From Anadara kagoshimensis (lineage: Eukaryota > Mollusca > Bivalvia > Arcoida > Arcidae): 64,000 bases of DNA. Position numbers and translations under genes: made by a program. Numbering within the stretch: position 1 is the stretch's first letter; each line of letters opens with the position of its first letter. The stretch is taken from positions 5,726,163 through 5,790,162 of the forward strand of contig CM037866.1 in NCBI GenBank assembly GCA_021292105.1, read 5' to 3'. The notes below the pieces were generated by a model. It was not told the DNA's origin. It saw only the letters and a list, made by a program, of their open reading frames with translations, and did no database searches. Below, in pieces: positions 1 through 64,000 of this stretch.

Positions 1-1022
1 AGTTCAAAGGTCAAGGTCACAGATGCGAAAGATACTGAAATGGTTTTTTATCTTGAAAACTATAAACTTTTTGTAAAGGCATGTTTATTAGAATGTTGTA
101 GGTATTGATACAACGATCATTTTGATGTATAGAAAAAGGTCATGGGTCCAAAGGTCAAGGTCACAGTAGCAAAACAATACCAAAATGGTTAATTATCTCG
201 AAAACTATAAACTTTTTGTATAGGCATGTAGATTGGAGTGTTGTTGGTTTTGATGTAACGATCATTTTGATATATAGATTATGGTCATTGGTTTAAAGGT
301 CAAGGTCACAGATGCAAAAGAATACTGAAATGGTTCATTATCTTGAAAACTTTGAACTTTTTGTATAAGTATGTATATTAGAATGTTGTAGGTATTGATA
401 CAACTACCATTTTGATGTATAGAAAAAAGTCATGGTTCCAAAGGTCAAGGTTACAGTAGCAAATCCACACCAAAATGGTTAATTATCTTGAAAACTATAA
501 CCTTTTGTATAGGCATGTACATTGGAATATTGTTGGTATTGATGTAAAATTCATTTTGATATATAGATTAAGGTCATTTGTTCAAAGGTCAAGGTCACAG
601 ATGCGAAAAAATACTGAAATGGTTTATTATCTTGAAAACTATAAACTTTTTGTATAGGCATGTATATTTGAATATTGTAGGTATTGATACAACAATCATT
701 TTGATGTATAGAAAAAGGTCATTGGTCCAAAGGTCAAGGTCACAGTAGCAAAACAATAACAAAAAGGTTCATCATCTCGAAAACTATAAACTTTTTGTAT
801 AGGCATGTATATTAGAATATTGTTGGTATTGATGCAATGATCATTTTAATATATAGATTATTGTCATTGGTTCGAAGGTCAAGGTCACAGATGCAAGTAG
901 CAAGTTTCATCAATATGTAAATATCCACATATGACTTATTGCTCCTTAAATGTAGTATTTATTGTGTTTTGTGCTGTTTACGGCCCAGGTGAGCGGTACA
1001 TGCCCTATTGGGCCTCTTGTTT
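1..1022 (+). repeat. Tandem ~145 bp repeat array, right part of a dispersed bivalve element
   Basis: About seven imperfect units, roughly 145 bp apart, repeat the same order of words: a TTATCTTGAAAACTATAAAC stretch, TTTTTGTATAGGCATGTA, CATTTTGATATATAG, then GGTCAAGGTCACAGATGC. The block closes near 985-1022 with a CAGGTGAGCG...GGGCCTCTTGTT end, also seen at 8385-8409. The left end lies outside the window. No reading frame in it looks coding; the short frames are by-products. I read it as one copy of the same element that is seen more completely at 6876-8409. Confidence 0.8.
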
Positions 1023-1860
1023 ATACACACACAATATTCTCGTTTTATGTTAATTTTGCTTCCAAATCAGCATATTATTTAAAATCCACATTTGTATTCA
1101 TGTGCTTAGATTGCACGCGAGACTGTACAGATTTTCTTCCTTTCAAGGAAGTGAAATCTAGGCGATAAATTAGTTTTAAAATGTGATAGGCGTCCCGGTT
1201 CAAGACCAACCTACGTTATATCCATTAAAATCAACTAAAATTAACGCAGATTAGTTAAATTCACCTGCCAATGTTGTTTATTTAATAAAAAGTTTTATTG
1301 ATTACATCATAGGACGCAAACTTCCAGGAATCCCCTTTCAATGGTTATATGTATCACTTTGTACAAGATTAGAATATCGGTACAGAATTCTTTATCTGTC
1401 AGTCAATTGGGTCAAAATCGACATTTTTTTTTGTAGTAACTGAAATGAAGTGTATCAAGAAAGCCTAAATGGTCGGCATTTGTAATCTAGACCCTTGCGA
1501 GTCAAAAGCCAACTAAAAGATAAGGTATTTTTTTGCCCAAACAAACAATCTGGTGACCTAAGGCAAATGAGCCTGCCTATAGTGCTACCACCAACACCAT
1601 TTTCCCAACTATGCCATACACCAGCACTGCACAGTGCTATGTTTAGTTAATGTAATTGACCATTGAACCTCTACATGAGATATATATATACCTCTGAGGT
1701 GAGTGTTAATGCCCATGGGACTTTTTCTGGTTTTCTCTTCAGTCTCTGCACTGACATTCTTGATAAATGAAAATCTTGATTCGGGTATGAAACACAAAAA
1801 TGACACTATAAAATTTTCTTTGAGAACATATTAAAATTTTTTGGTTTTTTTTATGTTTTA
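1023..1860. other. Upstream region of the FASTK-family gene
   Basis: No convincing coding sequence. A second diverged GAGGTGAGTGTTAATGCCCA word near 1696 shows more debris of the flanking repeat. The segment must include the start of the FASTK-family transcript, probably a noncoding first exon, but I cannot place a TATA box or transcription start. Confidence 0.4.
1835..1860 (+). promoter_or_regulatory. Probable 3' splice acceptor in the 5' UTR of the FASTK-family gene
   Basis: A T-rich tract ends in TTTTATGTTTTAG followed by G, about 120 bp before the ATG at 1984. This is a good polypyrimidine-AG acceptor and suggests that a noncoding 5' exon is spliced to the single coding exon. No donor was identified. 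Confidence 0.45.
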
Positions 1861-1983
1861 GGATGTTTGACCATCTTATAACCTTTTACCTGCCGTAGCT
1901 GTAGAGTTGCCATGACGTTTGTGTCTTCACATTGCTTCCAACTTCTACTGAACATATGAACATGTTCCTTTGACAAGTTAGAA

Positions 1984-4788
1984 ATGTATATCTTAAGACA
2001 TTTAACTAAACAGTTGGGAGCAAGACTGGCATTAAGAAGTGTTAATGTCCATCGTCTAGGAAGCAGTATAAATTATGTTTGTAAGCATCTACATCAAGAG
2101 CCAGACTTTTCTATTTTGGATACCAAAAATGGCTTATGTTCAAAGTATATTTGGTCAAGGAGTTATACTTCACAAATATCCACTAACTTCAAAGTAGTAT
2201 TGGAAAGGCTCAAGGATAGGAATGTACCACAAGTGGAAGCAGCTTTAGAATCGGCAGATTTTAAAAAACACATTCTTGATTTGGTGTCTTATTACTATGA
2301 CTTTGAAAACCAAACTGGACAGAAAGCAGTTGAAACAAGTATGTCTATTGTAGATTTGTATCAGATACATGTAATAAGAAGATATTGTGGTTTTTTACCG
2401 CAAGTCAGAGAACATCTCTCTAAATCTGACAGCTTCAAAAGATTTTTAGAAACACTACCTTATCATGTAGAAAAAATTAGTATTGGAGATCAGTTAGATA
2501 TTTATATGGGACTTTTGCTCCTTGGAGTTGAAGAAACAAATTTATCTATGAATCAACTTTTTTGTAATTTTCATAAAACAGATTCTATGTTAGGGTTATC
2601 AGAACTAGCTAAAATAAGATTATTGCTTTTTAACATACATAATGCAAGATTCATAATCCAATCCATTTATGTACCAAAGATTCAATACCTGCTCAAAAGT
2701 AACTGCATCCAAAACCAAGAGGATTGTAAAAATCTTGCTCTATTTATTCGGGATCCAAGGTATACAAATGAAATATTTTTTGACATGTGTGATCAAATGT
2801 TATTTTATACAGCTGATTCTAATTTGAATGATATTGATTTTATTTTTAAAATTCTAAATATATTTTTCAGTCGTTCACTTAAATTATCGAAAAAACCAAG
2901 AGGGAATAGACTGCAGACTATATTGCCTGTATTGAAAAAAATCATGAATCTGTTGGAACCACAAATTGAAAAATTAACAAGTGGTAAAGTTGTTGCTTTT
3001 TTGTCAGAATTAAGCAATGAATCATTGGTTTTTCTCCATTTAAATTATTTGAGGGTTTTCAAAGATATGTGTGCAAGTGTAGTATCTTCTTTAGATGGGG
3101 TAATTGGGGGAGATCTACCACTAGAAGAGAAAGTAGAATATCTGTCTACAACAACAAGATTGTATTCAATAAACCATCGCATATTAACAAGTAAAAATAT
3201 AAGTAAAATGCTATATTTCATCACTAAAAGTACCCCTGGTGCTAAATTCTCAACAATCTTTACTTTTGTTCAGATTTTGCTGAAATTTCGGACGAATCGG
3301 CAAACCGATGATGTTTTAAATTGTCTTATAACTGAGACCCTGAATATTTTACAGTCCCAACCTACTTTTCAGATTCAAATTGATGGTATTTTGATTCTGA
3401 CATGTTTGAATGATTTATTTGATGTTAGGCTTTGGACTTTCAACAAGTTTTGTTATGACTTTGCGCCATACATAACATGGTATATTGAAAGTGGGCATGC
3501 ATGTTCTTCTCTCAACTTTTGCAAAATTTGCAAATTTGCCATACCTATTCTAGGTAACAATATGTCGTCAGTTGCTGACGAGAGAATAAGGAATCAAATA
3601 TTGTTGATGGATGATAATAAACACACTATGGATAAACAGTACTTGCTATGCATCCTCTATATATTGCAAGGGACCTTGTTAGAATACTCTAACACACAAT
3701 CTGACTATGCTGATAGTATAATAAGACTGTTAACAGCAACATTGCAAAGTAACAGATTAAATACACAAACAGTTCATGTTTTATTACGAAGTATAAATTT
3801 TGGGCCCATACAGAGTGCAAGCATTTTAGACTTGAAGAAGACAATTGCAGACCAATTGGTAGTTGATCAGAATCATTTAGTTTTTTATACTTCAACTTTT
3901 AATGTGTCACCTTTTATATCTGAAAAAAATGCAAACACACTTTTGAGATATAATGCTATGGCTTATTTTAATGGAAAGTATATTGGGAATGATTGGTCTA
4001 AAGTCCTTTACAATCTGATATCGATGTTCTTTAATATGTCTCGTTACCCAAAAGACAAACAGTTACTAGAGCATTTTTCAAAAAGTATTTTTTACAAATA
4101 TTTTTATAATTTACCTATTTATGAAAGCTACACTATTCTCCGTATCCTGTGTAGTTTAGGCATTTATTTAGATCAATATTTACAAATAGTTTTCAGTCAC
4201 GAGTACTTGGCAAAAATGGATGAATATGTAGTAGGACAAAGATATAGTCGGAAGAGAAACATATATGCTTTGTTTGAAAGTTTGAATAGAGAAGTTGTAC
4301 TGCATCGTCAAAAATTGAATATTCCATGGGTATCAAATCCTATTGTAAATCTTGGGTATCAATCCACCCATGAAATATTTTTACAAGAAACTGTTGAATT
4401 TGATCAAGTTCAGAGGCACTTATATGAAGTGTTAGGTGAATCAGCATTCTTAGCAACACATGTTAGAGCTGAATATGGAATTAACATTGATTTTGAGTTT
4501 TATCTCGACTCGTCAAACAAACCCATTGACTATGAAAAAGTAAAACAGATACACCATTCCGAATCAGATATCCAGAAAATTGCAGTCATCATTGGCAGAA
4601 AGACGAAATCAGAATACCTTGCTGAAGATCCAACTGCTGCCTCCGTGTATAATACCAACATGATCAAAGATCTAAATGCTTTGGGTTACAAAGCTGTGTT
4701 GATCCAAGGACATGAATGGGATTCTTTAATGCCTGAAGAACGTTATCATTTTCTTAAGGAGAAGATTTTTGAAAAGGAAATGAAGTGA
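1984..4788 (+). CDS. FAST kinase domain-containing (FASTKD-like) mitochondrial protein with C-terminal RAP domain
   Basis: A 934-residue uninterrupted frame. The N-terminus (MYILRHLTKQLGARLALRS) is rich in Arg, Leu and Ser and lacks acidic residues, like a mitochondrial presequence. The middle is a long helical Leu/Ile-rich region. Residues ~650-760 resemble FAST-kinase-like subdomains. The last ~75 residues resemble a RAP domain, with KIAVIIGRKT followed by a LNALGYKAVLIQGHEWDSL core. Animal FASTK-family proteins are mitochondrial RNA-binding factors that govern stability and processing of mitochondrial transcripts; the domain has a PD-(D/E)XK-like fold rather than a kinase fold. Which paralogue this is (FASTKD1, 2, 3 or 5 type) I cannot decide. 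The coding region is one exon and no disabling change is visible. Confidence 0.82.
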   Translation: MYILRHLTKQLGARLALRSVNVHRLGSSINYVCKHLHQEPDFSILDTKNGLCSKYIWSRSYTSQISTNFKVVLERLKDRNVPQVEAALESADFKKHILDLVSYYYDFENQTGQKAVETSMSIVDLYQIHVIRRYCGFLPQVREHLSKSDSFKRFLETLPYHVEKISIGDQLDIYMGLLLLGVEETNLSMNQLFCNFHKTDSMLGLSELAKIRLLLFNIHNARFIIQSIYVPKIQYLLKSNCIQNQEDCKNLALFIRDPRYTNEIFFDMCDQMLFYTADSNLNDIDFIFKILNIFFSRSLKLSKKPRGNRLQTILPVLKKIMNLLEPQIEKLTSGKVVAFLSELSNESLVFLHLNYLRVFKDMCASVVSSLDGVIGGDLPLEEKVEYLSTTTRLYSINHRILTSKNISKMLYFITKSTPGAKFSTIFTFVQILLKFRTNRQTDDVLNCLITETLNILQSQPTFQIQIDGILILTCLNDLFDVRLWTFNKFCYDFAPYITWYIESGHACSSLNFCKICKFAIPILGNNMSSVADERIRNQILLMDDNKHTMDKQYLLCILYILQGTLLEYSNTQSDYADSIIRLLTATLQSNRLNTQTVHVLLRSINFGPIQSASILDLKKTIADQLVVDQNHLVFYTSTFNVSPFISEKNANTLLRYNAMAYFNGKYIGNDWSKVLYNLISMFFNMSRYPKDKQLLEHFSKSIFYKYFYNLPIYESYTILRILCSLGIYLDQYLQIVFSHEYLAKMDEYVVGQRYSRKRNIYALFESLNREVVLHRQKLNIPWVSNPIVNLGYQSTHEIFLQETVEFDQVQRHLYEVLGESAFLATHVRAEYGINIDFEFYLDSSNKPIDYEKVKQIHHSESDIQKIAVIIGRKTKSEYLAEDPTAASVYNTNMIKDLNALGYKAVLIQGHEWDSLMPEERYHFLKEKIFEKEMK

Positions 4789-4799
4789 ACAAGAGTCTG

Positions 4800-5720
4800 T
4801 ATATTTATGGACCAAGTTGTATACACATGCTGTGTATCCACAAATTGAGTGCACAGGGAAAATGCCAAATGTCAAAACACGATACAAAATCTACTGACTT
4901 AATAGATAAATATATTTTTCGTTCATCCAAAAGTAGATTTTATTCTGTAGATTTTTGAAGTTTTTAACAAAACAAATGTCAAAATTATCCCTTCTGTCCT
5001 TCTCAATATAGCAATGACTTTGGACCTCAACCACTGCGGTAGCTTAGTTGGTAGAGTGCTCGCTTCGTAAGTGGGAGGTTGTGGGTTAGATCCCCAGCCG
5101 GGTCTGACCCAAAACTTGAAAGTGGATAGTGACTTTTCTTTCGCCAACACTCGGCATTACAAAATGAAAGTCACAGGTCTTTCGAGTGTGAACTTTAAAA
5201 TAAACGAGGTCCTGTGTCATGGTGGGCTTGGCATGCTAAAAAACCCTGCTGTATAATGCCATTATCGTAGCGCACAGGCAAAATATTTGCACCTTTGCCT
5301 ATAGCTTGCGATGTGTCGATATAAGTGAAATATTCTTCACTGGGACGTTAAACACCATTACTCAACTCCTTCTGTGCCTTCGTACTAGGGACAACTTTAA
5401 ATGGAATGTTAAATTTAAATATTAATGAATATCACTCCCAGAGTACCCCGAAACAACAATGACCTACCTGACTCTAAATTCCAGGATTTAACTTTGAATA
5501 AGGCCCAAATGATTTATAAACTTTATATATAGACTATATATCAAATTTCCAAAAATTTTCCAAACATTTCTCTATGTAAAGGAAAACTGTATGACGATGT
5601 TTCTATTATAAAATATAATTTGGTTAGGTCAGGACATTTTAAATGTATTTTAGTGATAGCTAATTGGAAACATTTTCAATTGAAAGAAATGAAAATAAAA
5701 TGTACACTCCATTTTTGGAT
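4800..5720 (+). repeat. FASTK-gene 3' flank shared with 29140-29715, split by a SINE
   Basis: After the stop, the sequence from about 4795 to 5000 and from 5370 to 5720 aligns collinearly with 29140-29715. Shared words include CTACTGACTTAATAG versus ATACTGACCTAATAG, TCAAAATTATCCCTTCTGT, and AACAATGACCTACCTGAC. The copy here is interrupted by a tRNA-type SINE (5031-5368), with a CCTTCTGTNCCTTC word on both sides that looks like a target-site duplication. No AATAAA signal was seen close to the stop. Confidence 0.7.
5031..5368 (+). mobile_element. tRNA-derived SINE, family 1
   Basis: The head has Pol III-like A box (TAGCTTAGTTGGTAGAGTGC) and B box (GGTTAGATCCC) words. The body carries the words ACGAGGTCCTGTGTCATGG and AACCCTGCTGTATAATGCC, and the 3' tail is GGGACGTTAAACACCATTAC with CTCAA repeats. 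The same body recurs at least ten times in this window. It is not a functional tRNA gene: there is no 3' acceptor strand pairing after the B box. Confidence 0.88.
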
Positions 5721-5924
5721 ATACAGTGGATTTATAAGATTAAAACCTTGATCAATTAATTGATAAAATTTTGTACATTGTATATACTATAAAAACTTTT
5801 ATAAAATGTCTACAACAAAATTATGATGGAATAAAATTTACTGAAATTGAAATACTTTTGAGTACTTGTGCTTAAGTAGGGTGTCTGTGTCCAGGATTGC
5901 CCTGGATATGATTGATATCCAATA

Positions 5925-6130
5925 TTTTCATGTTCCAATCACTCAATTTCGATTACACACGTTACAGATATAGCTAGCTAAACAGGAGGTGCTTATCCTT
6001 CTGGAACACCCAACTTCATTTTCCTAGTAGAATTCATGTATGTTATCCAATTTGTCAATTTCAAAGTTTTTACTTTGGTTTGAGATTGTGATTTGGACAT
6101 GGATTGGTATGTTTGTTTTTATGCTGCCCA
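5925..6130 (+). repeat. Dispersed repeat (CTAGCTAAACAGGAGG family)
   Basis: Shares an ordered set of words with 31250-31450 (inverted), 38985-39120, 45690-46015, 47215-47345 (inverted) and 50850-50945: GTAGCTAGCTAAAC, CCTTCCGGAGCATCC, a CCTGGTGGAAGTTCAC word, TTTCAAAGTTTTTACTTTG, and GATTGTGATTCGGACATGG. No coding potential is apparent. It looks like an old interspersed element whose ends I cannot fix. Confidence 0.6.
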
Positions 6131-6295
6131 AAGGGGGAGCATATAGTTGTCATCTGTCTGTCCGTGTAGTTCATTCGTTTGTGCATTTGCCTGTCCATAA
6201 TTTTATCCAGAGCACTACACAAAAAGTGTAAGAGATATCAATGTGAATATCCATAGCTAGGCTGATCTTGATAAGAAGTGTATTGTACAAGAACC

Positions 6296-6875
6296 ATAAC
6301 TCTATTTTCCATAATTTAGGCCAAAGGCTCAATCGAGCTATTGTAATCTATCACCGTATGTCATGTGTCATCTGTCGTGTGTCATCTGTCTAAGCCAAAT
6401 TTGATGAAACTTGATGGTTATCTTACCTGGGTAACAGGCTTTCAAAATTTAACGGATGCATAAGTATACATTTAAATTTTAGTATAGACCTGTATATTTA
6501 ATAGTGTAAGTAATGGCACAATAGGCATTTTGATATATGAATAAAGGTCATGTATTCAAAGGTCAAGGTCACAGATGCAAATAATACTGAAATGGTTAAT
6601 TATCTAAAAAAACTATAAACTTTTTGCATAGGCATGTATATTACAATATTATAGGTATTGGTCTGTCATTTTGATATATGAATGAAGCTCATGGGTTGAA
6701 AGGTCAAAGCCACAGATGCAAACAAATACTTGTATAAATGATAATCGTAAAAATATCGTAGGTATAATCCTAACGATCATTTTGATATGTAAACGGATCC
6801 ATGGGTTCAAAGGACAAGGTCACTGATACACATGATTACTGAAATGGTTAATTATTTTGAAAACTATTAACTTTT
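6296..6875 (+). repeat. 5' part of a GGTCAAGGTCA-repeat element, older copy
   Basis: Starts with a diverged CCAAAGGCTCAATCGAGCTATTG end and a GCCAAATTTGATGAAACTTG word, then continues into three ~145 bp internal units with GGTCAAGGTCAC. It is cut off by the left end of the next copy at 6876. Confidence 0.65.
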
Positions 6876-8409
6876 TAGCTCACCTGAGCCAAAAGGCTCA
6901 GATGAGCTATTGCTTCTATCACCGTCCGTCGTCGTGTGTCGTGCGTCGTGCGTAAACTTTACATTTTAATCTTCTCCTCCAAAACTACTGAGCCAAATTT
7001 GATGAAACTTAGTGATTATTATGCCTGGGTAACAGCCTTTCAAAATTGTGTTCAGGGTTTGACCACGCCCAACAATATGGCTGCCGTTACTATAAATAGC
7101 CAAAAGACAAAAAAATCTTCTTCTCTGAAACCAAAAGGTGCAGGCAGATTTTGATTAGATTTTTGGATTCGGATACCTAGATACACTTAAATTGTGTTTT
7201 TCATGAAAATTGGACGAAAAATAGTTTACGCGTTTTTTGCGTAAAATTATGTAATTTTAAAATGAGACATTTATTTTATAGCTTCATAATGGCTGAAGAT
7301 AATTGTATGGAGTTTTCACTGTTGATCTTGTCTTGCGATATTCTTCCGATTGATGTCAAGGTCAAAGGTCAGGTCATGTCCCAGTTTTTGACCTGTGATA
7401 AAAAATGCTATTTTTTAAACATTTCTGGTGATAATGATGTAGGATTTTGGTTAATTGTAGTATTTACATGACGATCATTTTGATATATTGATTAAGGTCA
7501 TGGTTCAAAGGTCAAGGTCACAGATGTACAAGTTTACCAAATAGTTAATTATCTGCAAAACTATGAACTTTTTGTATAGGCATGTACATTAGAATATTGT
7601 AGGTAATGCCCAATGGTCATTTTGATATATAAATAAAGGTCATGAGTTCAAAGGTCAAGGTCACAGATGTAAACAAGTACTGAAATGATTATTTATCTCA
7701 AAAACTATAGACTTTTTGTATAGGCATGTATATTAGAATATTCTAGGTATTATCCTAACGATCATTTTGATATATGAATAAAGGTCATGGGTTAAAAGGT
7801 CAAGGCCACAGATGTGAATGAATACCTGAATGGTTAATTATCTTGAAAACTGTTAACTTTTTGTATATGCATGTATATTAGAATATTGTAGGTATTAGCC
7901 TTGCAACCATTTTTTATATAAACGAAGGTTATGGGTTCAAAGGACAAGGTCACAGATGTGAACAAGTTCTGAAATGATTATTTATCTCAAAAACTATAAA
8001 CCTTTTGTATAGGCATGTATATTAGAATATTTAGGTATTATCCTAATAGTGATCATTTTGATATATGAATGAAGATCATGGGTTCAAAGGTCAAGGTCAC
8101 AGATGCAAAAGAATACCTAAATGGTTAATTATCTTGAAAACTATTAACTTTTTGTATAGGCATGTATATTAGAATATTGTTGGTACTGGCACAGTGGTCA
8201 TTTTGATATATGAATGAAGAGCATGAGTTTAAATGTCAAGATCACAGATACAAAAAAGTTCCTGAGATGATTATTTATCTCGAAAACTATAAACTTTTTG
8301 TATAGGGATGTATATTAGAACATTGGCCTAATTATCATTTTGATATTTGAATGAAGCTCATGGGTTCAAAGGTCACAGGTGAGCGTTAAGGCCCATGGGC
8401 CTCTTGTTC
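6876..8409 (+). mobile_element. 1.5 kb element with CTCACCTGAGCC end and ~145 bp internal tandem units
   Basis: The left end is TAGCTCACCTGAGCC followed by CAAAAGGCTCAGATGAGC and a CGTCGTGCGTCGTGCGT stretch; the right end is CAGGTGAGCGTTAAGGCCCA then GGGCCTCTTGTT. The short CTCACCT/AGGTGAG termini are inverted. In between are a conserved TTGATGAAACTTAG word, an AACAATATGGCTGCCGTTAC word, and about six units of the 145 bp repeat. No transposase frame is present, so the element is non-autonomous. The class is not certain from sequence alone. Confidence 0.7.
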
Positions 8410-9240
8410 TATATTCATGTATATTAGAATATTGTATGTATTGGTCTAACAGTCATTTTGATATGTAAATAAAGATCATGTATTCCAAATTCAAGGTCAC
8501 AGATGCAAGCGAGTACTGCATGGTCAATTATCTAAAAAACTATAAACATTTTGTATAGGTACGTATATTTGAATATTGTACTGTAGGTATGGCCTAGTAA
8601 TCATTTTGATAAATGAGCGTTATGGGTCAAAGGTCAAGGTCAAAGGTGAGCATGAAACTGAAAAATTGCACTTTTTCATCCAAGTCTGCTCAATAACATT
8701 TGTATAAAAAGTGGTATTTAATTGAGATACAGTATGTAAAGATGATATGTCACGTACCAAATTGGGGTCATCAAGGTCAAGGTCACAGAAACATAAAAAA
8801 CTTTGAAAATTGCACTTTTCATTAGTGTCTGCTCTGATAATTGTTTTGACACCCTCGGGTTTTATCTGTCATTTTGGTGATGTTCTCCACCTTCACAGGT
8901 CATTGGCTATTCAAATTTGAATGTTGGTAATTGACCATTTGACCAATACATGTTCAAAATTAGTTCTTGAAATGAAAAAGTATTACCAGTTAATTTTTTG
9001 CTCTACTGACAATAGCCAGCTGAGCTTATGGCATGGCGAAGTGTGTGTCAGAGCGTAAACTCTTCTCTGAAACCACTGAAGCAATTGAAGCCAAATTTGG
9101 CGAGGAAAGTCCCTAGGAGGGGTAGACTAAAGTTTGCAAAAGGCAGCTCCGACTAGTATCTAAGATGGCAACGGTTACTATAAATAGCAAAAATGAAAAA
9201 GTGGCCATTGTGCATTCAATTTTCTTTGGTAATTATCAAT
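8410..9240. repeat. Further copies and debris of the same repeat family
   Basis: 8410-8790 contains two or three more internal units with AAGGTCAAGGTCA words. 8984-9190 resembles the 6950-7130 section (GCCAAATTTGGCGAGG, ATGGCAACGGTTACTATAAA) but is strongly diverged. No coding sequence seen. Confidence 0.5.
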
Positions 9241-10010
9241 AACAGCATTTGAATAGATACGTCACAGATGTGCTAACATTTAAGTGTCTATGAAGATAAG
9301 CATATGGCCAGCAAAAACCGCATCAAAATTGATGACCAAATAAGAAAGTGATAGCGGTTGAATTTTCTCTTGGTAAATGTAAGTAAAGGGACCCATGTCG
9401 AGGCTGATCCGTCACTTATGTAACCGTTGTAGTAAATAACATGGTGAATAGTAGTAATAATGCTGATGTAGTGACATATGGTATGACGAATGGACAAAGA
9501 TTAACCACTCTGAGTGATGTGACCTGTACGTGTCGTATAATTCGTCATTATTTTGGGAAGAAACAGGCAAACATGAAAGTGGTGAAATTTTTATTCCATC
9601 CAGCAACAGACAAATTCGATGTAAAAACTGAGTGGAGACCCAGCATTTTTCAATGTTAGCCTAAGCATAACCAAATTATTTATCAAATACGCGAAATATA
9701 ATTATAATTTGTTAAAATTTTAAAATAAATTTAATATTAAATCATACTGAACCGCTAACAGACAGCAAATCTTACAAAATTTAAACCAAATTTTGAAACG
9801 TGGCACCTGCCTAAAATAGTATAGGCAGCCGTTCACGCAATTGCAGAAGTTAACTTGTTTACAAATTTTAATATCTAATGTTAATAAATAAAATTTATAA
9901 ATAAAGTGTGACATTGACAATTTTCAGTCTGAAATAGAGCCGATTTCTACATTTGTCGCGATATAAATGCATCTTTTTTATTAAATTTCTCAAAAACTAA
10001 GGTATACTCC
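9241..10010. other. Unassigned intergenic sequence
   Basis: AT-rich. The frame of 72 codons on + at 9441-9659 and the shorter ones overlapping it have no recognisable motif, no splice context and no repeat partner. I see nothing else to assign here. Confidence 0.3.
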
Positions 10011-10029
10011 CTCATGCAAAGTATTTCCT

Positions 10030-10200
10030 TAGCTTAATTTGGTAAAATATATATTTTCCTTTGGGTAAGTTTTCAACATCTTCAAAAAAAATTGGTTTCA
10101 TAATTTTGATCCAAGCACTACTGATGAGGAATTGTATTCCGAAACGGCCGTCTAGTGCTGTAAAAATTAAAACTGGTATAATATGGAATTTTATTAAATA
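10030..10200 (+). mobile_element. Hammerhead-ribozyme-bearing repeat, copy 1
   Basis: Shares upstream words with 27555-27745 (AAAGTATTTCCTTAGC, AATTTGGTAAA versus AATTTGGCTTA, TTGGTTTCATAATTTTG) and downstream AAACTGGTATA. The ribozyme motif lies within. Elements of this size that carry a hammerhead motif are known in animals from Penelope-like retroelements and retrozyme-like repeats; which of these applies here is not decidable from one locus. Confidence 0.7.
10114..10159 (+). ncRNA. Type I hammerhead ribozyme motif 1
   Basis: All invariant core parts are present in order. Stem I arms are AGCACTA (10114-10120) and TAGTGCT (10153-10159), fully complementary. The CTGATGA core is at 10121-10127. 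Stem II is GGAAT/ATTCC with a TGT loop (10128-10140). GAA is at 10141-10143. Stem III is the self-complementary ACGGCCGT (10144-10151), followed by the cleavage-site C at 10152, so the predicted cut follows GTC. A four-pair stem III without a loop is typical of dimer-active animal hammerheads. Confidence 0.88.
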
Positions 10201-10489
10201 TGTAACCAAGAGAAAAGTGAAAACCAGAAATTTGATAAAAATGCTGTAAATAATTTATACATACATGTACTTTTAATATATAGGCCTGCAGAAACGTTGT
10301 ATAATTAATCAATCAAATATCAATACCTATCAAGTTTAGAACTACCGTCCTGGATCGTTTTATGATGCACCATAATTTATTTATTCATTCAATTTGGAAC
10401 GAAATTCATAGGAGTTTTAAAGAAAAAACTGATTCAAATAATTTGACCCCAAGTAAAATGTTTTATTATTGTTTTTTTTTCTCAAAATG

Positions 10490-11120
10490 ATATAATTCCG
10501 TCATGTGTCCGTTGTCAGTTATCAGACAATCCATATACGAGTTCCCGTAACTTTTAATACATAAGTATATTTTCACAATCATATTGTTTGAAATTCTAAT
10601 TCAAACGATTGAGATAGTATATTACACAGCCAAAACTTACGATTTACGCATGAATTGCGCAGAAATTTTGAGTCGTGCGCGATTCATCGGTGCTGTGCGT
10701 AATTCATAAGTTTTTCTGACGTGGAGCATCAGTTGTTGTCAGTGGATATTCGTCGAATCGGGTTTGTGCGCGATTCCAGGTTTTGAGCTGCTCAAAAATC
10801 TTGATCACGCACCAGTTTGCGCGATTGTGCGCCGTTTAACGTAATTTATGCGTCCTTTGCGTAGTTCTGACGCGGACAATGCGCGACATATGCGTGGACC
10901 GTTAGTGGTTGTTCGCAAGAAATTTACACGTCGATGACTTTTCACTGACGAATAACGCACATATCACGCATGTCTCGCTGTAGTAACACGAACATTTCAC
11001 TGATATCCACTGACAATCACTGACAAAAAAAGTATTAACGCATAAAACACTTACAGAACACTTACAAAAACGCATAAAAAAATTATGAAAAACTTATGAA
11101 TCACTTATGTATCACTAACA
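10490..11120 (+). mobile_element. 5' noncoding part of the Harbinger element (probable)
   Basis: This stretch differs from its surroundings in having frequent CG dinucleotides (many GCGCGATT-like and TTACGCAT-like words) and no coding frame. It leads directly into the transposase remnant. A terminus may lie near 10625 (ACACAGCCAAAACTTACG), but I found no matching inverted end downstream, so the element boundary is not proved. Confidence 0.4.
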
Positions 11121-11334
11121 ACTCACGTATGATTTTTGCCGTATGAAAGCAACCATTTCTTCAACTTTTGCCAGTCTTGTCCTTGCTGCCAAGGGGTACA
11201 CATCCAGCATGAACCCCCAGAGAAGAGATGTCCTGGTGTTCCTGATCCAGAACCAGAATGATCAGCTGCTGCAACTTCATCAGATGTTGGCAGGAGAAGA
11301 AGAAGGAGGAGAAGACAGATCTGGAACGTCTGGG

Positions 11335-12483
11335 TGAGAGACTGGATCACTAGAAGACCAGAGCAGGGCTTGTATGATCGCTGATGGTGAGCTCCGGAAT
11401 GAAGACCCAAGATCCTTCCAGAACTTCATGCGTATGCCTCTGCCATGTTTGACGAGATTGTCCAGAGGCTGACCCCCACGATTACCAAGAAGACAACCAA
11501 CTGGAGAGCTCCCCTTGATCCTGGTCTGAAGGTTGCCATTGCCCTTCGTCACCTGGCATCTGATCCAAGTACCATGACATGCAGTATGCCTGGATCCCCC
11601 ACAACACCATCAGCCTTGTGTCAGAGAAGTCTGCGAGGCCATCATAGAGGAGTACCTTGAAGAGCAGATGTCATCTCCAACCACCGAAGAAGGCTGGCTG
11701 CAACTGGCAAATGACTGGTACGAGAGGTGGAACTTCCCCCACGTCATCGGTGCTATTGATGGCAAACACGTGGCATGCAAGGCTCCCCCTGATTCTGGGT
11801 CTCTGTACTACAATTACAAAGGCTTTTTCAGTATCATCCTGTTTGCCATGGTGGCGTCTGATTACAAGTTCTGTGGGTGGACGTGTCTGGTAATGGCTCC
11901 GCTTCAGATGCTCAGATCTACAACAACAGTGAGCTGAGAGAACGCCTAGAGAACAACAGCATCATGGGGTGCCACAGCCAGCGCCTTTGCCTAATGACAC
12001 TCAAAATGTGCCCTACTTCCTGGTGGGAGATGATGCCTTCAGCCTGAGGACCTACCTGATGAAGCCCTACGGCGCTAGGAACCTTGACAGGGAGTACAGA
12101 ATCTACAACTACAGGCTGTCAAGATCCAAAGAGTGGTGGAGAACACTTTTGGCATCCTGACCAACAGATTCCAAGTTCTTCTGAGCACCATGAACCATCA
12201 CCCTGAGACTGGCAGATTATTGTCAAGGCCTGTGTGCTCCTACACAACATCTTGCGGACTCGGTACCCTGTGCTCCTGAATCGTCTGGTGGATGTGCAAG
12301 GCCCCAATGGAAACATGCAGCCTGGTGCCTGGCGAGAGGGGAGAAACTTGGAGGACACCAGAGTTGTGCAGGCCCCCAACAGAGCATCCAAGGAAGGCAA
12401 AAAGCAAAGGAACTTGTTGAGGCACTGGTGCAACTCTCCAGCAGGTGCTGTCCCCTGGCAAGACCGCATGGTGGATGTCTGAA
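11335..12483 (+). pseudogene. PIF/Harbinger (HARBI1-like) transposase, frameshifted
   Basis: Successive frames give a recognisable HARBI1-like DDE nuclease: an N-terminal FDEIVQRLTPTITKKTTNWR segment, then FPHVIGAIDGKHVACKAPP with the first catalytic Asp, VPYFLVGDDAFSLRTYLMKP with the second Asp, and a RRVVENTFGIL-type segment with the catalytic Glu, followed by VKACVLLHNILR. At least three frameshifts (near 11590-11660, 11870-11960 and 12120-12130) and a stop in the N-terminal part break it, so the copy is dead. No Myb-like partner gene is recognisable. GC content and codon use differ clearly from the AT-rich neighbourhood, consistent with a fairly recent insertion. Confidence 0.88.
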
Positions 12484-13153
12484 ATTGTTGAAATAAATGA
12501 AATTTTAAGATTATATTTTGGAGTTTGTTGTTTTTTGGGAAATAATGTATTAAATTACAGTTATTTCCATATTGAATATCCATAAATTGGCCCTAAAGTG
12601 TTATAAATCTTAGAAAAAAATGAAAGAAATAAACAAAGGAAAAAACACAAACAAAAATATAGTTAAAAAATAGAAAATTAAAAAAAACAATGAAATAACT
12701 CTACAAATATAATAAAACAAATAAAAAGATATGGCGTAATGTTCACCACGTTATAAATTCTTTGTCATTATATTGATGACCATTATATAGAGGTATGACT
12801 GTAATTACTTTGTCATTATATTGATGGCCATTATATTGAGTTATGACTGTAATCTAATAAACATTACATATAGTTATACTTTGAATAATTAGCAATAATT
12901 ACACATATACTTCAATTGTTGCGTGCTAATAACCTGCACATGTAATTTTATGATTGTTAATGTGAAAGATATGTAATGTATGTGTGCAATGCAATGTATG
13001 CACTGAAATAATTTGTATTTTATATGTTTGTGTTATTACATTTTGGATATTTTTACTTCATTTCATTTTTTCAATTCATTTCTTTATAAGCATTTTACTG
13101 TCTTTTTTATAAGACTATTTATTACTATTTATTCATTTATTATATTTTATATT

Positions 13154-13197
<44 letters not shown>

Positions 13198-13380
13198 TTG
13201 TTGCTTATTTTTCATTTTATTTTCTTATTTTCACTTTATTTTTTAATTTTTGATTATAGGGGGGCCTATAAACAAGCATTCCAACTTTCATTCAAACTTT
13301 CATACCAAGAAATAATAACTAGTATTTAAAAAACAAATTTTCATTTATTTACAATATTACATTTTTTCAGCAGCTGATCG
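12484..13380. other. AT-rich spacer with a short duplicated word and poly-T
   Basis: 12745-12860 holds two copies of TTTGTCATTATATTGATG followed by a CCATTATAT..AG.TATGACTGTAAT word, a fragment of a mariner-like terminal sequence by its look. 13157-13196 is an uninterrupted T run of about 40. The 77-codon frame across it is an artefact of base composition. Confidence 0.5.
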
Positions 13381-13385
13381 TCTAG

Positions 13386-13562
13386 TCGGGTTTATTTGAA
13401 GTTCCAATCCGAAAATACCGTGACTTTCATTTCAAAATACAGAGTGCATGACGATAGAACAGTCGCTACCCACTTTCAAGTGTTGGGTCAGACCCGGTCG
13501 GGGTTTGAACCCAAGACCTCCCATTTACGGAGCGAGCACTCTACCAACTGAGCTATCGCAAT
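13386..13562 (-). mobile_element. SINE family 1, 3'-truncated
   Basis: Read on the minus strand: head with GATAGCTCAGTTGGTAGAGT and GGTTCAAACCC box words, then the first part of the body to the CCGAAAATACC region. The tail is missing. Confidence 0.8.
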
Positions 13563-13721
13563 GTTTTTTATGCAAGAGAGACAAAGTGACCCCGAGGTAT
13601 GTCACATGACCACATGATTTCAATCTTATCCAATGTTTTCTTAAAACAATTAACTTTTGTTTCGTGGAGAATGATTTTCATCCAAGATTTCCTCTCGTTG
13701 CTATATTTGAAGCGGTTCTAT

Positions 13722-14372
13722 AGGTAAACAACATCGACCTGTCCGTTTGACCTTTCATTAAGAATATTCATATGGGAGGGTCCACCCAATAAATGGGTAG
13801 TGTTAAGATCCAAATTAATACATATACAGTAAACAGGTATACTCTATGAGGTGAGTATATCATGACTGATGTATACAGAATAAACACCTGTGTTACCTAT
13901 ACACTAACGTACTTGGTCCCTGATAAATATTTAAATGAAAGGTCAAGCGGACAGGTCAAAGTTGTTTACCTATATAGTATTTGTTTGCCTATATAATGGA
14001 CTCATTCGTGATTATAGACACTCTGTCATGATATAGTCAAACAACATCATTGACCTGTTCGGTTCACCATCCATTCCGGGAAAAAATCATAAAGAAGAAT
14101 CCAAACAATATATGGTATAGGAAAACAACTTTGACCTGTCCGCTTGACCTTTCATTTAAATATTTATCACGGACCAAGTACATCTATGTATAGGGAACAC
14201 AGGTGTTTATGCTGTATACATCATGAGATGTACTCACTTCATAGAGCACACCTGTGCACTGTGTATGTATTAACTTGGATCTTAATGCTACCCATGTATT
14301 AAATGGACCCTCCTATATGAATATTCCTAATGAAAGGTCAAACGGACAGGTCAATGTTGTTTACCTATAATT
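13722..14372. mobile_element. Foldback element with ~260 bp inverted arms
   Basis: The left arm (13722-13980) and right arm (14112-14372) are inverse copies. AGGTAAACAACAT at the left matches ATGTTGTTTACCT at the right; CATATGGGAGGGTCCA matches TGGACCCTCCTATATG; AACACCTGTGTT matches AACACAGGTGTT; AAGCGGACAGGTCAAAGTTG matches CAACTTTGACCTGTCCGCTT. The loop is about 130 bp. No coding capacity. The arms contain internally repeated ACCTGTCCG..TGACCTTTCATT words at both ends of each arm. Confidence 0.8.
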
Positions 14373-14715
14373 GTTTTTTTTGCCAGTGTTGTTTATAAAC
14401 ATGGAGAGGTCATATAAAGGTGAATTTGATAAAATGAACGCACGACGTCTTGAATATACACTCACGATAAAACTGTATTATGGGTCATCATACACGCCTG
14501 GTACACGCATTTTTAAAAGTTAAATGAATGGTAGATATTCTCAACCATAAATTGTCGAGTTTTCAAAAATGTCGTATTTCTTTAACAAACTCTGGCGCCT
14601 TTGCACTGCTCTATGACTTTTGATATACTAATATCTTTCCATTTTTTTAAGTTTATCTGTCATTTATTAAATGCACATGTAAAGGTATAAATAGTAACTT
14701 TCCAAATATATAAAA

Positions 14716-15097
14716 GAGGGCGCGGTGGCCTAATGGATAAGACGTCAGTCTTCAAATCCAGGGTCTCTCACCGCTGTGAGTTCGAGTCCCGCTCGGACCA
14801 CATGTGGGAAAGTGAATTTTCCTTACCGTTGGCCTTTACTGATTCACCTGGTATCAGTATAATGGACTGGGGGAGTGGTACGCTTGTTTGCGGCGTACTG
14901 ACTCTGTGAGCTAGCACGGTAAAGTCGCCCTGAGTGCGCGCTAGTACAAGGCAGACCATAAAACATACTCGCACTTCATATGCATACACAAAATTGTTCA
15001 TAGATTAATCCATAGAGATTAATTAAATAGTTCTCGTCGCGAATAGCTGAAAAATTGCTGATGCGACGTTAAGCAACATTCAACCAACCAACCAACC
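14716..15097 (+). mobile_element. tRNA-derived SINE, family 2
   Basis: Head GCGGTGGCCTAATGGATAAG with a GAGTTCGAGTCCC B box. The body has words such as GTGGGAAAGTGAATTTTCCT and GGTATCAGTATAATGGACTG, and the tail is GCGACGTTAAGCAACATTC with (AACC)n. It recurs on the minus strand at 43400-43890 and 49894-50268. Confidence 0.88.
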
Positions 15098-15136
15098 ACA
15101 TATATAAAAGTAAAATGAGAAATTATTTTCAAGAGT

Positions 15137-15446
15137 TAAGTTGAGTAATGGTGTTTAACGTCCCAGTCAAGAATATTTTACGTATATCGAGACGTCGCCA
15201 GCTATAGGCGAAGGTGCAGAAATTTTGCCTGTGCGTTGCGCTAATGGCATTATACAGCAGGGTTCTTTATCATGCCAAGCCTACCAAGACACGGGACCTC
15301 GTTTATTTTAAGTTCCCATCCGAAAAAAACCGCGACTTTCATTTCGTAATGCCGAGTGCTTGGAGAAAGAACAGTCACTACCCACTTTTAAGTCTTGGGT
15401 CAGACCCGGCCGGGGTTCGAACCCACGACCTCCCACTTACGGAGTG
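15137..15446 (-). mobile_element. SINE family 1, head-truncated
   Basis: Minus-strand copy with the GTTTAACGTCCCAGTCAAG tail at its left and the body running right to the GGTTCGAACCC B box region. The A box is missing. Confidence 0.82.
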
Positions 15447-15959
15447 AATTCCAAGAGCAAAAACCCCAGGCTCTTATATTTTATCAGAATATTAAAAACA
15501 AAGCATGATGAAGTATTAATTTGATAAAATGTCTTGTATACATTATATAAGTTCCAATATATGTCGATTCATTTGTATTATATATTATATTAGTGAGAAA
15601 AGCTGCAAAGAGAACAAAAGTAAGAAAGAATGAAGACCAAGAAAATTGCAACCTATATACTTCCAGTTTTTATGGGCCCTGTTAATCATACAAAACTTGT
15701 TGAAATTATGTATAATATAGTACCTAGATTGTTATATCTCAAAATTTCTTTAATACTTATCTTTTCTACTACATTTAATATATCCACACCTTGTATATTG
15801 CTCATAACAATACTGAAATTACAATATTTTCATATTCAAGTTTTAATGGTATAAGGGAGACAATCCATCAGAACCAGCAAGAACTAGATATGAGTTGTCT
15901 CCCTAGACCATCCTCTGTAAATTGGGATTACCATGTTCAATTGAACAACCTGTGTTATA

Positions 15960-16370
15960 ATTATGTATAATCTTTGCTTTTTCTTAAATCTTCTAGTAAA
16001 ACCACTATTATATTCTTCCCTTTTAGGGTCATACCTATTCCCCAGAAACCATCTGGATCATCATGGATAAGAGACAATTTTTGTAGTTATTAAATATCTT
16101 CTAAATTCCATACATTGGTTCCACTTGATAGTTAAAATTTGTTTCATTATATTCCTCTTTACATTATGCCAGAATGGAACAGTGGCAATATTCTTAGATA
16201 TTCTTTTAATTTCTCTAGCAGACTTTGCAGCCATTAATTCTAATTTTAGGTTCTACTTGGTACAACTGTTCAGCTGAACTATAATCTACCTCTTCATATT
16301 TCAATCTGCATGGATAAAAATTAGACAATATGCTGTTCTCCCCTCTGAAGTATATTGCCACCGCCCCATC
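15960..16370 (-). pseudogene. NADAR (YbiA-like) domain fragment, frameshifted
   Basis: Translating the minus strand from ~16370 gives AIYFRGENSILSNFYPCRLK then an YSSAEQLYQ segment, shifts frame at about 16245, continues LMAAKSAREIKRISKNIATV and an IMKQILTIKWNQCMEFRRYL segment, then after another shift gives IHDDPDGFWGIG and LKGKNIIVVLLEDLR. These match the order of NADAR domain motifs (SNFYPC, SSAEQ-YQ, AREIKR, FRRYL, FWGIG, GKN...LLE-LR). The family includes N-glycosidases acting on riboflavin intermediates and ADP-ribose-type substrates. In bivalves such domains are often carried in repeats. At least two frameshifts, so not functional here. Confidence 0.7.
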
Positions 16371-16375
16371 CTGTC

Positions 16376-16605
16376 CTAAAAGTGGAAATAATATTATGTT
16401 TTCAAAATATAATATCTGTAATATAAAGTATTTATAGGCAGTTGACATAAAGTGGAAATAATATTATAGTTTCAAAACATAATCTCTGTAATATACAATA
16501 TTTATAGACAATTAATCATGAACCACCCCTGTCCTTAAAGTGGAAATAATATTATATTTCTAAAATACAATACCTGTAATATACAGTATTTAGAGGAAGT
16601 TGACC
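16376..16605. repeat. Three-copy tandem repeat (AAAGTGGAAATAATATTAT)
   Basis: Three units begin AAAGTGGAAATAATATTAT at about 16379, 16450 and 16537 and continue with a TGTAATATA.AGTATTTA word. Unit length is variable (~71-88 bp). Noncoding. Confidence 0.75.
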
Positions 16606-17430
16606 ATGAATTGTGCAATATATCTGATCAGGGAATTGACACAGCTCTGGACCAAGCTACTGTGATCAAATTCTGTGCAACAACTAGGTACCTAAAAACG
16701 AACTATAACCAGAGCATATAAAATAATGGTAACATATTATGTAATATATATTCTTCCACCTATGCTTGTAATGTCGGGGAAAAGAAATCACAGAGACAGC
16801 TTCTTCAAATAAGTGGTTCCTTTAAGTGACAGTTTACATGAAACTATTTTAATGATTTAATCATGTGATTGTCACATTAAACGTTTGCATTAAATTATTA
16901 TTATTATTATTTTGTCATTTTGGTTACTACCTGTATTGTGGTACTGTCTGATTACGACATTTAGCGTATTGTCTTGTGTAAATGTATCCAGTGATCGAGC
17001 TAATGAAAACACAAAAATATTCAGAATAATTCAGTACCTGCCCACATACAATTTAAACTATCTTCTAACCTGGATTACGAGGTTTAGTGGTGTGGTTAAC
17101 TAGTTTTTATGGCATAAAACCATCCCGCTTATTTTACAACAGCTGAGACTTTATTGGTAATATATATATATATACTGTATGTCTTGCCTCGGTATATTAA
17201 AGGGCCTAGTTACGGTACTGATTATGTACTAAAGTTCATAAACATGTTACACATTAGTCAAAAGAACACAAGATATTTTCCACTTAAACTATCATATATC
17301 ACAATAGTCCGTTTTTATATTCCAGAAGATTTAAAACTACTTTCAACAATGCGAGTGAAAAAGATGCATTTCAAAATAAATGTCTTAAGGTTTTTTTTTC
17401 AAACTTTTGCCAAGCTGCGTCTATGGAATC
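16606..17430. other. Unassigned AT-rich sequence
   Basis: Contains a short ATTATTATT run near 16900 and a TATATATATATA run near 17160. The small frames, including one of 106 codons from 17154, show no family motif. Nothing else supported. Confidence 0.3.
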
Positions 17431-17454
17431 TTTATATTCGAGAAAAACATGGGG

Positions 17455-18238
17455 GCCGCGCTCTCGTACCCTAGTGCCGCGCTCTCGTACCCTAGTGCCG
17501 CGCTCTCGTATCCTAGTACCGCGCTCTCGTACCCTAGTGCCGCGCTCTCGTACCCTAGTGCCGCGCTCTCGTACCCTAGTGCCGCGCTCTCGTACCCTAG
17601 TGCCGCACTCTCGTAGCCTAGTGCCGCGCTCTCGTATCCGTATCCTAGTGCCGCGCTCTCGTAGCCTAGTGCCGCGCTCTCGTATCCTAGTGCCGCGCTC
17701 TCGTAGCCTAGTGCCGCGCCCTCGTACCCTAGTGCCGCGCTCTCGTACCCTAGTGCCGCGCCCTCGTACCCTAGTGCCGCGCTCTCGTAGCCTAGTGCCG
17801 CGCTCTCGTAGCCTAGTGCCGCGCTCTCGTAGCCTAATGCCGCGCTCTCGTACCCTAGTGCCGCGCTCTCGTAGCCTAGTGCCGCGCTCTCGTACCCTAG
17901 TGCCGCGCTCTCGTAGCCTAGTGCCGCGCTCTCGTACCCTAGTGCCGCGCTCTCGTAGCCTAGTGCCGCGCCCTCGTACCCTAGTGCCGCGCTCTCGTAG
18001 CCTAGTGCCGCGCTCTCGTAGCCTAGTGCCGCGCTCTCGTAGCCTAATGCCGCGCTCTCGTACCCTAGTGCCGCGCTCTCGTAGCCTAGTGCCGCGCTCT
18101 CGTACCCTAGTGCCGCGCTCTCGTAGCCTAGTGCCGCGCTCTCGTACCCTAGTGCCGCGCTCTCGTAGCCTAGTGCCGCGCTCTCGTACCCTAGTGCCGC
18201 GCTCTCGTAGCCTAGTGCCGCGCTCTCGTATCCTAGTA
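17455..18238. repeat. 21 bp minisatellite, ~37 units
   Basis: The unit is CCGCGCTCTCGTACCCTAGTG with a frequent GTAGCC variant. Because 21 is a multiple of 3 and the unit lacks stops, frames stay open on both strands for almost 300 codons (RERGTRL/RERGTRV on minus, VPRSRTL on plus). No start context, signal or domain supports a protein. A rare AATGCCGCG variant occurs at 17836 and again 210 bp later, showing a ten-unit higher-order duplication. One unit near 17637 is lengthened by six bases. Confidence 0.93.
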
Positions 18239-18417
18239 AGTTTTCCTTTCCTTCTCATTTCATATGAAATTTTTAACAACTGCTGACGTTCAAATTTTAA
18301 TTCATTGGGAAGATCTGTAACAATATACGGATTTGTTTGCCTTTAAGTTTAGGGCTACAAGATGACGCAGTATTGCTATCTTTTAAACATACACACTTAA
18401 TAAAAAGTTAAAGTCTG

Positions 18418-18694
18418 TCTCGAGCCATTAGGTCCATCAGGCCGGAGCTAATCTCGGTTTCGGTGGCGTTAAGCGACTGAGAATACAAGACTCTCCCCTG
18501 AATGGGACGCCGGTCCATCGCAGGGTTAACCCCCAGCATTTTGCTGGTACTCATTTATTTTTCACCTGAGTGAACTGGAACAGCGTGAAATTAAGTGTCT
18601 TGCTCAAGGACACAACACATCGCCCGGTCCAGGGATCTAACCCACGACCTTGGAATCATGAGTCCAACGCCTTAACCACTAGGCCACGCGATTC
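18418..18694 (-). mobile_element. tRNA-derived SINE, family 3
   Basis: Minus strand: head GCGTGGCCTAGTGGTTAAGG, B box-like GGTTAGATCCC, core CCTTGAGCAAGACACTTAAT, and a 3' part with GGGGTTAACCCTGCGATGG and CTCAGTCGCTTAACGCC. The core resembles widely distributed animal SINE core domains, which I cannot assign to a named type with certainty. Confidence 0.75.
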
Positions 18695-18782
18695 CACTTA
18701 GTAATAATAGGCGGAGGTTTACTCTGGTTGTCAACACAATGCTTAACTGGTACAACATGGGCATTTGCTATCATCATTGATT

Positions 18783-19772
18783 TTATACCTTTTCTTCCTC
18801 AATACCCAACAAATCTATGAAAAACTTTGAAATAGTATCATAAATATCTTTATTTCTCTGAATATGTAGACCATAAACCAGCAGGTTATATTTGCGGGAC
18901 CTCCACTCCTGATAGAACAAGTGATCATGTATTCTATCAAATTGTTCTTCAGTGTTATCCTTTTGAATTTGAAGATTACCTTTCATTTGTTCCATATTCA
19001 AAAAAAAGAAAATCACCAACCTTGATTTATGGGAGAAGACCAAACAACAACCTATAGAGATGGAGCTATCAAAAAGGAAATGGCGATGGATATGACACAC
19101 ACTGCGGAAGCCAACAAATTCAATTACAAGACAAGCATTGAAGTGGAATCCTCAAGGAAAAAGAAAAGTTGGAAGGCCGCCAAGAAACACCTGGCGGAGA
19201 AACCTGCAATCAGAAATGGATAGAGAGGGATACAAATGGCAAGACCTGGGCAGATTAGCACAGAATAGAACCAGATGGAGGAGTGTTGTCAGTGGCCTAT
19301 GTACCTCCCTGGTACCACAGGCATAAATGTGAAGTGTGTGTTCCATATTAAAATTACAGGATTTTACAACCTCATTCAAATGTCCATGCATCGTTGTTAC
19401 CTCCACTTCCACGTCTCTCACTTCTTTTTGTACCGAATGCAACTCGCTAGTTAGTTTGTCCAACTTACTAATCAGTGGGTCCACAGCCTTTTGTATTGAT
19501 GTTTAAATGTCATGTTTAATGTTTTCCTCATAAAATTGATTTAATAATATTTCAAACGAGGACAAAGTCATGGACGGTTCATTCTCATTGAGGGATGTCT
19601 GGGCGACCATTTTGTTTTTTTCAGTACTGCTTTGGCCAGATTGAGATGCAGAATTGTCCGTAACTGACATATTTCTCGTTAACACAGACCGTATATCTGT
19701 CTGCTTAATACCCTGTCTATTACTCTTATAACCTGCTCCTCTTCTTTGTGACATTTGTAGATTTATTTCCAT
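18783..19772 (-). pseudogene. LINE ORF1-like remnant
   Basis: Minus-strand segments read MSVTDNSASQSGQSSTEKNK, then a coiled-coil-like part (LISKLDKLTSELHSVQKEVR) and finally RSRKYNLLVYGLHIQRNKDI with a FFIDLLGIEE ending. The order coiled coil then R-x-x-NLLVYGL is that of ORF1 proteins of L1-like non-LTR retrotransposons. A stop after ENIKHDI breaks the frame near 19503, and a later insertion at 18999-19338 splits the rest. The remnant abuts the satellite at its right end. Confidence 0.65.
18999..19338 (+). mobile_element. 5'-truncated LINE 3' end inserted in the ORF1 remnant
   Basis: The plus-strand frame has the C-terminal signature of RTE/Jockey-type reverse-transcriptase proteins: KWRWIGHTLRK followed (after frame slips) by QALKWNPQGKRKVGRPP, RNTWRRNL, then KWQDLGRLAQNRTRWRS. 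The insert is flanked by the 11 bp direct repeat TGTTCCATATT (18988-18998 and 19339-19349), the target-site duplication expected of target-primed reverse transcription. Only the last ~100 codons are present, so it was dead on arrival. Confidence 0.82.
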
Positions 19773-22700
19773 CGTTTACAATTGTCATCCCAGTAAGCAA
19801 GTATTTGAGCAGTACTCACATCTTTTACACTTGTCATTCCAGTAAGCAAGCATTTGAGCAGTATTTACATCGTTTACAATTGTCATCCCAGTAAGCAAGT
19901 ATTTGAGCAGTATTCACATCGTTTACAATTGTCATCCAAGTAAGCAAGTATTTGAGCAGTATTCACATCTTTTACACTTGTCATTCCAGTAAGCAAGCAT
20001 TTGAGCAGTATTCACATCGTTTACACTCGTCATCCCAGTAAGCAAGTATTTAAGCAGTATTCACATCGTTTACAATTGTGTCATACCAGTAAGCAAGTAT
20101 ATGAGCAGTATTCACATCGTTTACAATTGTCATCCAAGTAAACAAGTATTTGAGCAGTATTTACATCGTTTACAGTTGTCATCCCAGTAAGCAAGTATTT
20201 GAGCAGTATTCACATCGTTTACACTCGTCATCCCAGTAAGCAAGTATTTGAGCAGTATTCACATCGTTTACAATTGTCATCCCAGTAAGCAAGTATTTGA
20301 GCAGTATTCACATCGTTTACAATTGTCATCCCAGTAAGCAAGTATTTGAGCAGTATTCACATCGTTTACAATTGTCATCCCAGTAAGCAAGTATTTAAGC
20401 AGTATTCACATCGTTTACAATTGTCATCCCAGTAAACAAGTATTTGAGCAGTATTTACATCGTTTACACTTGTCATTCCAGTAAGCAAGCATTTGAGCAG
20501 TATTTACATCGTTTACAATTGTCATCCCAGTAAGCAAGTATTTGAGCAGTATTCACATCGTTTACACTCGTCATCCCAGTAAGCAAGTATTTGAGCAGTA
20601 TTCACATCGTTTACAATTGTGTCATCCCAGTAAGCAAGTATTTAAGCAGTATTCACATCGTTTACAATTGTGTCATCCCAGTAAGCAAGTATATGAGCAG
20701 TATTCACATCGTTTACAATTGTCATCCAAGTAAGCAAGTATTTGAGCAGTATTCACATCGTTTACAATTGTCATCACAGTAAGCAAGTATTTGAGCAGTA
20801 TTCACATCGTTTACAATTGTCATCCCAGTAAGCAAGTATTTGAGCAGTATTCACATCGTTTACAATTGTCATCACAGTAAGCAAGTATTTGAGTAGTATT
20901 CACATCGTTTACAATTGTCAACCCAGTAAGCAAGTATTTGAGTAGTATTCACATCGTTTACAATTGTCATCACAGTAAGCAAGTATTTGAGCAGTATTCA
21001 CAACGTTTACAATTGTCATCCCAGTAAACAAGTATTTGAGCAGTATTCACAACGTTTACAATTGTCTTCCCAGTAAGCAAGTATTTGACCAGTATTCACA
21101 TCGTTTACAATTGTCTTCCCAGTAAGCAAGTATTTGAGCAGTATTCACATCGTTTACAGTTGTCATCCCAGTTAGCAAGTATTTGAGCAGTATTCACATC
21201 GTTTACAATTGTCTTCCCAGTAAGCAAGTATTTGAGCAGTATTCACATCGTTTACAATTGTCTTCCCAGTAAGCAAGTATTTGACCAGTATTCACATCGT
21301 TTACAGTTGTCATCCCAGTTAGCAAGTATTTGAGCAGTATTCACAACGTTTACAATTGTCATCCCAGTTAGCAAGTATTTGAGCAGTATTCACATCGTTT
21401 ACAATTGTCATCCCAGTAAGCAAGTATTTGAGCAGTATACACATCGTTTACAATTGTCATTCCAGTAAGCAAGCATTTGAGCAGTATTCACATCGTTTAC
21501 ACTCGTCATCCCAGTAAACAAGTATTTGAGCAGTATTCACATCGTTTACAATTGTCATCCCAGTAAGCAAGTATTTGACCAGTATACACATCGTTTACAA
21601 TTGTCTTCCCAGTAAGCAAGTATTTGAGCAGTATTCACATCGTTTACAATTGTCATCCCAGTAAGCAAGTATTTGAGCAGTATTCACATCGTTTACAATT
21701 GTCATCCCAGTAAACAAGTATTTGAGCAGTATTCACAACGTTTACAATTGTCATCCCAGTAAACAAGTATTTGAGCAGTATTCACAACGTTTACAATTGT
21801 CTTCCCAGTAAGCAAGTATTTGACCAGTATTCACATCGTTTACAATTGTCTTCCCAGTAAGCAAGTATTTGAGCAGTATTCACATCGTTTACAGTTGTCA
21901 TCCCAGTTAGCAAGTATTTGAGCAGTATTCACATCGTTTACAATTGTCTTCCCAGTAAGCAAGTATTTGAGCAGTATTCACATCGTTTACAATTGTCTTC
22001 CCAGTAAGCAAGTATTTGACCAGTATTCACATCGTTTACAATTGTCTTCCCAGTAAGCAAGTATTTGAGCAGTATTCACATCGTTTACAGTTGTCATCCC
22101 AGTTAGCAAGTATTTGAGCATTATTTACATCGTTTACAATTGTCATCCCAGTAAGCAAGTATTTGAGCAGTATTCACATCGTTTACAATTGTCATCCCAG
22201 TAAGCAAGTATTTGACCAGTATTCACATCGTTTACAATTGTCTTCCCATTAAGCAAGTATTTGAGCAGTATTCACAACGTTTACAATTGTCATCCCAGTA
22301 AACAAGTATTTGAGCAGTATTCACATCGTTTACAATTGTCATCCCAGTAAGCTAGTATTTGAGCAGTATTTACATCGTTTACAATTGTCATCCCAGTAAA
22401 CAAGTATTTGAGCAGTATTCACATCGTTTACAATTGTCATCCCAGTAAGCTAGTATTTGAGCAGTATTCACAACGTTTACAATTGTCATCCCAGTAAACA
22501 AGTATTTGAGCAGTATTCACATCGTTTACAATTGTCATCCCAGTAAACAAGTATTTGAGCAGTATTCACATCGTTTACAATTGTCATCCCAGTAAGCAAG
22601 TATTTGTGCAGTATTCACATCGTTTACAATTGTCATCCCAGTAAGCAAGCATTTGACTAGTATTCACATCGTTTACAATTGTCTTCCCAGTTAGCAAGTA

Positions 22701-25700
22701 TTAGAGCAGTATACACATCGTTTACAGTTGTCATCCCAGTAAGCAAGTATTTGAGCAGTATTCACATCGTTTACAATTGTCATCCCAGTAAGCAAGTATT
22801 TGAGCAGTATTCACATCGTTTACAGTTGTCATCCCAGTTAGCAAGTATTTGACTAGTATTCACATCGTTTACAATTGTCTTCCCATTAAGCAAGTATTTG
22901 AGCAGTATTCACAACGTTTACAATTGTCATCCCAGTTAGCAAGTATTAGAGCAGTATACACATCGTTTACAATTGCCATCCCAGTAAGCAAGTATTTGAG
23001 CAGTATTCACATCGTTTACAATTGTCATCCCAGTAAGCAAGTATTTGAGCAGTATTCACATCGTTTACAGTTGTCATCCCAGTTAGCAAGTATTTGACCA
23101 GTATTCACATCGTTTACAATTGTCTTCCCATTAAGCAAGTATTTGAGCAGTATTCACAACGTTTACAATTGTCATCCCAGTTAGCAAGTATTAGAGCAGT
23201 ATACACATCGTTTACAATTGCCATCCCAGTAAGCAAGTATTTGAGCAGTATTCACAACGTTTACAATTGTCATCCCAGTTAGCAAGTATTAGAGCAGTAT
23301 ACACATCGTTTACAATTGCCATCCCAGTAAGCAAGTATTTGAGCAGTATTCACATCGTTTACAATTGTCATCCCAGTAAGCAAGTATTTGACCAGTATTC
23401 ACATCGTTTACAATTGTCTTCCCATTAAGCAAGTATTTGAGCAGTATTCACAACGTTTACAATTGTCATCCCAGTAAACAAGTATTTGAGCAGTATTCAC
23501 ATCGTTTACAATTGTCATCCCAGTAAGCAAGTATTTGAGCAGTATTCACATCGTTTACAGTTGTCATCCCAGTTAGCAAGTATTAGAGCAGTATTCACAT
23601 CGTTTACAGTTGTCGTCCCAGTAAGCAAGTATTTGAGCAGTATTCACATCGTTTACAATTGTCATCCCAGTAAGCAAGTATTTGAGCAGTATTCCCATCG
23701 TTTACAGTTGTCATCCCAGTTAGCAAGTATTAGAGCAGTATACACATCGTTTACAATTGCCATCCCAGTAAGCAAGTATTTGAGCAGTATTCACATCGTT
23801 TACAATTGTCATCCCAGTAAGCAAGTATTTGACCAGTATTCACATCGTTTACAATTGTCTTCCCATTAAGCAAGTATTTGAGCAGTATTCACAACGTTTA
23901 CAATTGTCATCCCAGTAAACAAGTATTTGAGCAGTATTCACATCGTTTACAATTGTCATCCCAGTAAGCAAGTATTTGAGCAGTATTCACATCGTTTACA
24001 ATTGTCATCCCAGTAAGCAAGTATTTGACCAGTATTCACATCGTTTACAATTGTCTTCCCATTAAGCAAGTATTTGAGCAGTATTCACAACGTTTACAAT
24101 TGTCATCCCAGTAAACAAGTATTTGAGCAGTATTCACATCGTTTACAATTGTCATCCCAGTAAGCTAGTATTTGAGCAGTATTTACATCGTTTACAATTG
24201 TCATCCCAGTAAACAAGTATTTGAGCAGTATTCACATCGTTTACAATTGTCATCCCAGTAAGCTAGTATTTGAGCAGTATTCACAACGTTTACAATTGTC
24301 ATCCCAGTAAACAAGTATTTGAGCAGTATTCACATCGTTTACAATTGTCATCCCAGTAAACAAGTATTTGAGCAGTATTCACATCGTTTACAATTGTCAT
24401 CCCAGTAAGCAAGTATTTGTGCAGTATTCACATCGTTTACAATTGTCATCCCAGTAAGCAAGCATTTGAGCAGTATTCACATCGTTTACAATTGTCTTCC
24501 CAGTTAGCAAGTATTAGAGCAGTATACACATCGTTTACAGTTGTCATCCCAGTAAGCAAGTATTTGAGCATATTCACATCGTTTACAATTGTCATCCCAG
24601 TAAGCAAGTATTGAGCAGTATTCACATCGTTTACAGTTGTCATCCCAGTAGCAAGTATTTGACTAGTATTCACATCGTTTACATTGTCTTCCCATTAGCA
24701 AGTATTTGAGCAGTATTCACAACGTTTACAATTGTCATCCCAGTTAGCAAGTATTAGAGCAGTATACACATCGTTTACAATTGCCATCCCAGTAAGCAAG
24801 TATTTGAGCAGTATTCACATCGTTTACAATTGTCATCCCAGTAAGCAAGTATTTGAGCAGTATTCACATCGTTTACAGTTGTCATCCCAGTTAGCAAGTA
24901 TTTGACCAGTATTCACATCGTTTACAATTGTCTTCCCATTAAGCAAGTATTTGAGCAGTATTCAAACGTTTACAATTGTCATCCCAGTTAGCAAGTATTA
25001 GAGCAGTATACACATCGTTTACAATTGCCATCCCAGTAAGCAAGTATTTGAGCAGTATTCACAACGTTTACAATTGTCATCCCAGTTAGCAAGTATTAGA
25101 GCAGTATACACATCGTTTACAATTGCCATCCCAGTAAGCAAGTAAAGTAAAATAAACTAAGCAAGTATTTGAGCAGTATTCACATCGTTTACAATTGTCA
25201 TCCCAGTAAGCAAGTATTTGACCAGATTCCACACGTTTACAATTGTCATCCCATTAAGCAAGTATTTGAGCAGTATTCACCGTTTACAATTGTCATCCCA
25301 GTAAACAAGTATTTGAGCAGTATTCACATCGTTTACAATTGTCATCCCAGTTAAGCAAGTATTTGAGCAGTATTCACATCGTTTACAGTTGTATCCCAGT
25401 AGCAAGTATTTAGAGCAGTATTCACATCGTTTACAGTGTCGTCCCAGTAAGCAAGTATTTGAGCAGTATTCACATCGTTTACAATTGTCATCCCAGTCAG
25501 CAAGTATTTGAGCAGTTCCATCGTTTACAGTTGTCATCCCAGTAGCAAGTATTGAGCAGTATACACATCGTTTACAATTGCCATCCCAGTAAGCAAGTAT
25601 TTGAGCAGTATTCACATCGTTTACATTGGTATCCCAGTAAGCAAGTATTTGACCAGTATTCACATCGTTTACAATTGTCTTCCCATTAAGCAAGTATTTG

Positions 25701-26950
25701 AGCAGTATTCACAACGTTTACAATTGTCACAGTAAACAAGTATTTGAGCAGTATTTCACATCGTTTACAATTGTCATCCAGTAAACAAGTATTGAGCAGT
25801 ATTTACATCGTTTTACAATTGTCATCCAGTAACAAGTATTTGAGCAGTATTCACACACGTTTACAATTGTCATCCCAGTAACAAGTATTTGAGCAGTATT
25901 CACAACGTTTACAATTGTCATCCCAGTAAACAAGTATTTGAGCAGTATTCACATCGTTACAATTGTCATCCAGTAACAAGTATTTGAGCAGTATTCACAT
26001 CGTTTACACAATTGTCATCCCAGTAAGCAAGCATTGAGCAGTTTCACATCGTTTACAATTGTCATCCAGTAAGCAAGCATTTGAGCAGTACACATCGTTA
26101 CAATTGTCATCCCAGTAAACAAAGTATTTGAGCAGTATCACATCGTTTACAATTGTCATCCAGTAAACAAGTATTTGAGCAGTATTCACATCGTTACATA
26201 TTGTCATCCACAGTAAGCAAGTATTTGAGCAGTATTCACATCGTTTAACAATTGTCATCCCAGTAAGCAAGTATTTGAGCAGTATTTACTCGTTTACAAT
26301 TGTCATCCCAGTAAAGCAAGTATTTGAGCAGTATTCACAACGTTTACAATTGTCATCCCAGTAAACAAGTATTTGAGCAGTATTCACATCGTTTACAATT
26401 GTCATCCCAGTAAGCTAGTATTTGAGCAGTATTTACATCGTTTACAATTGTCATCCCAGTTAGCAAGTGTTTGAGCAGTATTCACATCGTTTACAATTGT
26501 CATCCCACTAAGCAAGTATTTGAGCGGTATTCACATCGTTTACAATTGTTATCCAAGTAAGCAAGTATTTGAGCAGTATTCACATCGTTTACAATTGTCA
26601 TCCCAGTAAGCTAGTATTTGAGCAATATTCACATCGTTTACAATTGTCATCCCAGTAAACAAGTATTTGAGCAGTATTCACATCGTTTACAATTGTCGTC
26701 CCAGTAAGCAAGTATTTGAGCAGTATTTACATCGTTTACAATTGTCATCCCAATAAGCAAGTATTTGAGCAATATTCACATCGTTTACAATTGTCATCCC
26801 AGTTAGCAAGTATTTGAGCATTATTTACATAGTTTACAATTGTCATCCCTGTAAGCAAGTATTTGAGCAATATTCACATCGTTTACAATTGTCATCCCAG
26901 TAAGCAAGTATTTGACCAGTATTCACATCGTTTACAGTTGTCATCCCAGT
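19773..26950. repeat. 49 bp satellite array derived from the terminal exon of gene B
   Basis: About 146 head-to-tail units of 49 bp (for example CAGTAAGCAAGTATTTGAGC, then AGTATTCACATCGTTTACAA and TTGTCATCC). On the minus strand one unit encodes WDDNCKRCEY-CSNTCLL plus one base, which is the C-terminal part of the chitin-binding-like domain of gene B (26892-27076) and gene A. The array abuts the intact exon with no gap. Variants recur in blocks: identical variant order at a distance of 1813 bp (37 units; GCTAG variant at 22351 and 24164, TTTGTGCAG variant at 22604 and 24417) and 735 bp (15 units; 21062 and 21797). The many short frames inside are by-products. Confidence 0.95.
24560..26330. 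other. Low-quality (indel-rich) part of the satellite
   Basis: Units here lose single bases very often (GAGCATATTC for GAGCAGTATTC, CCCAGTAGC for CCCAGTTAGC, CATCCAGT for CATCCCAGT), whereas units before 24540 and after 26340 are almost all exactly 49 bp. The pattern of mainly one-base deletions is that of unpolished long reads in a repeat rather than natural divergence. Confidence 0.6.
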
Positions 26951-27076
26951 ATAGGTGTCCTGGACATCGACGTCCATCTATTGTTCTCCATGTCCCTGTA
27001 CAGGTTACGTAATACCTACATCCCAGACATGACTGATAATTGCCGGTCGGTAATCCACGACATGCCGTTACACAAC
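26892..27076 (-). CDS. Gene B, terminal exon 4: chitin-binding type-2-like domain
   Basis: Minus strand. The acceptor TTTTATTTTAG precedes the exon at 27077. The exon completes an Arg codon with the preceding micro-exon, then reads CVTACRGLPTGNYQSCLGC followed by RYYVTCTGTWRTIDGRRCPG and HLYWDDNCKRCEYWSNTCLLG, stop TGA at 26894-26892. Cysteine spacing and the C-P-x-x-L-x-W-D ending fit a peritrophin-A/CBM14 domain. The sequence is closely related to gene A's terminal exon. The basic tail present in gene A is missing: the reading frame enters the second 49 bp unit and stops there. Confidence 0.8.
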
Positions 27077-27550
27077 CTAAAATAAAAGAAATGTATTAAT
27101 ACAATGTGTAATACACGTGTCCTCAGCCGCCATGATCCGACTTTGCGCCTTTTAATGTTAAATCTTTAAATGTTTATAATCCCCCGTTTTTTCGTAGAAT
27201 GAGGAATGTCAAATTTGAGTTTCCTGTCCGTTCGCCCTTCCTTCCTTCCGTCCGTCTGAAATTCTTGTCTGCACAGATTCTCCAAAACTTTTTTATTAAA
27301 CCTGGTGCAAACATTACATTGATAGGAGTTGAGCATATCGTTAACCCGTATTGGTTTACTCATTTTTCTGGGAGTTACTGTTCTTTGAGTATAAGTGCAA
27401 ATCACAAAACAACCTGCTAGCGGGGGAACCTAATTCACTAATTTACTTTTTATATCACAAACTCAGTAGGCAATACTTTTTAAATGTCAGACAATACAAT
27501 TTTCCTAAATCTTGCTGCTTGTTAAAATATAAAAATCCCAAAAACAGGTA
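27077..27550. other. Intron 3 of gene B, right part unassigned
   Basis: Between the terminal exon and the ribozyme-bearing repeat. No exon-like segment with proper splice sites seen. The frames at 27166-27420 have no recognised motif. Confidence 0.35.
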
Positions 27551-27554
27551 TACG

Positions 27555-27745
27555 GAAAGTATTTCTTTAGCTTAATTTGGCTTAATAAATTGCGATTTTT
27601 TTATTTATTTATTTTTTTATTTTTTTTTTGATTATTTTTTACCAACCTCTCTTTAAGAGATTTTGGTTTCATAATTTTGGTTCAAGCACTACTGATGAGG
27701 AATTGTTTTCCGAAACGACCGTCTAGTGCTGATAAATAAATACTG
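27555..27745 (+). mobile_element. Hammerhead-ribozyme-bearing repeat, copy 2
   Basis: Parallels copy 1 at 10030-10200: AAAGTATTTCTTTAGC and AATTTGG upstream, TTTTGGTTTCATAATTTTGG directly before the ribozyme, then ATACTGGTATAG downstream. A T-rich simple stretch (27596-27640) is expanded in this copy. It lies in an intron of gene B on the opposite strand. Confidence 0.7.
27685..27730 (+). ncRNA. Type I hammerhead ribozyme motif 2
   Basis: Stem I AGCACTA (27685-27691) pairs with TAGTGCT (27724-27730). The core CTGATGA is at 27692-27698. Stem II is GGAA/TTCC with a TTGT loop. GAA is at 27712-27714, then ACGACCGT with a shortened stem III (ACG/CGT, two-base loop) and cleavage-site C at 27723. 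The stem II change relative to motif 1 keeps four pairs, so the fold is conserved; stem III is weaker by one pair. Confidence 0.85.
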
Positions 27746-27789
27746 GTATAGTCAAAATTATTCAGCTTAATTGTGCCTTGATTAAGTGA

Positions 27790-28120
27790 GTTGAATAATA
27801 ATGTTTTATGTCCCAGTCAAAAATAGTTCACTTATATCAAGAAGTCGTCAGGTTTAGGCGAAGGTGCAGAATTTTACATGTGCGTTGCGCTGATGTCATT
27901 TTACAGCAGGGTTCTTTATCATGCTACTCCTAGCGTGACGCGGGAACAATTTATTTCAAGTTCCAATCCCAAAGGACCATGACTTTTTTTGCAATGCAGA
28001 GTGCTTGGCGAAAGAACAGCCACTTAGTACTCTAAATTCTTGGGTCAGACCCGGTCGTGGTTCATACCCACAACCTCCCACTTACGGAGCAAGCACTCTT
28101 CCAACAGAGCTACCGCAGTG
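27790..28120 (-). mobile_element. SINE family 1
   Basis: Minus-strand copy, nearly full length and rather diverged, with ATGTTTTATGTCCCAGTC tail at left and GGTAGCTCTGTTGGAAGAGT head at right. Confidence 0.82.
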
Positions 28121-28794
28121 ATATTGATTAAGTGGATATTAAATCTTGTTTGCTTGTTTCTATTGTTTGTTGTATTGTGTCATGTTATTTGTCGCTTTCA
28201 CTGTTGCCAAGCACTTGATTATACCCCCTGCAAACTGTTTGTCGCCCGCGTAAAATCGTATCCGGGCCATATCATATGATTGCCTAAAACTTCCGTGAAT
28301 AATCTTCATGATCCAAAGGTATGTCATGACCTTGAACCAAGGCCATATCGGAAAGGTCAAGGTTAATTAATTAAAGATCAACATTAAATGATGGGGACGG
28401 TGGTATTTGGCTCTCAAGAGACAGTTCTAGTTTTGATTTGTGCTACGATTATCTGAGAGTCGTTGCTCATCAAACAAATTTCACCCGTCTTTAAACACAG
28501 CGGCTCTTTTTAAAAGTTTTTCTTTTATTATAATCGAATCATTGTAATCCAATATTTCGTCAGTAATTCCACTAGGGAGGTGTTTCATCCCAAATTCGTC
28601 ACGAATTCGTGTTACAGCATATGTCGGATGTCATTTTCAGGAAGTATATCACTGCACAGACTCAAAGTAAAAATGGCGTTCCAAGGAATTATCACATTCT
28701 TTTATTAGTTGGAGTGGAGTGAGAACGTTTTACGCTCGGTCTGCTAAAACACACACGTGGAACGAAGAAAAGAAGAAAAAATAAGTTTACTCAC

Positions 28795-28815
28795 GCCCTA
28801 GCTCTGCCTTTGGAT
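28795..28815 (-). CDS. Gene B, micro-exon 3 (21 nt)
   Basis: Acceptor GCATGTATTTCAG, 21 nt encoding DPKAELG in phase 1-1, then donor GTGAGTAA. Gene A has an 18 nt homologous micro-exon (DPREKV) at the same place with the same acceptor ATTTCAG|ATCCA. The match in phase, context and encoded Asp-Pro start makes both credible despite their size. Confidence 0.7.
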
Positions 28816-28930
28816 CTGAAATACATGCAGAAGTATCTACAGTAAAAAAACCTTATAAATAACATACAGTACTATTATTTAAGAAATGACATTCTGATCA
28901 TGGTATTTCAAGTGTAATGAAAGATAGTGT

Positions 28931-28987
28931 GGCGCGTGCCAAATTCGATGAAGGGCGAAACCCTTCATTTTGAATTTGGCGCGCGCC
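28931..28987. other. GC-rich perfect stem-loop in intron 2 of gene B
   Basis: GGCGCGTGCCAAATTC and ATGAAGGG on the left pair with CCCTTCAT and GAATTTGGCGCGCGCC on the right around a CGAAA loop. The arms are complementary apart from one GC/TG-type position and small bulges. Possibly a remnant of a short foldback element. Confidence 0.6.
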
Positions 28988-29139
28988 GCGAGATCGGCGT
29001 ATCTCACATTATATTATCACGTGACCCCCTGTGCGGGACATAACGCAATATTGCTGGAAAATTGATGAACATCAAGGGTCATGACCCCTATTGTCTTTCA
29101 ACGGGAATTGCAATAAAATTGCGTCTGTATGTTTCATCT

Positions 29140-29715
29140 AAGAAAGATGCAGTCATATTGTAAATATATTTCTACAAATTCAGTGCACATGGAAAATGAG
29201 AGAATAAAGTTGTATTTTCCAACAAACTCACAAAAAATTGTCAAAACTTAATATAAAATATACTGACCTAATAGGAAAAAATATTTTTCCTTCATGAAAA
29301 AGTGAACTTAATTCTGTACATAGAGCTTTTTTTTTAACTTTTTAAAAAAACAACAAATATGACTATGTCAAAATTATCCCTTCTGTACCTTCTTACTTGG
29401 AATAACTATAAACGTTATGTCATAATTAAAATATTCGTGATGATCACACCTGAAAAAAACAAACAACAATGACCTACCTGACCCTAAATGCCCTGATGTA
29501 ACTTTGAATGAGGCCCAATTGGTGTATAAACTTGATTGAAGTTCCAAAATGTTCGCAAAATTTCTCTATGTACAGGAGAACTGAACAATAATGTTTTAAT
29601 TAAAAATATAATTTGGTTAGGTCAGTGCATTCTTAATGCATTTTATTGATAATTTAATGGAAACATTTTCAATTAAAAGAAATAAATAATAAAAACCATG
29701 TGCACTCTGTAAAAA
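29140..29715 (+). repeat. Second copy of the FASTK-gene 3' flanking sequence
   Basis: Collinear with 4795-5720 after removal of the SINE in that copy. It starts within a few bases of the position matching the FASTK stop codon, but no RAP-domain coding sequence is detectable upstream. It may be a 3' UTR-derived fragment or an independent repeat that both loci contain. Confidence 0.65.
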
Positions 29716-29993
29716 GTTTTAAAACACTTTGCTGACGAAATAACACAGAATCGTCGATTCATTTTGGTCCCACGTTTGTATATTTAGGCAGCTCTTCGAC
29801 AGCTGTTATTTATCTCCCGGCAGCTTAATTTGGTAAATTGTGTCAGGCTTGGACAAGTTACCTCCCTTATATCATTAGTTAAAACTGTATTTTTAGATTG
29901 AGTTATTTCCCTTTGTATGTACAGCAGACATGTTGTTTTATCGTACACATAACAAACCTGGTCGTCTGACCTTTAATTTGAATATTCAGACAG

Positions 29994-30085
29994 TGTTGAG
30001 TAATCGTGTTTAACGTCCCAGTCGTCAAAAATATTTCACTTATATCGAGACGTCGCCAGCACTCTACCAACTGAGCTACCGCGGT
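29994..30085 (-). mobile_element. SINE family 1 with internal deletion
   Basis: Only the tail (GTTTAACGTCCCAGTC through CGAGACGTCGCCAG) and the A-box part of the head (CTCTACCAACTGAGCTACCG) remain, joined directly. The whole body between the B box and the tail is deleted. Confidence 0.75.
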
Positions 30086-30089
30086 AAAC

Positions 30090-31240
30090 AGACATATCCA
30101 TTGGGAAATTTAGGGGCTACATAAAGTTGGTATGCAAATACTATTGTGCGTCTTTTATACTTAGAGACAGCCTTAAATTAAAATTGCTATATTATCATTT
30201 GGTGTCTCATAAAATAACCAGAATATATGTGTTTAAAAACAAAAATACTAACAAGGAAAAATGCACGAAAAATTGAAATCATTACATTTATTTCTGTATA
30301 TAGAGAAAAAATCTACAAATTTACAAATATCGCGATTAGACTAAGAACTACAACACCCGTTGTGGACCCCATGTTCTAAACCATTGGTATTCACGCCTGA
30401 ATCACGCCTGTGTTGTAGACTTAATCAGTTTGTCCACTTTCAAATAATGCGATCCTAATGCTTTTTCACAAATAAAAACACTTCAAAACTTCAAAACTAC
30501 ATGCTTCACGTCATCTGAAATATTTCTTCTCCATGATTTTGTCAAAACTGATGCCAATAATAATTGTGATATATAAGTGATTTACATTGTAATGGTTGAC
30601 CTTAGTTAAACCTTTTAATATATGCATATGGGGTAACTTACTACAGCTGAATTTTAGTGAAAAATGTAAAATTTTCTCTATGTAGAAGAATAACAGAAAA
30701 AGTAAAGATAAAACTAAAAATATTTCTAAATGCGCTTTTTGTTTCCAAAACAAAATATGATTGTTAGGTTTCGAAAATTTAAAAGGTAATATGAAAATAG
30801 GCATTGCCTATCCCGGGAAATGTCCAAATTTATTATCGGGTTATTGTGCACACACACCCAAAAAAGGGATGGCACACATTGTTTTGTCTCACCAAATACT
30901 AGTGGGACTGACTATAGTTAACTATCGCCGAGTTCTTGCGTCATCTTTCAATCATGTAACTGAGTTTTGGTATGATCTTTCCAGGGACACAAAAGGCTAT
31001 TCAATTACCCAATATAGTGAATATACTAATCCATACCACGACAACATTCTCACGTTGTAATGTCTTCTCATCTGGAGTCACCTTTTACCATACCATGTGA
31101 ATAATTTAATCTACTGATTTATGGATTGCATAAATAAACTACTCCTGTTTCTTAAAACAAGATGTGTATCATATCACAGTTCAAGATTGTCCCATTCAAT
31201 TAATGAAGCAGTTATACCAATGAAAAACAAACATACTAAT
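30090..31240. other. Unassigned intronic sequence of gene B
   Basis: AT-rich. Two frames of 97-99 codons (30511-30804 minus, 30761-31060 plus) show no motif and no splice context. Nothing supported. Confidence 0.3.
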
Positions 31241-31249
31241 CCATGTCCA

Positions 31250-31450
31250 AATCACAATCCAGGAGTAAAGTAAAAAAAAAAAACTTTGAAACTGACAAGT
31301 TACTAAAAACGCGAACTTCCACCAGGGAAGTGAGACCGAGTTTTCTGGAAGGATAAGCACCTTCTGTTAGCTAGCTACACCGGCCACGTGTGTAATCAAT
31401 ATTAAGTGAAGGGAACATGGAACTAAAACATCCAGGTCAATATTGGACAC
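31250..31450 (-). repeat. Dispersed repeat (CTAGCTAAAC family), inverted copy
   Basis: Minus-strand counterpart of 5925-6130, with TCCAAATCACAATCCAGGAG, CGAACTTCCACCAGGGAAGT, GTTAGCTAGCTAC and CATCCAGGTCAATATTGG words. Confidence 0.6.
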
Positions 31451-31561
31451 AGAGACATCAAACTTGTCAACAATACAGTGATGATGGCCAAAACTTTTTG
31501 CCGAAGGCCATGATAAGCCTAGGCTTGCAATATCCCTTGGTCAACAATCTATTTGGTTTGT

Positions 31562-31860
31562 GACCGCCTTGGTTGCTCAGTGGTATAGCATCCTCCTGGA
31601 GAGTGGAAGTTTTTTGGTTCAAACCTGACTTGTGTTATACATGACAATACTTTAAAATTTGAGTTACTGCTTCCTCATTTTGCAAGCCACATTTGGCTTA
31701 GAGGATAGATTATCGACTGGTTATAGAATTATATTAAGTGGGAGTGGAATGCTTGTCTGTGACTCTGTTAGGCAGCACCTTTAACCCACAACCCGATATT
31801 AATACAGTGGTATGAGGGTAAGCTCCTCTTACACCTTCAACATTCACAGGCATATAGTAC
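31562..31860 (+). mobile_element. tRNA-like SINE, family 4 (probable)
   Basis: CCTTGGTTGCTCAGTGGTAT resembles an A-box head and GGTTCAAACCTGA a B box 50 bp later. A low-similarity GGGAGTGGAATGCTTGTCTG word recalls the body of SINE family 2. Single copy in this window, so boundaries are uncertain. Confidence 0.5.
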
Positions 31861-32313
31861 CATGATGAGAATTTTCTAAAGCACATACCATTGCAAGTAA
31901 CAAATGATATGATTAAAACTTGACAGGCTTGTACCGAAATAATGTTAATTTAGCCCAGTCCCTTCAAGTTTCACTGCATGAAGAGCCCCAGCCCCGGAGA
32001 GTTGAAAATGCTTTTCACTATATCGAGACGTTTAATTCTAGGATGGTGGGTTGGAGTTTTTTTACCCCAGTCAAGATTATTCATTATTCACCTAAATTGA
32101 AATGAAATATTCTGGGATGATATACTAGAAAGATGGTGCGTTAAGATTTATATTGAAATGGTCGCTTATGTGGATAGTGGAGTGGAAATTGGCATTTATT
32201 CACTTATACCAACTTTTTTTTTCGAGAACCAAGTCTGGGATATTGAAGAAGGTAATGTTGATTTTATCCTAGTTAAAATTTTTACTGATATTCATTCCAA
32301 GAACTAAATTATT

Positions 32314-32415
32314 GAAATCCCCTGCCAGCATCAGTAGTCCAGTCGCCATCCCTGGAGGTTTTCAAGGAGTCAATTCAGACCTTACTTAAGTGGATCTCAA
32401 CTACAGTCAGCTGCT
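32314..32415 (+). pseudogene. LINE reverse-transcriptase C-terminal remnant
   Basis: Plus-strand NPLPASVVQSPSLEVFKESI then QTLLKWISTTVSC and a stop. The pattern LP-x-x-VV-x-S-PSLE-x-FK is the standard C-terminus of many CR1/Jockey-type LINE polyproteins. The upstream frame is lost. Confidence 0.55.
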
Positions 32416-32479
32416 AAACTCAACATGAATGTTTTATTGTTTTTTTTCATCACAACTTTTTGGGACTGCGGTCCATCTC

Positions 32480-32624
32480 ATTGCACAACATGTACAGTTT
32501 CCTCATCAGTTATGTCCAAGTTAGATTTTTGATGAGTGCAGCCATTGTAGTTGAAGTCAGTTCTAGTCAGCACCTTAAAGTCAAACTGGTCCAGCTCGAT
32601 CAGCTGATCACGATATCCACGTCA
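32480..32624 (-). other. Open minus-strand segment of unknown origin
   Basis: Minus strand reads RGYRDQLIELDQFDFKVLTR then TDFNYNGCTHQKSNLDITDE and ends at a TGA at 32482. The composition looks protein-like and a GTGATCAG could serve as acceptor, but no start and no family were recognised. It might be chance. Confidence 0.2.
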
Positions 32625-33445
32625 CATGTAAAAAACAAGAGGATTTGTCAATATTTACATTAAATTCGGAATAAATTCAATAAATTTTATCTGTATTTTC
32701 ATAAAAATGATTATTGGGACGAACTGTTAATTAATTCTTTTGAAAAACGCATTTTATTATTTTTCTTAAAAATCGATCGTTTGTGAAAACGTCTTTCCCG
32801 TCTGACGAACGCCATTTTGTTTACACTGTATTCAGCGAGGGTCACAGATGCACTCAAAATTTGGATTCAATTAGTAATAATATGTGAAAAAGAGTTACCG
32901 TAGAAGTCGTATACTGTGGTTATGCTAACCTCGTGAATAGTTTTGTGTCAGGTAACTATGGTTATCGATTTATCTAACTTGAAATCGGCAAATTTTGTAT
33001 CTTCCCGCATTGTATACTGTGTGATCATGGTTGATGCACGTTGGAAAGTCGGTCGCTGATTGGCTTGCAGTGGTTATCGATCTGAATTGAACTTTGACCC
33101 AATCAAAAGAAATCACGTCATCGCGAATCTTGAAACGCTACACTTGGAGATCAGCCAGAATGGCGAAAGAAACGTAAATATTTGGTACTCGATCAACCTA
33201 TTTAAATTATTACTTGTTTCAATGAATAATTATCACGATAATCGTTTCTTGGTTTCATTTCTGATGTACGAGACGGCGAGATTTCCCCCCATATGGAGCT
33301 CACTTCCTGTCGATTTGACCCTTCAATGGCCGAGAGACAAAAAGTGAAAGTGGTGCCACGCGGGCGTCAAATGATTTGGACGTACGGTCTATAGAATTTT
33401 TACACAATTTTCTATGACGTCATATACATACGTTGTTACCTATAG

Positions 33446-33483
33446 ACGGGAAATTCCCGCGCTTTCGCGCGGGACATTTCCCG
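33446..33483. other. Perfect GC-rich stem-loop
   Basis: ACGGGAAAT and TCCCGCGC on the left pair with GCGCGGGA and ATTTCCCGT on the right around TTTC, with one unpaired C. It sits just left of the 2.18 kb duplication. Confidence 0.6.
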
Positions 33484-33906
33484 TATAAAAATTATTTACG
33501 AAAACGAATGTCTCTAAACATTAAAGATGAACAATAGGTACCGGGTGTTTATAGTAATGGAACATGCTGTGTCACTAACACCACTATAAGCCCAATTTAA
33601 TATTCAAATTTAAGGCCAAGCGGCCAGGTTAAACTTGATGCACTAAAACTAGTTTTCTATATCATGGCCCTGGGAAGATGACAACCTTGTGACCAAGTGA
33701 TCGCAACACGATCAAAATAACGGGAAGTTGAATTTTGTCTTTTGACAAGAAAACTGAATGCACACATGTATAAGTCTTCCGTAGGCTATATATTCTTTTA
33801 AATTTACGCACTGCCAAATAAAACTGCTGATGCGACGTTAAGCAACATTCAACCAACCAACCAACCGCATTGAAATTAAAACAAAAATAAATACAAGCCT
33901 CATTAC

Positions 33907-34063
33907 CATAACATAAACATTTATCCCTGGTCCCCCTGATCCGGTAGTTTTCCTCCTGGACATTTTTTACAGACTCTCTGACCAGGAGTATCCTGATAAT
34001 ATCCTTTCGGACATGGACAACACTTCATCAAATAATTTAGATAATATCCGGCCGGACAGACAT
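33907..34063 (-). pseudogene. Duplicate of gene B exon 2, two bases short
   Basis: Same acceptor and donor as the exon at 36088-36246, but CCGGTAG and GTTTTCC here replace CCGGGTAG and GTTTTTCC, which costs two bases and shifts the frame after GGK. Either a real decay or an uncorrected homopolymer error. If the two bases are restored by resequencing, it would be an in-frame 159 nt phase 1-1 exon. Confidence 0.6.
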
Positions 34064-34125
34064 CTGAAAGTAGAGTTTAAAAAAATCCTATTAATGTAAT
34101 AATTTGCTGTCCAATTTTCAATCAC

Positions 34126-34440
34126 TGCGGTAGCTGAGTTTGCAGAGTGCTCGCTCCGTAAGTAGGAGGTTGTGGGTTCGAACCCCAACCAGGTCTGATC
34201 CAAGACTTGAAAGTGGTCGATGACTGTTCTTTTGCCAAGCGCTCGGCATTACGAAATGCAAGTCACGGTTCTTTTGGCTGGGAACTTAAATAAATGAGGT
34301 CCCGTGTCACAATAGGCGTGACACGATCAAGAACCCTGCTGTACACAGGCAAAATTTCTGCACCTTCGCCTTAAGCTGACGACGTCTCGATATGAGTGAA
34401 ATATTCTAGACTGGACGTAAAGTATCAGTACTCAACACAA
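34126..34440 (+). mobile_element. SINE family 1 (in duplication copy 1)
   Basis: Head CGGTAGCTGAGTTTGCAGAG, B box GGTTCGAACCC, tail with ACTGGACGTAAAGTATCAGT. Its twin lies at 36305-36618. Confidence 0.85.
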
Positions 34441-34797
34441 CTTCAATTTCCGTGGTATTGGATTGGTAAAATCGATCATGGTTTGCGATTACTGTAAAAG
34501 GAGGTGATATTCGCGGAGTGAAAATTTTGTGATTTCTGAAAATGGCATTTCGCATGTGTTTAATTTTCGCGTAGACAATATAAGTGGAAGTATATCTTAT
34601 ATGTTATGATATATTATTCTTGCACCCCAGATAGAAAAATCCATAAAAAGAGAGGTACAAGATATCTTCATCTTGTACCCCCCTGTGCAAGATAGCCTAC
34701 ACGCTGTTTTTCCCGCAAATTTTATCAACAAAATTAGAGGTGTATCGAAAGTTGAAATCGATTTAAAATTGAAAAATTGTACTTTCTGATGCAAGAA

Positions 34798-34955
34798 ATA
34801 GAATCAATCACTACTTGTGGTGCCAGATAAGGAAAACTTAACCCTCGTTCTAATATATTTGGTCCAGAACTCGGCAAGCCTCGTTCTGGACCAAATATAT
34901 TAGAACTCGGATTGAGATTTTCCTATCTGGCACCACAAGTAGTGATAGATTCTAT
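34798..34955. other. Long hairpin in duplication copy 1
   Basis: ATAGAATCAATCACTACTTG and GTGGTGCCAGATA..GGAAAA and TTCTAATATATTTGGTCC on the left pair with GGACCAAATATATTAGAA, TTTTCCTATCTGGCACC and CAAGTAGTGATAGATTCTAT on the right. The arm is about 73 bp with few mismatches. Its twin is at 36981-37138. Neighbouring TTCGCG-rich words suggest the centre of a short foldback element. Confidence 0.75.
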
Positions 34956-36087
34956 TAATCTGTATGGTAGATATTTTCGCGAGGGTAAATTTTTCGCGGT
35001 AATTTCTTTAAAAAGCTTTTTTATTAGATATTCATTTAATTCATATTTCAAAAAGGATGCCTTCGGTGTTTTTGCGAGCGATCGACCCACAGGCATATTC
35101 CTGGTATGCCTGTATGAGGCCAGTGTTATATAAAATATTGTTTTCTGTCACTTAATCGTTGATAATATTTCAGTTTAAATCAGTTATAAAAGTGCCTGTA
35201 CAATGAATAAATATATTTTAAATCGAAAGTAAATTATTTTAGTGATTAACCGATGCCCCAGCAGCATTTTCAACTCGTTTTTCCAGATTACAAACAAACC
35301 TACAGCCAAGGCACTCTTGTTACATATACCAGTATACAACAACAAGCACGTTGTTGAGATGGCATGTTGTATACGAGACTTTCACTTTGCTTTGTCTTGT
35401 TATATATGTTAATATCGATGCTTATACAACTTGCTTAGACATTAACTTTTAAAGAAAAAAGTATAATTACTTATGCACTTACAACTAATTTAGTAAAAAA
35501 AAATTGTTTTGAAGATACAAAAATTACGAAAAATTGAAAAACAAAATTCCGTACAATGTATGGGATTCGAGCCCACACATTGAAAGAATAGCATCCACTG
35601 AGCTACCGAAGCTTACGAAACGCTTTGTACATGTATATACTATAATATATGAGTGACGGACAAGGATAATATTTACGAAAACGAATGTCTCTAAACATTA
35701 AAGATGAACAATAGGTACCGGGTGTTTATAGTAATGGAACATGCTGTGTCTAAATCACACAGTCTATAAGCCCAATTTAATATTCAAATTTAAGGCCAAG
35801 CGGCCAGGTTAAACTTGATGCACTAAAACTAGTTTTCTATATCATGGCCCTGGGAAGATGACAACCTTGTGACCAAGTGATCGCAACACGATCAAAATAA
35901 CGGGAAGTTGAATTTTGTCTTTTGACAAGAAAACTGAATGCACACATGTATAAGTCTTCCGTAGGCTATATATTCTTTTAAATTTACGCACTGCCAAATA
36001 AAACTGCTGATGCGACGTTAAGCAACATTCAACCAACCAACCAACCGCATTGAAATTAAAAACAAAAATAAATACAAGCCTCATTAC

Positions 36088-36246
36088 CATAACATAAACA
36101 TTTATCCCTGGTCCCCCTGATCCGGGTAGTTTTTCCTCCTGGACATTTTTTACAGACTCTCTGACCAGGAGTATCCTGATAATATCCTTTCGGACATGGA
36201 CAACACTTCATCAAATAATTTAGATAATATCCGGCCGGACAGACAT
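36088..36246 (-). CDS. Gene B, exon 2: GCC2/GCC3 (ephrin-receptor-like) Cys-rich domain
   Basis: Acceptor CTCTACTTTCAG, 159 nt, donor GTAATGAGG, phase 1-1. It encodes VCPAGYYLNYLMKCCPCPKG then YYQDTPGQRVCKKCPGGKTT and RIRGTRDKCLCY. The pattern C-x-x-G-Y-Y...C-x-x-C-P-x-G-Y-Y-Q...C-x-x-C-P-x-G-x-T-T...C is that of GCC2/GCC3 modules of extracellular proteins. It aligns throughout with gene A's exon 2. Confidence 0.78.
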
Positions 36247-36304
36247 CTGAAAGTAGAGTTTAAAAAAATCCTATTAATGTAATAATTTGCTGTCCAATTT
36301 TCAA

Positions 36305-36618
36305 TCACTGCGGTAGCTGAGTTTGCAGAGTGCTCGCTCCGTAAGTAGGAGGTTGTGGGTTCGAACCCCAACCAGGTCTGATCCAAGACTTGAAAGTGGT
36401 CGATGACTGTTCTTTTGCCAAGCGCTCGGCATTACGAAATGCAAGTCACGGTTCTTTTGGCTGGGAACTTAAATAAATGAGGTCCCGTGTCACAATAGGC
36501 GTGACACGATCAAGAACCCTGCTGTACACAGGCAAAATTTCTGCACCTTCGCCTTAAGCTGACGACGTCTCGATATGAGTGAAATATTCTAGACTGGACG
36601 TAAAGTATCAGTACTCAA
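36305..36618 (+). mobile_element. SINE family 1 (in duplication copy 2)
   Basis: Twin of 34126-34440 with the same diagnostic substitutions, so it was present before the duplication event. Confidence 0.85.
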
Positions 36619-38011
36619 CACAACTTCAATTTCCGTGGTATTGGATTGGTAAAATCGATCATGGTTTGCGATTACTGTAAAAGGAGGTGATATTCGCGGA
36701 GTGAAAATTTTGTGATTTCTGAAAATGGCATTTCGCATGTGTTTAATTTTCGCGTAGACAATATAAGTGGAAGTATATCTTATATGTTATGATATATTAT
36801 TCTTGCACCCCAGATAGAAAAATCCATAAAAAGAGAGGTACAAGATATCTTCATCTTGTACCCCCTGTGCAAGATAGCCTACACGCTGTTTTTCCCGCAA
36901 AATTTTATCAACAAAATTAGAGGTGTATCGAAAGTTGAAATCGATTTAAAATTGAAAAATTGTACTTTCTGATGCAAGAAATAGAATCAATCACTACTTG
37001 TGGTGCCAGATAAGGAAAACTTAACCCTCGTTCTAATATATTTGGTCCAGAACTCGGCAAGCCTCGTTCTGGACCAAATATATTAGAACTCGGATTGAGA
37101 TTTTCCTATCTGGCACCACAAGTAGTGATAGATTCTATTAATCTGTATGGTAGATATTTTCGCGAGGGTAAATTTTTCGCGGTAATTTCTTTAAAAAGCT
37201 TTTATTAGATATTCATTTAATTCATATTTCAAAAAAGGATGCCTTCGGTGTTTTTGCGAGCGATCGACCCACAGGCATATTCCTGGTATGCCTGTATGAG
37301 GCCAGTGTTATATAAAATATTGTTTTCTGTCACTTAATCGTTGATAATATTTCAGTTTAAATCAGTTATAAAAGTGCCTGTACAATGAATAAATATATTT
37401 TAAATCGAAAGTAAATTATTTTAGTGATTAACCGATGCCCCAGCAGCATTTTCAACTCGTTTTTCCAGATTACAAACAAACCTACAGCCAAGGCACTCTT
37501 GTTACATATACCAGTATACAACAACAAGCACGTTGTTGAGATGGCATGTTGTATACGAGACTTTCACTTTGCTTTGTCTTGTTATATATGTTAATATCGA
37601 TGCTTATACAACTTGCTTAGACATTAACTTTTAAAGAAAAAAGTATAATTACTTATGCACTTACAACTAATTTAGTAAAAAAAAAATTGTTTTGAAGATA
37701 CAAAAATTACGAAAAATTGAAAAACAAAATTCCGTACAATGTATGGGATTCGAGCCCACACATTGAAAGAATAGCATCCACTGAGCTACCGAAGCTTACG
37801 AACGCTTTGTACATGTATATACTATAATATATGAGTGACGGACAAGGATAATGGTTTAATTTTTAAGAATTTTTCAAAGTTTTACCATGATGGCAGGCAT
37901 GCCCGTGGATTATCTTTAGGTCAGTGAAAACTACATTAAATCATTAAATACCCACATTTTATATTAATGTCTGTTTTGTTCACGGGCAGGCCTGCCATTA
38001 TTATAAAATTG

Positions 38012-38014
<3 letters not shown>

Positions 38015-38084
<70 letters not shown>
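38015..38084. repeat. (TA)n microsatellite
   Basis: About 34 uninterrupted TA steps. It creates alternating Tyr-Ile frames on both strands that are not genes. Confidence 0.95.
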
Positions 38085-38086
<2 letters not shown>

Positions 38087-38283
38087 GTCAATTGTATGGA
38101 AATATCCATTTTTGCTTTGAAATACTTATCATTTACTAGAGATATCTTTTTTGACATAACACTTTAGAACATACTTTATTCTATAGTTAAGAAGTACTTT
38201 TAACCAAACCAATATTTTATTAATGTAAATTTTGACATGCATGGAATTTTCCTATGGGTAATTTCCTTATATTTCCGAAACAT

Positions 38284-38622
38284 TGCGGTAGCTTAGTTGG
38301 TAGAGTGCTCGCTCCGTAAGTGGGAGGTCGTGGGTTCGAACCCCGGCCGGGTATGACCAAAGACTTGAAAGTGGGTAGTGACAGTTCTTTCGCCAAGCAC
38401 TCGGCATTACGAAATGAAAGTCACGGTTCTTTCGGATGGGAAATTAAAATAAACGAGGTCCCGTGTCACGGTGGGCTTGGCATGCTAAAGAACCCTGCTG
38501 TTTGATGCCATAAGCGCAACGCACAGGCAAACTTTCTGCACCTTCGCCTATAGCTGGCGACGTCTCGATATAAGTGAAATATTCTTGACTGAGACGTTAA
38601 ACACCATTACTCACTCACTCCT
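38284..38622 (+). mobile_element. SINE family 1, close to consensus
   Basis: Complete head (GCGGTAGCTTAGTTGGTAGA, GGTTCGAACCCCGGCCGGGT), body and tail (GAGACGTTAAACACCATTAC then CTCACTCACTC). One of the least diverged copies in the window. Confidence 0.9.
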
Positions 38623-38984
38623 TATATTTTTCGAAGAAATCCAAAATTTGATTTTTATTTTATTTTCATTTGTTTTACCAATCGCAGTTTACTTGAATTA
38701 AAATAGAATCTTTTAACAATTATGCAATCTGAAATACATTCTATATAGCAAAACAAAACTCTTTTGTCAAATATAAGTTAAAAAAACATAAGATAATAAA
38801 ATTGTCAAAACGGCTGTTTTACGAAGGTCAACTTTCGGGTTTTGAGAAATCAGGACCTTGACCAGATGCTGCTCAGTTATTTTCAGTGGTTTGGTTATAG
38901 TAATTTTGAGGGGGGGGGAGGGGGGGGGCTTTACCATCCTGTTTTTTAAAACATGTGGTCTACATATTACATCACAAACCGATT

Positions 38985-39120
38985 TATAGCTGACCCTGCC
39001 GGAGCATCCGGCCCCACTTTCCTGGTGGGGGTTCACATGTTTAACCCAACCTAGTTTCAAAAGTTTTTACTTTGCTTCTGGATTGTGATTCGGACATGGA
39101 TCAGTATTTTTGTGTTTGAC
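38985..39120 (+). repeat. Dispersed repeat (CTAGCTAAAC family), partial
   Basis: CCGGAGCATCCGGCCCCACT, CCTGGTGGGGGTTCACATG, TTTTTACTTTGCTTCTGG and GATTGTGATTCGGACATGG words as in the other copies. It lies in intron 1 of gene B close to the donor of exon 1. Confidence 0.6.
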
Positions 39121-39156
39121 TACATGAGGTGATAAAGTCAAAAAATAATTACTTAC

Positions 39157-41215
39157 ATTTTTTCTGTACCTTTTCAGTAGGTTGGCCAGTCGAATTTACG
39201 GTAACATTATAACTATCTGTCACTGCACCAGAACTCTCCGCATCTAAAATATTATCTTTGGAAGTATTTTCTTCTTTCATGTCCTCAACTTCATCTTTCG
39301 CATTTTCATGACTGTCATATTCATAAGAACCGTAAAATAGGTCGTAAAAATCAACGTGTAGTCCTCCTTTAGAACTGTTCTCAACTTCGGAACTTTCTGA
39401 CACAGCAACATCACCGGAACTGCTCTCTTTACCCCCACTTTCGTCCTCTCCAGAACCGCTCTCATCACTCTTGCTGTCTCCAATTTCCTCTTCTCCAGAA
39501 CAGCTCTCACCACTCTTGCTTTCTTCAATTTCGTCCTCTCCAGAACCGCTCTCATCACTCTTGCTGTCTTCAATCTCGTCCTCTCCATAACCGCTCTCAT
39601 CATTCTTGCTGTCTCCAATTTCCTCTTCTCCAGAACAGCTCTCATCACTCTTGCTGTCTTCAATTTCGTCCTCTCCAGAACCGCTCTCATCACTCATGCT
39701 TTCTTCAATTTCGTCCTTCCCAGAACCGCTCTCATCACTCATGCTTTCTTCAATTTCGTCCTTCCCAGAACCGCTCTCAGCACTCATGCTTTCTTCTATT
39801 TCGTCCTCTCCAGAACCGCTCTCATCACTCATGCTTTCTTCAATTTTGTCCTCTCCAGCACCGCTTTCATCACTCATGCTTTCTCCAATTTCGTATTCTC
39901 CAGAACCGCTCTCGTCACCCATGCTTTGTTTAATTTCGTCCTCTCCAGAACCGCTCTCATCATTCATACTTCTTTCAATTTCGTCCTCCTCAGAACTGTT
40001 CTCATCACTCATGCTGTCTTCAATTTCGTCCTCTCCAGAACCCCTCTCATCACTTATGCTTTCTTCAATTTCGTCCTCTCCAGAACCGCTCTCATCACTC
40101 ATGCTGTTTTCAATTTCGTCCTCTCCAGAACCGCTCTCATCATTCATGCTTCCTTCAATTTCGTCTTCCCCAGAACCATTATCACCAGTAAGACTGGTGT
40201 CTATGTCAATATTTTCAGAACCGTTTGAGTTTTGTCCAGGTATAAACTCATTACTTTCATTTGTCTTTTCTTCGTTTTGTGTACTATCTGGCAACGCACT
40301 AGTACTAGTCCCGTTTTCCCCAGCTCCATAGCCAGACATATCTGGAACACTGACGTTTTCCCGCCTCTCGGACATCTCATTCTCATATAAGTTTTGAGCA
40401 CTGGTATCTATTCTATTGTCCCGTTCAGAATTGTTTCTCTTGTACTCCCCATTCTCATATAAGTCAGGATCAGCATCACTGTTATTTATTCTACTGCTGT
40501 CTCTTTTTACTAAAGCTTCAGAGTTATTTCTCTTGTACTTTCCATTCTCATATAAGTTTTGAGCACTGGTATCTATTCTATTGTCCCGTTCAGAATTATT
40601 TCTCTTGTACTCCCCATTCTCATATATATCAGGATCAGCATCACTGTTATTTATTCTACTGTTGTCTCCTTTTACTAAAGCTTCAGAGTTATTTCTCTTG
40701 TACTTTCCATTCTCATATAAGTCAGGATAACTCTTATTTATTCTACTGCTGTCTCCTTTTACTAAAGCGTCAGAGTTATTTCTCTTGTACTTTCCATTCT
40801 CATATAAGTCAGGATAACTCTTATTTATTCTACTGCTGTCTCCTTTTACTAAAGCGTCAGAGTTATTTCTCTTGTACTTTCCATTCTCATATAAGTCAGG
40901 ATAACTCTTATTTATTCTACTGCTGTCTCCTTTTACTAAAGCGTCAGAGTTATTTCTCTTGTACTTTCCATTCTCATATAAGTCAGCATCACTGTTATTT
41001 GTTCTACTGTTGTCTCCTTTTACTAAAACTTCAGAGTTATTTCTCTTGTACGCCTCATTCTCATATAAGTTCGTAGCACTCTTATTGTCTTTTTGTGAAT
41101 TATTATCGCTTGATCCTCCATTATTAGTGATTCTTATCAAAGAACTGGAATCCTCACGTGTAAAGACAGGGTATATTAACAGAAGAAAGACGGAAACCGA
41201 GGACACAAGCTCCAT
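39157..41215 (-). CDS. Gene B, exon 1: signal peptide and long acidic repeat region of a secreted protein
   Basis: An acceptor TTTGTTTGTAG directly precedes the ATG, so a noncoding exon lies upstream. Residues 1-19 (MELVSSVSVFLLLIYPVFT) are a signal peptide. Then come about eight Asn-rich units of the form LYENGKYKRNNS with DALVKGDSSRIN, and 16 acidic 15-residue units like SGSGEDEIEESMSDE, followed by a Tyr/Asp-rich stretch (VDFYDLFYGSYEYD). The donor AAAAAAT|GTAAGTAA ends the exon in phase 1. S-x-E motifs in every acidic unit are potential Fam20C-type phosphorylation sites. The joined gene (exons 41215-39157, 36246-36088, 28815-28795, 27076-26892) has 807 codons plus stop. It is likely an extracellular chitin-associated acidic matrix protein; tissue and function are inferred. 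Confidence 0.85.
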
Positions 41216-42230
41216 CTACAAACAAAAAATAAATAAAATAGGAACAATGCAGCAGCAACGAATTTAAAAACAATGGTAATTTGAAGGTCACTAATGGGCC
41301 TCATTAGTTTTCCACAAATTTAAAATAATTAGTAGCTAAATTTCCAAATTTTGTGTTAATATAGTCCTTTTTAAAGTATTTTTCCACAAATTTGCTAAAA
41401 TAGGTTACTTTTTGAAAGAATTCCTTAGAAATTAGTAGCCAATGGCGATTTTGGCTACCAGGAATGGAAACCGTTTGTTGTTGTACCACGTGATTAGGAC
41501 CCTTGACGTTTGTGTGGGAAGTTGTGGGAAAACATGAAATGATATGATTCAGTATCCAATGGAAACCATAGTTCCGCACAGACGTTAGTGGGGTGTATCA
41601 TGTGATACAGCAGCGTATCCTATTTTGGTTCCCAAAAAGTACTGTAACCACATAACTGGGAAATAAAATTCATTGCTTGGTCAACTTAGGAAGTTTTCTA
41701 GTCAGTTGTCGCAATATATTTGGCTTTTTTCTTATATTTGGCTGGCTGTATAACCAGATACATGTTTATATAGGTAACACTCACGAGCACGTTTTTCAGC
41801 CTCTCGTACGCCTCATTCTCGTCCATTGTACTGGATCTTTCAGAATTAAATTTGGGGTACTAGTTTCACAATAAAATTTTTAACTAAGATTTTTTTAATT
41901 TTTACAATATTTTATTGTACTTCAAATAAAAAATCAATAAAATTAGAATGTTGATGTAATGAGCATAGAATACTCATAGAATATGACACATTTTGGTCAT
42001 GAATATCTTCTGACAAACTTACAATTATTAAGAGTTCAAATTTGACCGATACGAGTTTAGTTTAATTTAAGGAAAATTTTAGAGCAGGAATGATTGTGAA
42101 ACTTTACCTGCTATTTATTCAAAGTCACTGGTACCAATTTGTTTGTCTTTTCCCGGCTGTTTTATTGCACGTTCGCAACATACAGCATGACAATAAAATC
42201 TGTGCATAACGATATTGCAAACGGAATGAC
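41216..42230. other. 5' region of gene B, mostly unassigned
   Basis: Should contain the noncoding first exon and promoter of gene B, which I cannot position. 41998-42125 is the right half of an inverted-repeat element (CAGGAATGATTGTGAAAC end) of the family at 48671-48931. Confidence 0.4.
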
Positions 42231-42252
42231 AATACACTCGGCATACGCGCGC

Positions 42253-42255
<3 letters not shown>

Positions 42256-42304
<49 letters not shown>
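42256..42304. repeat. (GT)n microsatellite
   Basis: About 24 uninterrupted GT steps following a CGCGCGCAAGT start. Confidence 0.95.
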
Positions 42305-42307
<3 letters not shown>

Positions 42308-42699
42308 GATTATAAATACAAAAATAACAAATTATGTTTTCTTACAAATTATTAACATAGAAAGAAATGGGGAGTTTGTGTCAAATGCTGGATTTGATAT
42401 ATACAAATGTACAGTCTCTTTATAAAAAAATAAACATTCCGGATATTGTAATCGAAAAAAAATATATGTGCAGTTTTTCTTCAAAAACTAAATCCCAAAA
42501 TTTAAATTATAAAAAATCAAATTTAAAAAATGTCAATAAATACCTTTCTATCACGTCATTGAATTAAGTTTCACTCTAGCAGCACTGTTGGCAATATTCA
42601 TAAATCTAAACCATGTATATACACATGACTTTACAAAAAAGTTATTTTCATAAACAACATATAGTACAGGCCTAATGAAAATTTAACACAAAGACAAAA

Positions 42700-42906
42700 A
42701 ATGTTTCGAAATGGACAGCTCATCTCGGTAGCTCGTTACTTATATCTCGACAGTTTTTGTTATGCGGTTGCTATGGTTTTTGTTATGCTGTTGCTATGTA
42801 CACCTCTTTCGGTAGCTTTTTGGCCACTAGTTCTACTAATGGTCAGCCGATGCTCGACTCCTTTTCGTTGTTTCAGTGTTAAACTTTCGGCAGATCTGTA
42901 CGGTAT
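42700..42906 (-). mobile_element. Short inverted-repeat element, CAGACCTGTCGAAAG family, one end
   Basis: Contains GTGTTAAACTTTCGGCAGAT and CTGTACGGTA at the right and internal words CGGTAGCTCGTTACTTATAT related to 44898-45117. The left end is degraded. The 101-codon frame here is not a gene. Confidence 0.55.
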
Positions 42907-43201
42907 TAATTTGAAATATTTATTTAGATATGTATATTTAAAATATTTATTAATTTATATATCAACAAACACGGATCATCAAGGAAATGGTGTTGTTGGA
43001 ATGTGAGTATTTCATTATAATATTGACGTAAGAATGTGATTAATTAATATAAAATTATCAAATAAAAATACACGTCTAGAATAAAGATGTTGGTTGGTTA
43101 GTTAAATGTTGCTTAATCTAGATCCATACCATGGTGACGTCGTCGTTTTTTTTAACTCATAGAACTACTTAACAAATGAAATGCATAAATGCTTGCCAAT
43201 A

Positions 43202-43388
43202 CAGTAAAACCTCATTATAATGCCCCTCGATAACTTTGCCACCTCGCTTATCACCACACTATTTTGAAGTTCCAAAATCCATTTTGTTTATGTTTTTCTT
43301 CAAAGGCCTCCCTCGATTTATCGCCAAACTCCTTTATAACGCAAAAATTTGACTTAACAAATGGTGGCAATAAATCGAGGTTTTACTG
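43202..43388. mobile_element. MITE of Tc1/mariner (Tigger-like) type with TA duplication
   Basis: 187 bp, ends CAGTAAAACCTCATTATAAT and ...AATCGAGGTTTTACTG, flanked by TA at 43200-43201 and 43389-43390. The inside is inverted as well (TAACTTTGCCACC versus TGGTGGCAATAAA). No coding capacity. Confidence 0.85.
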
Positions 43389-43399
43389 TATATAACGAT

Positions 43400-43890
43400 G
43401 GTTATTGGTTGGTTGAATGTTGCTTTAGGTCGCATCAGCTATTCGCGACGATAACTATTGTATTAATCTCTATTGATTAATCTATGTGTCATATACCATT
43501 TTTTGAATTTAATCACAAAATATATTCAAAAAATGGTATATGACAATATACCATTTTTTGAATGTATTTTGTGATTAAATTCAAAAAATGGTATATGACA
43601 TATGAACAATTTCGTGTATATGCATGTGAAGTGAGAGTGTTTTTATGGTCTGACTTGTACAAGCGCGCACTCAGGGCAATTTTAAGGTGCCAGCTCACCG
43701 AGTCAGTATGCCGCAGAGAAGCGTACCACTCCCCCAGTCCATTATACTAATACCAGGTGAATCAGTAAAGGCCAACAGTAAGGAAAATTCACTTTCCCAC
43801 ATGTGGTCTGAGCGGGATTCGAACTCACAGTGGTGATACACTCTGGATTTGTAGACTGATGTCTTATCCATTAAGGCCACCGCGGCCTCA
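43400..43890 (-). mobile_element. SINE family 2, interrupted by a tiny palindromic element
   Basis: Minus-strand copy from the GGTTGGTTGAATGTTGC tail to the GCCGCGGTGGCCTTAATGG head. It is split at 43487-43600 by a 114 bp insert that duplicates TATG. Confidence 0.88.
43487..43600. mobile_element. 114 bp double-palindrome element with 4 bp TATG duplication
   Basis: Starts TGTCATATACCATTTTTTGA and ends TCAAAAAATGGTATATGACA. The same palindrome also closes internally (GGTATATGAC at 43539, directly followed by ATATACCATT), so each half can fold on itself and the whole can fold as one. TATG is at 43483-43486 and 43601-43604; the uninterrupted SINE copies show only one. Confidence 0.85.
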
Positions 43891-44226
43891 GGAAAAAAAT
43901 ATGTCCATTACTGCATATTTATTGCCTTTTCTACAGTATAGGCATACAAAGTGAAGTGTCAAGGCAATGTAATGTTTGTACTATTTATTAATGATCAAAT
44001 TATACAAAATATATATCAGCATATAATATTCAAATACATAGTGTATTTGCAATTGCCACACACAAAACCACCAACCACAGACATTACTGAAATAAAGGAA
44101 ACTGTTTAGATACACATAGGTATCTATACTTCCATCTGATCAGGACATCCGTCAAGAACTAGTTCTAAAACATTCTCATACCCTTTTCTCTCTCTAATAG
44201 TACACAATGTTTTTTGTATTTCTATT

Positions 44227-44280
44227 ATAATATTATTCGAAAGAAAGAATTAACACAATACCTAAATACTATTGTTTTTA

Positions 44281-44311
<31 letters not shown>

Positions 44312-44362
44312 TATTATTCGAAAGAAAGAATTAACACAATACCTAAATACTATTGTTTTTAT

Positions 44363-44411
<49 letters not shown>
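44227..44411. repeat. Tandem duplication with (CT)n microsatellites
   Basis: ATAATATTATTCGAAAGAAA through ACTATTGTTTTTA occurs at 44227-44281 and 44309-44363, each followed by a CT run (about 13 and 22 steps). Not coding. Confidence 0.85.
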
Positions 44412-44421
<10 letters not shown>

Positions 44422-44586
44422 TCCACACACACAATAACCTTCTCTCTGGAATTCAATAAAACACAACTATCTTCAATAAATGTTTCCGAAGTTTTGTTAC
44501 AACACGTCCAAGATCATTTAAATATCTCCTATGGTTGTGCCAAGCAATAAAACAAATTAACGTTCGACGCTAAATTATGATTGACA

Positions 44587-44846
44587 TCACGGTTTATAGT
44601 ATTTAGGTTTTTTAGAGTAACCAGACTTATGGGATCTTTCATATTTTCTGGAATATTTATTTTTATGATGGCGGCAGGTATTGGACTTGTATTCACATCT
44701 CTTGCAGTTGTCGTCCCACTCTAGGTAAGCTGGACACTTCCGGCCATCTATGATGTAATATCCGCCGATACAGGAAGCGTAGAAGTTACACCCTAAGCAT
44801 GATGGGTAATCACCTGGAGGTAAGCCCTTGCATTTCTTTACACACC
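44587..44846 (-). CDS. Gene A, terminal exon 4: chitin-binding type-2-like domain with basic tail
   Basis: Acceptor TCTTCTTTTACAG, then in phase 1: CVKKCKGLPPGDYPSCLGC, NFYASCIGGYYIIDGRKCPA, YLEWDDNCKRCEYKSNTC, and a Lys/Tyr/His-rich tail (KNKYSRKYERSHKSGYSKKP) to a TGA at 44587. The Cys pattern and C-P-x-x-L-x-W-D match peritrophin-A/CBM14 chitin-binding domains. The WDDNCKRCEY...SNTC stretch is the same one that makes up the 49 bp satellite downstream of gene B. Confidence 0.85.
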
Positions 44847-44897
44847 CTGTAAAAGAAGACAAAATCAACGATTTTTAAAACTGAAAAACGAGGAGTA

Positions 44898-45117
44898 CAG
44901 TACAGACCAGATAATTATTTAAACACAAAGCTAACGAAAAGGAGTCGAAGTTCGGCTCCTGAACGGCCGAGATATGGATAGCTAGTTACTGATCATGAAA
45001 TGCCGTCGATAGACGAAGACCGATCGTCGATATAGCTAACGAAGGACTGAGATGAGCTGTCGATGATTCCGCGCTAATTCGTTCGTTTAGGGTTAAACTT
45101 TTGACAGGTCTGTACGG
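44898..45117. mobile_element. MITE, CAGACCTGTCGAAAG family
   Basis: Left end CAGTACAGACCAG, right end TTAAACTTTTGACAGGTCTG then TACGG, TA on both sides. Internal CTAACGAAAAGGAGTCGAAG word shared with 52471-52680 and 54911-55122. It lies in intron 3 of gene A. Confidence 0.75.
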
Positions 45118-45198
45118 TACATAACAACAACCAACGCAAAAACACGATACAATAGAAGTTAGTCATGTTATTATAAGGATCATCCATCAATTATAAAC

Positions 45199-45528
45199 CA
45201 CTGCGGTAGCTCAGTTGGTAGTCACGGTGCTCGCTCCGTAAGTGGGAGGTCGTGGGTTTGAGCCCCGACCGGGTCTGACCCAAGACTTTTAAGTGGCACT
45301 CGGCATTACGAAATGAAAGCCACGGTTCTTTCGGATGGGAACTTAAAATAAACGAGGTCCCGTGTCACGGTAGGCTTGGCACGATAAAGAACCCTGCTGT
45401 ATAATGCCATCAGCGCAATGCACAGGCAAAATTTCTGCGCCTTCGCCTATAACTTGCGACGTCTCGATATAAGTGAAATATTTTTAACTGAGACGTTAAA
45501 AACCATTACTCAACTCAACTCAACTTAA
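45199..45528 (+). mobile_element. SINE family 1 with insertion in A-box region
   Basis: Full-length copy except that GGTAGTCACGGTGCTCGC has extra bases between the A-box word and GTGCTCGC, and about 20 bases are missing after CTTTTAAGTGG. Confidence 0.85.
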
Positions 45529-45689
45529 CTCATCAATCATAAAATACAAAAGGGAAAAGTGTAACTGAAAAAATGCCAAAGAAACAGTCACAGAGCAAGA
45601 TCACTACGTGATGCAAGTTAATGTTGTTACGTTTTAAACTTTGTCATTATCATATTTGTGCTGTTCATTTTCTTTCATTTTAAGTTTTA

Positions 45690-46015
45690 ATGAACCGTTG
45701 TTGATGTAGCTAGCTAAACCTGAGGTACTAATCCTTCCGGAGCATCCTGCCTCACTTCCCTGATGGAAGTTCACTTGTTTCATATTTGCCAGTTTGTTAT
45801 TGATTGTGATGCGCTGCAATAATTACTTGTGATGTTCCTTTCATTTTAAGTTTTAATAAACCATTGTTGGTGTAGCTAGCTAAACATGAGGTACTAATTC
45901 TTCCGGAGCATCCAGCCTAACTTCTCTGATGGAAGTTCGCGTGTTTAACCTGACCTGTCATTTTCAAAGTGTTTACTTTCGTTTATGATTGTGGTCTGAC
46001 ATGTTTGGTATGTTT
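45690..46015 (+). repeat. Two tandem partial copies of the CTAGCTAAAC repeat
   Basis: TTTTAATGAACCGTTGTTGA followed by TGTAGCTAGCTAAACCTGAG, and again TTTTAATAAACCATTGTTGG followed by TGTAGCTAGCTAAACATGAG, about 180 bp apart, each followed by CCTTCCGGAGCATCC-like and GATGGAAGTTC words. Confidence 0.65.
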
Positions 46016-46469
46016 TTTACTGATTGTGATGTTTTCATATTATACATAATTAGCGTTTATTTCATTGGGTTAAACTTATACACTGCCCTCTATCAATAAC
46101 TTTACAAAATTAATGTATATTTGCCATAAGTATACATTAATTATAATCAACATATTAAATTTTGTTTATATAATTTAAATATTGAAAATTTTTCTGTATT
46201 TGAAGTGATATTTTAACTTTATGATCTTTATGTATGTATTGTTCTTGAGAAACAAATTTCTTGGAATTTTCTGAAATTTTGGGAGAAAATATGAAAATTT
46301 GAGAATATTATATTTTTCTATTTCAGCTGAAAAACATCCAGCTTTAGCATAATGATGTTTTCAACAATTGAATTTTGTGAAGATTTTGAGTCATAATATT
46401 GAGTTATTTGATATCACGTAGGATAATTTATGGAGGGAAGTGTATTACAAATAATTTAAGCTTACTTAC

Positions 46470-46487
46470 CGACTTTTTCCCGTGGAT
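46470..46487 (-). CDS. Gene A, micro-exon 3 (18 nt)
   Basis: Acceptor TATATTTATTTCAG, 18 nt encoding DPREKV in phase 1-1, donor GTAAGTAAG. The homologous 21 nt exon of gene B supports it. Confidence 0.7.
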
Positions 46488-46912
46488 CTGAAATAAATAT
46501 AATTTATATATTTTAATATATAGTACATGTATAATATGCCGCGTTATGTTAATGTCCTCATTCAATTGTCAAAGCTCATATATGACCTCATTCAATTATC
46601 AAAGTTCAAAAATTTAAAAGTTCATATATGACCTTATTCAATTAATTGTTAAAGTTCAAACATTTCAAAGTTTATATATGACCTCATGCAAATGTCAATT
46701 TCGAAGTATATATATATATATATATGACATATAGTGTATATTTTTTAATTTTGCAATAAGGAAGGTTTTAATATAAAAACAAACAATAAAAAATGATAAT
46801 CATAATTTTAAAAACAAGGATATGTTTATCTTACTGGTATTTATTATAATCATGACATACTTCAATGTTAAATTGCGTTAAAGTTTAATTCACATCTCTT
46901 TATTAGGATCAA

Positions 46913-46966
46913 ATGCCAGTCACTTTACCGTTCCCTTTGGGGACCTTTATAGACAGGATTGACCGT
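46913..46966. mobile_element. Fragment of the TTTATAGACAGG Tigger-like repeat
   Basis: CCAGTCACTTTACCGTTCCC and GGACCTTTATAGACAGGATT match the units at 63100-63605 (GGCCACTTTTACTGGTTCCC, GGCCTTTATAGACAGGTTT). It ends 15 bp from the donor of gene A exon 2. Confidence 0.55.
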
Positions 46967-46980
46967 ATAATTATTCTTAC

Positions 46981-47136
46981 CAAAACATTGACAGCGATCT
47001 CTGGTTCCTTCCATCCGGGTAGTTGTACCTCTCGGGCATCTTTTGCAAAATTTTTGGTTTGGTTTGGGTTGAAAGAATCCCCTTGGACACGGCCGACATT
47101 TTCTAAATCTGAGGAAAAATCCTGGCTGGCATATGA
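46981..47136 (-). CDS. Gene A, exon 2: GCC2/GCC3 Cys-rich domain
   Basis: Acceptor AATTATTTATTTCAG, 156 nt in phase 1-1, donor GTAAGAATA. It encodes ICQPGFFLRFRKCRPCPRGF, FQPKPNQKFCKRCPRGTTTR and MEGTRDRCQCF. Eight Cys with the spacing of the gene B exon, and a shared T-T-R-x-x-G-T-R-D-[RK]-C ending. Such modules occur in extracellular and receptor proteins, often in tandem with other Cys-rich domains. Confidence 0.78.
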
Positions 47137-47214
47137 CTGAAATAAATAATTAAAATTTGGTTAAAACATGTAGATTCTGAACACATGGTGTATGTAGAAT
47201 TATTCAATCAAAAA

Positions 47215-47345
47215 CAAAAATACTAATCGTTGTCCGAATCGCAATCGAGAAGCAAAGTAAAAACTTTGGAACTGACAAGTCTGGTTAGACACGCGAACTT
47301 CCACCAGGAAGTGAGCCGGGTGCTCCGGAAGGATCAATGCTTCAA
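47215..47345 (-). repeat. Dispersed repeat (CTAGCTAAAC family), inverted partial
   Basis: TCCGAATCGCAATCGAGAAG, AAAGTAAAAACTTTGGAACT, CGCGAACTTCCACCAGGAAG and GCTCCGGAAGGATCAATGC words. Confidence 0.6.
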
Positions 47346-47455
47346 TATTGTTACATTGAGGATTTAAAATCTAAATGATTTGGTTAAGTCAAGTTTTAAA
47401 TTTCTTTTTCAGTCAAAAATAAAAAGGGAGGGGGGGGGGTTCAAAAAGAAATGTG

Positions 47456-47780
47456 CTGAGCAAGGGTGTTTAATGTCCCAGTCAAAAATGTTATATCGAG
47501 ACGTCACCAGCTTTAGGCGAAGGTGCAGAAATTTCGTCTGTGCCTTGCGCTGGTGGCATTAAACAGCAGGATGGTTTAGCGTACCAGGCCCACGGGACAT
47601 CACTTATTTCACTTTAAGTTTCTATTCGAAAGAACCGTGACTTTCATTTCGTGATGCCGAGTGCTTGGCGAAAGAACAGTCACTACCCATATTCAAGTCT
47701 TTCTGTCAGACCCAGTCGGGGATCAAACCCTCGACCTCCCACTTACGGAGCGATCACTCTACCAACTGAGCTAACGCGGT
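47456..47780 (-). mobile_element. SINE family 1
   Basis: Minus-strand copy from GGTGTTTAATGTCCCAGTC to the GCGTTAGCTCAGTTGGTAGA head. It lies in intron 1 of gene A. Confidence 0.85.
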
Positions 47781-48014
47781 TGTTGTTCGGAGACTAGATA
47801 CATACTATTGACAGTCATGTATAAAATTATATGTAGTGGAGTAAAAATGGAGTGGCGCAATGATGTTTTACACCCCCATTTGAATTTTTTCTCGTATATC
47901 GAGGCGGTAAGGTCTGGGATGGTGGAGGCAACCGCTATGATCCATAAACCGGCAACTAATTTGCCACCCAGACCCAAAGTGTGGAGTGGACCGGAATAAC
48001 ATACCTATTGGTTA

Positions 48015-48135
48015 GATGCGTAATGGTGTTTAACGTCCCTGTCAAGAATATTTCACGTATATCAGTCGAGACGTCACCAACTCAAAGCAAAGGTGCAGAC
48101 ATTTTGCCTGTGCGTTACGCTGATGGCAGTTTAAA
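48015..48135 (-). mobile_element. SINE family 1, tail part only
   Basis: AATGGTGTTTAACGTCCCTG through GCGTTACGCTGATGGCA; the head and most of the body are lost. Confidence 0.7.
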
Positions 48136-48309
48136 CTATGAGTGAGTTGAGTAATGGTGTTTTTGCCACAGTAAAGATTCTGACACTTATATCAGGGACT
48201 CTCAGTTCTGGGATAGGTGTTAAAACTGGAATGTCCTTATAAACTTTCTCATACTAAAGGATCTGTCTGAGCAAAATCCAAACCTAGATGGCGAGAGGCG
48301 CTGTGATCC

Positions 48310-48525
48310 AGACTGTAAAGACCTGTCGAAGGTTTAACACTTGGCTAATAAAAATGGACGAAGCTTGGATGCCGAGTGAAGATATTTAAGTAGTTAGTTG
48401 TCTAACGAGAGATAGATAGCAGCTGCCAAAAAACTGTCTAGATAAGGATGAAGCAGAGGCGAGATGAGCCGTCCATTCGACAAAAAAATCGTTAGTCTTA
48501 TGTTAAACTTTCGACAGGTCTGTAC
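48310..48525. mobile_element. MITE, CAGACCTGTCGAAAG family, diverged copy
   Basis: AGACCTGTCGAAGGTTTAAC at the left and GTTAAACTTTCGACAGGTCT at the right, about 210 bp apart, with the shared interior words (GCCGAGTG, GAGATGAGCCGTC). Confidence 0.7.
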
Positions 48526-48670
48526 TATATATATATATATGACCGCGTTTTAGGACGTTTTGTAACTGAGGTATATTACACCCCGGTCAAGACTCTTTCA
48601 CTTATAAAGAGATAGTAAAATCAACGATGATGGAGGAAACTGCAAAAAGTGTCAAGAGAAAACTAGGATC

Positions 48671-48931
48671 AGGCCCCGGTTTCACAATCATTCGTTAGCT
48701 AAGACTTTCCTTAACTTAAATTTAGCAAATTTTTGTAATCTGTTTTCGGAACTACTGGTGAATATTATTGTCAAAACTAAATGCAAATGTTTTAATCTAG
48801 AATTGGTCTTAAAAATAACACCTTAAATTCCCGAATATCTTGAAAATTAACAAAATTATAAAGACTTGAAATTTTGCAAGATTTAAGTTAGGGAAAATCT
48901 TAGCTAAGGAATGATTGTGAAACCGGGGCCT
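48671..48931. mobile_element. MITE, AGGCCCCGGTTTCACAATC family, complete
   Basis: 261 bp. The left end AGGCCCCGGTTTCACAATCA is the exact inverse of the right end TGATTGTGAAACCGGGGCCT apart from one position, and the inversion continues inward (CGTTAGCTAAGA versus TCTTAGCTAAGG; CCTTAACTTAAAT versus ATTTAAGTTAGG). It is the best-preserved member of a family with at least five more copies here. Confidence 0.88.
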
Positions 48932-49042
48932 GTCTGGGCGGGATTCGAACCTAGGTTGTGAAACGCTGTGATCTGTAATCGAGCGTTTGAACACTTGGCC
49001 ACCGGTGACCCCTATATATCTACTATGAGTTTTCCCTCTTAC

Positions 49043-49760
49043 CTGACTTTTTGTAGTGGTATTTGTTAGATATTACACCATATTTTTTATCCTTTCTTTT
49101 GTAATTGTCTTTTTTGTGTATTTGATTATTGTTGTCATGTCTTTTCCTATCTTTCATTCCTGGACTATCCGATTGTCTTGGGTTCTGACTATCGCTGTTC
49201 CATGCCGGAGTTGTTTGTAAAACATTGCCGTCAGTTCCAATAATATTTCCAAACACATCGTCGATATTTACTTCACCATCGATATCGACGGGAGTAATAT
49301 CGCCGTCCCCACCATTAGGAAATAAGTCATCGATCGTCATGTTGCCATCATCCGTCATATCGCCAGTTGCCGTATCGACAGTATTATTGTCGCTCTGTGT
49401 GTTTCCGCCATTATTGTCGTTTCGTGTGTTTCCGCCATTATTTTCGTTTCGTGTGTTTCCGCCATTATTTTCGTTTGGTGTGTTTCCGCCATTATTGTCG
49501 ACCCATGTGTTTCCGCCATTATTATCGACCCATGTGTTTCCGCCATTATTGTCGTTTCGTGTGTTTCCGCCATTATCGACAGAACCATTAGTCAGGTCGC
49601 CATTTTCAATATTTCCGGGTGATATGATGTTTCTATCTTTGACACCATTGTTCACTTTCCCGCCATATCCGTTATACCCATAGTCTTGACCTCCATATTC
49701 CCTCATAGATTCTACCACCCGAAATATCAACACAAACAGCAGCAAAAACACAACCTTCAT
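49043..49760 (-). CDS. Gene A, exon 1: signal peptide and Asn/Gly repeat region of a secreted protein
   Basis: I start at MKVVFLLLFVLIFRVVES because an acceptor TTTCATTTCAG directly precedes this ATG, as in gene B; a frame extends five codons further upstream. After the signal peptide come a Gly/Tyr stretch (YGGQDYGYNGYGG), seven 9-residue units like NNGGNTRND (27 bp), an acidic stretch (DGDITPVDIDGEVNIDDVF) and a basic C-terminal part (DRKRHDNNNQIHKKDNYKR). The donor AAAGTCAG|GTAAGAG ends the exon in phase 1. Joined exons 49760-49043, 47136-46981, 46487-46470, 44846-44587 give 383 codons plus stop in frame. A paralogue of gene B, 3.4 kb upstream of it on the same strand; only the repeat region differs in kind. 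Confidence 0.85.
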
Positions 49761-49893
49761 CTGAAATGAAATCAATTAGTTTTTATACATTTATACATAT
49801 ATATGGAGTCCCAATCGTACCAAATGATTATATATTTTACAATTTGAGCGCATTATTTTGAAATCGACAATCGAATCGACAAACTTTTTTACT

Positions 49894-50268
49894 TTGTTGG
49901 TTGGTTGAATGTTGCTTAACGTCGCATCAGCAATTTTTCAGCTATTAGCGACGAGAACTTTTTATTAATCTCTATGGATTAACCTATGGACAAGGTTGTG
50001 TATGCATGTGAAGTGCGAGTGTGTTTTATGGTCTGCCTTGTACCAGCGGGCACTCAGGGCAACTTTAAGGTGCTAGCTCACAGAGCCAGTACACCGCAGA
50101 CAAGTGTACCACTCCCCAGTCCATTACACTGATACCAGGTGAACCTTAAAGGACAACGGCAAGGGAAATTCACTTTTCCACATGTAGTCTGAGCGGGACT
50201 CTAACTCACAGCGGTGAGAGACCCTGGATTTATAGACTGACGTCTCATTCATTAGGCCACCGCGGCCT
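49894..50268 (-). mobile_element. SINE family 2
   Basis: Minus-strand copy, complete from GGTTGGTTGAATGTTGC to GAGGCCGCGGTGGCCTAATG, 100 bp upstream of gene A's first coding exon. Confidence 0.88.
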
Positions 50269-50621
50269 CTTTTTTCACGTTGGGATATGCCCTAATGGGA
50301 TTCTTGCCTAGGTGGTAAGCTGTTCTTTGATCTTACAGCGCGTGCTTTAGATCACTCGGCAATTGAGCATCCACCACACCACCACCACCGCCGAAACAAA
50401 TAACGAAAAAAATAACCAGATTTCATAGCAATGTCTATAAATCTCACGACTTTGAACGGGCACTTCACCTAATATATTAATGGAATGTAACCGAAAAATG
50501 ATATTCAGTGGTGTGGTTAAAATATTATCATGTGCCAAATTAAAAAAAAACTTTTTTTTTTAGAAAAATTAAAACAAAATTCTGTGCATCATGGTACTTA
50601 ATTTTTGTGGATCATACTCCG

Positions 50622-50850
50622 GTTTCATAATAATGCCTTAACTAAACTTTTCCTCAACGGAGATCTGGCAAATTCGAAATCTTAAATATTTTGTGAATTG
50701 TTAAAATATTCTGGAATTTAAGGTATTTTGAAGGTCGTTTTAAGCTCTTAACATCTGTATTTATTTTTGTCAAAAATGCATACAACATTCCACCAGAGAT
50801 TTCCAAAATTTGATGAATTTAAATCAACGAATATCTTAGTTCCCTGGTGG
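50622..50850. mobile_element. MITE, CCCGGTTTCACAATC family, diverged partial
   Basis: CTCCGGTTTCATAATAATGC with CTTAACTAAACTTTTCCTCA on the left; the right end runs into another repeat near 50845. Confidence 0.5.
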
Positions 50851-50955
50851 AGGTTCACGTGTCTAACTTGACTTGTCAGTTTCAAAGTTTTTACTTTGCT
50901 TGTGAATTGGGATTCGGACCTGGTTTAGTATGTTTGTTTTTTATTTATTAATGAT

Positions 50956-51620
50956 TGCTAAATTGACTCCAGTTTTACTATCATTCCTTAACTTAGATTT
51001 TCATTTACTTACATCTGGCAAGTTTTGAAATATTTTATAGTATTTTAAATTTTAAAAAATTAAATTAGAATTAAAATTTCAAAATTAAAAAAAAAACTAT
51101 ATCAAGCTTAGTGCGATCCTTAAATTTATGAATATCTTGAAAACTAACAAAATTATTTAGATGTTAAATTTGCCAAATTTTAGCTAAGAATAATCTTACC
51201 TGAGTTGAGTTGAGAAATGGTGTTTAGCGTCCCAGTCAAGAATATTTCACTTATATCGAGACGTCGCCAGCTATAGGCGAGAGCAGAGAAATTTTGTCTG
51301 TGGGTTTTGCAAATGGCATTATACAGCATGGTTCTTTAGCGTGCCAAGTCCACCGTGACACGGGGCCTCTTTTATTTTAAGTTCCCATGACTTTCATATA
51401 ATGCCGAATGCTTGGCGAAAGAACAGTCACTATCCACTTTCAAGTCTTGGGTCAGACCAGGTCGGTGTTCGAATTCATGACCTCCCATTTACGGAGCAAG
51501 CACTCTACCAACTGAGCTACCGCAGTAGTATATAACATTACTATTGAGATGTTGAATTTGCCAAATATAAGCTCAGAAACATCTTAGTTTATAAACGATT
51601 GTGAAACTGTGCTCAGCATT
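50956..51620. mobile_element. MITE of the same family, split by a SINE
   Basis: The left part starts CTCCAGTTTTACTATCATTC, and the right end is AAACGATTGTGAAACTGTGC near 51595-51614. A SINE (51198-51527) sits inside, and the CTAACAAAATTATTTAGATG TTAAATTTGCCAAAT words are repeated on both sides of it. Confidence 0.65.
51198..51527 (-). mobile_element. SINE family 1
   Basis: Minus strand, near full length (GGTGTTTAGCGTCCCAGTC tail, GCGGTAGCTCAGTTGGTAGA head), about 20 bp of body deleted near 51385. Confidence 0.85.
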
Positions 51621-51870
51621 TTTCAAATGTACTTAAAGTTTAATTTAACAAAGAACCATTATAACCAATTGTGTCAGAATGTAATTTCTCAAATAACAAC
51701 ATGAAATTCGGTGGTGTGGTTAAAACATTGTCATGTGTTAATTTTTACATGAATTTTGTATGAAAATTAAAACAATTGAAATCAAGACACATCACGGAAC
51801 CTTGAAATTTTTGTTGGCCCTTTTACCAGTTTTATAGCATTTTATGACAATGTCCACTTAACTGAAGGGA

Positions 51871-52222
51871 ACCACTGCGGTAGCTCAGTTGGTAGAATGC
51901 TCGCTCCGTAAGTGGGAGGTTGTGGGTTCGAACCCCGGCTTAGTCTGACCCAAGACTTGAAAGTGGGTAGTGGCTGTTCTTTCGCCAAGCACTCGGCATT
52001 ACGAAATGAAAGTGACGGTTCTTTCGGATGGGAACTTAAAATAAACGAGGTCCCGTGTCTTGGTAGGCTTGGCACGATAAAGAACCCTGCTGTATAATGC
52101 CATCAGCGCAACGCACACGCAGCGTTTCTTCACTTTCGCCTACAGCTGGCGACGTCTTGATATAAGTGAAATCTTGACTGGGACGTTAAACATCATTACT
52201 CAACTCACTCACTCACTTACCT
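51871..52222 (+). mobile_element. SINE family 1, close to consensus
   Basis: Head GCGGTAGCTCAGTTGGTAGA, GGTTCGAACCCCGGCTTAGT, full body and a CTCAACTCACTCACTCACTT tail. Confidence 0.9.
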
Positions 52223-52470
52223 TAAGGCCGAACTGATATAACCAGCTAGTAATGACGTTACTGTCCTTTTAGTTGTGATCATCGGCTTATATATACGCTA
52301 ACAAAATACCGAGATACGTTTATGACGTCATCAATATTTTTTTTCTACGATTTTTCAATTATTATGCATTTATTGATAGTGTCATTATGTTCAAGAAAAC
52401 AATAATGTTAATTTAATATTTAATTATGTCAATTAATTGAAAATTTTTGAAATTATTAAAAACGATATAC

Positions 52471-52680
52471 AGTACAGACCTTTCGAAAGTTTAACACTGA
52501 GCATGTAAAAAGGAGTCGGAACTCGGCTGCCGATATCTAGGTGTATGATTATCTAATGGCCCAAAAGCTGCTGATGCGATAGAGCAGTTGTCGGTATATA
52601 CCTAACGAGGGAACAAGATTAAATGTCGATTCGACACTCATTAGTTAGCTTAGTGTTAAACTTTCGACAGGTCTGTACTG
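52471..52680. mobile_element. MITE, CAGACCTGTCGAAAG family, complete with TA duplication
   Basis: CAGTACAGACCTTTCGAAAG at the left and CTTTCGACAGGTCTGTACTG at the right, TA on both sides, 210 bp. Confidence 0.85.
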
Positions 52681-52887
52681 TATGACAAAATTTCTTTAAT
52701 TTTGATAATTTGTATAAATATCGTTTGAGTGTTTCCGCAAATTTGGACTGCATGTATGGACTTCCCGAACGAAAGACACATAGTTTCCGTGTCATCGGAA
52801 TTCAAATAAAAACTATTACCGAGAAAATGAAAATAAATTAAGATATGACAAGCAAAACATCTAATAATAAATATTCTTAAATGAACC

Positions 52888-53470
52888 CGTCCCTGTTTTC
52901 ACAATTATTTTATTTACTGATATTTCCCTTAACTAAAATTTAGTAAAATTTTAAAATATGTTTTTGGAACTACTAAAAGCGTTTTTGATAAACTAAACAT
53001 AATATGTTTTAAGCTAAAAGTGAATTTCAAAATGACACCTTAAATTCCTGAATATATAAAGAATCATAAAAATTTGAAGATTGCGAGATTTAAGATAGGA
53101 TAATTTTAAAAATCTACTGGCCACAGAAAGTATCAAATGAAGAAGAAGAACAAGAGCCGAGGCAGAAAAGATCAGCACCACAATCAAAAGAAGAAGGTGG
53201 AAATGGCTGGGCCATGTTTTGAAAATGGGTACGCAAAACTGACACTTACCTGGACACCAGAGGGGAAGAGGAAAAGAAGACAACCCAAAGAGACTTGGAG
53301 AAGAACTACTGAAAGAGAACAAAAAGAGCTGGGATACAATTCATGGATTGGGGCAACAAAAGTAGCGACAGACAGAGGCTAATTGGGAGGAGGGCTTGTA
53401 AACGCCCTCGGGGAGAGAGTGGAATAAATCAGTAAGTCAATCTTTGTGAAGGAATGGTTGTGAAATATGG
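52888..53470. mobile_element. MITE, CCCGGTTTCACAATC family, split by a LINE fragment
   Basis: The left part CCTGTTTTCACAATTATTT... runs to about 53112; the right end GAAGGAATGGTTGTGAAATA lies at 53449-53468. The LINE 3' piece between them separates the two halves. Confidence 0.65.
53113..53440 (+). mobile_element. 5'-truncated LINE 3' end (RTE/Jockey-type C-terminus)
   Basis: RRWKWLGHVLKMG in one frame, then LTWTPEGKRKRRQPKETWRR and EQKELGYNSWIGATKVATDR in another, the same C-terminal module as at 18999-19338, followed by GGAGGGCTTGTAAACGCCCT. It is frame-broken. Confidence 0.8.
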
Positions 53471-54294
53471 TTATGCCAATTTTATTATACGGGTGTGAAA
53501 TATGGGGTTTTAGCAATTGTGATATTTTAGAAAGAGTTCACCTTAAATTTTGTAAATTAATTTTAAATGTTAAAAAGTCAACACCAAACTTTATTGTGTA
53601 TGGCGAACTAGCAAGGTATCCCATCAGTGTTTATATAAAAACAAGAATTATAGGTTTTTGGGCAAATATTGTTACTGGTAAACAAACAAAATACTCATTT
53701 TTGATTTATAATATGCTATATAACAAATTTTTAAAAGGTATCAATTTTGAATGGTTTATGAAAGTTAAGACAATTTTAGATGAATGTGGTATGAGTAATA
53801 TTTTACATTGTCAAAACTTTAATAAAAAGTGGGTAGTTAAGTCTGTTAAATTGAAGTTATGTGATCAATTCCAACAGAAATGGAGTAGTGATTGTAATAA
53901 TTCTTCTAAAGGCATATCTTATAGATTATTTAGTAACGATTTTCAACTTCAATATTATCTAAGATCAAATCTTTGTAAGAAAAATAAAATTATTTTAAGT
54001 AAATTTAGGACAAGCAACCATAGATTACCAATTGAAACTGGACGTTGGCAAAATATAGATAGGAATGAAAGAATTTGTAATTTATGTGGGGATGAAATTG
54101 GGGATGAATATCATTATATATTAAAATGTACTTCTTTAACTAGTGATCGAAATAAATATATTCCCTTTGTATTCTCTAAAAATCCAAATATTGTGAAATT
54201 TTATGGCTTATTTTCTTCAAAAAAGATGTCTGTTTTAAACAATTTATGTAAATTTATTAGTATTATCAATGAGAGAGTCAGTCCTCCTGGTTAA
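53467..54294 (+). pseudogene. C-terminal part of a non-LTR retrotransposon reverse-transcriptase polyprotein
   Basis: An open 275-codon frame with the LINE C-terminal pattern: PILLYGCEIWGFSNCDILER, HLKFCKLILNVKKSTPNFIV and YGELARYPISVYIK, and a zinc-knuckle-like CNLCGDEIGDEYHYILKC near residue 207. There is no palm domain, so the copy is 5'-truncated and begins at an internal Met. Its 3' UTR is interrupted 22 bp after the stop by the 54317-60502 insertion and resumes at 60503. Confidence 0.82.
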
Positions 54295-54910
54295 ATTATA
54301 CGTTTGATTATGTATACAGTAGGATAGCCAAGTCCAAAATGTGCGTTGGTTTTAAAATTTGAGACCTTCCGCGGTAAATAAAAAGGGATTACTTTTTGGC
54401 AAGTGTCTGAACCCGAAAAAAATTCGCCATTTTCAGAATCGTTTTTATACCATAAAATTAACATTTCTAGCTACGAATATGATGCAAGCGTGTGAGGAAT
54501 TAACTAAACTTTCTACATGTATCAAAAAGTCCGAGATAAAACGCCACATTTATTTAAAATTACTGATATCCCGACGATAACCGATTTCTCTTGAAAATCA
54601 ACAGAAATTTCTTCTCCATTTTTGAAACTGGTACGTTTTTTGTGTAAAGAATACTTTTCCTAGAAATTTTAATACAATGTCAGAAAATTATTACAGTATA
54701 CGCCAGTAAATTATCGTACCTGGTGCATGAGGGTTAAATATGCGAAAATCGCAAAAATCCAACAGCATGATTTCAGTACGTCTTGTTGTCAATGAAAACA
54801 AATATGGCCGCGACCTTGATAAACATTGTTCTAGCGTAATGACGTAAACAACGTTCCCCGTGTCAAATATAAGGTCAACTGTCTACTGTATACACAGTAC
54901 ACGCAATGTA

Positions 54911-55122
54911 CAGTACAGACCTGTCGAAAGTTTAACACTAAGCTAACCAAAAGAAGTCAAAGCTCGACTGCCGAGTGCCTAAGGTATGGAAAGGTAGCGG
55001 TCGAAAAGCTGCCGAGAGATAGATGGCACCTGCTGTCGATATAAACACCAAACGAGGAACCAATATGGGCTGTCGGCACTAATTCGTTAGCTGGGTGCTA
55101 AACTTTGTACAGGTCTGTACTG
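54911..55122. mobile_element. MITE, CAGACCTGTCGAAAG family, complete
   Basis: CAGTACAGACCTGTCGAAAG at the left, CAGGTCTGTACTG at the right, TA on both sides. It inserted inside the larger element. Confidence 0.85.
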
Positions 55123-55189
55123 TATTTATCGATTTTTTTTGCAACAGGCATCCTCATCTGGCACACATCATATGACATGTGTTTGTTGA

Positions 55190-55527
55190 TGGAGATACTT
55201 TAGGACCCCAACAGGAATAAATAAATAGGGCCTAAATTAAAAAAAAAATAAATGATAAATAAATAAATAAATATAATAAATCAGAATTTCTACAGAGAAA
55301 TAAGTTAGAGCTGGGACACAGTATGTTGAGCAGGTTACAAAATGTCTAGCAGGTTAGATGATAATAAATAAATAAACAAATAAATAAATCAGAAATTGTT
55401 CAGAGAAATAAGTTAGAACTGGGACACAATATGTCAGTGCTCAGTTAATAAATAAATAAATAAATAATTAAGAAATTAATTTGAGAAATAAGTTAGAGCT
55501 GGGACACAATATGTCAGCAGTTGTTAA

Positions 55528-55558
<31 letters not shown>

Positions 55559-55644
55559 ATCAGAATTTCTACAGAGAAATAAGTTAGAGCTGGGACACAG
55601 TATGTTGAGCAGGTTACAAAATGTCTAGCAGGTTAAGATGATAA

Positions 55645-55692
<48 letters not shown>

Positions 55693-55713
55693 AAATAAAT
55701 ATAAATAAATAAG

Positions 55714-55764
<51 letters not shown>

Positions 55765-55832
55765 ATCAGACATTCTACAGAGAAATAAGTTAGAGCTGGG
55801 ACACAATATGTTGAGCAGGTTAGTGATGATAA
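55190..55832. repeat. Minisatellite mixed with (TAAA)n
   Basis: Five units of CAGAGAAATAAGTTAGAGCT then GGGACACA.TATGT (at about 55294, 55399, 55479, 55573 and 55777) alternate with TAAA runs of very different length, the longest at 55647-55765. The long Leu-Phe-Ile-Tyr frames on minus are by-products. Confidence 0.9.
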
Positions 55833-58265
55833 ATAGGGTAAATACATAAAAAGAGATCAAAATAAGTTGCATTTTGTCTTTCCTCAAGGTACTAACATGA
55901 AATGTGGCATGGGTACCATGGAAAGTAACCTCAGATATTTTTTGGAAAAATAAAACAAATATTTTTATATGAACAAAATTAACATTTAAAAAATAAAAGA
56001 TATTGAATTACTAAAAAGTTAGAAAAATTTATGAACAGGCAGATAGTTAGAAATTTTGTCATATTGTTGTTTGTTAAATGAATGACAAGTGGGCCATAAT
56101 AGCATTTAAAAGGACTAAAATTGTCTAAATTATAAAAATTAATTTAGAAACTACACAAACAGGTGATTTTTTGGGGGACAGGTACTTTCTAGTTGTTCTG
56201 GCTGTGATAAATAGATAAATCATTTACAAATAAATCAAAAACTATGGGATCATATGGCAGTGTTCATTCTAGAAAGGGGCTGTTGATCCTTTATTTTGCC
56301 AAATGGCACCATTGTAAAGGCCATAGTTGGCCACATTTGAAATTAGATTTCAAATGCAAGTTCAAAATATTTGATAGCATTGTCATATATAAAAGCTACA
56401 TTATATGAAACTTTTAAATACTTCATTACAAAAGCTTTTACATCAGCCTAAAAGACTACAAGTCACATCAAACATTAGATGTATGCAAAATCATTGATGT
56501 TATTCAACTTGTTATTAGAGGAATTTTATTAGAAATGAACCCATCTGAAAAAATCCTAGAATGAACACCCATGGTTATTACTATTTACACATAATGGAAC
56601 ATTTTTCAAAGAAAAATGCATTATGTGTGTCTAAACCAACTTTGTAAAATGTAATAATGTTGAATGTCTCATTTCATGTAAAATTAAAACATAACAATAT
56701 CTTTAATACACTAGGAATTAGATATCATCAGACATTTATGAATGTTTCATTTTATATAGAATTAAAAAAATCAACACATATCAATATCCTTAACATACTG
56801 GGAATTATATACCATTACACATTTATGAATTGAATGCTTCTCTTGATACTGAATACCTCTTTTTCACCACATGAAATGCTTTTCATGCACCCTTGCCTGA
56901 AGTGTAGCATAGGTTAAAATCTTACTATGTCAGAAAGTTTGCCAGTTCTCTTGTTGAGGGGTGTGATTTACTTCAGGGATGAAGCCTGAATATTTTGAGT
57001 TTGGGGCCAGCTCACTTCATAAAAAAATTTGTAACAGTATAAATGGCTTAAATGTGTAAACATTAAGTGGCCCATACTCGAATTTAGAAGCCATTGGCTA
57101 CTGGGCCCCTGCAAATCTTCATCCCTGTACCTATTTTCCTCCTTAATCTCATTTACCTGATTATAATTGAAATAATCTTGAATGGGGTGTGTATACCAAC
57201 CAATCAATTCTAAATTTAACTGATAAATCAATAAATCTGGATAGGCCTAGTGTGTTACAATTATTTTGAATTCTTACAAACTAATAATGCCCATTTGGAT
57301 ACACTGTGTCATGAATTTCACTGCATTTGCATCAACTTATTTCTTAATGCTATTATCAAACCAGTTCCCATGAATTTTCCTAAAAGAAGGTGATATTTAT
57401 TTATTAGAATTTTACAATTTACAGAAATTACTGAAATTCCTAAATATTTTACAGATCTGTATTTAATCATTATAATATGGAGTTAAATTTTTAACCAAGT
57501 CAAATGAAATCCACATGATTGGTATTCACTTTTCCTATTTCCACATAGTCTATTTTAAATGTTATTTGTGCTATGTCAAGTTGACTTAAAACTTTTAATG
57601 AAGCAAAATAATCAACTTTTAATGTCTAAATTGTACTAAAATAATAATGCCGGGGTTATTGGCATCAGAACAGAAACAAAAATTCAAATAATAAAGACCA
57701 ATGTTGTGTTGACTCTGGCTAAACTAACATGGGAGATGTTTCCTCATTTTGGGAAATATTTCATAAAGAAAAATCCAGTCTAACCATCTTTAATGATATT
57801 AGCTTATTTATCCAATGATATGTACTGATATGACAGACAGGTCCTGTTTATATTTTGCCAGCAAAGCAAAATCAGTTGGTAATTTTCAGTAATTCTGAGT
57901 CCCTAACTAGCCCTACATGAGCAGGTTGCACTGTACACTGTATTGGTACAGACCCCGAGTCCATATGGGTAAAATTAGAATACATGCATATCTAATGAGT
58001 TCGGCAGCCATGCAGATCGATCATACATGACAAATAAGGCAAAAAAGCTTGACTATTTTGTCCAAAATACACGATGACATTTTCTGCATGCTAAAATTGT
58101 GATCGAAGCGGGACGAATGCTAATCAAATATGTCCGACTGGAAGTAGTTCCAAAAAATCGGCAGATTAGACGAGAAATGGAGAGAAAATACAATATTTTT
58201 AAGGAAAAACTTACTTTATTTCAACAAAAATATCTCCACAGCGTCTCTCGATTATCAAATTTATA
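55833..58265. other. Unassigned interior of the 6.2 kb element
   Basis: AT-rich, no frame above 90 codons, no recognised motif, no partner elsewhere in the window. 57900-58260 is less AT-rich and might be 5' regulatory sequence of the helicase module. Confidence 0.3.
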
Positions 58266-58566
58266 CACAGGCATTTGTTTCTATGAATGAAAAAAAAATC
58301 GAGAAATTACTATATAATAACACAAGGTGGTCATCTCTTTTTCAGGAGAATTACCACCAGTCCGCTTCAAACTGATTATTTCCATTTTTGCACGATAAAA
58401 ATTCAAACAAACCTGGTACCGTTCGATTCAAAACACTTTTATCTTTACGGTAATACACATTTTTGTATCCCTCGATAACCCCTCGCTTGAATAATTGACA
58501 TATTTCTCAGCTATTCCAACGACTACGACAAATATCACACTTCCACTATATTCACTTCCGGTCCGC
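58266..58566. repeat. 301 bp inverted repeat, left arm
   Basis: Inverse of 59666-59966 over its whole length with hardly any difference (CACAGGCATTTGTTTCTATG ... CACTTCCGGTCCGC). The same 63-codon frame appears on + in this arm and on - in the other, and is not credible as a gene. Confidence 0.92.
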
Positions 58567-58661
58567 TGCGCAGGGAATATGATGACCATATTTGATTGGT
58601 CGGTGAATAAATAGAATCACAAATCGAAAGTAGAAATTGTAAAACAGGTAAAACGACAAGA

Positions 58662-59261
58662 ATGCAAGACGATATTGTTCAAAAGGCGGTAAATGGCCAT
58701 TCCTTGTTAATTTTAGGCCAGAGTGGCACTGGAAAGAGTTTTGTTTGTAAAGAAATTGCCCGTAAACTTAAAGAAAAGTGTATAAATGTAAGGCTTACAG
58801 CCACTACAGGGATAGCATCCCTTAATATAGGGGGACAAACTGTTCATTCGTGGTGTGGTATTGGCGATGGTAGATATTCGAACGAAAATTTACTGGACAA
58901 AATTTCTAACAATGAACATTTTTTAATATATAAGAACAATATTTTAACAACAGACTGCTTAATCATTGATGAAATTTCTATGTTGTCAAAACGCTTATTC
59001 GATGACCCAGGAGAATATTGTTTTGTCTCGGATATTTTTAAAACCTATTTTATTCATAAATTTGTATTAACTGATGTCATGCGTCAAAATCAGCCAGACT
59101 TTATTAAGGCTGTGAATGATGTGTCGAGAGGAAATTTACCTGATGACACTCTTAAATCTGATCCCCCCCCCCCCCCTACAAATGTAGGTACCGTCATTTT
59201 TTTTTTAACTCTATGCTGCATTCTCCATGTTTACAGAAACACAAATTTGACTAGGTACTAG
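58662..59261 (+). pseudogene. PIF1-family helicase fragment with internal deletion
   Basis: Residues 1-40 hold the Walker A motif (LLILGQSGTGKSFVCKEIAR). An ATTGIASLNIGGQTVHSW segment follows, as in PIF1 motif Ia. Walker B is LIIDEISMLSKRLF near residues 98-111. Directly after RLFD the frame jumps to DPGEYCFVSDIFKTYF, so the usual helicase stretch with the motif III region (GD-x-x-Q-L-P-P) is missing, and after LTDVMRQNQPDFIKAVNDVS the frame ends in a low-complexity Pro run. It lacks motifs IV-VI. It is a decayed copy of a mobile-element-type PIF1 helicase rather than the host gene. Confidence 0.78.
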
Positions 59262-59394
59262 TACCATAGAAAGCCTCATTTGGTACTATCTCCTTTATAT
59301 ATTTCCCCAAAACGTCAATATAATTGGCTGTATTACAAATTGAGAGTTCTCTCATTATACTTACCAAAAAGTAATTGCAAAATTATTTCTGCAT

Positions 59395-59634
59395 TCACTC
59401 ATTTTGAAAAGTATCAAAATTGTCCGTTTTAAATTTCCCACCAAATGTCAATTTGATTTCATCGGGAGTTATCGTTCTTATTTGGAAACCCTCTTGACTT
59501 GTCATGGCGTACATGTTGAGAACATAAATATAGTCAAAATAATAAAACACAGATTTTAAATTAAGATATGTATTATTTTGTTTGTGTAAAAATATAAATG
59601 TTAAAACTGTTATACGTTTATATTTTTTAAACAA
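59395..59634 (-). CDS. Unknown short frame opposing the PIF1 fragment
   Basis: 79 codons on minus; the last half (LNMYAMTSQEGFQIRTITPD then EIKLTFGGKFKTDNFDTFQN) looks protein-like, the first half does not. It begins just inside the right arm of the 301 bp inverted repeat, as the PIF1 fragment does at the left arm. No family recognised. It could be the first exon or a truncated version of a second element gene. Confidence 0.3.
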   Translation of the reverse strand: MFKKYKRITVLTFIFLHKQNNTYLNLKSVFYYFDYIYVLNMYAMTSQEGFQIRTITPDEIKLTFGGKFKTDNFDTFQNE

Positions 59635-59665
59635 CTCATTTTATTTACTCAAAATAATATTAACT

Positions 59666-59966
59666 GCGGACCGGAAGTGAATATAGTGGAAGTGTGATAT
59701 TTGTCGTAGTCGTTGGAATAGCTGAGAAATATGTCAATTATTCAAGCGAGGGGTTATCGAGGGATACAAAAATGTGTATTACCGTAAAGATAAAAGTGTT
59801 TTGAATCGAACGGTACCAGGTTTGTTTGAATTTTTATCGTGCAAAAATGGAAATAATCAGTTTGAAGCGGACTGGTGGTAATTCTCCTGAAAAAGAGATG
59901 ACCACCTTGTGTTATTATATAGTAATTTCTCGATTTTTTTTTCATTCATAGAAACAAATGCCTGTG
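59666..59966. repeat. 301 bp inverted repeat, right arm
   Basis: GCGGACCGGAAGTGAATATA at its inner edge and CATAGAAACAAATGCCTGTG at its outer edge; the inverse of 58266-58566. Confidence 0.92.
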
Positions 59967-60502
59967 AATTTATACATTACATACAATAAGGAAGCTGTCT
60001 TAGCATTTTTTCTGTGTCAAATTAGCCGGAAAGGGGGCGGCCCATGATCGAGAATCCGGCAATGTCATCGATTTTTTCGACATTTGAAACTGGTACGTTT
60101 TTTGTGTAAAGAAAATTATTTGACAAATTATACATCAAAATAACCGTGAAAAAAAGTTCTTTCCGTTCATGTAAAAACATCTTTGGTGCATGAGGAACTG
60201 CGTACACAGAATGATATTTTTTAAAGTTTCAATTTTCAATTTTTCGCCGGTGTCTAACATTCAATTACGATTTAAATTGTTAAATTCTCACCGACTTTGA
60301 TAAAAATCGTCTTTAATGACTTACTTTTGTCCTCAAAAGACGATAAAATACTACAAATAGTATTAAAAACTCGCAGTGAAATAAATATTGTTTAATTTTA
60401 CCGCCTCGAGTGAATTCAAATTTTTGACAATTTTTTCACTTTGTCTGCGCGTGAAATTTTGTTTGATGAATCAATGCGCTGGCCGGGTTGGCTATCCTAC
60501 TG

Positions 60503-60597
60503 ATAACTCACGTATGCTTATGTAATTATGTATATTGTTCTCTATATTGTAAATGTACAATTTATGAGAAATAAAGAACTTGAACTTGAACTTGAAA
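60503..60597 (+). mobile_element. LINE 3' UTR tail continued
   Basis: After the right end of the 6.2 kb element the LINE resumes: AACTCACGTATGCTTATGTA, then TATTGTTCTCTATATTGTAA, an AAATAAAGA signal, and a (ACTTGA)n terminal repeat. This is the normal kind of 3' end for the LINE whose coding part stops at 54294. Confidence 0.75.
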
Positions 60598-61028
60598 TAT
60601 GGACCAGCATTTTTTTATATAAATGAACAATTTTATAATTATTTTTAAATGCACATAAAGTGCATACAAAGAATCGTTATAGCCAACATGTAGGTGAATT
60701 TCGAAATCGCCACCATACACAGTCGATTAATAATTTGCCAGTTGTGAAGTGGATCGTTTCCAATTGCGATTGAAACGGGAGATTAATTAGTAAAGCCACC
60801 GGACCGCTAAATTATAGATATTGTGAGTTACAAGTGATATTGGGGGAGAACTCAGTATAAAATTTGCATTGATCAAAATTGAATTTATTATCATCATTTC
60901 AGTGGACATTATATATATACATGTATAAAGGTCTGGCATCTCTGCTGGCGGACGAAGCATCCCAGGGGATTTCGTTAAAACAGCCGTAAAACGCCATTAG
61001 GCCCTACTGAATTATAAATAAAATATCC

Positions 61029-61560
61029 CCACTATAAGTGAAACAATCATGATTTGGGCGTAAACAACCATTAGTCGCTGCTCCACTATAAGTGAAAAAA
61101 ATCTTGATTTGGTAAAACACCATTAGTCGCTGTTCTACTATAAGTGAAAAAAATCTTGATTTTGGCGTAAAACACCATCCCAGTGGCGGATTTAGGGGAG
61201 GGGTTGCAACCCCCCCTTTAAAAACTTTAAAGAGAAAGAGAGAGTGAGATATTGACTGATTAAAATTATTTTCTTGGCCCCCATCGGGGCTCTGCCCTAG
61301 ACCCATCGTCTCTGGAAGCTCGCGCCTTCGGCGCTCGCATCTAGCATTGATATAATTTTCGCCCCTCCCTTTAAAAAATCCTGTATAGATCTCAACCCCC
61401 CTTTCACAAAATCCGGGATAGTTCTCAACCCCCCCCCCCCCCTCTTCAAAAAGTCCTGTATCCGCCCCTGCCATCCTTAGCTGTTCCACTATAAGTGAGA
61501 AAAATCTTGATTTGGACGTAAAACACCATTAGTCACTGCTCCATTATGAGTAAAAAAAAA
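61029..61560. repeat. Tandem repeat of a SINE-tail-like ~57 bp unit
   Basis: Units start CCACTATAAGTGAAAAAAAT and go on CTTGATTTGG.CGTAAAACAC then CATTAGTCGCTG (61029, 61081, 61134, then 61490 and 61541). The unit resembles the 3' tail of SINE family 1 (ATAAGTGAAATATTCTTGAC, GACGTTAAACACCATTAC), so it may be an amplified tail. Confidence 0.75.
61181..61470. mobile_element. Short element with CAGTGGCGGAT ends and CCATCC duplication
   Basis: Starts CAGTGGCGGATTTAGGGGAG and ends CCTGTATCCGCCCCTG, with CCATCC at 61175-61180 and 61471-61476. C-rich runs near both ends. The ends look like those of hAT-related non-autonomous elements, but the direct repeat counts six rather than eight bases. Confidence 0.7.
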
Positions 61561-61759
61561 TCTTGACTGTGTCCTAAAGTACCTTTATTTCTAGAGTGTG
61601 TATTTGACAGTCGTTACTTGTCAACATGCCTCAAGGGAGATAATTTCATCCCACGATCTAGCTTGACATGATTGATACATCATAACTACATCCGGATTGG
61701 AAAAGCCGAGACATGAGATACAAGGATTTATTCTGGATACTGTTTGTTTTAAAAACGCC

Positions 61760-61826
61760 ATGTTAACAACTAAGTTACTGGTTTTGGTAGCGGCAACTGT
61801 GTCATCTTTACCTGCGTTAATTACAG
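61760..61826 (+). CDS. Signal-peptide exon of a further secreted-protein gene (partial)
   Basis: ATG at 61760 opens MLTTKLLVLVAATVSSLPAL then ITG, a typical short signal peptide with a Ser-Ser/Leu-Pro cleavage region, and ends at a consensus donor ACAG|GTAAGTTTT in phase 1. No later exon can be recognised before the right edge of the window, so the gene presumably continues beyond it. The phase-1 signal-peptide exon is common in genes of secreted multi-domain proteins. Confidence 0.6.
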
Positions 61827-61829
61827 GTA

Positions 61830-62315
61830 AGTTTTAAAACTTTTGTAAACAACAAAAATATTTGATTTCAATAATTTTGAACTGACGACTGACCTTTCCG
61901 GGTTGAACGCGAACTTTATTGAAAGTTTGGCCATGAACAAAAGCTGGACTATCTATTCTAGAGTCTAAGTGTATTCCAGGTAAATATTTATTACAAATGC
62001 GAATGTTATTTTTAAACAAAATCACACAATATGTCGATGTTACTTGGGCTAACTTGTAAAGTCAAAAAGCCGGGTCAAACTTGTTGACTCATGTCTAAGT
62101 TTACATGCAGTGGTAGTAAACATTGTTGATCTCAATTTAAAGTAATGTGAAATGGCGGAGATTAGCCGACACAGTTATGCATTTGCCGTTTTCTATATTT
62201 AAAACTTTTAAAATTACTTGAATAATTTAAAGACTTAAATTTCTATTATTTTATTGTGCCTCTACCATGAGAAGTAGATCAAGAAAGTTGTTATCCGCGG
62301 CCTTGTGTTGTTAAA

Positions 62316-62361
<46 letters not shown>

Positions 62362-62640
62362 TATATATATATATATATATAGATAAGTGTTTTTCACGGA
62401 AAAGTTTAAAATTAATTTATTCAGTGAATCATATATTTGTCTGTTTGAGTGCAGATTTTGAAGGGGTAAACGACACTTTTTCCCTCCTTTGTGTAAGAAG
62501 GAAATAACACAATGAAAGGCTTACTTACACAGAATAAGTTTAAGTGTTAGTTTGAAGTTGTCCACAATGTTATATTAATAAGGATGGCCGATAACTTGAA
62601 GTCTTAGTTTCAATTTTAAAAGTTCCGGGTTTGGGCATAA
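61830..62640. other. Putative intron sequence with microsatellites
   Basis: 62319-62354 is (CT)n followed by a TATATATA run to 62378. No other element or exon supported. Confidence 0.5.
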
Positions 62641-62645
62641 TATAA

Positions 62646-62900
62646 ACCTGGTCCTAGTTTCACACAATCATGGCATTTCTTAACTGAGAATTTTATTAAC
62701 TTAAATCCGGCTAACATTAAAATCCTAATTAATTGTTAATTTCTAAGATATATTCGAGGATTTAAGATGCCATTTTGAAGAATACCTATACATTAAGATT
62801 ATAGCACTTTTGTTTTGGTTTTTCAAAAAAAAATTGTTTGTAGCTCTGAAAAAGTTTGTAATAAAAATTTTAGTTAAGGAATGATTGTGAAAAATGAGAA
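62646..62900. mobile_element. MITE, CCCGGTTTCACAATC family
   Basis: GGTCCTAGTTTCACACAATC at the left and TTAGTTAAGGAATGATTGTG at the right, about 250 bp. A second left half begins at 62910 (CCCCCAGTATCACACAGTCA). Confidence 0.75.
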
Positions 62901-63099
62901 TAAAGCCTGCCCCCAGTATCACACAGTCATTTCTGAACTAAAATTTTTAAATAATTTAATCTGGCTGATTTGAAATCTGGATATTTATGTTAGTTTTCAA
63001 TATATTAATTAATTGAAGTGTCATTTTAAAGATCAGTTTAGCTTACAGCATTCAAAAGGATAACAAATAACCTTTTTGTTTTATCTTATATATATATAT

Positions 63100-63605
63100 A
63101 CTAAGTCCAACCTGCCTTAAAGGCCACCTCTATATAAGGACTTGCTTATAAATTCCACCTGCCCATAGAGGCCACTTTTATATTACTGGTTCCCTTGGGT
63201 GGCCTTTATAGACAAGTTTGCATTAAATATTTAATTACACTCCAACCTGCCTTTAAGACCACCTCTTCATAAGGATCACCTGCTTATAGAGGCCAGTAGA
63301 GTTGTATCCCAATTGTTCTTTATTTATATTTTTTGAATTGAACCTGTATATAAAATCATCTGCCCATATAGGCCACTTTTACTGGTTCCCTTGGGTGGCC
63401 TTTATAGACAGGTTTATATACACTCCAACTTGCTATTAAGATCACCTCTACATAAGGACCACCTGCTTATAGAGGCCAGTAAAATTGTATCCCAATTGTT
63501 CTTTATTTATATTATTTGAATTGAACCTGTATATAAAGTCATCTGCCCATAGAGGCCACTTTTACTGGTTTCCTCGGGTGGCCTTTATAGACAGGTTTGA
63601 CTGTA
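63100..63605. mobile_element. Tandem copies of a Tigger-like GGCCTTTATAGACAGGTTT repeat
   Basis: Three similar blocks end GGTGGCCTTTATAGACA.GTTT at about 63225, 63415 and 63600. The last two, about 190 bp apart, also share ACCTGCTTATAGAGGCCAGT and TTGTATCCCAATTGTTCTTT. Inverted relations (AGGCCACCT and AGGTGGCCT-like) inside each block point to a DNA-transposon-derived unit. Confidence 0.7.
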
Positions 63606-63780
63606 TATACATATTTTGCTGTATTTATAACGCATATAAAACACTACAAGTACGATATTTTGAAAGAGCTAGATAAAATTTTTAAGTGCTAAGTATCGTT
63701 ATAAGTACTTTTAACATAAAAGGCACGAGTCAGAGATGAATAAGGATGTCCGTTTTATTTCATAGTATCTTAATATAGAC

Positions 63781-64000
63781 TTCCGGGTTTAGTAAGACAT
63801 TATAACTTGTTACAGAAGTTGTGTGACTATATTATTGTCTTTGTTTCTACTACAACGCTCGGTTAACCTCGGTAAAACTCGTAATATTCCGTTTCTGTAC
63901 AAAGTATTTAATTATAGTCTTCCGGGTTTAGTAAGACATTATAACTTGTTACAAAAGTTGCGTATCTATATTAATTTCTTGTGTCTACTACAACGCTCGG
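63781..64000. repeat. 139 bp tandem repeat at the right edge
   Basis: TTCCGGGTTTAGTAAGACAT through CTACAACGCTCGG begins at 63781 and again at 63920, so period 139 bp; the second copy runs to the window end and the array may continue. Confidence 0.75.

Follow-up and report, generated by a model that had tools for sequence, protein, structure and literature searches.

A local 49-bp minisatellite that very probably arose from the 3' coding end of a last exon in Anadara kagoshimensis

The array, its coding founder and the unexpanded paralogue

A 49-bp tandem array in a 64-kb window of Anadara kagoshimensis DNA (the whole stretch analyzed, 64,000 nucleotides of contig CM037866.1, assembly GCA_021292105.1) is a minisatellite that was very probably born in place from the 3' coding end of the last exon of a gene, here called gene B, in which the founder unit, according to the gene model, is still coding. 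Tandem Repeats Finder (TRF) placed the array at 19770-26951 with 146.5 copies and 91% matches, and wrap-around alignment gave 147 minus-strand units when counted from 26951, with unit 1 lying in gene B exon 3, and unit 38 reduced to a 24-bp remnant; these are followed, at the far end, by a last unit cut after ~26 bases. All of the units are arranged head to tail in a single orientation. Of the limits given in the initial annotation, the start (19773) was only a few bases off, whereas the end (27076) coincides with the point at which exon 3 starts, and the repeat itself does not begin until 26951. Minisatellites have units of ~10-100 bp that are repeated head to tail in arrays of up to some 20 kb, and the 49-bp unit and 7.2-kb length found here fall within this range. 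By size the array is a long minisatellite; it occupies one locus in the 64-kb window. Satellite DNA is characterized by a high copy number across the genome and often sits at several loci or in heterochromatin; on the evidence of the window, the array is classed as a local minisatellite and only potentially as a satellite. PMC6947457 describes minisatellites of up to 100 units, fewer than the 146 here, and states that the term has no consensus definition. An exact match to a 32-base piece of the unit was absent from a viral collection, a result of little weight.

Table 1. Positions of the features of genes A and B and of the array in the window
Feature	Position	Strand	Description
Gene B exon 1	39157..41215	-	Start resembling a signal peptide on visual inspection; coding repeats of 87 bp and 45 bp, both in frame
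Gene B exon 2	36088..36246	-	Ephrin_rec_like Cys-rich domain
Gene B exon 3, coding part	26892..27076	-	CBM14-like domain; splice acceptor, frame, ORF
Unit 1 (founder, still coding)	26903..26951	-	YWDDNCKRCEYWSNTC plus 1 base, end of exon 3
Rest of 49-bp array	19770..26902	-	~146 units, past the stop codon except for the first 11 bases
Array units 13-50, indel-rich	24555..26363	-	Probably unpolished assembly
AATAAA	19762..19767	-	Just past the cut last unit
Gene A exon 1	49043..49760	-	In-frame 27-bp repeats
Gene A exon 2	46981..47136	-	
Gene A exon 3	44587..44846	-	CBM14-like domain, segment once, then tail RHHKNKYSRKYERSHKSGYSKKPKYYKP

The models of gene B and its paralogue, gene A, are based on open frames and splice sites (Table 1). 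Gene B was modeled as an 800-amino-acid protein with a CBM14-like domain encoded in exon 3, the translation of which ends ...CPGHLYWDDNCKRCEYWSNTCLLG*. The 49-bp unit consists of the 16 final codons of this domain (YWDDNCKRCEYWSNTC) and one additional base. The founding unit is still in the gene, as the initial annotation had proposed; unit 1 and the rest of the array adjoin each other, are in register, and have the same orientation. Because 49 equals 3 × 16 + 1 and is no multiple of 3, unit 2 brings a stop codon: the open frame of gene B enters this unit by eight bases and ends with TGA at 26894-26892 (positions 9-11 of the unit), yielding LLG*, and many more stops are present further on. The Pfam CBM_14 profile (PF01607) was matched over its full length (1-53) with 21.7 bits for gene B and 18.1 bits for gene A, both below the cut-off of 22.1. 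Comparison of the exon 3 domain with PDB sequences returned four rows (best E 0.043), with one CBM14 protein at E 0.58, and the predicted structure of the domain was of low confidence.

Over 56 residues, the CBM14-like domains of genes A and B are 64% identical at the protein level (E 2e-23). In accordance with the initial annotation, the segment occurs once in the gene A exon (EWDDNCKRCEYKSNTC, 44721-44674), where it is followed by a 28-amino-acid basic tail. Alignment of the unit to the two terminal exons, a check suggested earlier, returned unit 1 itself in exon B and a 78% match over 45 bp in gene A (E 3e-5, within the 64-kb window); the DNA of exons A and B is 79% identical over the 48 segment bases and 62% identical upstream. 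The sole protein relative found, P0001, resembles gene A (74% identity, covering 94% of the 140 residues used), and it also has the segment once, followed by a similar basic tail that forms the end of its sequence. No relatives of gene B were obtained at E 0.01 from the protein collection (2 and 206 candidates, in a search that requires shared 5-residue words). Gene A and P0001 each have only one copy of the coding segment to which the repeat unit is homologous, and from this paralogue and P0001 we infer that the single copy is the ancestral state. Gene B is without the basic tail of gene A, and the array stands where gene A has that tail. When the tail of gene A was sought in the 64-kb window, only gene A itself was recovered, all other matches having E values of 2 or worse; as no ancestral tail turned up past the array, there is no basis for reconstructing the duplication junction.

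Descent and variation of the array units

To establish which exon seeded the array, its consensus was compared with both. Exons A and B are alike at 38 of the 48 sites and different at 10, and at these 10 sites the consensus has the gene B base in every case (10/10, versus 0/10 for gene A). Only at sites 15 and 36, where it has T and C, does the consensus leave the base that is common to both exons, and there unit 1 keeps C15 and G36, the bases of gene A. On the basis of the 10/10 agreement with exon B and the ancestral state of exon B at sites 15 and 36, we conclude that the array descends from exon B and did so after the split of genes A and B, with site 36 providing the weaker evidence because the gene A codon differs there (AAG vs TGG). 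Together with the adjoining, in-register position of the array, this result upholds the earlier claim that the array was made from a coding exon end. The exon bases at sites 15 and 36 are present in 17 and 16 of the 146 array units, respectively, and in 12 and 12 of a clean set of 108 array units from which the exon unit and units 13-50 were excluded. The exact exon unit is absent from the array, the nearest being unit 117 with one mismatch. These data also bear on the converse history, in which a pre-existing genomic satellite was inserted beside gene B, one of its units then being incorporated into the exon or converting it. Such an insertion would agree with the far end of the array meeting other sequence in mid-unit, but the unit lies wholly within a conserved protein domain, which is present without an array in gene A and P0001, the gene A sequence marks both departures of the array from exon B as derived, and a BLAST search of the 64-kb window with the 49-bp unit gave gene A as the sole match with E <1 outside the array. 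We consider an inserted satellite highly improbable.

To our knowledge, most satellites have no readable origin. Here a span of ~25 kb holds the founder, the units derived from it, and a paralogue without the expansion, which places the birth of the array after the gene duplication. If the array was born in place from gene B, as we favor, a 49-bp tandem duplication would have occurred after the split from gene A, by slippage or microhomology-mediated copying, and the stop codon from unit 2 would have removed the ancestral basic tail and left all later units untranslated. Freed of coding constraint, the array would then have grown and been homogenized by unequal exchange and block duplication. 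Its far end may have been cut by a deletion or an insertion and joined to unrelated sequence, a possible source of the poly(A) signal. These steps suggest a simple route to the loss of a protein's C-terminal tail.

The array units average 93.8% identity, and their identity to the exon unit stays at 0.925-0.941 throughout ten successive blocks, each of no more than 15 units. The direction of spread had been described as visible at this locus; with no divergence gradient outward from the exon, that description is not supported. Units with an identical copy elsewhere made up 2/12 of the first 12 units (exon unit included), 9/15 of the last 15, and 70/82 of the clean core compared with 11/27 of the edges (p 1.5e-5, for edge and core limits chosen after the block table had been seen). 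The array therefore has a homogenized core and edges with more unique units, as expected of unequal exchange, and it contains a block duplication in which units 53-62 equal units 90-99 at a lag of 37. Among the 108 clean units, 37 distinct variant states were distinguished, of which 10 are synonymous, 24 nonsynonymous, and 3 stops in the exon frame. The neutral synonymous expectation is 15-18%, and the excess over it (p 0.06 unweighted and 0.13 with transition/transversion weighting) is not significant, so that coding constraint on the array is not shown, with the variants leaning synonymous. Over the same 16 codons, exons A and B have 6 synonymous and 2 nonsynonymous codon differences; comparison of these with the array variants gave a Fisher p of 0.017, which is rough because it mixes variant states with codons.

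The 3' region and comparison with known repeats

At its far end the array stops in mid-unit and is joined to other sequence, so that the earlier statement that source and founder are both readable at one place holds for the exon side and fails at this cut unit. The open frames beyond the far end look like possible retroelement remains. Pfam searches with the minus-strand frames (19775-19503 and 19151-18783) identified 0 families, the plus-strand frame at 19096-19323 gave one sub-threshold row (E 0.1), and the stretch at 18.24-19.77 kb had no further copies in the window at E 1e-3. From 27100 down to 19500, the sense strand carries a single AATAAA, which begins at 19767; variant signals occur at 26290 (AGTAAA, inside the noisy stretch) and at 19545 and 19520 (both ATTAAA). 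Because this single AATAAA stands past the array, the repeats may form part of a transcribed 3' UTR, and the signal may serve gene B. The position of the signal just beyond the repeats and the synonymous lean of the variants (p 0.06 to 0.13) could be cited for selection on the array within the 3' UTR of gene B in place of passive expansion, a reading compatible with the same origin. We judge it very unlikely in view of the stop in unit 2 and the many others further along the array, a two-unit RNA folding prediction that was no better than those of shuffles (z +0.32), and the lack of any Rfam match at the gathering threshold in 16-28 kb. A function for the array itself is not supported.

Arrays of this size that start inside genes are of a familiar kind, minisatellites in genes normally keep their parent attached, and VNTRs in coding exons are usually in frame. 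The assertion that such repeats are rarely seen with the parent attached is not supported: gene-resident minisatellites and VNTRs, such as those of mucin exons (PMC13345508), likewise have tandem units within a gene and keep the parent. In contrast to coding-exon VNTRs, the unit here is 3n+1 in length, ends the frame, and stands at the position of the paralogue's tail. Among the matches listed, the nearest gene-born satellite is CapA of Platyrrhini, for which PMC8210747 and PMC7210261 report an origin traced to an intron of NOS1AP, with duplication and unequal crossing-over proposed. CapA resembles the present array in being traceable to single-copy sequence in a host gene (PMC8210747, PMC7210261), but it is intronic, with a unit of ~1500 bp and ~5% of the genome, whereas the repeat studied here is coding in origin, 49 bp long, and present at one known locus. 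CharSat01-52 of characiform fish is likewise found at the 3' end of a gene, ppfia1, whose 3' UTR or last intron holds arrays of 34 and 23 copies of the 52-bp repeat (PMC8210747); the authors suggest in that text that an existing satellite entered the gene, whereas here the gene is the source.

The minisatellite birth model of Haber and Louis, as described in PMC6947457, follows a similar route, in which a unique segment is duplicated and then amplified by slippage, conversion, or unequal exchange. A check for the short flanking repeats that this model invokes would need the ancestral 3' flank, which was not recovered here. According to a 2017 review (PMC5615363), satellites can be seeded by rDNA spacer and by transposable elements, and in theory by any random sequence. 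No satellite grown from a coding exon appeared in the titles and abstract beginnings of the matches listed from a narrowly worded search of open-licence literature, and within those matches the less usual feature is the combination of a coding founder, a frame break, a missing tail, and ~146 copies.

This combination suggests, tentatively, that an out-of-frame exon duplication may act as a one-step release, its own stop converting a coding segment into free 3' sequence, an idea that is possible and that we rate as rather unlikely. Similarly doubtful is its broader form, in which out-of-frame duplications would run away into satellite-like arrays and in-frame ones would stay short. The three in-frame first-exon arrays of genes A and B have 7.2, 16.4, and 5.5 copies, compared with 146.5 for the out-of-frame array, a contrast of four arrays only in which the in-frame ones are all in first exons. 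Frame breaking as a release for repeat expansion is testable across genomes and, if true, would make gene coding ends a regular nursery of new satellites.

Assembly quality and copy number

Deletions in units 13-50 amount to 66 bases, of which unit 38 accounts for 25, and insertions to 13 bases, whereas the other 109 units have 0 deleted and 6 inserted bases, the latter being three identical 2-base inserts. Outside of unit 38, 25 of the 41 deleted bases are in runs of at least two equal bases, and such runs make up 19 of the 49 positions of the unit. With this stretch so rich in indels, the copy number is uncertain. Noisy long-read misassembly could have inflated a shorter true array, an explanation that concerns length and may coexist with birth from gene B. 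Units 26-62 are nearly a repeat of units 64-99, with 0-4 mismatches per compared block and, in the noisy part, mostly gap differences: units 39-49 and 76-86 differ by 0 mismatches and 5 missing bases, and 4 mismatches together with 19 gap bases separate units 26-37 from units 64-75. Nearby, the stretches at 33.62-35.67 and 35.80-37.85 kb match each other over at least 2 kb, without a mismatch and with gaps totaling 10 bases, and both this duplication and units 13-50 look like unpolished assembly. Against inflation, 108 clean array units are left, and 32 mismatches were counted in the 571 columns of a clean control pair. Moreover, the clean blocks of units 51-62 and 88-99 align without a gap and with 2 mismatches, like a true recent duplication, and units 13-25 are noisy yet closely resemble no other block (best match 21 mismatches, with 12, 21, 24, and 28 for four clean controls). 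We regard misassembly as an improbable account and conclude that the array is real and its length uncertain; the true copy number would be ~110 if the block of units 26-62 is an artifact and ~146 if it is a real duplication. One copy of the 33.6-37.9 kb duplication holds a copy of exon 2 that is two bases short.

Coding repeats in genes A and B

The family comprising gene B (minus strand, with a CBM14-like domain in exon 3) and its paralogue gene A seems prone to tandem repeats, because the first exons of both genes carry such repeats in frame.

In-frame coding repeats in the first exons
Unit (bp)	Position	Gene
45	39439-40177	B
87	40590-41070	B
27	49383-49576	A

Duplication around exon 2 of gene B

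At 33620-37850 a stretch of 2 kb or more occurs twice, with no substitutions and 10 gap bases between the copies, and the copy near 34 kb contains a version of gene B exon 2 that is 2 bases short. The duplicate is probably unpolished assembly.

Other repeats in the window

Thirty-seven copies of a GC-rich 21-bp unit, GCCGCGCTCTCGTACCCTAGT, occupy 17455-18237, and several frames are open through this array. A 145-bp repeat containing a AAGGTCAAGGTCA-like motif forms two arrays (2-896 and 7471-8380). At 58263-59969, the arms of a perfect 304-bp inverted repeat lie 1099 bp apart, and a PIF1-helicase-like frame (58611-59261) sits between them.
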